From positions 21,648 through 56,537 of the forward strand of contig JAPLDG010000290.1 in NCBI GenBank assembly GCA_026391845.1: DNA of 34,890 nucleotides, written 5' to 3'. The notes under the pieces were generated by a model that saw only the letters and a program-made list of their open reading frames with translations, was not told the origin of the DNA and ran no database searches. The DNA is from Bacteroidota bacterium. Its GTDB lineage: Bacteria > Bacteroidota > Bacteroidia > Bacteroidales > FEN-979. This document shows, in pieces, positions 1 to 34,890 of the stretch. Each line of letters opens with the position of its first letter. The stretch's first letter is position 1. Position numbers and translations under genes: made by a program.

Positions 1-2436
1 CCCTTGACCATATACCGAATTGGTAACAACTGACACGGGAATGCTCGGGATGGCAGTATAAGTGGGAATAGAAGCGCCTGCAGCATTTTTTCTGCCTCTT
101 AAAAAGGGTCGCTTCTGACCGTCCAGCGCCAGTGGATCCATGGGATCATACTTTTTATATTGATTGTAGGCATAAGCGATCGCCATATAATAATACTGTT
201 TGTGATTGACCAGCTTGTCATCACCGGTTGCAAACATATCCTTGGTAACGACAAAGGAATGCCGGATGCCTTTGTTTTCTCCATTGGTCATCACCTGCCC
301 AACGTTACCACCGATATTCGGATCGTATGTCCAGTTCACCAGTTTTGTAACCCCGTTCTGGACATCGCATTGGGCGACTAACCTGACTTTTGTAGCCAGA
401 TCAAGGTCAGCAACAGACACCGTGGCATCCAGCAACTGATAAATCTGATATCCTTCAAAACGGTATAAAGAATCGTAGCCGGGAGGGATGTTTGGATCAT
501 ATTCCTGATACGATTCGTTGTAGTTGCTGCCAGCATCATTAGACTTGCGGTTTGAAATATAAATGATCAAAGTGCCTGACATTTCTTCGATGGTGAGATC
601 GGGTGAGTTTGGCCCATTCAGCACTTTAAAACAGTTATCAAAAAGACTTTGAGCCTTATCATCAACCTGTTGCAACAATTTAACTGACTCTTCAGGAGTA
701 CCCGAAATGGCGCGTGCCCATGGAATACCTACAGTGATATAATTGCAGGCGCCCGGTTCCAGTTTAAATGGTCCTGCTGACTGCATGAACCGACGATCCT
801 GCGGGTTGTTTTTAGCGGTTACCTCAGTCCACTCCTTAGGTCCGGCGGGTGGTTGACCCGCAGTTCCCCAGTTGCACAAGTCGGTCAGGTTGGGAAACAT
901 AAAATCGCAGGCCGGTCCATATGCTCCCGCTAACAGATTACCGTTGCCTCCATAAGTCATTTTAGAATTATCCTTCCAGATTCCGCGCAGGAAAAGGTAA
1001 TATTCAGGCGCATACTGCGGGTCGGTCATATAAGCCGGTACACCGGCATTGCTGTTGTTATGATACACAAACCGTCTCATACCAAAACGCTCGTTATCTT
1101 TGATGCCGTCACCAAAATTAACCCCATTGATCGCATCTGATCTGACTAAAAACATAGCCGAATCCGTTCCGTTTACACCAAATCCCATTTTAATCGTTGT
1201 TCCGTTCATGGTGACAATATCGCAACTGCCATTAAAGGAAGGTCCCCTGAGGGTATTTCCTTTGTAAGATGGATTGTCGTAACCATCAGGATCCATATAT
1301 GGTCCCTGGAAGAAGTCAACTCCGATGGCCGGGGGACTTGCGCCATAGGCATAGGACTGTCCGGTACCATCAATTGGAGTTCCGTTGTAGCAATATCCCA
1401 GTCCGCGATCAACGTCACATCCGACATAATCATCGTTGGCATATCCCAGGTCAGGATCAACCCATTGGCTGAAGTAGGTTCCAGTCAAAGTATAGGTAGA
1501 ACGGTTGATCAGCTCATAGGAGTAAAAAGTCATGTTGTTTATCTCATCATTGGTGGCAAATGAAAAATATTGTGCCCTGATTTCCATCCCAATGGGCTCT
1601 CCGGTAGTCTCTGAATGGTAATTGCCTTTATCGTTGTAAACGCTCCAGAGGGTCTGATCCCCCTTTAACACCTGATCAACCAGAATTCCATTGGTATCTG
1701 CAGGGCCGCCGTTCATAATTTTGGCTCGTTCCATAGGCTCTCCCGGGTTCAGATTTACCGGGCAAAGTCTGTTCGACAGATCATAATATGGATAATCACC
1801 CTGTTGTGGATTATAATCTCCATCACCGTCAACATCCATAAACGGGGCGAGATAGTATGCTTGGCCCTGCGATTTGAGCCCATGGGCGGGCCAATTCAGG
1901 ATGGAACTTGGGATTACATAATTGGGATAGTCAGCCTGATTATCAAACCATGCCAGAAATTCCTGCACTTCCATCCTTGAAATCGGATAAAGTTGATCAT
2001 ACTTTGCGCAGGTTTCGGCATCAATGGCAGCGGTGCCGTCAATGGTAAGCGGACCAGGCCAGTAATCGTTCTTGACATGCGACGGGTTGCCGGTTCCCTG
2101 TCCATAGCGATAAGCGGCCAGCTTCAGGTTGTTATTAATGTCAACGCCCCCGATCCACAGAGAGAAAGAAAACATAGAAGTTTTCTTCGATCCTTTGGGG
2201 ATTTCATATTCGGCGTTTTCTATGAACCAACCGTTGCCATAGGAATAACACAGCGTTCTGACATTATTCAGATCAAGGTATTTAAACCCTGAGCCCGAGG
2301 CACAGCCGGCAGCTGTTTCTTTGATCGAGTTGGTGCTCTTTGTGCCACCCACTTTGTGAACTTCCTCTGCACGAATCCCGTCGGAAACCACCATGCAGCA
2401 GAGTGCAATCACTAAAAAGCGAAGGATATTTTTCAT
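1..2436 (-). CDS. Large secreted protein, C-terminus beyond the window
   Basis: The minus-strand frame is open from the ATG at 2436 to position 1 without a stop, giving 812 residues of an incomplete protein. It begins with a signal peptide (MKNILRFLVIALCCMVVSDG, cleavage near IRA-EE). The rest is rich in Gly, Asn, Tyr and Asp, with calcium-loop-like stretches such as DVDGDGDYNPQQGDYP and WVDPDLGYANDDYVGCDVD, which is typical of very large Bacteroidota cell-surface proteins. The start lies 57 bases after the stop of the TonB-dependent receptor on the same strand, so the two are probably co-transcribed. Many proteins of this build end in a T9SS sorting domain, but that end is outside the window, so surface export through T9SS is inference. 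I do not recognise an enzymatic domain. No SusD-type lipobox is present at the N-terminus. Confidence 0.8.
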   Translation of the reverse strand, partial: MKNILRFLVIALCCMVVSDGIRAEEVHKVGGTKSTNSIKETAAGCASGSGFKYLDLNNVRTLCYSYGNGWFIENAEYEIPKGSKKTSMFSFSLWIGGVDINNNLKLAAYRYGQGTGNPSHVKNDYWPGPLTIDGTAAIDAETCAKYDQLYPISRMEVQEFLAWFDNQADYPNYVIPSSILNWPAHGLKSQGQAYYLAPFMDVDGDGDYNPQQGDYPYYDLSNRLCPVNLNPGEPMERAKIMNGGPADTNGILVDQVLKGDQTLWSVYNDKGNYHSETTGEPIGMEIRAQYFSFATNDEINNMTFYSYELINRSTYTLTGTYFSQWVDPDLGYANDDYVGCDVDRGLGYCYNGTPIDGTGQSYAYGASPPAIGVDFFQGPYMDPDGYDNPSYKGNTLRGPSFNGSCDIVTMNGTTIKMGFGVNGTDSAMFLVRSDAINGVNFGDGIKDNERFGMRRFVYHNNSNAGVPAYMTDPQYAPEYYLFLRGIWKDNSKMTYGGNGNLLAGAYGPACDFMFPNLTDLCNWGTAGQPPAGPKEWTEVTAKNNPQDRRFMQSAGPFKLEPGACNYITVGIPWARAISGTPEESVKLLQQVDDKAQSLFDNCFKVLNGPNSPDLTIEEMSGTLIIYISNRKSNDAGSNYNESYQEYDPNIPPGYDSLYRFEGYQIYQLLDATVSVADLDLATKVRLVAQCDVQNGVTKLVNWTYDPNIGGNVGQVMTNGENKGIRHSFVVTKDMFATGDDKLVNHKQYYYMAIAYAYNQYKKYDPMDPLALDGQKRPFLRGRKNAAGASIPTYTAIPSIPVSVVTNSVYGQG

Positions 2437-2492
2437 AGTTGCATTATTTTTAAACAGACTGTAATTTCTTCTCATATACACTTTCACAAACA

Positions 2493-5400
2493 TTAAAAAT
2501 TGAACATTAAACCCAACCTGATTGTCCGGGGTGAACTATACCGGTAGGGATTATTCATTTGAATTGAATATAAATCGCGGTAAGACTGAGGATCTGCCTG
2601 TATGCTGATGGTATTTTGCCATTCAGGAGCGGTAAGGAAACCGTCGTCGGAAGCATCTCCGGTAGCAGGGTAAACAGCCGTAACATTTTGTGAGTTTAGC
2701 AAATTGGCAAATTCAATATAGACATTGATTGTTCCCTGATTCTTCTTGTTGAGAGCAAAATTGAAATCCTTGTCGAAACGTGCATTGATCAGGAATTGCC
2801 ATGGCAAACGAGCCCCGTTGATACTGCCTTTGATCCTGCCCATATTGCCATAAGGAAGTATGTCACTGGTCTGCGTATAAGGAGTGCCCGATCCTCCGGT
2901 AAGCGTGAGGTTGGCGCCCAGGTTCGACAGGATCTGCACGGGAGCTTTCCCCTTCTTATTGCGATTGATAACCGGACCATTGTAGTCCTTTCCTCCGCCC
3001 CAGCGGTAATCAAAACTGATGTTGAACTGGTGACGACGGTCGAAATCGAGGGGGTTGAGGGTACGCAGGTTTGGCTGATCGGTACGAATGATGGTGGCGG
3101 ATGCATTCGGGTCAGAACCAGTACCGTCAGCAAACTGCAGGGTGTAGAAAAAACGAAGCCGTGCATTGCCCGACCGTCTCAGGTCGTAGGTGATGGTAAG
3201 CCCTTTTACGGTTCCAAAGTCAATATTCGTATAGGAGTAATAGGTTTTGGGGTATGCATCGGTTAACCGGTATTGCTGGATCTGGTCACGCATTTCACGG
3301 TAAAATACAGCCAGTTTGAGCGATGAGGAGTTATTGATTTTCTGCTGGAAGCCCAACTCGTAATCGATTGTTTTTTCAGGAACCAGCGCCGGATTGTTGA
3401 TTTGCCCTGATGCACCGGTTACACCGATGTAATAGTATCTGATCGGCTCAATCTGAACTTCAGCGGTGGAGGGGCGTTGTGTTAAAATATCATAGTGGGC
3501 ATAAAACAGAGCATCATCAGAAATCGGGAAAGAGAATGAGATACGGGGCATCCAGTTTGTCTGAGGATCATAATCTTTAAATACATTTGCCTGAACCGTT
3601 TTGTTATTGGGATCTACCAAATAGGGTTGTATGCCACTTACACCCTCAATAGTCTTGGGGTTGGCAATGGGGTATCCGGCCGCGTTATACCATTGGCTTC
3701 CGTTGCGGTATCCCGTTATGGATGTCGGATTGGTGGCATCATTCACATAAAGAACATAGTCATTGCCGATATTATCAGGATAAGGTATCTTGACCCCTTT
3801 TATTTCTGTCACCTCACCGCGTGTTTTAGCCGGGTAAAAGAGATATGGATCTTTCAAAACCGGCTGGTTGGCATCAAAACGGTCAACACGAATACCGATA
3901 TTGAAAATCAAGTCTTTAAATGCAAATTTATCCTGAATATAGCCTGCGATATAAATTGGCTGGTATGGTCCGATCGCCCTGGTATAATTGCCCGAGGCAT
4001 CCTGTTGGGTAAAGAAATCATCCCAACTGGTGTTTCCTGATAACTTCTTCCCGGTATAATCGTATCCATAGTAACTGGCAATCTCGGCGCCGTTATTCAA
4101 TATTTCCTCGGCATTGAACATATCCATGGAAAGCAACTGCTCGCTAGGCTGCAAGGTATGAAGTTGCTGGTTTTTATCATAATAATTGATTGTGTTGTTG
4201 GCAAAATTATAGGAAAACATATCAATCCAATCACTGCCATCGATGGGTAATCCAAGTTTCTTACGAAGGTTTATGTCAAAATTCCGTTGCAGGGATTGAA
4301 CATAATTACGGTAATAGTTGATGGTATCCATATATACCCCATTGCGATAAACAGGTTGCGGGTCAGAGAGGTTCAAATCCTTCAGCTGGGCATTTGTCAA
4401 TCCTCGCATGGCTTCCCAAAGCTGGATGCCGGTATTGGCATATCCGGAATACTTCCGTTGCTGATACTGTAGTCCCAATTGGATTTCGTGATTGCCGAAG
4501 TCGGCGGCAAACGAAGCATTTACGGCAACCTGGTCGCTGGTACTGAGGAAATAGGTATTCGGCCTGTTACCAACCCCGGCAAACATGTTGTATGGTCCCA
4601 CCGGTTCCATTCCATTTACCAAACCCTTCCCTGAGATGATCTCGTCGATGTTCTGATAATGTCCGACAGCGTCGTCAAACAAACCGTAATATTGTTTTGT
4701 CCAGTTGGCAGATTCAACATTTAAGTCAGATGGATTAAATACCACAATAGTATCGCGCACCCCGTTTTGCAGGTGGCCCCAGAGTTTTGCCACAGAATCG
4801 TACGCAGGGGTCGGCGTATATGCCCGGATAGATTGTGTCGCAAAGCTGCCGATGTATCCGTATTCAAAATAATTATCCTTGTGTTCAGCATCTTCCGTTT
4901 TTGCATAACTCCTCGTAAAGTCAGCGCCGATGGAGTAATAGATGTTTTTAACAAAGTTCTTACTGTCAACGGCAGTTGGAAATCGCTGTGTAAAGCGACC
5001 GTTTACGCGCCATGTATAGCCATTGGAATGGGAGTTATTCTGCCAATTCATCATGGTATTGGCATAATTGAAATTGAAGTTATCGTAATAGGTAAATGTG
5101 CCTCCCATAGAAAAATTGATGGTTGGTGAAACCCGGAAATCGAGTTTTCCGGAAACATTGATGTTGGTTCCGGCTGAGTTCAGGGTGCTTTTTGTTGTCT
5201 CCAACTGGTTGTAGGTCAGATACTCAGAATTATATTCTACAGCATTGCTTTGTCCGTTCAAACGCAATGGACTGACAGACAAGCTGTTCAACACATCATC
5301 CGTTACCCTGTATAATGGAAATGCTGCAGGGGCGCCGTCTTTTTGGTAGATCAGGTCACCCGCGATAAAGAAACCCATGATGGGTGTTTTATAACCACGG

Positions 5401-6206
5401 ACCGTATCCTTTTTTGACACCAGCGGACCGGTAAAATTCAATCCCAGCCGGTTATAGCCAAAAGCATCCAGATATTGCGAAGTTTGAAGATCGACTCCTC
5501 CGGAAAAATCCTTGGAAGGTCCTTTTGTTGTTACGTTGATAATACCACCGGTTGCATCGCCATAGGCAGCCGGAGTTCCACCCAGGATAACCTCAACCTG
5601 TTCAATGGCACTTTGGGGCAGGGTGGCATTGCTGCCGGTTACGCGCATTCCATCGATAAAATAAACAGTTCCGGATGAACGCTGACCACGCATGCTCGTA
5701 ATATTTCCGTTAGCATCGGTTGACACACCGCCTACAGTTGTAGCAACGGAAGAAGCCGATTTATTGGCCATTTTCGATATTTCTTCAGAGGTAACGGTTC
5801 CGCCTGAAGTGGTCTGGTCCTTGGAAATCAGAGGCACCTTGTAATCCACAACTTCAATTTCATTGAGGGTGGTCGTAGAGGCTTCCAACTCAAGATTCTG
5901 GAAGGTAATTTTATCGGGTGTAACATAAATACCCCTGTACATAAAGGGCTTATATCCAACAAAACTGGCTTTTAGATCAACTTTCCCGGGAGGTATTGGT
6001 TTTATCGTGAAGTTCCCGTCAAAATCAGAGGTACTTCCTCCGATCTGCACACCGCCAACTTCGGCAACCACATTGGCAAAAGAAATCGGTTCTTTGGTAG
6101 CCTTGTCAATTATTTTTCCCTTAAGGGTACCAGATCCGGTTTGTGAAAATACCAACACACTTGTTGCCAGTACAAAACCAATAGTAATTAGTAAATTTCT
6201 TAACAT
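2493..6206 (-). CDS. TonB-dependent outer-membrane receptor with carboxypeptidase-regulatory-like N-domain
   Basis: This is a protein of about 1237 residues. It has a signal peptide (MLRNLLITIGFVLATSVLVFSQ), then a CarboxypepD_reg-like beta-sandwich at about residues 25-110 (LKGKIIDKATKEPISFANV, IPPGKVDLKASFVGYK). A plug domain follows at about 125-240 (SGTVYFIDGMRV, IEQVEVILGGTPAAYGDATG, GIINVTTKG). The remainder is a long outer-membrane beta-barrel ending in phenylalanine (TIRLGLMFNF), as barrel proteins do. Such receptors import or bind large ligands using TonB energy. The partner downstream is not a SusD-like lipoprotein, so a standard polysaccharide SusC/SusD pair is not supported. The substrate is unknown. 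An in-frame TTG three codons upstream (6215) is possible, but the ATG at 6206 gives a cleaner signal peptide. Confidence 0.93.
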   Translation of the reverse strand: MLRNLLITIGFVLATSVLVFSQTGSGTLKGKIIDKATKEPISFANVVAEVGGVQIGGSTSDFDGNFTIKPIPPGKVDLKASFVGYKPFMYRGIYVTPDKITFQNLELEASTTTLNEIEVVDYKVPLISKDQTTSGGTVTSEEISKMANKSASSVATTVGGVSTDANGNITSMRGQRSSGTVYFIDGMRVTGSNATLPQSAIEQVEVILGGTPAAYGDATGGIINVTTKGPSKDFSGGVDLQTSQYLDAFGYNRLGLNFTGPLVSKKDTVRGYKTPIMGFFIAGDLIYQKDGAPAAFPLYRVTDDVLNSLSVSPLRLNGQSNAVEYNSEYLTYNQLETTKSTLNSAGTNINVSGKLDFRVSPTINFSMGGTFTYYDNFNFNYANTMMNWQNNSHSNGYTWRVNGRFTQRFPTAVDSKNFVKNIYYSIGADFTRSYAKTEDAEHKDNYFEYGYIGSFATQSIRAYTPTPAYDSVAKLWGHLQNGVRDTIVVFNPSDLNVESANWTKQYYGLFDDAVGHYQNIDEIISGKGLVNGMEPVGPYNMFAGVGNRPNTYFLSTSDQVAVNASFAADFGNHEIQLGLQYQQRKYSGYANTGIQLWEAMRGLTNAQLKDLNLSDPQPVYRNGVYMDTINYYRNYVQSLQRNFDINLRKKLGLPIDGSDWIDMFSYNFANNTINYYDKNQQLHTLQPSEQLLSMDMFNAEEILNNGAEIASYYGYDYTGKKLSGNTSWDDFFTQQDASGNYTRAIGPYQPIYIAGYIQDKFAFKDLIFNIGIRVDRFDANQPVLKDPYLFYPAKTRGEVTEIKGVKIPYPDNIGNDYVLYVNDATNPTSITGYRNGSQWYNAAGYPIANPKTIEGVSGIQPYLVDPNNKTVQANVFKDYDPQTNWMPRISFSFPISDDALFYAHYDILTQRPSTAEVQIEPIRYYYIGVTGASGQINNPALVPEKTIDYELGFQQKINNSSSLKLAVFYREMRDQIQQYRLTDAYPKTYYSYTNIDFGTVKGLTITYDLRRSGNARLRFFYTLQFADGTGSDPNASATIIRTDQPNLRTLNPLDFDRRHQFNISFDYRWGGGKDYNGPVINRNKKGKAPVQILSNLGANLTLTGGSGTPYTQTSDILPYGNMGRIKGSINGARLPWQFLINARFDKDFNFALNKKNQGTINVYIEFANLLNSQNVTAVYPATGDASDDGFLTAPEWQNTISIQADPQSYRDLYSIQMNNPYRYSSPRTIRLGLMFNF

Positions 6207-6299
6207 ACCATACAATTTTATGTTAGATTATTTTGCGCTTTTAAGGCGGTAAATGTAATAATTATTTAAAATCAATGAAAAAATATTTATTTCCTTCAT

Positions 6300-6307
6300 C
6301 AAATATA
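6300..6307 (-). promoter_or_regulatory. Candidate -7 box (TATATTTG) for the receptor operon
   Basis: On the minus strand this is an exact TAnnTTTG match, the Bacteroidota -7 consensus, about 95 bases upstream of the receptor start. The nearest -33-like TTG is 25 bases further upstream, which is wider than usual. The surrounding 190 bases (6207-6395) are AT-rich and hold no gene I can support. Confidence 0.35.
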
Positions 6308-6395
6308 TAACCATTCTAAATTAGCCTGAAGCCAATTATACGAACTGTTTTAAACTATCGGCGAATGGGAAAAAAGATGCGTCAAACCAAACTCA

Positions 6396-6641
6396 TCAAT
6401 GTTTCAGGGGAGTTACTTTCTTCGATTGTTTTTGTGTCTTTCTCATGCTTTCTTTGGTCGCTTTTGACTGTCGTTTGTTATGTCGTCTGACCGCCTGATC
6501 ATATTCCTTCAGAAATTGCTTTTGCTTTTTTATGCGTTCCCTGTCAATTTTTTTCTGGTTCACCCTGGGCTCCTGGGGAGCGGAAAAAATCAGCACCGGC
6601 ATCATGATAACGAACAATATAGCCATTAAAAATCTGTTCAT
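6396..6641 (-). CDS. Small exported basic protein, unknown function
   Basis: An 81-residue protein with a clear signal peptide (MNRFLMAILFVIMMPVLIFS-APQ). The mature part is extremely basic and mostly helical, with runs such as KKIDRERIKKQKQFLKEYDQ and RRHNKRQSKATKESMRK. No domain is recognised. The shape suggests a small periplasmic nucleic-acid- or polyanion-binding or coiled-coil protein, but that is only a composition argument. It is transcribed divergently from the Rieske-like lipoprotein at 6722 and lies upstream of the receptor operon on the same strand, separated from it by about 190 bases. Confidence 0.6.
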   Translation of the reverse strand: MNRFLMAILFVIMMPVLIFSAPQEPRVNQKKIDRERIKKQKQFLKEYDQAVRRHNKRQSKATKESMRKTQKQSKKVTPLKH

Positions 6642-6721
6642 TATTAAATTTTTTGCGCGTTTTTGATCGGATGCCTTTTACAATTTTGTCTAAACTTCAA
6701 CGTTAGAATTACGATATTTGT

Positions 6722-7171
6722 ATGATGGTAAACTGGATCACGAAAAAAAATGTAAGGGCAAGCTTGTTTTTAGCTGTCATGATTGCCATTGCTGTCTCAT
6801 GTAAAAAAGAGGAGCAGGCACCTGAAATTCCCTATGTTTATGTAAATTTCAGCCTGAATCCGAACGGCACACAATATATCAAACTCAATGTGGTGAATGG
6901 GTGGGAAACTGTTTATGGAGGATACAATGGCATTCTGATTTTCCGCAGCTCAGTCAACGAATTTGCAGCCTATGAGCGCGCATGCCCATATGACCCCCTG
7001 AAATCAGGTGCCCAGATAAGGGTTGACGATTCCGGAATCACCTGCTATTGCCCGGTTTGTGGCTCAAAATTCATTATGACTGATGGTACTCCCTATGAAG
7101 GTCCCTCCCACTATCCGCTAAAGCAATACTCGACCGTTTATGACGGCACCATGCTGTTTATCTCAAACTAG
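6722..7171 (+). CDS. Rieske-like lipoprotein with non-canonical ligands
   Basis: A 149-residue protein with an N-terminal hydrophobic segment and a lipobox-like AVSC (Cys27), so probably an envelope lipoprotein. Residues 68-125 resemble the Rieske [2Fe-2S] fold: a first Cys-Pro loop (ERACPYDP, Cys88) and a second loop (TCYCPVCGSKF, Cys108, Cys110, Cys113), followed by a GPS-Pro-Leu segment. The canonical Rieske pattern is CxH...CxxH. Here the first His is replaced by Tyr and the second by Cys, leaving four cysteines in the mature protein. It may hold a four-Cys metal site, or it may have lost its cluster. The two consecutive ATGs at 6722 and 6725 are both possible starts. It is convergent with ahcY, 44 bases away. 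Confidence 0.72.
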   Translation: MMVNWITKKNVRASLFLAVMIAIAVSCKKEEQAPEIPYVYVNFSLNPNGTQYIKLNVVNGWETVYGGYNGILIFRSSVNEFAAYERACPYDPLKSGAQIRVDDSGITCYCPVCGSKFIMTDGTPYEGPSHYPLKQYSTVYDGTMLFISN

Positions 7172-7182
7172 AAAAACTACAT

Positions 7183-7214
7183 TTCGCTACTTCGCTTCTT
7201 CGCTACTTCGCTAT
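7183..7214. repeat. Tandem microrepeat, 4 x 8 nt (TTCGCTAC)
   Basis: Four head-to-tail copies of an 8-base unit: TTCGCTAC, TTCGCTTC, TTCGCTAC, TTCGCTAT. They fill most of the 44-base gap between the convergent stop codons of the Rieske-like gene (7171) and ahcY (7216). No terminator hairpin is seen in this gap. Confidence 0.9.
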
Positions 7215-7215
7215 T

Positions 7216-8637
7216 TTAGTACCTGTAGTGCTCCGGCTTATAGGGTCCATCAATATTAACGCTCAAATAATCAGCCTGTTCCTGGGTTAGTTTTGTCAAT
7301 TTCACACCGATTTGTTCCAGATGCAGGCGTGCCACTTCTTCGTCAAGCCGCTTCGGCAGGCGGTACACGGCCACTTCATACGTATGCTGCCAAAGATCAA
7401 GCTGGGCAAGGGTCTGGTTGGTGAATGAGTTCGACATGACAAACGAAGGGTGTCCGGTTGCACATCCGAGGTTCACGAGGCGGCCTTCAGCCAGCAGGTA
7501 GAGACATTTCCCGTCGGGATAAACATACTTATCAACCTGAGGTTTAATGTTGATGATTTTAATGCCAGGCCAGCTGGTGAGCTGCTCAACCTGTATTTCA
7601 TTGTCAAAATGGCCGATATTGCACACGATGGATTGATCTTTCATGCGTGACAGGTGATTTGCAGTGATCACATCCTTATTCCCGGTAGTGGTAACGTAGA
7701 TGTTGCCTTCAATCAGCGCATCTTCTATGGTGCTTACTTCAAATCCCTCCATGGCGGCCTGAAGGGCGCAGATGGGGTCGATTTCAGTGACAATCACACG
7801 TGCTCCGTAGGAACGCATGGAATGGGCACATCCCTTTCCCACATCGCCATAACCCAGTACCACCACTACTTTGCCGGCAATCATCACGTCGGTGGCGCGC
7901 TTGATTCCATCAGCCAGCGACTCCCGGCAACCATACAGATTGTCGAATTTTGATTTGGTTACAGAGTCGTTTACGTTGATTGCGGGAACGAGCAACGCTC
8001 CCTTTTCCTTCATCTGGTAGAGACGGTGCACCCCGGTGGTGGTTTCCTCAGAAACTCCTTTCCATTCTGCAACCGTACGGGTCCATCTGGTTTTATCCTC
8101 TATATATATTTCCTGAAGTTGTTTCATAAACGCCTTCTCATCCGCATTTTCGGCTGTAAACTTCAGCAATTCAGGTTTCTTTTCAATTTCAAAACCTTTG
8201 TGAATCATCATGGTGGCATCACCGCCATCATCAACAATAAGGTTTGGCCCTTTCCCATCAGGGAAACTCAGAGCCATGTGGGTACACCACCAATATTCAT
8301 CAAGGGTCTCCCCTTTCCAGGCAAAAACGGGTATTCCTTTTGCCGCGATGGCAGCGGCGGCATGATCCTGGGTAGAAAAAATATTGCAACTTGCCCATCG
8401 CACATCTGCGCCGAGTTCAATCAAAGTTTCTATCAGGACTGCCGTTTGAATGGTCATGTGCAGTGAACCACTGATACGGGCTCCTTTCAAGGGCTTTTCT
8501 ACAGCGTACTTTTTGCGTATTGCCATCAAACCCGGCATCTCCTTCTCAGCAATTTCAATCTCTTTTCTGCCCCATTCGGCGAGGGACATATCTGCTACTT
8601 TATATTTCATGTTTGCTGACAATGCAATATTTTCCAT
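7216..8637 (-). CDS. ahcY: Adenosylhomocysteinase
   Basis: S-adenosyl-L-homocysteine hydrolase of 473 residues, a cytosolic NAD-dependent enzyme that reversibly splits SAH into adenosine and homocysteine and so removes the product inhibitor of methyltransferases. The sequence shows the NAD-binding Rossmann segment ([19 protein letters not shown]), the substrate region ([26 protein letters not shown]) and the family C-terminus (KPEHYRY). It also has the roughly 40-residue insertion typical of many bacterial and plant forms. Full length. The ATG at 8637 follows an A-rich stretch and is the best start. The homocysteine it produces would be the substrate of MetH, encoded nearby on the other strand. 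Confidence 0.98.
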
Positions 8638-8664
8638 GTTTTCTTCGGTTAGTTATTGAGCCGG

Positions 8665-8685
8665 CAAAAGTACATAAAAAACCAA
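8665..8685 (-). promoter_or_regulatory. Candidate ahcY promoter
   Basis: On the minus strand, TACTTTTG (8665-8672) matches TAnnTTTG and would place the transcript start roughly 20 bases before the ahcY ATG. A TTG (8683-8685) lies 10 bases upstream of the box. The usual TTG-to-box spacing in Bacteroidota is about 17-23, so this TTG is a poor -33 element. Confidence 0.45.
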
Positions 8686-8692
8686 TATCAGG

Positions 8693-8713
8693 TTGGATTA
8701 TGTCGTATTTTTG
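8693..8713 (+). promoter_or_regulatory. Candidate promoter of the phosphopantetheinyl transferase gene
   Basis: TATTTTTG at 8706-8713 matches TAnnTTTG and gives a leader of about 25 bases to the ATG at 8746. A TTG at 8693-8695 lies 10 bases upstream, mirroring the arrangement of the divergent ahcY promoter only 20 bases away. Confidence 0.45.
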
Positions 8714-8745
8714 CCCCGGATATTATAAATAATCAAACACCCTAT

Positions 8746-9384
8746 ATGCCCTTTTTTCGGGAAATCAATCCTGCCGAAGGAATACGCGCAGGCATCTGGC
8801 ACATTACGGAAACTTCAGCGGAATTACTTGCTCAAACAATGCTGAATAATTCTGAAAATGCCATGTATGAAAGATTCCGTCACGAATTGCGCAAGCGGCA
8901 GTGGCTGGCTTGTCGCCTGATGCTTAAACATTTATTAGCCCCACAGGAAACGCAGATCACCTACAATTTACACGGAAAACCATTTCTGGAATCAGGGAGC
9001 CATCAGATTTCGATATCCCATGCGGGGGACTTTGCAGCAGTTGCCTTCAGTGAGACCATGGCCGTTGGAATCGACATCGAAAAAATGAAGGAGCGTATTG
9101 AGCGTGTGAAAGAACGATTTCTGCAGAAAAACGAGCTGGAATCTCTTTCGACTGATAAACGACTGGAGCAATTATATATTTTATGGGGAGGGAAGGAAGC
9201 GCTTTACAAACTACATGGCAAACAAGACATTGATTTCAGAAATGATATCTATATTCATCCATTTGATTACCTTTGCCATACGATTCAATATTGTGATGCT
9301 ACTTTAACAGTTAACGGAAGCCCGGAAGAGCATATCCTTTACTTTCAGACAATTGAGGACTATATGGTTGTGGTAGCATATTAA
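8746..9384 (+). CDS. 4'-phosphopantetheinyl transferase (Sfp type)
   Basis: A 212-residue member of the Sfp/AcpT superfamily, which moves the 4'-phosphopantetheine arm of coenzyme A onto a serine of carrier proteins. Visible signatures are ISISHAGDFAAVAFS, the Mg-binding VGIDIEKM and the WGGKEALYKLHG motif. The frame extends upstream to a TTG at 8656, but that codon sits upstream of the likely promoter box. The ATG at 8746 (MPFFREINP) gives the normal family length. Its carrier protein is not in this window. The stop overlaps the ATG of a mini-ORF made by a tandem repeat (TAATG). Confidence 0.92.
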   Translation: MPFFREINPAEGIRAGIWHITETSAELLAQTMLNNSENAMYERFRHELRKRQWLACRLMLKHLLAPQETQITYNLHGKPFLESGSHQISISHAGDFAAVAFSETMAVGIDIEKMKERIERVKERFLQKNELESLSTDKRLEQLYILWGGKEALYKLHGKQDIDFRNDIYIHPFDYLCHTIQYCDATLTVNGSPEEHILYFQTIEDYMVVVAY

Positions 9385-9437
9385 TGCAGGCAATGAAAGC
9401 AATGAAAGCAATGAAGGCAATGAAAGTAATGTCAGCA
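9384..9437. repeat. Tandem microrepeat, 9-nt unit (ATGAAAGCA)
   Basis: Six units of nine bases: ATGCAGGCA, ATGAAAGCA, ATGAAAGCA, ATGAAGGCA, ATGAAAGTA, ATGTCAGCA. The four central copies are nearly identical and the outer two have diverged. The array occupies most of the gap between the phosphopantetheinyl transferase stop and metH. Confidence 0.9.
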
Positions 9438-9443
9438 AAATGA
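9384..9443 (+). other. Possible methionine-rich mini-ORF upstream of metH
   Basis: The nine-base repeat is in frame with itself and starts at an ATG overlapping the previous stop (TAATG). It reads as the 19-residue peptide [19 protein letters not shown] and stops 22 bases before metH. Six of 19 codons are Met, as a methionine-sensing leader would have. However, no terminator or antiterminator hairpin follows, and a similar array occurs at 17049 with no methionine gene behind it, so this may only be a by-product of the repeat. Confidence 0.25.
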
Positions 9444-9465
9444 AAGCGCAGAATCCGGTAATACG

Positions 9466-12400
9466 ATGACAACAAATATATATCAGGCGATAAAGTCCCG
9501 CATTTTAGTTCTTGACGGCGCCATGGGAACGATGGTTCAGCGGTATAAGCTGGAGGAAGCAGATTTCCGGGGTGAACGGTTCAAAGAGTTTGCATACAAC
9601 CTGAAGGGGAACAATGACCTGCTGGTACTGACTAAGCCTGGCGTGATCCTTGAAATTCACGAGTCTTATCTTGAAGCGGGGGCCGACATCATTGAAACAG
9701 ATACATTCAATGCCAACCGGATTTCTCTGTCTGACTATCATCTGGAAGATCTGGCATACGAAATTAATTTAGCAGCTGCAACGCTTGCCCGGGAGGCAAC
9801 AGCCAGATTCACCAGGCTCAATCCTGACAAGCCGCGTTGGGTCGCCGGATCAATCGGCCCGACCAGCAAAACTGCCTCCATGTCGCCTGATGTGCAAAAT
9901 CCGGCTTACCGGGCGGTAAGTTTTGACGGGCTCTATGATGCTTATCGTGAACAAGCCCGGGGACTCCTCGATGGCGGAGCAGACATCCTGATGGTTGAAA
10001 CCATTTTTGATACGCTCAATGCAAAAGCTGCGCTGATCGCTGTTTTCGACGAAATTAACGCCAGAACACCGCATCATGCCAAACCCTCCATTCCGGTAAT
10101 TGCCAGTGTCACGATATCCGACAACAGTGGCCGAACCCTTTCCGGACAAACGCTTGAAGCATTTCTCTTTTCCATCATTCATTTCGATCTCTTTGCCATC
10201 GGGTTAAATTGTTCGCTCGGGGCAGCAGAATTGCGCCCTTATATCGAGGAATTATCCGAAAAAGCTCCGTTTCCAATCATCGCATATCCGAATGCAGGAT
10301 TGCCAAACCAATTTGGAGAATACGACCAATCCCCTGCTGAAATGGCAGGATATGTCAGAGATTTTCTTGACAACAAGTTTGTAAACATGGTAGGCGGTTG
10401 CTGCGGAACCACACCCGAACACATCCGTGAATTTGTTGAACTTGCAAAAAACGCCTCCATCCGGCAAATCCCCGGGAGGACCCATGAACTCAGATTGAGT
10501 GGTCTTGAGCCGCTCACCGTATTCAAGGGAAGCAACTTCATCAACATCGGCGAGCGGACCAACGTGAGCGGTTCCCGGAAATTTGCCAGGTTGATCAAAG
10601 AGGACAAATACGAAGAAGCACTCTCTGTAGCTCGTCAGCAGGTTGAAAGCGGCGCCCAGGTGATCGATATCAGCATGGATGAAGCCATGCTGGATGCCGA
10701 AAAGGCCATGGTGAACTTTCTCAACATGGTAGCCTCCGATCCGGATGTAGCGAGGGTTCCGATCATGATCGATTCCTCTAAATTTTCCGTTATCCATGCC
10801 GGGCTAAAATGCATCCAGGGAAAACCGATTGTCAATTCAATCAGCCTGAAAGAAGGTGAAGATGCATTCAGGGAACATGCGACTCTCCTGCGTAAATTCG
10901 GCGCAGCCACCGTCATCATGGCCTTCGATGAACAGGGACAGGCAACAACCCTCGACCGACGGATTGCCATCGCCGCCAGAGCCTATAACATCCTGGTTCA
11001 GGAACTGAATTTTCCGCCGGAGGATATTATTTTTGATCCCAACATCCTCACGGTAGCAACCGGCATCGAAGAGCATAACAACTATGCAGTTGAATTTCTG
11101 AATGCTGTGAGATGGATCAAGGAAAACCTGCCCTATGCAAATGTCAGCGGAGGAATCAGCAATCTTTCGTTTTCGTTCCGGGGCAACGACCTGCTGCGCG
11201 AAGCCATGCACTCAGCATTTCTCTACCACGCCATAAAAGCCGGACTCGACATGGGGATTGTCAATGCTGGAGCTTTGCCCGTGTATGACGAAATTCCAAA
11301 AATGCTGCTGAAACTGGTCGAGGATGTGATCCTGAACCGGCGCAAGGATGGCACTGAACGACTGCTCGCATATGCCGACCAGGTAACCAATTCAGGGAAA
11401 AAGGAGGAAACTGAGGCTGAATGGCGATCACTTCCGGTTGCAGAGCGTCTGAGGTTCTCCCTCATTAAAGGCAATGCTGAATTTATTGATCACGACATCG
11501 ACGAAGCGATGCCCTTATACGATGTAGCGCTGAAAATTATCGAAGGCCCGCTCATGGATGGAATGAATCAGGTAGGCGACCTTTTTGGAAGCGGGAAGAT
11601 GTTCCTTCCACAGGTTGTCAAAAGCGCCCGGGTCATGAAAAAAGCAGTAGCAAGACTTACACCGCGGCTGGAGGCGGAAAAAGCCGGTCAGAAAGGCATT
11701 CCGAGGAACAATGGAAAAATATTGCTTGCAACGGTGAAAGGGGATGTACACGACATTGGAAAAAATATTGTAGGCGTCGTCCTCGCATGCAACAATTATG
11801 AGGTCATCGACCTGGGGGTCATGATCCCTGCCGATAAAATCCTTGCAGCCGCCAGGGAACATAATGTGGATGTGGTAGGGCTAAGCGGCCTGATCACACC
11901 TTCGCTTGAAGAAATGGTGCATGTTGCCAAAGAGATGGAAAGGTTGAAGTTTACCATCCCCCTGCTCATCGGCGGAGCAACAACATCCGACATCCACACC
12001 GCAGTTAAAATTGAACCTCATTATTCGCAGCCTGTCATTCATGTGAAGGATGCATCCAAGGCTGTGGGTGTTGTTTCAAATCTGCTTTCGACTGATGCAA
12101 AGCACGATTTTACCAATATCATCAAAAAGAAATACGAAGGAATTCGCAACACATATGATAAAAAAGCCAGTTATTCCTATGTTTCACTGGCAGAGGCAAG
12201 AAATAACAAATTAAAAATCGATTGGGAAACATCTCAGATTTATCGCCCCCACTTGCTGGGGAACAAAGTGTTTTTTGATTATCCACTGGAAGAAATAGCA
12301 ACACATATTGACTGGACCTTCTTTTTCCATGCCTGGAAAATGAACGGGAAATACCCTGCCATTCTCACTGATCCTGTGAAGGGCGCCGAGGCAACCAAAT

Positions 12401-13109
12401 TGTTTAACGATGCACAGCGGCTTCTCAGGGAGATAACAACCAGGAAAATGCTGATTGCCCGCGGGGTGGTGGGGCTTTATCCCTGCAATTCCGTTGGCGA
12501 CGATATTGACGTTTCCTTAGAAACCAGCAGCTCAAGGACCCTGGCCAGCCGAATCTTTGTCTGGCTGATTATATTGCACAAAAAGAATCGGGTTTCGTTG
12601 ATTATATCGGTGGATTTGCCGTAACAGCCGGATTGGGAGTCGAGGAATGGGTATCCATGTATGAACAAGAGCTTGATGATTACCATGCCATCCTGATCAA
12701 AATCCTCGCCGACAGGCTTGCAGAAGCCTTTGCTGAACTGATGCACGAGCGTGTCCGCAAGGAATTCTGGGGATATGCCAAAGAAGAGCAACTCGACGTA
12801 TTCTCCATGATCCGTGAAGAATATCAGGGCATCCGCCCGGCACCTGGCTATCCTGCCTGTCCGGAACATTCTGAAAAAAAGACGCTGTTCGACCTGCTTG
12901 ATGCCGAAAAAAGCGTGAACATCCAACTCACCGAAAATTATGCCATGTACCCGGGTGCCTCTGTGAGTGGCTTCTATTTTTCACACCCGCTTGCCCAATA
13001 TTTCAACCTTGGAAGGATCAGCAAAGACCAGCTGGCTGACTATGCGAAGCGGAAAAATTTCAGTATCGAAGAGACAGAAAAATTACTGAATACTAATCTG
13101 AATTATTAA
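9466..13109 (+). pseudogene. metH: Cobalamin-dependent methionine synthase, frameshifted
   Basis: MetH transfers a methyl group from 5-methyltetrahydrofolate to homocysteine through cobalamin. All domains can be followed: the homocysteine domain ([11 protein letters not shown]; zinc cysteines in GLNCSLG and [10 protein letters not shown]), the pterin domain ([19 protein letters not shown]), the cobalamin cap, the B12 domain ([12 protein letters not shown], with the axial His) and the AdoMet reactivation domain. The reading frame breaks at about 12514-12516. After SVGDDIDV the first frame runs into non-homologous sequence and stops at 12624. The correct continuation, [20 protein letters not shown], resumes in another frame at 12516 and runs to 13109, including RPAPGYPACPEH. 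About 15 residues normally found between these points are missing, so roughly 43 bases seem deleted, a length that is not a multiple of three. Either the gene is inactivated or the assembly is wrong here. Confidence 0.9.
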
Positions 13110-13111
13110 CA

Positions 13112-14068
13112 ATGAAAGTTATAGACCTGATCAATAAATCTGACAAAACTCTCTTTTCCTTTGAATTGCTCCCTCCGCTCAGGGGGCACAACATCAATAG
13201 CATCTACCGTACAATCGACCCACTGCTTGAATACAAACCCTCTTTTATCAACGTAACCTATCACCAGGAGGAGGTTGTTTATAAAAAGCATGAAAACGGA
13301 CTTCTGGAGAAAAAAACTGTACGGAAACGCCCCGGAACTGTTGCCATTTCCGCAGCAATAAAGTATAAATACCCTGATGTCGAAGTTGTTCCGCATATCA
13401 TCTGTGGTGGTTTTACCAAGGAAGAGACTGAATACGCACTCATTGATTTTCATTACCTGGGTATCGACAACATCCTCGCTTTACGGGGAGATGCACCAAA
13501 AAATCAGCGGACTTTTTCTCCGGAAAAGAACGGCCATGCCTATGCCAGCACCCTGGTAGCCCAAATTACCGATATGAACAAGGGTAAATACCTGGATGAT
13601 GAACTGCAGAACACGTTCAGCACCAATTTCTGTGTCGGTGTCGCCGGTTACCCGGAAAAGCACATAGAATCTCCCAACCTTGCCTACGACATGAAATACC
13701 TGAAAGCCAAGGTTGATGCAGGAGCGGAATATATCATCACCCAGATGTTCTACGATAACCGGAAATATTTTGAATTTGTGGAAGCCTGCCGCAGAGAAGG
13801 AATTACCGTGCCTGTTATCCCGGGACTTAAACCTATATGCACCATAAAAGAAATCAATGTATTGCCTCAGATCTTCAACATCGACATCCCCGATGAACTC
13901 GTTAGAAGAATCATGGCTTGTAAAAACAATGAGGAGGCATTCAAGGTTGGTATTGAATGGGGAATTCAGCAATCGGAAGAGCTGATCCGCTTTGGCGTTC
14001 CGGTAGTTCACTATTTTTCAGTCGGGATTTCTGAGAACATCCGTCAGATAGCCAAAGCGGTATTTTAA
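13112..14068 (+). CDS. metF: Methylenetetrahydrofolate reductase
   Basis: A 318-residue FAD enzyme of the cytosol that reduces 5,10-methylenetetrahydrofolate to 5-methyltetrahydrofolate, the methyl donor for MetH. Family signatures are the N-terminal FSFELLPP, VVPHIICGGF, NILALRGDAP, GVAGYPEKH and ITQMFYDN. It has bacterial length, without the eukaryotic regulatory domain. The ATG lies two bases after the metH stop, so both are in one transcript. An intact metF behind a broken metH is a reason to check the metH frameshift. Confidence 0.97.
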   Translation: MKVIDLINKSDKTLFSFELLPPLRGHNINSIYRTIDPLLEYKPSFINVTYHQEEVVYKKHENGLLEKKTVRKRPGTVAISAAIKYKYPDVEVVPHIICGGFTKEETEYALIDFHYLGIDNILALRGDAPKNQRTFSPEKNGHAYASTLVAQITDMNKGKYLDDELQNTFSTNFCVGVAGYPEKHIESPNLAYDMKYLKAKVDAGAEYIITQMFYDNRKYFEFVEACRREGITVPVIPGLKPICTIKEINVLPQIFNIDIPDELVRRIMACKNNEEAFKVGIEWGIQQSEELIRFGVPVVHYFSVGISENIRQIAKAVF

Positions 14069-14077
14069 TCCTTGATT

Positions 14078-14806
14078 ATGAACATCTATCCACCGCTGCT
14101 AAAAGATACTCTGGCAGGCAAAAAAAAATTTGCCGTACTCATCGATCCTGATAAATATACGATAGAATCTCTATCCAGGGTTGTAAAACTGTCGGTTGAA
14201 GCAGGGATTGATTACTTCTTCCTGGGGGGAAGTTTACTGATCCGCGACAACCAATCGCAATTAATCACCTGCATCAGGGAAAATTCCACAATACCCATTT
14301 TATTGTTTCCGGGCAACAACATGCAATTGAACAACCAGGCAGACGGCATTCTCCTGTTATCGTTAATTTCAGGCAGAAATCCCGACATGCTCATCGGAAG
14401 ACATGTGATCTCTGCTCCATATCTGAAAGCAAGTCACCTGGAAGTTCTTTCAACCGGTTATATGCTGATCGAAAGCGGGAGTACAACCACTGTAAACTAT
14501 ATGAGCAACACGACCCCCATCCCATCGCACAAAAACGATATTGCCGTTTGTACTGCCATGGCCGGGGAAATGCTCGGCATGAAACTGATTTACATGGATG
14601 CCGGCAGCGGTGCAAAAAATCCGGTGCCAATGGCCATGATCCATGAAGTGAAAGCAGCCATTGCACTGCCGCTGATCATCGGCGGGGGAATTACCAACGC
14701 CGAGATGGCAAAAGCTGCTTTTTCTGCCGGCGCCGATGTGGTCGTTGTTGGCAATGCCATTGAAACTAACCCGGATTTGATTACCAGCATCGCAGGTGTC
14801 AGATAA
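14078..14806 (+). CDS. Geranylgeranylglyceryl phosphate synthase-like (GGGPS/PcrB family)
   Basis: A 242-residue TIM-barrel prenyltransferase. The family couples sn-glycerol-1-phosphate to a polyprenyl diphosphate to form an ether lipid precursor. Visible signatures are the start KKKFAVLIDPDK (phosphate and Mg region), DYFFLGGSLL, FPGNNMQLN, YMLIESGSTTTVNYMSN, IYMDAGSGA and the C-terminal phosphate loop LIIGGGITNAEMA with GADVVVVGNAIE. Bacteroidota carry such genes and some homologues are reported to have GGGPS activity. What the product is used for in these bacteria is unclear. The ATG at 14078 is preferred over a TTG at 14072. It follows metF by nine bases and is probably in the same operon. 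Confidence 0.9.
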   Translation: MNIYPPLLKDTLAGKKKFAVLIDPDKYTIESLSRVVKLSVEAGIDYFFLGGSLLIRDNQSQLITCIRENSTIPILLFPGNNMQLNNQADGILLLSLISGRNPDMLIGRHVISAPYLKASHLEVLSTGYMLIESGSTTTVNYMSNTTPIPSHKNDIAVCTAMAGEMLGMKLIYMDAGSGAKNPVPMAMIHEVKAAIALPLIIGGGITNAEMAKAAFSAGADVVVVGNAIETNPDLITSIAGVR

Positions 14807-14815
14807 TTGAATAAG

Positions 14816-14843
14816 CGTGACACGTGACAAGTGACGCGTGACA
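14816..14843. repeat. Tandem microrepeat, 4 x 7 nt (CGTGACA)
   Basis: Four copies of a seven-base unit: CGTGACA, CGTGACA, AGTGACG, CGTGACA. They start ten bases after the GGGPS-like stop and are followed five bases later by an unrelated seven-base array. Confidence 0.9.
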
Positions 14844-14848
14844 AAGCT

Positions 14849-14876
14849 GTAATTCGTAATTCGTAATTCGTAATTT
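14849..14876. repeat. Tandem microrepeat, 4 x 7 nt (GTAATTC)
   Basis: Four copies of a second seven-base unit: GTAATTC three times, then GTAATTT. The array ends seven bases before the ATG of the DPP-IV-like peptidase, so it occupies the ribosome-binding region of that gene. Confidence 0.9.
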
Positions 14877-14883
14877 CTTTTCC

Positions 14884-17043
14884 ATGTCCAGATTATCGAA
14901 TCTCCTCCTGGTCACCATTCTCCTTCCTTTCACAACATTTGCCCAATCAAGGTTGCTTACCGTGGAGGATGCCAGTTATATGAACCCAAAACTTAATGCG
15001 GCAACTCTGAGCCAACTCCGGTGGAGGACCGGAACCAATCAATTTGTATATGTGGCAAAAAACTGCCTCATTATCGGATCCAATGCCAACACCAGCCGGG
15101 ACACCCTCCTGCGTCTGACTGAAATCAACCTTCATCTGAAGAAAGATAAGCAGGATACCCTGAAACGGTTTCCTGCCATTACCTTTCTTTCACCGGTTCA
15201 ATATTATTTTACAAACGGAAATAAACTTTTCTCTGGTGACCTGACGAAGAACACGGTTACAGAAGAGAATTCATGGAACGAAAAGGGTGAAAACACGGAC
15301 ATAGAAAAGGCTGGAAAACTTGTTGCCTTCACTGTCAGCAACAACCTGTATATCTCTAAAAACGGGAAAGAGACAGCTATTACCAATGACTCCAACCGCG
15401 GCATTGTTTATGGCTCAGCCAGGGTACATCGCAACGAATTCGGCATAGAAAAAGGGACCTTCTGGTCACCGGATGGCCTGAACCTGGCATTCTACCGCAT
15501 GGACGAAAGCATGGTTGCCGATTATCCCCTGGTCGATATCACTCCACGGATTGCAACAGTCAATCCAACGAAATACCCGATGGCTGGCATGGTCAGCCAT
15601 CAGGTTACGGTGGGTGTTTATTCGATCAGCAGCGGAAAAATCACTTACCTTCAAACAGAATCACCCGCTGGCACGGATTCAGGATTACGCATAGAATACC
15701 TGACCAACATCACCTGGAGCCCTGATGGAAATCACATATACATAGCCACGCTGAACCGCGACCAGAACTTTATGCAGTTGAACAAATACAATGCAATCAC
15801 CGGCAAGTTCATCAAAACGCTGTTCGAAGAAAAAAATGACACCTATGTTGAGCCCATGCAAGGGCCGGAATTTCTGACAGGTAATCCCGGAAAATTCATC
15901 TGGGAAAGTCGTCGCGACGGATATAACCACCTGTATTTATATAATACTGAAGGATTGTTGATCAAACAGTTAACCCAAGGTCCGTGGGAGGTCACTGAGT
16001 TTTTGAAAACCGACCAGTCGGGAGCAACCGCGTATTTCAACTGCAATAAAGACAATCCGCTCGATCGTCAATTGTACTCCCTTGATCTGAAAAACGGCGA
16101 CCTCTCTCCGATCACGAGAATTCCGGGAATGCATACCACACAAATTTCTGTAGATGGAAAGTTCATCCTCGACAGCTATACCAGCGCTTCGGTTGCCCGG
16201 CAGGTTGAGCTGCTGGATTCAAAAGGAAACTGGTTGCAGACATTGCTTGCAAACGATAATCCCCTGAAAGATATTCAACTTGGCGAGACTTCCGTTTTCT
16301 TACTTAAGAATGAAGACAGCACCGATTTGTACTGCCGTTTGATCAAACCAGCCGGCTTTGACCCGGAAAAAAAATATCCGGTTATCGTTTATGTTTACGG
16401 AGGCCCGCACTCCCAGCTGATTTCCAACTCATGGCTTAGCGGTGCCGGGTTGTTTCTCAACTATCTGGCCGACAAGGGCTATATTGTTTTCACCATGGAT
16501 AATCGGGGAACATCATACCGGGGGCGCAGCTTCGAACAGGCCATTTTCCGCAACCTGGGAATGAAGGAGGTAAGCGACCAGATGATCGGCGTGAATTACC
16601 TCAAATCCCTGCCATTTGTCGATTCGGCGCGTATCGGTATCAATGGGTGGAGCTATGGCGGTTTTTTGACGGTTTCAATGTTTCTTAAACACCCCAATAC
16701 TTTTAAAGTCGCAGTTTGCGGAGGCCCGGTAATTGACTGGAAATATTATGAAGTGATGTATGGTGAACGATACATGGATACCCCTGAAACCAATCCTGAA
16801 GGTTATAAAAATGCCTGTTTACTCAATTATGTAAAAGACCTGAAAGGCAAACTGCTGATCATTCACGATGATCAGGATGGCACTGTTGTTCCCCAAAACT
16901 CACTAACCTTCCTGAAAAAGTGTGTGGATTCAGGCAAACAGGTTGACTTTTTCTTTTATCCCGGCCATGAACACAATGTTCGCGGGAAAGATCGGGTACA
17001 TCTGAACCAGAAGATGGTGCAATATTTTGAGGATTACCTGTAG
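14884..17043 (+). CDS. DPP-IV-type S9 serine peptidase, periplasmic
   Basis: A 719-residue prolyl dipeptidyl-peptidase-like protein. It has a signal peptide (MSRLSNLLLVTILLPFTTFA-QS), then a DPPIV N-terminal beta-propeller at about residues 90-440 (FWSPDGLNLAFYRMDES, ITWSPDGNHIYIATLNRDQN, WESRRDGYNHLYLY). An alpha/beta-hydrolase domain makes up the remainder. The catalytic triad is visible as Ser590 in GWSYGG, Asp665 in HDDQDGTVVP and His697 in GHEHNV. The family releases Xaa-Pro or Xaa-Ala dipeptides from peptide N-termini, and Bacteroidota use such enzymes in peptide feeding. No partner gene is nearby. Full length and apparently intact. Confidence 0.95.
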   Translation: MSRLSNLLLVTILLPFTTFAQSRLLTVEDASYMNPKLNAATLSQLRWRTGTNQFVYVAKNCLIIGSNANTSRDTLLRLTEINLHLKKDKQDTLKRFPAITFLSPVQYYFTNGNKLFSGDLTKNTVTEENSWNEKGENTDIEKAGKLVAFTVSNNLYISKNGKETAITNDSNRGIVYGSARVHRNEFGIEKGTFWSPDGLNLAFYRMDESMVADYPLVDITPRIATVNPTKYPMAGMVSHQVTVGVYSISSGKITYLQTESPAGTDSGLRIEYLTNITWSPDGNHIYIATLNRDQNFMQLNKYNAITGKFIKTLFEEKNDTYVEPMQGPEFLTGNPGKFIWESRRDGYNHLYLYNTEGLLIKQLTQGPWEVTEFLKTDQSGATAYFNCNKDNPLDRQLYSLDLKNGDLSPITRIPGMHTTQISVDGKFILDSYTSASVARQVELLDSKGNWLQTLLANDNPLKDIQLGETSVFLLKNEDSTDLYCRLIKPAGFDPEKKYPVIVYVYGGPHSQLISNSWLSGAGLFLNYLADKGYIVFTMDNRGTSYRGRSFEQAIFRNLGMKEVSDQMIGVNYLKSLPFVDSARIGINGWSYGGFLTVSMFLKHPNTFKVAVCGGPVIDWKYYEVMYGERYMDTPETNPEGYKNACLLNYVKDLKGKLLIIHDDQDGTVVPQNSLTFLKKCVDSGKQVDFFFYPGHEHNVRGKDRVHLNQKMVQYFEDYL

Positions 17044-17048
17044 GTTCA

Positions 17049-17084
17049 ATGCAAACAATGCAAGCAATGCAGGCAATGAAGTCC
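17049..17084. repeat. Tandem microrepeat, 9-nt unit (ATGCAAGCA)
   Basis: Units ATGCAAACA, ATGCAAGCA, ATGCAGGCA and a diverged ATGAAGTCC begin six bases after the peptidase stop. The unit is close to that of the array before metH. The flank and first unit, GGTTCAATGCAAACAA at 17043-17058, recur with one mismatch at 26909-26924, after the redox operon. Confidence 0.85.
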
Positions 17085-17162
17085 AAAAAGGCATTGTTGA
17101 TTGGAGAAATTCCGGCTAGCTCACAACGTATCTTATTGTTTTTGAGCACTTAACGTGTTTAT

Positions 17163-17195
17163 CGACAAAATTCCTGTGTTTGTCGGGTTTAAACC
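17163..17195. promoter_or_regulatory. Hairpin plus palindrome in the 324-base gap 17044-17367
   Basis: CGACAAA (17163-17169) pairs with TTTGTCG (17179-17185) across a nine-base loop, and is followed directly by the perfect palindrome GGTTTAAACC (17186-17195). This lies 40-75 bases upstream of the -7 box at 17238. No T-run follows, so it is not an obvious terminator. An operator is possible. Apart from this, the microrepeat and the promoter, nothing else was recognised in the gap. Confidence 0.35.
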
Positions 17196-17218
17196 GCTGC
17201 TTATCGACTTTCCTTTTA

Positions 17219-17245
17219 TTGAATCTAAATAAAATAGTAATTTTG
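17219..17245 (+). promoter_or_regulatory. Candidate promoter of the small repeat protein
   Basis: TAATTTTG at 17238-17245 matches TAnnTTTG. A TTG at 17219-17221 lies 16 bases upstream, slightly short of the usual spacing. The leader to the ATG at 17368 would be about 115 bases, long for this window and AT-rich. Confidence 0.45.
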
Positions 17246-17367
17246 CGACTCAATTTACTAATTATCAACCACTTATTATTCAAATATTACCAAACCAGCT
17301 ACTTGTAACATTGAAATTGATGCTGCGTCTCATGACCACAAAAACAAACAATTAAAAAATTATTGCA

Positions 17368-17706
17368 ATGAAAAACACTAAATTGACAACAATAAAAACC
17401 CTTTATATTCTTACTGCTTTTCTCGGGTTACAATTCAATACAATTTTTGCAGCTGCCAATCATATCGAAACACCGGCAGGATCGAATGAAACTACAATCA
17501 ACATCAGCTTGATAAGCCCTGTAGCACCGATAGTTGCAGATTTCAGCGATGGAGCTCCGGTGACCGAAATCAGCCTGATCAACCTGGCTCCAGCCACACC
17601 GAAAGAAGCCGATTTTGAAGATCAGCCAGTCGTAATCAATGCACCATCAATTTTGGATTTAGCTCCGGTTGCACCGGTAAAAGCCGACTTCGAAGATCAG
17701 GTTTAA
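17368..17706 (+). CDS. Small secreted protein with three LAP-x2-P-x2-ADFED repeats
   Basis: A 112-residue protein with a signal peptide (MKNTKLTTIKTLYILTAFLG..., cleavage near residue 29). The mature part consists of three imperfect repeats spaced 24-25 residues apart: LISPVAPIVADFSD, LINLAPATPKEADFED and ILDLAPVAPVKADFED. The protein ends two residues after the last repeat. The core is a hydrophobic Ile/Leu patch, Pro-x2-Pro, then an acidic ADFED. I do not recognise a characterised domain. Acidic, proline-spaced repeats suggest an extended envelope or surface peptide, or a substrate for processing. Its stop codon overlaps the stop of the convergent SRPBCC gene. Confidence 0.75.
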   Translation: MKNTKLTTIKTLYILTAFLGLQFNTIFAAANHIETPAGSNETTINISLISPVAPIVADFSDGAPVTEISLINLAPATPKEADFEDQPVVINAPSILDLAPVAPVKADFEDQV

Positions 17707-18086
17707 CCCTCCTTGTAAAATTCCCGAAGGGAACCAAAATAGCTGTTGTTCCATCCGTCGGCCATGTCATCATAATCTTCATCGGGAATATTGGTGTGCA
17801 ATAATTCCACAGAGGTTCCCATACCTTTGGGATGCAGCAGGATCGTGACAATTGAATCCTCGGGCTGATCGCCAAAATACCATTGCTGAACCAATTTCTT
17901 TCCGGGTTCAAATTCGATGTTGATCCCGGAGATGCTCCCATCCCATAAGGAAAATTCAGAACCGGGTACGGTTGACATTTCTGCGGGTTCGCCAGTCCAG
18001 AGCTGGAGTGTAACCGGGTTTGTGAGGGCGGTATATACATCCTCCGGCGGTGCGGGGATGGTATAGTATTTTCTAAAGTCTTTCAT
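17703..18086 (-). CDS. SRPBCC/AHSA1-domain protein
   Basis: A protein of about 127 residues with the START/Bet v1-like fold seen in activator-of-Hsp90 homologues: MKDFRKYYTIPAPPEDVYTALTNP, LQLWTGEPAEMSTVPGSEFS, then SISGINIEFEPGKKLVQQW and a C-terminal helix (MADGWNNSYFGSLREFY). Such single-domain proteins bind small hydrophobic ligands, and their cellular role is usually unknown. In-frame ATGs also occur at 18107 and 18092. The one at 18086 is preferred because the promoter elements at 18095-18123 would place the transcript start just before it, giving an almost leaderless mRNA. The gene is divergent from the redox operon that starts at 18195. Confidence 0.85.
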   Translation of the reverse strand: MKDFRKYYTIPAPPEDVYTALTNPVTLQLWTGEPAEMSTVPGSEFSLWDGSISGINIEFEPGKKLVQQWYFGDQPEDSIVTILLHPKGMGTSVELLHTNIPDEDYDDMADGWNNSYFGSLREFYKEG

Positions 18087-18094
18087 CTTCATGG

Positions 18095-18123
18095 CAAAGG
18101 TACACATGATTTGAAAAAAGCAA
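18095..18123 (-). promoter_or_regulatory. Promoter of the SRPBCC gene, both elements present
   Basis: On the minus strand, TTG (18121-18123) is followed after 18 bases by TACCTTTG (18095-18102). Both the sequences and the spacing fit the Bacteroidota TTG/TAnnTTTG consensus. This is the best promoter match in the window. It argues for translation from 18086, not from 18107. Confidence 0.6.
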
Positions 18124-18140
18124 GCATGTTTTGCTTTTTT
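18114..18140. promoter_or_regulatory. Perfect 10-bp inverted repeat between divergent genes
   Basis: AAAAAAGCAA (18114-18123) and TTGCTTTTTT (18131-18140) are exact reverse complements around a seven-base centre. The repeat covers the -33 element of the SRPBCC promoter and ends four bases before the -7 box of the redox operon. Divergent genes need no terminator between them, so an operator that could control both directions is the more natural reading. Confidence 0.45.
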
Positions 18141-18144
18141 ATCT

Positions 18145-18152
18145 TATTTTTG
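18145..18152 (+). promoter_or_regulatory. -7 box of the propeller/polyferredoxin operon
   Basis: TATTTTTG matches TAnnTTTG and gives a leader of about 35 bases to the ATG at 18195. A TTG at 18131-18133 is 11 bases upstream, inside the inverted repeat. This spacing is short for a classical -33 element. Confidence 0.45.
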
Positions 18153-18194
18153 ACAACAGGTTTGAAATACCGGTTACTCAAAAACATGATATCC

Positions 18195-19412
18195 ATGAAA
18201 AGAATCCCGATCTTGTTATGTTTGGTCAACTTCTGCATTTTCCATATCTATGCCCAGGAAACAGCGCAGTGGCGTGGACCTGAACGCGATGGCGTATACA
18301 ACGATACTGGTTTGTTGAAAAAATGGCCCGATGCCGGCCCTCTCCTCCTCTGGCATTTTGATGGTTTGGGTGAAGGACATGCATCAGCCGCTGTGACCGG
18401 CAACCGGATCTATACCGCCGGAATTACGGATGGCATAGGCTACCTTTACTGTTTTGATTTTTCCGGAAAAATGCTCTGGAAAGTCCCGTATGGTCAAGAG
18501 TGGACTGAAAGCTGGCCCGGCGTAAGAAGCACACCCCTGGTTCACAACGGTAAAATATATCAGCTGAGCGGATTCGGAAAGCTGGTATGCCGCAACGCTG
18601 AAAACGGGGACTTCATCTGGAGCGTGGATGTTCTGAAGGAATACCAGGGGCCCAACATCAAATGGGGCGTTACCGAGAACCTCCTTATTGACGGGAATAA
18701 ACTATTCTGCACAGTTGGAGGCGCCGAAAATAATGTGATCGCCCTGGACCCGGATACCGGAAAACTGATCTGGAAAAGCAGCGGAAAAGGTGAAGCAAGC
18801 GCTTACGGTTCACCCGCGCTGATAAAACTCGACAAAAAACATATTCTCGTAACACAAACCGCCAGTTCCATCCTGGGAATCGACACAGAAAACGGCAATC
18901 TGCTGTGGAGTCATGATCAGCCCAATAAATATTCTGTTCATGCCAATACTCCGCTGTTTCATGAAGGATTTCTATATTGTGTTTCCGGTTATGGAAAAGG
19001 AGGTGTGATGCTCAAGCTATCAGCCGATGGCAGCTCTGTTCAGGAAATGTGGCGAAACACGAACATTGACAACCGGATGGGAGGAGTTGTGCTTGTCAAC
19101 GGAAAAATTTTCGGATCGGATGATTCCGGCAAAGCCTGGTATTGTCTTGACTGGAAGACAGGAACTCCCATGTACTCTGAAAAGATAACAGGAAGAGGTA
19201 ATATCATCTACGCAGATGGCTTGCTTTATCTGTATGGTGAAAATGGGGAAATAGTCCTCGCTGAGCCCCTGATCAATTCATTTAAAAAGATCAGTTCATT
19301 TCAGGTCCCTTATGGCGCTGATCAGCATTGGGCGCACCTTGTTATCGGGCATGGCTATCTTTTTGTTCGCCACGGGAGCTCCCTGATGGTTTATGATATC
19401 CGGAAAAAATAG
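18195..19412 (+). CDS. Exported PQQ-like beta-propeller protein, paralogue A
   Basis: A 405-residue periplasmic or outer-membrane protein with a signal peptide (MKRIPILLCLVNFCIFHIYA-QE). The rest is one PQQ-like beta-propeller. It opens with the QWRGPERDGVYNDTGLL...W motif common to this propeller class, and repeated blades follow, such as NVIALDPDTGKLIWKSSGKG and SILGIDTENGNLLWSHDQ. The domain resembles BamB and quinoprotein dehydrogenases, but I cannot identify PQQ or calcium ligands, so cofactor binding is unproven. Frames open upstream to a TTG at 18111 and an ATG at 18186, but the ATG at 18195 gives the cleanest signal peptide and fits the promoter. It is the first gene of a six-gene operon and is paralogous to the next. 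Confidence 0.9.
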   Translation: MKRIPILLCLVNFCIFHIYAQETAQWRGPERDGVYNDTGLLKKWPDAGPLLLWHFDGLGEGHASAAVTGNRIYTAGITDGIGYLYCFDFSGKMLWKVPYGQEWTESWPGVRSTPLVHNGKIYQLSGFGKLVCRNAENGDFIWSVDVLKEYQGPNIKWGVTENLLIDGNKLFCTVGGAENNVIALDPDTGKLIWKSSGKGEASAYGSPALIKLDKKHILVTQTASSILGIDTENGNLLWSHDQPNKYSVHANTPLFHEGFLYCVSGYGKGGVMLKLSADGSSVQEMWRNTNIDNRMGGVVLVNGKIFGSDDSGKAWYCLDWKTGTPMYSEKITGRGNIIYADGLLYLYGENGEIVLAEPLINSFKKISSFQVPYGADQHWAHLVIGHGYLFVRHGSSLMVYDIRKK

Positions 19413-19446
19413 TTTCAGTTTACACGCAACACCAAAGAACATTTGT

Positions 19447-20688
19447 ATGAGAAAACGCTTGTTTCTGCTTTTCTGCCCCATCATTCTTTCTCTTTCAGGG
19501 TATGTTCAAACGACAGCTCAATGGCGCGGTCCTGAACGAAATGGTTTTTACCCCGAAACAAATCTGTTAAAATCCTGGCCAGCCGATGGTCCGACCCTGC
19601 TCTGGAAAACTGAACTCATCGGCAATGGCTACGGCTCCCCGACGATTACTGCCGACCGGATCTATATCACCGGAGAGATTGATACTACCGGTTATCTTTT
19701 TGCATTTACACATCAGGGGAATTTGATTTGGAAATCAGCATACGGGAAGGAATGGGTAGTCAATTATCAGGGTTCGCGATGCGCCCCGACCGTGGTTGGC
19801 GATTTAATCTATGTTTGTTCCGGCCTGGGTGATCTTTCTTGTTTTGACGCTGGCACCGGGGCGAAAAAATGGACCGTTGACATGATCCACGATCTGCACG
19901 GACGATTCACTCTTTTCGGACCTGCAGAATCAGCGCTGATTGACGGCGAGATGGTTTTTCTCGTCCCTGGCGGCAAAGATACCAATGTAGTGGCCATGAA
20001 CAGATTTACCGGTAACATTCTATGGGTATGCAAAGGTCAGGGCGAAATTCCAGGTTATAATGCTCCCTATCTGATAAGACTGGCCGACCGCCATGTGCTG
20101 GTAACCTTCACGGCCTATTCCCTTCTGGGTATTGATGCACTTACCGGAGAGTTGCTCTGGGTTCATCCCCAGGATAACATTCCGGTGTCCGAGCGAAAAC
20201 TTGGCAACGGCGACACACACAGCAACACCATCCTGTATGAAAACGGTTTCATCTATTATTTTGCGGGAGACGGCAATGGCGCTGTGAAACTTTCATTGTC
20301 GGCAAACGGCAAGGAAATCCGGCAAGTTTGGCGAAATCAATCCATTGACAACTACATGGGAGGTTTCGTAAAGCTGGGAAACAGTCTTTATTCTTGCGTT
20401 TCAGAGAAGAAACAACTGAAATGTATTGACTCCGGAACAGGCCTTGTAACAGATTCACTGAAATGCGGAACAGGTTCAATCATTTTGGCCGACAGCATGC
20501 TCTATTACTATAACCAAAAAGGAGAAGTCAAACTGATTCAACCAGGCCCTGGAAAAATGGCACAGAAAGGTTCCTTCAGGATGACCGCCGGAACCAAAGA
20601 ACATTTTTCACATCCGGTCGTTTACAGGGGCGTATTATATGTGCGCCATGGAATTGCATTGATGGCATACGATATAGGTAAAAAGTGA
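19447..20688 (+). CDS. Exported PQQ-like beta-propeller protein, paralogue B
   Basis: A 413-residue tandem paralogue of the preceding protein. It has a signal peptide (MRKRLFLLFCPIILSLSGYV), the entry motif AQWRGPERNGFYPETNLL, and blades such as LLGIDALTGELLWVHPQD. The C-terminus VLYVRHGIALMAYDIGKK parallels YLFVRHGSSLMVYDIRKK of paralogue A. The duplication is old, because the two differ at many positions throughout. The ATG at 19447 is preferred over an upstream in-frame start at 19393, which overlaps the previous gene and would bury the signal peptide. The stop overlaps the GTG start of the next gene by four bases, so translational coupling is likely. Confidence 0.9.
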   Translation: MRKRLFLLFCPIILSLSGYVQTTAQWRGPERNGFYPETNLLKSWPADGPTLLWKTELIGNGYGSPTITADRIYITGEIDTTGYLFAFTHQGNLIWKSAYGKEWVVNYQGSRCAPTVVGDLIYVCSGLGDLSCFDAGTGAKKWTVDMIHDLHGRFTLFGPAESALIDGEMVFLVPGGKDTNVVAMNRFTGNILWVCKGQGEIPGYNAPYLIRLADRHVLVTFTAYSLLGIDALTGELLWVHPQDNIPVSERKLGNGDTHSNTILYENGFIYYFAGDGNGAVKLSLSANGKEIRQVWRNQSIDNYMGGFVKLGNSLYSCVSEKKQLKCIDSGTGLVTDSLKCGTGSIILADSMLYYYNQKGEVKLIQPGPGKMAQKGSFRMTAGTKEHFSHPVVYRGVLYVRHGIALMAYDIGKK

Positions 20689-22100
20689 AAAGATTGCCTC
20701 TTCTGATTTTCATCTTTTCAGCCATTGCATTTGTTGTATGGTGGTTTCTTCATGATCCTGTGAAAAACTTTACACTTTCGGTTCCTGGAATGGATAACAG
20801 AAAAAAAGGGTCAGCAGTTTCCGGAAAACCGGTTACAATTGGTTCTGAATATAAATTTTTTCAGGCATCTCAAGATTTTCCCGGTACCCGATGGACACGA
20901 TTCAGAGGGCAGGACTTTGACAACATCAATAAAGAACCGACCCGGCTGATCGAAAAATGGGGTAAAACCGGACCACATATTCTCTGGAAAAAATCGCTGG
21001 GCGAGGGGCATGCCGCACCGGCCGTTTATGACGGAAAAATATATTTGCTGGATTACGATGAAACCGGAAAAGCGGATCAACTGTGTTGCTTTTTACTGGC
21101 CGACGGGAAAGAACTCTGGCGGCGGGGATACAGGGTACATCTCAAACGCAACCACGGGTTGTCGAGGACCGTTCCTGCCGTAAATGAAAAATTTGTCATC
21201 ACCATCGGGCCAAAATGTCAGGTAATGTGTGTCAGTCGCCAAAACGGTGATTTTCTCTGGGGTCTTGATCTTGAAAAGGAATACAACACGGAAATTCCGT
21301 TCTGGTACACCGGACAATGCCCGCTGCTTGACAACGACACGGCCATCATTGCCACAGGGGGAAAGTCACTTTTGATCGCCGTGGATTGCAACACCGGGAA
21401 GAAACTATGGGAAACCCCCAATCCGAAAGGATGGAAAATGTCGCACTCCTCCATCATGCCCATGACGATCCATGGAAAAAAAATGTATGTTTACTTCGCC
21501 ATTGGAGGGGTTTGTGCCATTGCTGCATCCGGGGCTGACAGGGGCAGGGTTTTGTGGGAAACAACCGGCTTTGCACCATCTGTTGTGGCGCCATCCCCGG
21601 TAATACTGACAGATGGCAGGATTTTTCTGACTGCGGGGTATGGTGCAGGATCGGCGCTTCTGCAAATAATACCAGATGCAGAAAAATATCAGGTGAAGAT
21701 TCTTCAGAAGTATAAACCACAGGAAGGGCTTGCCTCTGAGCAACAAACACCCATCTTTTTTAATGGATACCTGTATGGCATTCTTCCAAAAGATGCGGGA
21801 GATTTAAGAAACCAGTTTGTTTGCTACCGTATGGACAATTGTAAAAAAGCGGTCATGAGCAGCGGAAAAACCGTCCGCTTCGGATTGGGCCCTTACATTC
21901 TGGCCGACGGAAAATTCTTTATTCTGAACGACGACGGAGAGATGACCATCGCTAAAATGTCACCGGCAGGATTCAACGTTCTCGATAAAGCCAGGATTAT
22001 TGACGGGCAGGATTCCTGGGGACCCGTGGCCATCACCGGTGGATATCTGTTGATGCGGGATTCAAAACAAATGGTATGCATGGATATAAAAGCGCCATAA
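20685..22100 (+). CDS. Membrane-anchored PQQ-like beta-propeller protein
   Basis: A 471-residue protein with a GTG start overlapping the previous stop. An N-terminal hydrophobic segment (LPLLIFIFSAIAFVVWWFL) reads as an uncleaved membrane anchor. A linker of about 40 residues leads to a PQQ-like propeller that opens with WTRFRGQDFDNINKEPTRLI...W, the diverged counterpart of the WRGP motif of the two exported paralogues. Blades include LLIAVDCNTGKKLWETPNPK. A vicinal cysteine pair (LCCFLLADGKELW) is present. Quinoprotein dehydrogenases carry a vicinal disulfide near the cofactor, but here the pair lies in a blade strand, so I do not use it as evidence for PQQ. The propeller domain should face the periplasm. 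Confidence 0.87.
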   Translation: MKRLPLLIFIFSAIAFVVWWFLHDPVKNFTLSVPGMDNRKKGSAVSGKPVTIGSEYKFFQASQDFPGTRWTRFRGQDFDNINKEPTRLIEKWGKTGPHILWKKSLGEGHAAPAVYDGKIYLLDYDETGKADQLCCFLLADGKELWRRGYRVHLKRNHGLSRTVPAVNEKFVITIGPKCQVMCVSRQNGDFLWGLDLEKEYNTEIPFWYTGQCPLLDNDTAIIATGGKSLLIAVDCNTGKKLWETPNPKGWKMSHSSIMPMTIHGKKMYVYFAIGGVCAIAASGADRGRVLWETTGFAPSVVAPSPVILTDGRIFLTAGYGAGSALLQIIPDAEKYQVKILQKYKPQEGLASEQQTPIFFNGYLYGILPKDAGDLRNQFVCYRMDNCKKAVMSSGKTVRFGLGPYILADGKFFILNDDGEMTIAKMSPAGFNVLDKARIIDGQDSWGPVAITGGYLLMRDSKQMVCMDIKAP

Positions 22101-22101
22101 C

Positions 22102-23082
22102 ATGAAACGTAAAATTGTCCTTCTTGGATCGCTGGCTCTTTTGCTGACCGTGATTTTATTGATGGCCAGGGATCTCTTTTTCACCAACCCCGATCGTACG
22201 GCTAATCCTTATAAGTATGATATCACCTCATTCAAGTCGGGCGATACAGCCAGGATCATGTATGCCGAAGTTCAACATTTCAATCCGGAATTATCAGCCA
22301 TTCACGGAATTGCTGTTGACAAATCCGATCGCATATACATCTGCGGTGAAAATGGTGTCGAAATACTCGATAATAATGGCAACCGGAAATGTAAATTCTC
22401 CATCGGGGGAACCGCCAATTGCGTTTATGTGGATGCCACTGGTCAAATTTATTTAGGAATGCAGGATCATCTTGAAATTTACAACACGGCGGGAGGTCTG
22501 CTGAAACAATGGAAATCCTGCGGGCGCGATGCAATCATTACTTCTGTTGCGGTAACCGACAAGGCTGTTTTTATTGCCGATGCCGGGAATAAGGTAGTGT
22601 ATCAATATGATCTGTCGGGGAACTTTGAAAAAAAAATAGGTGAAAAAGATCCGGTAAAGAAAATTCCGGGATTTGTGGTGCCCAGCCCCTATTTTGATCT
22701 CGGAATTGGCCATGACGGGGAACTCTGGGTTGTAAATCCCGGCCGGCATCGGTTTGAGCAGTATAATCAGGAGGGAAATCTGACCTCTTCCTGGGGAGAA
22801 TCAACCATGACCATGGAAGGGTTTTGCGGATGTTGCAACCCATCCAACTTTGCCATGTTGTCGGATGGATCATTTGTTACCAGTGAAAAAGGGATAGAGC
22901 GCATCAAGGTTTACGGCCCCGGAGGCATCTTCAGAAATGTGGTGGCCGGACCTGATTCATTTATTGAAGGAACCCGTGGAATTGATCTTGCCGTGGATGC
23001 GCAAGACCGGATTCTGGCACTCGATCCGGAGAAAAAACAGATCAGGGTTTTTACATTAAAAACAGTGCAGAAGAACGAATGA
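22102..23082 (+). CDS. Membrane-anchored NHL-type beta-propeller protein
   Basis: A 326-residue protein with an N-terminal membrane segment (IVLLGSLALLLTVILLMA) and a six-bladed NHL/SMP-30-like propeller facing the periplasm. Blade signatures include IHGIAVDKSDRIYICGENGVEI, TSVAVTDKAVFIADAGNKVV and GIDLAVDAQDRILALDPE. A compact cysteine motif, GFCGCCNPSNFA, lies about 60% into the protein and could bind a metal or cluster or form disulfides. It is the one feature not expected of a plain NHL protein. The start lies one base after the previous stop. The membrane anchor and the polyferredoxin gene directly downstream suggest a docking or redox-partner role, which is inference. Confidence 0.87.
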   Translation: MKRKIVLLGSLALLLTVILLMARDLFFTNPDRTANPYKYDITSFKSGDTARIMYAEVQHFNPELSAIHGIAVDKSDRIYICGENGVEILDNNGNRKCKFSIGGTANCVYVDATGQIYLGMQDHLEIYNTAGGLLKQWKSCGRDAIITSVAVTDKAVFIADAGNKVVYQYDLSGNFEKKIGEKDPVKKIPGFVVPSPYFDLGIGHDGELWVVNPGRHRFEQYNQEGNLTSSWGESTMTMEGFCGCCNPSNFAMLSDGSFVTSEKGIERIKVYGPGGIFRNVVAGPDSFIEGTRGIDLAVDAQDRILALDPEKKQIRVFTLKTVQKNE

Positions 23083-23095
23083 GGCGGGATCGCTT

Positions 23096-25045
23096 ATGCA
23101 AAACAGAAGGCAATTTTTAAACATGTTGGTCAGGGGTGGCATTTTTGCTTCATTCACCTTGTTGGGCGGGATTTTAATCCGCCGGTGGCGTGAACCGGGT
23201 GGCTGTGGCAAAAACGTTGCATGCGACAAATGCAAGGAATCTGATCAATGCCGGTTACCTGATGCCAACAAGCACCGCAGCGAAAAAGCCAGGTCTCCCA
23301 TCACCATGGTGTGGCAGCTTGATCCTGCAAAATGCATACAATGTGGCCGCTGTGCCACCAATTGTGTATTAACTCCTTCGGCTGTCAAATGTGTTCATGT
23401 GTATGCCATGTGCGGTTATTGCGATTTGTGCGGCGGGTATTTCAAGCCTGAAACCAAAACACTGAATACCGCTGCCGAAAACCAGCTATGCCCGACAAAT
23501 GCCATCAAAAGAAAGTTTGTTGAGGATCCGTTCTTTGAATACACCATCGATGAACCCCTTTGCATTGGATGTGGTAAATGCGTAAAAGGATGTTCCTCTT
23601 TTGGCAATGGTTCGCTTCAGTTGCAGGTGAGACATGATATCTGCGAAAATTGCAACCAGTGTGCCATTGCCCGGAACTGTCCTTCAGATGCATTCAGCCG
23701 GGTACCGGCAACCGAGCCGTATCTGCTCAGGCAGATTGCCGAAGTGAAACAAACCGTCAACGCGAAACATCTGATATTCATCTTTTTAATGATCGCCTTC
23801 TCTTTCCAGTTTCTAGATGTATTTGGTGTACAACGCTTTCCAAGACCGGAGTTTGAAACAGGCTATGTGCAGCCTGAAACGCTGCAACCTTCTGCCCGGG
23901 CGGAAATCCTGGCGGTGATGGATGTGGCTATTCTTTTGGTATCCTTGTCTGTGGTAACCTGGCTGGTGTTGAAAAAAAGATCACGCTTCGGAGTTTTCCT
24001 TGCATCCCTCTTTTCCCTTGCCTATTTCGGATTCTATCGCCAAGGCTGCATCTGCTCCATCGGTGCCATCCAAAATATCACGCTGGCAATCTTCGACAGT
24101 TCTTATATTATACCATTGACAGCCATCGCATTTTTTTTACTCCCGCTGGTTTTTACCCTTTTCTTCGGCCGTACCTTTTGTGCAGCGGTGTGTCCATTCG
24201 GTGCGATCCAGGATTTGGTATCTTTCAGGCCTCAGAAACTCGGGACACGCCTGAATGCTGTTTTGGGACTTATCCCTTTTATTTACCTTGGATTGGCGAT
24301 CCTGTACGCCGCGACAGGAACCGACTTTATCATTTGCCGTTACGATCCGTTTGTCGGCATCTTCAGATTTAACGCATCTTTTGGAATGTTTATTTTCGCA
24401 GGTACCCTGCTGATTTCCGGAATTTTTATCGCACGGCCCTATTGCCGGTTTCTTTGTCCGTATGGTGTGCTGCTGAACTGGATCAGCCGGTTTTCGTGGA
24501 AACATCTCACCATCACTCCTTCCAGATGTATCCAATGCCGGTTGTGTGAAGATTCCTGTCCCTATGATGCCATAAATATTCCTCTTACCGATAAAAATCC
24601 GGAAAAGAGATCGGCAACCATCCGGAAACTGATCCTGATATGTTTTCTGGTCCCGTTTTTCACGGTATTGGGTGGCTGGACAGGATCACAAGTGCATGAA
24701 ACACTGGCAGGAGTCAATGGAAAAGTCAGGCTTGCCAAAGCGCTGCTTGATCCCGGTAAAATCAGCGACCAGCCTGAAAACATTGAAGTTACTGCTTTCA
24801 AATCATCCGGAAAACCAGTTTCGCTCGTATATTCAGAGGCTACGCTGGTACTGAAACAATTTTATGACGGTGGCTGGATTCTTGGTTGTTTCCTCGGACT
24901 TGTCTTCGGAATCACGCTTGTTTCCCTGATGATTTCAACATTCAGAACGGATTACACGCCAAATAAGGGCAGTTGCTTCAGCTGCGCCAGGTGCGTAGAT
25001 TTTTGCCCGGTTCAAAAAAACGATGAATTATTAAAAACATCATGA
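23096..25045 (+). CDS. NapG/NapH-like membrane polyferredoxin fusion
   Basis: A 649-residue iron-sulfur membrane protein. A Tat-like start (NRRQFL, residues 3-8) and hydrophobic segment precede a periplasmic Cys-rich domain: C37/43/46/52, CIQCGRCATNC (80-90), MCGYCDLCGG (106-112), CIGCGKCVKGC (156-166) and CENCNQCAIARNC (183-195). This resembles NapG-type 4Fe-4S proteins. A membrane domain (about 225-465) follows, with the NapH/NosR hallmark pairs CAAVCPFGA (362-366) and CRFLCPYGV (450-454). Then come a 4Fe-4S site CIQCRLCEDSCP (478-488), further helices and a last site CFSCARCVDFCP (627-637). No FMN-binding NosR domain is seen. Such proteins pass electrons between quinol and periplasmic or cytoplasmic partners. 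It sits between propeller genes and overlaps the next by four bases. Confidence 0.9.
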   Translation: MQNRRQFLNMLVRGGIFASFTLLGGILIRRWREPGGCGKNVACDKCKESDQCRLPDANKHRSEKARSPITMVWQLDPAKCIQCGRCATNCVLTPSAVKCVHVYAMCGYCDLCGGYFKPETKTLNTAAENQLCPTNAIKRKFVEDPFFEYTIDEPLCIGCGKCVKGCSSFGNGSLQLQVRHDICENCNQCAIARNCPSDAFSRVPATEPYLLRQIAEVKQTVNAKHLIFIFLMIAFSFQFLDVFGVQRFPRPEFETGYVQPETLQPSARAEILAVMDVAILLVSLSVVTWLVLKKRSRFGVFLASLFSLAYFGFYRQGCICSIGAIQNITLAIFDSSYIIPLTAIAFFLLPLVFTLFFGRTFCAAVCPFGAIQDLVSFRPQKLGTRLNAVLGLIPFIYLGLAILYAATGTDFIICRYDPFVGIFRFNASFGMFIFAGTLLISGIFIARPYCRFLCPYGVLLNWISRFSWKHLTITPSRCIQCRLCEDSCPYDAINIPLTDKNPEKRSATIRKLILICFLVPFFTVLGGWTGSQVHETLAGVNGKVRLAKALLDPGKISDQPENIEVTAFKSSGKPVSLVYSEATLVLKQFYDGGWILGCFLGLVFGITLVSLMISTFRTDYTPNKGSCFSCARCVDFCPVQKNDELLKTS

Positions 25046-26859
25046 CAGCTCAAAATTCACTGGTCCCGATTCATCTGTTGCGGAAAATTGCCCTTGCCAG
25101 TGCAATTTTCGCGATCATCCTCAGTGTCCTGATCGTTGTCAATTACATGCAGTTAAAACGCGCCGATCCGCTGAATACAAAGGTTTTAAAAACCCTGGTA
25201 GAACGGATGCATGCCAATCCTGCCGATGAGCAACTCCGCCAGGAAATACGGGAGGTTGATCTCCTTGCCCGCAAAGCATTCTTTACCACTCAATGGCAGG
25301 TACGAATGGGTGGTTACCTGCTTTTTTTCAGTATTCTGGTCGTAGTCATTTGTTTAAAAACCATTGAACTCCGGGAGAAATCACTGCCGGTTGTTCCATC
25401 TCAGGAAAAAACCGACATCTGGAACATCCGCAAAATCAACAGCATCTGGATTTTATATTCCGGTATTACTGTCGTGTTCATTTCGCTTCTTCTGGCCTTC
25501 CTCACCCACCAGGAACTTGGCAACACCCTTGATCTGGCGTCAAAAGCCATCAGCTATAAACACGATCCTTCAGGATCGGGGCCTTCAGGATCGGGGGTTG
25601 AAACCGACAAGAACGCAATACCAGAAAAGCTGGGTTCTGATTCTATCGGGAAACATGACACGATGGCAGGAACTGCAGGCCTTAATATGGATGGTTTTCC
25701 TTCAGCCCAGGAGATAGCAAAAAACTTCCCCTCCTTCAGGGGTCCCGGAGGGAATGGAATTGCATACCAGAAAAATATTCCGACAGATTGGGACGGTAAA
25801 AGTGGTAAGAACATCCAATGGAAAACTGAGATCCCTCTTCCGGGTTACAATTCTCCCATTATCTGGAATGACAGAATATTTCTCACCGGCGCCAATGAGA
25901 CCAAAAGAGCGGTTTACTGCATCGACCTCGCTTCAGGTAAAATCCTTTGGCGGAAGTCGGTAGAAAAAATCCAGGGGAGTCCGGCACAAGAACCAAAAAT
26001 CATCCGGGAAACCGGGTTTAGCGCGCCAACCATGACCACAGATGGCCGCCGGGTTTATGCCATTTTTGCCAACGGAGATCTGATTTCGCTCGATTTTGAC
26101 GGGAACCAGGTCTGGGCAAAAAATCTGGGCTTGCCGCTAAATCATTACGGGCACTCCTCTTCTCTGATCATGTATCACGATCTGTTGATCATCCAGTATG
26201 ATCAGCGAGGCTCCGGAAGTGTCATGGCGCTTTCGGGGAAAACCGGTGAGAAAGTGTGGCAAACAAGCCGTAGCGTGAAGGTTTCCTGGGCTTCGCCGGT
26301 GCTTGTTCAAACCGGAAAAAGAACCGAGTTGATTCTCGCAGCTGAACCCATCATCGCTTCCTACAATCCTGCAGATGGTAAGGAGTTGTGGAGGATGGAC
26401 TGCATTTCCGGTGAGGTTGGCCCGAGTGTGGCCTATGCTGGCGGTGTGGTTTACGCTGTGAATGATTATTCCAGACTTTCGGCCATTGAGATCGGGGATC
26501 AGCCAAAATTGTTGTGGGAGGAGTCAGATTTTCTCTCAGACATTCCCAGTCCCCTGGCCACTGAAAAATATCTGTTCCTGGTAACCAGTTACGGGACCAT
26601 TGTTTGTTATGATGCAAAAAATGGAACCAGTTATTGGGAGCATGAGTTGGAAACCCCGACTTTTGCCTCGCCAATGCTGGCAGAAGGAAGAATCTACCTG
26701 CTTGATAAAAAAGGCATCATGCACATCATTAAACCAGATCAGAATTATCGGGTTATCAACGAATCTCCGCTTGGTGAAGGTTCTTCCTGTACACCAGCTT
26801 TTGCCGAGGGGAGGATTATCATCCGCGGGGATAAAAATTTGTTCTGCATCGGGAAATAA
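25042..26859 (+). CDS. PQQ-like beta-propeller on three transmembrane helices
   Basis: A 605-residue protein overlapping the polyferredoxin gene by ATGA. Three hydrophobic helices (about residues 15-34, 88-106 and 134-155) are followed by a low-complexity linker with a duplicated PSGSG (176-186), then a PQQ-like propeller from about 225 to the end. It opens with SFRGPGGNGIAY, the same entry motif as the other propellers of the operon. Blades include AVYCIDLASGKILWRKSVEK and SVMALSGKTGEKVWQTSRS. With three helices and a cytoplasmic N-terminus, the propeller would face the periplasm. It closes the operon. The helices could form an interface with the polyferredoxin, but this is inference. Confidence 0.88.
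   Translation: MTAQNSLVPIHLLRKIALASAIFAIILSVLIVVNYMQLKRADPLNTKVLKTLVERMHANPADEQLRQEIREVDLLARKAFFTTQWQVRMGGYLLFFSILVVVICLKTIELREKSLPVVPSQEKTDIWNIRKINSIWILYSGITVVFISLLLAFLTHQELGNTLDLASKAISYKHDPSGSGPSGSGVETDKNAIPEKLGSDSIGKHDTMAGTAGLNMDGFPSAQEIAKNFPSFRGPGGNGIAYQKNIPTDWDGKSGKNIQWKTEIPLPGYNSPIIWNDRIFLTGANETKRAVYCIDLASGKILWRKSVEKIQGSPAQEPKIIRETGFSAPTMTTDGRRVYAIFANGDLISLDFDGNQVWAKNLGLPLNHYGHSSSLIMYHDLLIIQYDQRGSGSVMALSGKTGEKVWQTSRSVKVSWASPVLVQTGKRTELILAAEPIIASYNPADGKELWRMDCISGEVGPSVAYAGGVVYAVNDYSRLSAIEIGDQPKLLWEESDFLSDIPSPLATEKYLFLVTSYGTIVCYDAKNGTSYWEHELETPTFASPMLAEGRIYLLDKKGIMHIIKPDQNYRVINESPLGEGSSCTPAFAEGRIIIRGDKNLFCIGK
25567..25596 (+). repeat. Exact 15-bp tandem duplication in the linker
   Basis: CCTTCAGGATCGGGG occurs twice in a row, coding for PSGSG-PSGSG in the linker between the helices and the propeller. 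The copies are identical, so the duplication is recent. Being a multiple of three it only lengthens the flexible linker. Confidence 0.9.
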
Positions 26860-26994
26860 CGCAGCAACGACGGAGATATTCATTGCAATAATACGGTGGA
26901 AGATTAATGGTTCAATGTAAACAAATATGCGAATTTTCGTTTACTTTTACAGAGCAGGAACCTGATAGCAGGACAGATTTGACATAAATACACC

Positions 26995-29886
26995 ATGGTT
27001 CTTAGAATATTCAACTTTTTCGGTGTTTTAATCTTGGTTTTATGGGCGAGCAATTCGATTGCCCAGCGGTTTGGTTTACCTGGAATTCATAACTTCAGCC
27101 GTTCGGAGTACAAGGGTGGCACCCAGAACTGGGCTGTTGCCCAGGCAAGCAATGGCATGATTTACTTTGGCAATAACAACGGCCTTGTTGAGTATGATGG
27201 AGTTCACTGGACTGTTTACAGCGATCTGGAACTGGTGATACGGTCGCTTTGTGTTGACGATAAACGTATTTACGTCGGAGCATTTAACAAATTCGGTTAT
27301 TACCAGGAGAATGTGAATGGAATGCTCGAATACCATTCTTTGCTCCCTTTACTTAAAAACCGCATCCATGATTTTGACGAAATCTGGCGGATTCATAAAA
27401 CCAGCTTTGGTATTGTATTCCAGTCTTTCAGAGCCATGTTTATTTACCAGGATGGGAAAATTGAGATCATTTACCCAAAATCGAAGTTTCACTTCTCCTA
27501 TTACGTAAACGGAATCCTATGGGTATATGACGAAGAGGAAGGATTAATGCAATGCCGGGAAGGCAAGATGCGCAATATTCCGGATGGATCTCTCTTTGCC
27601 GGCACTCCTGTCTGGACCATTCTTCCCTTAAATGCCGACCAGGTTGTTATTGGAACTGCAAAAAACGGAATGTTCAGATACGATGGGAATAAATTCACCA
27701 GGTGGGACAAACCGATCAATGCACTGCTTAAGAAATATCAGTTGTTTTCCGGTGCTTTAATCGACGGAAAATATTTTGCTTTTGGCACCATTCAACACGG
27801 GCTGATCATTTCCGATACTGCCGGGCAAATTGTATTTGAGATTAACAAGGAGCGCGGGCTTTCAAACAATACGGTATTAAGCATCGAAAATGATCAGGAA
27901 GGTAACATATGGTTGGGTTTGGATAATGGGATATCGGTGGTAGATTTTTATTCTCCGCTCACTTTTCTTCAGAACTATTTCAATATTGGCTCGGGCTATG
28001 CTTCGGCCATTTTCGGAGAGTACCTTTATCTTGGAACCAATCAGGGCCTTTTTTATATCCGATGGGATGATTTCATCAATCCGCTGAAGAAAAAAGATGA
28101 TTTTCATTTGGTTGAAGGTACTGAGGGGCAGGTCTGGAGCCTTACCATTATTGACCAAACGCTGCTATGTGGTCATAACGCAGGAGTATATCAGGTATTT
28201 GATAAAACGGCTGTGAAAATATCTTCCATTCCCGGTGGGTGGAATATAATCAAGGTTGACAGCAAACAATCCCTCCTGCTGGTTGGAACCTATGCCGGGT
28301 TGTCTGTTTTGGAGCGCAAAGGCCCCCTGTGGGTTTACAGAAACAGCTTATCAGGGTATGATCAGTCTTCACACTACCTTGAACAGGACCCGAAAGGATT
28401 TATTTGGATTAGCCACGGATATAAAGGTCTTTTTCGGATAAAACCCGATGCGGATTTTCGGCATGTGAGCGAGATTCGGTTTTATAACAGCAAAAACGGG
28501 TTGCCTTCAGATCAGAGCAATACACTTTTTAAACTGAAATCAGGAATAGCAGTAGGAACCAGAAACGGTATTTTCAGATACAGTGAAACGAATGATAAAT
28601 TTGAACCTGATTTACAATTGAACGCGCTTTTTCCCGATTCAAAACAAATTGAATATCTGACTCAGGACAGTTCCAACAACATCTGGTATTATAACCATCA
28701 ACAACCTGGTGTATTGCGTTTTCAGGAAGATGGCACCTATTCAAATATTACTGCACCTTTTGTTGAACTTACAAGGATGGTAATTCCAGCCTTCGGACAC
28801 ATCAATGCACTGAATTCCAGCTCCGTAATTATTGGCATAGAAGGTGGTTTCGCCCATTACATTTCGAAACAGTTTAAGCAGAACAACTTATTACCAGTTG
28901 TTTATATCAGCAAATTACAATCCGGGGATACGGCGGAAGGGACTTTTCGCTATAGCAGCAATGAACTCAGACAGGAGGTTGTCCCCACGTTCAGGTATGC
29001 CAGCAGCACGATAGCCATCGCGTTTGCAGCCAGCCAGTTTTCGGAACAAGGATTATTATTTCAGTTTAAACTGGATGGTTTTGATGCAGATTGGTCGGCA
29101 TGGTCTCTGCGAAATAACAAAGAGTACACAAATTTGCCGGCCGGATCTTACACCTTCAGACTTAAAGCCCTCACCATTCAGGGAAAAACAACACCCATCC
29201 TCAGTTATAAGTTTATTATTCTGCCACCCTGGTACCAGTCGGTTTATGCCTGGATCGCTTACGCTGTGTCAGCCATTTTCCTTTTGTATCTTGCATATCG
29301 CTTCTTCCTGAAAAGCATGGAAAAATCTCGTTTCAGAGAAAAGGAAGCCCAGAAAGAAAAGTACCGGCAACGTGAACAAAAATTACATGAGGAAGCCCTT
29401 GTAACAGAAAAGGAAATAATCAGCCTGCGCAATGAGAAGCTTAATCTTGAAATGATCCATAAAGAAAAAGAACTCGCCAACTCTACCATGTTAATTATTC
29501 AAAAGAATGAAATCCTGCAGCGATTAAGAAACGAACTCACCAAGATAAAGAATGCGCTTGCTGATGAACATTTGAAAAATAATCTGCATGCTACCATTAA
29601 ACGGATTGGTAAAGAAATTGACAATGAAAAGCAATGGCAGGTGTTCAATATGCATGTGGAACAGGTACACGAAGAACTGTTGAAAAAACTGAAAACGCAT
29701 TGTCCCGATCTTACTCCACGGGAACTCAGCCTTTGCGCCTACCTCAGGATGAATATCTCCAGCAAGGAGATCGCAACGCTCATGAATATAAGTGCACGTG
29801 GCGTAGAAATCAGCCGCTACCGGATACGAAAAAAACTCAGGTTGAACCGTGAGGCTAACCTGACAGACTTCATGATCAACCTTTAA
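26995..29886 (+). CDS. Transmembrane one-component regulator: Reg_prop propeller, triple-tyrosine domain, LuxR-type HTH
   Basis: A 963-residue protein with a signal peptide (residues 1-23), a large periplasmic Reg_prop propeller (about 30-640) with blades such as SNNTVLSIENDQEGNIWLGL, and a Y_Y_Y domain (about 668-745; FKLDGFDADWSAWS, YTNLPAGSYTFRLKA). One helix (about 750-772) and a long charged coiled coil (about 775-880) follow. The C-terminal LuxR-like HTH starts near 906 (LTPRELSLCAYLRMNISSKEIATLMNISARGVEISRYRIRKKL). No histidine kinase or receiver domain is present, so it is not a hybrid two-component protein. In Bacteroidota, related sensors read periplasmic oligosaccharides or other ligands. 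It starts 135 bases after the redox operon on the same strand. The target genes are unknown: either that operon or the secreted-protein and carbohydrate genes downstream. Confidence 0.92.
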   Translation: MVLRIFNFFGVLILVLWASNSIAQRFGLPGIHNFSRSEYKGGTQNWAVAQASNGMIYFGNNNGLVEYDGVHWTVYSDLELVIRSLCVDDKRIYVGAFNKFGYYQENVNGMLEYHSLLPLLKNRIHDFDEIWRIHKTSFGIVFQSFRAMFIYQDGKIEIIYPKSKFHFSYYVNGILWVYDEEEGLMQCREGKMRNIPDGSLFAGTPVWTILPLNADQVVIGTAKNGMFRYDGNKFTRWDKPINALLKKYQLFSGALIDGKYFAFGTIQHGLIISDTAGQIVFEINKERGLSNNTVLSIENDQEGNIWLGLDNGISVVDFYSPLTFLQNYFNIGSGYASAIFGEYLYLGTNQGLFYIRWDDFINPLKKKDDFHLVEGTEGQVWSLTIIDQTLLCGHNAGVYQVFDKTAVKISSIPGGWNIIKVDSKQSLLLVGTYAGLSVLERKGPLWVYRNSLSGYDQSSHYLEQDPKGFIWISHGYKGLFRIKPDADFRHVSEIRFYNSKNGLPSDQSNTLFKLKSGIAVGTRNGIFRYSETNDKFEPDLQLNALFPDSKQIEYLTQDSSNNIWYYNHQQPGVLRFQEDGTYSNITAPFVELTRMVIPAFGHINALNSSSVIIGIEGGFAHYISKQFKQNNLLPVVYISKLQSGDTAEGTFRYSSNELRQEVVPTFRYASSTIAIAFAASQFSEQGLLFQFKLDGFDADWSAWSLRNNKEYTNLPAGSYTFRLKALTIQGKTTPILSYKFIILPPWYQSVYAWIAYAVSAIFLLYLAYRFFLKSMEKSRFREKEAQKEKYRQREQKLHEEALVTEKEIISLRNEKLNLEMIHKEKELANSTMLIIQKNEILQRLRNELTKIKNALADEHLKNNLHATIKRIGKEIDNEKQWQVFNMHVEQVHEELLKKLKTHCPDLTPRELSLCAYLRMNISSKEIATLMNISARGVEISRYRIRKKLRLNREANLTDFMINL

Positions 29887-30097
29887 CTAATTTCCCTCTG
29901 GTTTCCACTTTTCCCGTGGAACTAAGGATAAAACAGATGCATTGCATGTGGAGCAGTGATTCTCGTTAAAACAATTTTCTATTTGCATATTATTCAACAA
30001 CATACGATGTTCGTGATGTAATATTGATGTAGCAGTCAGCATGGAGTTGCTGCATATTTGATGCACCTGAATATTTTTATTCGCTTGATTTGTACGT

Positions 30098-30105
30098 TAT
30101 GTTTG
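30098..30105 (+). promoter_or_regulatory. -7 box of the T9SS-secreted protein gene
   Basis: TATGTTTG matches TAnnTTTG and leaves about 35 bases of A-rich leader before the ATG at 30146. A TTG at 30085-30087 lies 10 bases upstream. The rest of the gap 29887-30145 is AT-rich without a recognisable gene. Confidence 0.45.
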
Positions 30106-30145
30106 TGAGGTAAAATCACACTATTAATCCTTAAAACAAAAAATT

Positions 30146-31432
30146 ATGAAAAAACAATTACTGATTGTAACTTTAAGTATGTTATTTTCGGCGTTTTGCT
30201 TTGGACAAGCATTGAATTTGCCTGTTGATTTTGAAAACACAACACCAAACTATTACGCCTTGACAGATTTCGGTGGCAATGCTTCTGAAATCATCGTTGA
30301 TCCAACGAACCCAACCAATCATGTGGTTAAAACCATCAAAACAGCCACTGCAGAACTTTGGGCAGGAACCACCGTTGGTGGAACAGTAGGTTTTGCCACC
30401 CCGATTCCATTTGTTCCCGGATCAACCATTATGAGAGTAAGGGTATGGTCACCTACTGCCGGCACTCCGGTACGACTTAAAGTCGAAGCTTCAAACGATC
30501 CAACCATTAGCGTTGAAACTGAAACCCTCACTGCTGTAGCGTCAGCATGGGACACCTTGGTTTTCAATTTTAGCAACCAGGCTGCCGGAACGGCTGCGAT
30601 TAATTTTGCTAATTCCTATAACAAAGCATCCATCTTCTTTAATTTCGGAACCACAGGTGCACTAGCCGGTGAACGTACCTACTATTGGGATGATATGGAA
30701 TTCTACCAGGGTGCCCCCACCCCGGCCCTTAATCTGCCTGTTACGTTCGAAGATGTGACCCTGAATTACGGCCTGACCGATTTTGGTGTCGCTAAAACCA
30801 TCAAAACGGCCACTGCTGAACTTTGGGCAGGAACCACCGTTGGCGGAACCGTTGGTTTTTCCAACCCAATTCCATTTGCTGCAGGATCAACTAAAATGAG
30901 TGTAAGAGTTTGGTCGCCGACTGCCGGCACTCCAATCCGTCTTAAAGTTGAAGCATCAAACAATCCCACGATCAGTGTTGAAACAGAAGCCAATACCACA
31001 GTCGCCTCTGCATGGCAAATATTGGTTTTTGACTTCAGCAATCAAGCCCCTGGAACGGCTGCCATAAACTTTGCCAATTCCTACAATAAAGCATCCATCT
31101 TTTTCAATTTCGGAACCACCGGAGCGCAGGCGGGTGAGCAGACTTACTACTGGGACGACATGTATTTTGGCATTTATACCAGTGTAAACAACCTGAATGC
31201 ATCCGAAAACAATGTGTCTGTATATCCCAACCCTGCCGAAAATGATCTGTACATCAGATCTGATGCGACCATAAGCAAAGTTGCTATTTACAACATCTTG
31301 GGCTCCCAGGTAAAAGAATTCGGGAATGTATTACAGAGCATCAATGTAAGCGACCTGAAAACAGGTGTTTATCATATAAAGATAACAGATACAAAAGGCA
31401 AAACAGCTACCTCCGTATTTGTTAAGAAGTAA
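30146..31432 (+). CDS. T9SS-secreted protein with a duplicated beta-sandwich-like domain
   Basis: A 428-residue protein with a signal peptide (MKKQLLIVTLSMLFSAFCFG). Two tandem copies of one domain lie at about residues 22-187 and 194-341. A T9SS type A sorting domain ends the protein (about 355-428; VSVYPNPAENDLYIRSD, LKTGVYHIKITD, FVKK). The domain copies share long stretches such as VKTIKTATAELWAGTTVGGT and AINFANSYNKASIFFNFGTT and end in TYYWDDM, which looks like a carbohydrate-binding beta-sandwich. No catalytic domain is present. The second copy lacks about 16 residues (NASEIIVDPTNPTNHV in copy 1). The protein is expected to be anchored on the cell surface or released. Sugar binding is inferred only from the general look of the domain. 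Confidence 0.9.
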   Translation: MKKQLLIVTLSMLFSAFCFGQALNLPVDFENTTPNYYALTDFGGNASEIIVDPTNPTNHVVKTIKTATAELWAGTTVGGTVGFATPIPFVPGSTIMRVRVWSPTAGTPVRLKVEASNDPTISVETETLTAVASAWDTLVFNFSNQAAGTAAINFANSYNKASIFFNFGTTGALAGERTYYWDDMEFYQGAPTPALNLPVTFEDVTLNYGLTDFGVAKTIKTATAELWAGTTVGGTVGFSNPIPFAAGSTKMSVRVWSPTAGTPIRLKVEASNNPTISVETEANTTVASAWQILVFDFSNQAPGTAAINFANSYNKASIFFNFGTTGAQAGEQTYYWDDMYFGIYTSVNNLNASENNVSVYPNPAENDLYIRSDATISKVAIYNILGSQVKEFGNVLQSINVSDLKTGVYHIKITDTKGKTATSVFVKK

Positions 31433-31449
31433 GGATTCGCATAACAGTC

Positions 31450-31487
31450 AGCAGCAAAAGCATTCATCAACAGATGCTTTTGCTGCT
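31450..31487 (+). terminator. Strong hairpin after the T9SS protein gene
   Basis: AGCAGCAAAAGCAT (31450-31463) pairs perfectly with ATGCTTTTGCTGCT (31474-31487) around a ten-base loop, starting 18 bases after the stop at 31432. There is no clear T-run behind it, so it may act as a bidirectional or RNA-stabilising hairpin instead of a classical intrinsic terminator. Confidence 0.65.
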
Positions 31488-31637
31488 ATATCCTCAGGCT
31501 CCGCCAGATGGGTTATGTTTTCTGAATTTTTGCCGTAATATTGATACGCTTTCCCCATTCATCTGAATGAGTCTGTTTAATGATGCTCATTACTTCCATG
31601 ATATTGAATTACCATCAGCCTGATACCCTAATCGTAA

Positions 31638-34600
31638 ATGCATGATATTTATGACATTACTACAGATAATAGCATGAACGAGAAGTCAATTTATTTAGGA
31701 GCCACTGAGATTAAGTGCCAAAACGCAAAGGTCAAAGGCCAATTTGTAGAAATTGAAAATGAAAATTTTTACAAAATCAGCAACAGCAACCAGATGCCTG
31801 ATTTCTTTATGACCATTGTGAGCGATTCCGATCACTGGATGTTTATTTCAAGTAACGGTTCGCTTTCAGCAGGAAGGAAAAACCGCAACAACGCATTGTT
31901 CCCCTATTATACTGTTGATAAAATCCATGATAGCAAAGGTATTACCGGAAGTAAAACATACCTGCTTGTAAGCAGGGAGGAGAAAACATATTTATGGGAA
32001 CCTTTTTCAAGTGAGTCGGAGAAGATATACCAAATTGAAAGAAACCTCTACAAAAGCATTTACGGTAATAAAATCATTTTCGAAGAGATAAATACCGACC
32101 TGGGAGTGGGATTTCGTTACGGTTGGTGCAGCAGCGAAAAATACGGATTTGTTAAGAAATCTGTCATCAGCAATCACCATACCGGATCAGTTAAGATTGA
32201 TGTTCTCGACGGGATCATGAATATCTTGCCCAATGGTGTGGATTACGATTTTCAGAATGGATACAGTAATTTACTTGATGCCTATAAAAAGTGTGAATTG
32301 CTTCAAGAAACCAAACTGGGCTTATATATGCTGAGCTCGATTCCGGTTGATCGTGCCGAACCGAGCGAATCGCTTAAAGCAACAACCGTGTGGTCAACAG
32401 GACTAAACAGCGATGCGAAGATTCTGATATCGAACCACCAGGTTGAGAACTTCAGGCATGGACAAGCCGTTGAAACAGAAACAGATATCAGGGCAGCCCG
32501 CGGATCATACTATGTGAATACAAGCCTTGAACTTGTTCAGGATGCCAGCAGGGAGTGGATCATTGTTGCCGAAATTAACCAGGAAAGCGGTGATGTTGCC
32601 AACCTGAATAATGCCTTAATAACCAGGAATAATATAAAACAGCTGGTTGATGCTGATATTGAAAAAGGAAAATCGAACCTGAAGAAAATTGTTTCGAGCG
32701 CTGATGGTTTGCAAATGACCCATGATGCGTTAAGCTGTGCCCGGCATTTTTCCAACACCTTGTTCAATGTCATGAGGGGTGGAATTTTCCCTGACAACTA
32801 CACACTTGATAAAACGGACTTTTCCTTATTCGTATGGCAAATAAACAAGGATTTATCGGCAAAATATAAAGAATGGCTCAAACAACTTCCGGAAAGAATC
32901 AGCTATATTGAATTGAACAGACTCGCAGAAAGCATGTCGGATTTTAACCTGATCCGGATTTGCCGTGAATATCTGCCGCTCACTTTCAGCCGCAGACATG
33001 GCGATCCGAGCCGCCCATGGAACCAGTTTTCGATTGAAACAAAAAATCCGGATGGCTCCGTGAAATTAAATTATCAGGGAAACTGGCGAGACATTTTTCA
33101 GAACTGGGAAGCGTTAAGCCTCTCGTATCCCGAGTTTTTAGAAGGGATGATCAGCAAGTTTTTAAATGCCACAACAGCCGACGGCTACAACCCATACCGG
33201 ATTACCCGGGAAGGTATCGATTGGGAAAGCCCTGATCCGCACGACCCATGGGCCTATATTGGCTACTGGGGCGACCACCAGATTATTTACCTCCAGAAAT
33301 TCCTCGAATTATCCGACGAATTTCATCCGGGGATCCTGAATGACTTGCTGAAGAAGGAAATGTTTGTTTATGCAGATATTCCTTACCGTATCAAACCATA
33401 CAACGAAATTGTAAAAAATCCGAAAGATACCATTGTCTTTGATTTTGATTTAAATGACAAAATTAAGATACTGACCCAAAAAACCGGCGCCGACGGAGTT
33501 TTACTGAGAGGCAGGGACCATGAGATATACAGGGTTAATCTAACCGAAAAAATCCTGGTTACCCTGCTTGCCAAGCTTAGCAACTTTATACCTGAAGCGG
33601 GCATCTGGCTCAATACGCAGCGACCTGAATGGAACGATGCCAACAACGCACTGGTGGGTAACGGTGCTTCAATGGTAACCCTCTGCTATTTGAGGCGTTT
33701 TCTGAAATTATGGTCCAAACAGTTCAGCGGATCAGCTACACCGGAAATCAGGATTTCAGAAGAGGTAAAAACCCTGTTCGATAGAATATTCGCCCTTTTT
33801 GCTGAAAATACCGCCCTGATTGAAACCGGATTTTCAAATGCCGACCGGCGCCGTTTTGCAGATTGTCTTGGGAATGCCGGAAGTGATTACAGAAATAGTG
33901 TTTACGAAAAATCCTTCTCAGGCCGGAAACCAGCCGTTCAGGTAAAAGTTTTGTCGAAATTCACTCAACTCGCATTGGCATATATGGATCAGTCCATTCG
34001 CATCAATAAACGCGAGGATGGACTCTACCATGCCTATAACCTGATCTCATTCTCTGATCAAAGTGTTTCCATCCGTCATTTGTACGAGATGCTCGAAGGG
34101 CAGGTAGCTGTTTTAAGTTCCGGATTTTTGTCGGCCAGGGAGAGCCTGGATGTGCTTAACTCATTAAAATGCAGTAATTTATTTCGTCAGGATCAGTATA
34201 GCTACTTGCTTTATCCCGACAGGCAATTGCCTCTTTTCAGCCAGAAAAATAATATTCCCGGCAGTAAGGTTAAGGAATCAAAACTTCTGAGCAAATTAAT
34301 TGCCGGTTCCGACTCGTCTATCTTAAGCAGGGATGATCTGGGTAATTTCCATTTTAACGGGGCATTTCGCAATGCAGACGTTTTGAGAAAAGCGCTAAAC
34401 CATCTTGATCCTGCCTTATATGCCCAACTTGTTGAAGAAGAACAGGACAATATTTTAGCGCTTTATGAAGAGCTTTTCGATCACCACTCGTTTACAGGCC
34501 GCTCAGGTACATTTTACGGATATGAGGGATTGGGAAGCATATACTGGCACATGGTTTCCAAATTATTGCTTGCAGTCCAGGAATGTTATTTTAAAGGCGT

Positions 34601-34890
34601 TTACGATGGAGCTGATTCAATTGTGGTTGGTAAAATTAAAGATCACTATTATGAAATTAAGGCTGGAATAGGGTTGAATAAATCGCCTGACTTATATGGC
34701 GCTTTTCCAACGGATGCCTATTCGCACACACCCGGAAATGCAGGTGCACAGCAACCTGGCATGACCGGACAGGTGAAAGAAGACTACCTTTCACGGATGA
34801 GAGAACTGGGAATTCATATACAGAATGGGCAAATTGTATTTCAATTCTCCTTGTTTAATCCCGATGAGTTATTGAATCGGGAAAGTATTT
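31638..34890 (+). CDS. Large GH94-like (cellobiose phosphorylase-like) protein, 3' end beyond the window
   Basis: The frame is open from the ATG at 31638, directly after an in-frame TAA, to the window end: 1084 residues without a stop. No signal peptide is seen, so it is probably cytosolic. The N-terminal part (DHWMFISSNGSLSAGR, NNALFPYYTVDKI) looks like the beta-sandwich of GH94-type enzymes. The middle has (alpha/alpha)6-barrel features: DPHDPWAYIGYWGDHQ, and RPEWNDANNALVGNGASMV, which recalls the DWND catalytic motif of cellobiose/chitobiose phosphorylases. In that reading the usual Asp is replaced by Glu in EWND. Phosphorolysis of a beta-glucoside is possible but unproven, and a non-catalytic or novel glycoside family is also open. 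A second in-frame ATG at 31674 is an alternative start. It follows the hairpin and is a separate transcription unit. Confidence 0.7.
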   Translation, partial: MHDIYDITTDNSMNEKSIYLGATEIKCQNAKVKGQFVEIENENFYKISNSNQMPDFFMTIVSDSDHWMFISSNGSLSAGRKNRNNALFPYYTVDKIHDSKGITGSKTYLLVSREEKTYLWEPFSSESEKIYQIERNLYKSIYGNKIIFEEINTDLGVGFRYGWCSSEKYGFVKKSVISNHHTGSVKIDVLDGIMNILPNGVDYDFQNGYSNLLDAYKKCELLQETKLGLYMLSSIPVDRAEPSESLKATTVWSTGLNSDAKILISNHQVENFRHGQAVETETDIRAARGSYYVNTSLELVQDASREWIIVAEINQESGDVANLNNALITRNNIKQLVDADIEKGKSNLKKIVSSADGLQMTHDALSCARHFSNTLFNVMRGGIFPDNYTLDKTDFSLFVWQINKDLSAKYKEWLKQLPERISYIELNRLAESMSDFNLIRICREYLPLTFSRRHGDPSRPWNQFSIETKNPDGSVKLNYQGNWRDIFQNWEALSLSYPEFLEGMISKFLNATTADGYNPYRITREGIDWESPDPHDPWAYIGYWGDHQIIYLQKFLELSDEFHPGILNDLLKKEMFVYADIPYRIKPYNEIVKNPKDTIVFDFDLNDKIKILTQKTGADGVLLRGRDHEIYRVNLTEKILVTLLAKLSNFIPEAGIWLNTQRPEWNDANNALVGNGASMVTLCYLRRFLKLWSKQFSGSATPEIRISEEVKTLFDRIFALFAENTALIETGFSNADRRRFADCLGNAGSDYRNSVYEKSFSGRKPAVQVKVLSKFTQLALAYMDQSIRINKREDGLYHAYNLISFSDQSVSIRHLYEMLEGQVAVLSSGFLSARESLDVLNSLKCSNLFRQDQYSYLLYPDRQLPLFSQKNNIPGSKVKESKLLSKLIAGSDSSILSRDDLGNFHFNGAFRNADVLRKALNHLDPALYAQLVEEEQDNILALYEELFDHHSFTGRSGTFYGYEGLGSIYWHMVSKLLLAVQECYFKGVYDGADSIVVGKIKDHYYEIKAGIGLNKSPDLYGAFPTDAYSHTPGNAGAQQPGMTGQVKEDYLSRMRELGIHIQNGQIVFQFSLFNPDELLNRESI

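Follow-up and report, generated by a model that had tools for sequence, protein, structure and literature searches.

The DNA analyzed here (hereafter, the window) is a stretch of 34,890 nt from Bacteroidota bacterium (Bacteroidales; FEN-979), corresponding to positions 21,648-56,537 of the forward strand of contig JAPLDG010000290.1 in assembly GCA_026391845.1. The host is an uncultured, Bacteroidales-type bacterium. In the ORF list of the window, six ORFs, pA to pD, lie on the + strand between positions 18195 and 26859, with junctions of +34, -4, +1, +13 and -4 bases in the gene order pA/pB/pC/NHL/Fe-S/pD. The features are as follows:

18195..19412, + strand: pA, exported PQQ_2 (BamB-like) propeller of 405 aa (ORF; PQQ_2, 96.3 bits)
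19447..20688, + strand: pB, second exported PQQ_2 propeller, 413 aa (ORF; PQQ_2, 79.5 bits)
20685..22100, + strand: pC, TM-anchored 8-bladed propeller (PQQ_2, 74.9 bits)
22102..23082, + strand: NHL propeller with one N-terminal TM segment (NHL, 31.5 bits)
22828..22842, + strand: NHL residues 243-247, Gly-Cys-Cys-Asn-Pro, with vicinal cysteines, 100% conserved in 71 sequences
23096..25045, + strand: Fe-S protein (several Fer4 families of Pfam)
23096..23290, + strand: N-terminal part of the Fe-S protein, an RR/hydrophobic segment and a 4-Cys motif, matching a small separate protein of relatives
23309..23710, + strand: NapG-like domain of the Fe-S protein, 16 Cys in four Cys groups
23759..25045, + strand: NapH/NosR-like membrane domain of the Fe-S protein, with CxC and CX3CP motifs and two C-terminal 4-Cys groups
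25042..26859, + strand: pD, three TM segments followed by a PQQ_2 propeller, 605 aa (PQQ_2, 107.7 bits)

A preliminary description of this DNA had named six same-strand genes with these gaps and overlaps, encoding four PQQ-like propellers, an NHL propeller and a polyferredoxin; the ORF coordinates and the Pfam matches (cut-offs of 27.6 bits for PQQ_2 and 20 bits for NHL) bear this out. Simple hydropathy analysis found no segment over threshold in pA, for which an alternative start at 18111 is possible, and one signal-like N-terminal segment in pB. pC and the NHL propeller have one N-terminal TM segment each, and in pD three TM segments precede the propeller.

The Fe-S protein contains 38 Cys and, by the same simple hydropathy analysis, eight hydrophobic segments, the first of them N-terminal. 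It shows the architecture of both NapG (RR segment and four 4-Cys groups) and NapH (TM segments, CX3CP and two C-terminal 4-Cys groups). All 16 Cys of the NapG-like domain are invariant in 13 aligned sequences, and the domain is expected from its sequence to hold four [4Fe-4S] clusters. In the NapH-like domain, 15 Cys are 100% conserved in 76 sequences, and its gene is present in 79/80 testable loci. The match to the NapH model reached 42.9 bits (cut-off 213.05) and that to NosR 35.9 bits (cut-off 1000); with profile scores this far under the cut-offs, an ordinary Nap or Nos system was rejected, and neither NapA nor NapB was found among the conserved neighbors run through Pfam. The protein had been described as a NapG/NapH-like fusion. 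The two parts are indeed fused here, but the same protein also includes a small 4-Cys module (Cys 37, 43, 46 and 52) as its third part, and most relatives encode the parts as two or three separate genes. A motif search in 83 loci placed the small 4-Cys protein in a separate ORF in 43 and in a fusion in 15; it was not found in 24, and one locus was untestable. The polyferredoxin fusion is thus lineage-specific. Among plasmid records, 103 matched the Fe-S protein, none covering 80% of the query, and those listed aligned with the NosR/NapH-like part; four distant records matched pA.

We investigated the conservation of the locus using the NapG profile, which matched 70/393 genomes. Regions around 60 of the 70 matches, plus the window, were sampled, and NapG was found in 84/84 loci examined in all reading frames. 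Left out of the counts were three Vibrio loci with chance ferredoxin matches (L025-L027), one that is part of the window (L001) and one whose NapG DNA is the same as that of L020 (L109). In the 83 distinct loci, all from one Bacteroidota order, the genes usually run in the sequence pA-type (mostly one to three), pC, NHL, small 4-Cys protein, NapG-like, NapH-like, pD, BfuCB, BfuA-like, pE, GT4 and a LolD/FtsX-like transporter. The full seven-part order was present in 38 of the 47 loci with enough flanking DNA. Because it recurs in 83 distinct loci, the arrangement cannot be attributed to chance. pA-type genes lie upstream in 54/62 testable loci, with zero to six copies and most often one to three, while pC, NHL and pD are present in 61/67, 74/77 and 67/72 testable loci, respectively. 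Conserved gene order in other genomes, which was to be sought according to the preliminary description, was thereby found within one Bacteroidota order, and it supports the view that the genes constitute one conserved periplasm-facing redox system. The six genes are a real operon, but they form only part of a larger conserved locus. Conservation throughout the phylum was rejected: in a phylum-wide Bacteroidota sample the NapG profile matched 0/394 other genomes, and a comparable search with a single protein recovered only the source genome among 395.

The second half of the locus in relatives encodes a BfuC-BfuB fusion (a NuoE/NuoF-type NADH/ferredoxin module), a BfuA-like protein, a fifth propeller (pE), a GT4 glycosyltransferase and the LolD/FtsX-like transporter. 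BfuCB is located directly downstream in 58/64 and BfuA in 48/55 testable loci. The window and L006 have no Bfu genes beside the operon, and four other testable loci lack BfuCB at this position. In the genome of the window, the second half is found at the end of one contig (C249) and the start of another (C1), and its BfuCB copy is interrupted by the contig end. The preliminary description had allowed for a required protein elsewhere, and a cytosolic BfuABC-type module fits this, being encoded beside the operon in relatives and on separate contigs in the genome of the window. GT4 follows pE in 9/11 testable loci (L103 and L105 being the exceptions), and LolD follows in 4/4. No cytochrome or molybdoenzyme was recognized among the conserved genes run through Pfam.

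The BfuCB homolog of L015 carries the domain set of the Bfu family (PMC9304861), namely 2Fe-2S in BfuC and FMN/NADH, NADH_4Fe-4S, SLBB and ferredoxin domains in BfuB, with PF01257, PF01512, PF10589 and Fer4 over cut-off and SLBB just under it (25.6 vs 27), and the nearest solved structures to BfuCB are the Bfu-type enzymes 9bov, 9n5u, 8oh5 and 7t2r. The His and Cys of the B2 cluster are described as the mark of bifurcating BfuB (PMC9304861). In BfuCB, His714, Cys592, Cys627, Cys719 and Cys724 are 100% conserved in 61 sequences, and identical residues align with them in 9bov, 9n5u and 8oh5; these probably are the A. mobile marker residues of PMC9304861. The BfuA-like protein aligns to 9bov chain A only at positions 4-301 and 465-674, skipping 302-464 and the like stretch of 8oh5 chain C. 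The skipped stretch appears to be the NADPH domain, and a Stn-like NADP transhydrogenase was rejected for this reason. Since this stretch is missing and 8/59 BfuA homologs also lack the FAD motif, the BfuA-like subunit looks like a wire.

An uninterrupted BfuCB fusion was detected in 61/69 NapG-positive vs 0/80 NapG-negative genomes, some copies being cut by contig ends (Fisher, P = 2e-33, uncorrected for species relatedness). Three of the eight NapG-positive genomes without an uninterrupted fusion are weak NapG matches, and among the others there are split or fragmentary copies. The negatives (G395 to G488) represent nearly one genome per family rather than a random draw; completeness is 90% or more and contamination 5% or less in 69/80 of them and in 55/69 of the positives, and fragments below E 1e-200 would have been missed by the search in either group. 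Additionally, mirror-tree analysis gave correlated divergence (rho 0.83-0.92, no background control), a correlation that plain vertical inheritance also predicts.

Among the propellers, pC appears to be the likeliest candidate for binding a substrate. As many as 45 of its polar residues are near-invariant, being kept in at least 95% of 65 sequences; H157, R161, Q211 and H254 are among the near-invariant ones. In a fold search with the predicted model (pLDDT 87.7), BamB was the best match and tetrathionate hydrolase was also among the best, with a query-normalized TM of about 0.5-0.6 and 13-19% identity among the matches listed. Pocket geometry was inferred from the secondary structure of the model, with inner-strand starts taken from its DSSP line; the +9..+20 window (P = 5e-4) and a 12-residue loop window (P = 3e-4) were chosen after looking, so that these P values are only descriptive. 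In the predicted model of the NHL propeller (pLDDT 86.6), the vicinal Cys sit in a loop ahead of strand 246-252.

We propose that the operon supplies the membrane and periplasmic half of a system for transferring electrons across the membrane, running from a Bfu-family NADH/ferredoxin module via NapH and NapG to the periplasmic propellers, a reading to which we give slightly better than even chances. The BfuC-BfuB fusion, with sites for FMN, NAD(H) and ferredoxin, and the BfuA-like iron-sulfur subunit would make up the cytosolic half. Electrons from NADH, and from reduced ferredoxin, would most likely enter at BfuCB, pass via BfuA to the [4Fe-4S] domain on the cytoplasmic side of the NapH-like protein and then cross the membrane to reach the NapG-like protein with its four clusters, together with the small 4-Cys protein. 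From there they may reach the invariant vicinal Cys of the NHL propeller and/or the pocket of pC, and finally an extracytoplasmic partner, while the remaining propellers could be docking, scaffold or substrate-binding parts. Direct observations bearing on the route are gene content and order, co-occurrence, cofactor motifs, the missing NADPH-domain stretch and the predicted TM and export segments; from these we infer one complex and the path and direction of the electrons. NapH-like proteins are known for coupling to quinol rather than to NADH, which counts against the NADH route. More tentatively, and at somewhat less than even chances, the system could be a Bfu bifurcating or confurcating complex whose third partner lies outside the membrane. 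NADH and ferredoxin would then drive a periplasmic reduction (or the reverse), possibly on an envelope lipid or terpenoid, with the propeller array replacing a cytochrome or molybdoenzyme.

The preliminary description pointed to quinol as the partner of NapGH- and NosR-type proteins, and the NapGH-like pair could, in the manner of NapGH and NosR, be a menaquinol dehydrogenase that supplies the propellers, with BfuABC separate and only co-regulated. The NapG and NapH architecture, the matches to the NapH and NosR models, though below cut-off, and the location of the two halves on different contigs in the genome of the window are all consistent with this. Nevertheless, the BfuCB fusion tracks NapG, and a BfuA-like protein without an NADPH-site stretch of its own is left with no other evident partner; quinol need not be the source, and we consider this alternative rather unlikely. 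Equally modest in probability, and compatible with the NADH route, is a role in reducing or otherwise modifying a lipid, glycan or terpenoid of the envelope, in a pathway that also includes GT4 and LolD/FtsX. Besides the recurrence of these two genes, it is favored by a terpenoid-cyclase operon, or parts of it (radical SAM, 4Fe-4S protein, DUF116-polyprenyl synthetase, toroid protein and squalene-hopene-cyclase-like protein), which adjoins the pA genes or lies one gene away in six genomes (G417, G529, G596, G648, G726 and G556) and is a lead to the substrate. The cyclase occurs in 15/393 genomes, 13 of which are NapG-positive, against a base rate of 70/393 (P = 5e-9). However, 57/70 NapG-positive genomes, including that of the window, show no such cyclase, and GT4 and the transporter could simply be adjacent genes; in two loci GT4 does not follow pE.

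Two further alternatives concern the propellers themselves. It is quite improbable that they serve as BamB-like scaffolds in the assembly of outer-membrane proteins, only incidentally sharing an operon with redox genes. In favor of this, BamB ranks first among the fold matches of pC, and BamB models scored 40-83 bits against the four propellers, but all of these scores are under the TIGR03300 cut-off of 285, no BamA, C, D or E was seen among the conserved neighbors, and the gene order shared with NapGH and Bfu is closely preserved. At least as improbable are true PQQ dehydrogenases, oxidizing an alcohol or a sugar and sending the electrons inward. The PQQ_2 and weak PQQ-family matches, a weak similarity between pC and quinoprotein ethanol dehydrogenases in a profile comparison (E = 0.0016) and sorbose dehydrogenase at rank 47 of its fold matches point in this direction. 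Against it, TIGR03075 (PQQ dehydrogenase) scored 41.6, 31.9, 17 and 40.4 bits for pA, pB, pC and pD, far under the cut-off of 480, and PQQ is far too oxidizing to reduce NAD+. A search for PqqC gave 0/32 genomes, with 14 control genomes equally silent, so that this result weighs on neither side.

The proposed NADH/ferredoxin route, if true, would mean that these anaerobe-type Bacteroidota link their cytosolic pools of NADH and ferredoxin with a reaction beyond the membrane. Proteins named "PQQ-binding-like beta-propeller" are commonly annotated without a function, and the locus gives them a context. In the literature searched, no published description of this conserved system was found, in agreement with the earlier suggestion that it is undescribed; apparently, known parts are brought together in a new combination. 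A survey that distinguishes 57 clades leaves 17 BfuB clades with no assigned function (PMC9304861). The locus suggests possible partners for a clade of this kind and opens the question to experiment. The words PQQ, NapH, propeller, periplasm and polyferredoxin are all absent from the main text of that study.

The closest known systems are the Bfu (HydBC-type) enzymes, above all Nfn-Bfu/Stn (StnABC; 8oh5, 9bov, 9n5u), with which the module has in common the BfuC and BfuB domains and the conserved His and Cys columns. Its BfuA-like subunit is similar to StnC, sharing the 2Fe-2S, Fer4_20, usually FAD, and Nqo3-type ferredoxin parts. In contrast to Nfn-Bfu/Stn, BfuC and BfuB are fused here, BfuA lacks the part past 674 of 9bov chain A in addition to 302-464, and the module sits with NapGH-like and propeller genes. 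With the NapG/NapH quinol dehydrogenase and NosR, the locus shares the 16-Cys NapG-like and the NapH-like membrane domains, but here the scores are under cut-off and the neighbors are propellers, Bfu subunits and the small 4-Cys protein. Finally, the pC model has its fold in common with BamB and with tetrathionate hydrolase (8-bladed, BamB-type), whereas pC is TM-anchored, has a near-invariant polar residue set of its own and belongs to a redox operon.

The six open reading frames at window positions 18195-26859 (+ strand) meet at junctions of +34, -4, +1, +13 and -4 bases, and a domain search placed PQQ_2 propellers in four of them, NHL repeats in one and several Fer4 domains in one. Membrane segments were called by hydropathy only.

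18195-19412, +, pA, PQQ_2 propeller that looks exported
19447-20688, +, pB, PQQ_2 propeller that looks exported
20685-22100, +, pC, PQQ_2 propeller with one N-terminal transmembrane segment
22102-23082, +, NHL propeller with one N-terminal transmembrane segment
23096-25045, +, Fe-S protein with NapG-like and NapH-like domains
25042-26859, +, pD, PQQ_2 propeller preceded by three transmembrane segments

Reading frames, junctions and domains all match the six-gene propeller/polyferredoxin operon of the preliminary description. Directly 3' of it lies a Reg_prop/Y_Y_Y/LuxR-type HTH regulator (26995-29886), for which the neighbours of the 23 first-set loci yielded no relative. In the 5' region (14884-18107), the gene for a 719-aa protein, that for a small unknown protein and an AHSA1 gene in antisense orientation are common to six sister loci only (L002-L004, L006-L008). 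metH (9466-13109) is apparently interrupted, its ORFs 9466-12624 and 12633-13109 lying in different frames, with the B12-dependent methionine synthase activation domain divided into two parts between them; the interruption may be an assembly error.

In relatives, the locus continues directly after pD with a NuoE-NuoF-ferredoxin fusion (BfuCB), followed by a protein with 2Fe-2S, Fer4_20, FAD and Nqo3-ferredoxin domains (BfuA), a fifth propeller (pE), a GT4 glycosyltransferase, a LolD-like ATPase and an FtsX-like permease. In the genome of the window, contig C249 closes with the fusion and contig C1 opens with the remainder of this second half. A scan of genome contigs gave 26 loci, comprising three chance Vibrio matches and 23 relatives; the latter are MAGs throughout, under the titles Bacteroidales, Bacteroidetes, Bacteroidota, Bacteroidia and, once, Draconibacterium orientale. 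Within the window's order the NapG profile (E <= 1e-30) matched 70 of 393 genomes and 47 of 207 genera, with three of the 70 scoring <120 bits; in the phylum sample it matched 0 of 394 other genomes.

Regions around 60 NapG matches, the window and the 23 relatives made up 84 loci (83 without one duplicate), and presence was counted wherever a locus had enough DNA on the relevant side: NHL in 74/77, pC in 61/67, at least one pA-type propeller in 54/62, NapH in 79/80, pD in 67/72, BfuCB in 58/64, BfuA in 48/55 and pE in 12/14. The co-occurrence of propellers and NapG/NapH in a conserved order, on which the earlier proposal had been made to depend, holds within one Bacteroidota order, the whole seven-part order being present in 38 of 47 testable loci. 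The pA-type copy number ranges from 0 to 6, most commonly 1 to 3. Bfu genes and pE are missing at the operon in, among others, the window and L006.

An uninterrupted fusion match (E <= 1e-200; some matches are cut by contig ends) was found in 61 of 69 NapG-positive genomes (66 strong and 3 weak, the window's own excluded) versus 0 of 80 NapG-negative ones (Fisher 2e-33, ignoring kinship of species). Five other genomes have a NapG locus without the fusion; elsewhere in the genome, four carry a long intact match (that of L006, G537, G478 and G633) and G653 carries pieces. Six of the 80 NapG-negative genomes, and also eight NapG-positive ones, contain another homologue (46-49% identity in the six) interrupted by stops inside the match, which we read as two separate genes.

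The Fe-S protein begins with an RR/hydrophobic segment and a 4-Cys motif (Cys 37, 43, 46 and 52), followed by a NapG-like domain, in which all 16 Cys are invariant across 13 aligned sequences, and a NapH/NosR-like membrane domain, in which 15 Cys are 100% conserved (76 sequences). In most relatives these parts form two or three genes. A motif search of the 83 loci located the small 4-Cys module as a separate ORF in 43 and fused in 15; it was not found in 24, and one was untestable. The separate ORF (~60-87 aa, between the NHL and NapG genes; e.g., L004 10001-10234) has the RR, hydrophobic segment and 4-Cys motif, and is easily overlooked in annotation.

Of the solved structures, 9bov, 9n5u, 8oh5 and 7t2r are the best relatives found for the fusion. 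According to PMC9304861, the Bfu family is defined by a BfuBC core, with BfuB marked by a His and Cys set; the columns that we matched to this set are 100% conserved in 61 sequences and carry identical letters in three solved Bfu enzymes by alignment. In alignment, the third subunit in the window's genome covers only 4-301 and 465-674 of 9bov chain A, with a like pattern against 8oh5 chain C. StnC has a GltD-like part (102-565) in which two Rossmann folds bind FAD and NADPH (PMC10482914). Judged by alignment, the stretch skipped here would be the NADPH domain. The FAD motif is also absent in 8 of 59 BfuA homologues (subunits of ~320-370 aa without it occur in L021, L022, L090, L094 and L103-L106). 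Therefore, NADP is an unlikely partner and the BfuA-like subunit looks like a wire. We favour a reading in which electrons would cross the membrane between BfuABC and the periplasm, and outward flow is likelier than inward, NADH and ferredoxin being strong reductants.

For the electron partner, a terpenoid operon provides a lead. It lies beside pA genes in six genomes, directly in five and one gene off in L070.

L141-L145, L146, L147, L149, L151: occurrences of the terpenoid operon
L070, L103, L105, L141, L149, L152: terpenoid operon beside pA genes

The recurrent operon encodes a 4Fe-4S protein, a radical SAM protein, a DUF116-polyprenyl synthetase fusion, a toroid protein and a squalene-hopene-cyclase-like protein bearing a DADD motif. 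Of 393 genomes, 15 carry the cyclase, and 13 of these are NapG-positive (P 5e-9, ignoring kinship). The remaining two are G556, where a short contig with no NapG match bears cyclase-pA-pA2-pC, and G558, where the stretch examined around the operon shows no such neighbours. Since the cyclase was not found in 57 of 70 NapG-positive genomes, the operon is only a lead, not the answer. Judged from their listing, the literature matches included no paper describing such an operon. The parts of the linked system are known families, and the whole appears new: no description was found in the literature searched, whose coverage leaves out preprints and most subscription journals and which did yield papers on Stn and Bfu enzymes, and a term match in PMC11406978 returned no mention of PQQ, NapH, propeller, polyferredoxin, periplasm or NHL.

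Among the propellers, NHL carries Gly-Cys-Cys-Asn-Pro in 100% of 71 sequences at a mean pairwise identity of 40%, and its model (pLDDT 86.6, pTM 0.80) places both Cys in the loop preceding strand 246-252. In pC, 45 polar residues are conserved in at least 95% of 65 sequences, compared with 8 in pA (58 sequences), 21 in pD (75), 14 in pE (46) and 12 in NHL (71). Overall conservation is also somewhat higher in pC (mean identity 54% versus 40-49%). In the pC model (pLDDT 87.7, pTM 0.83), 22 of 42 conserved polar propeller residues lie within the 12 residues that precede an inner strand, and they are spread over seven of the eight blades; the 12-residue interval was picked after viewing the data. 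This clustering suggests a pocket on one face of pC. The modelled fold matches BamB and tetrathionate hydrolase, and the latter, a non-PQQ enzyme, shows that such a fold can carry one.
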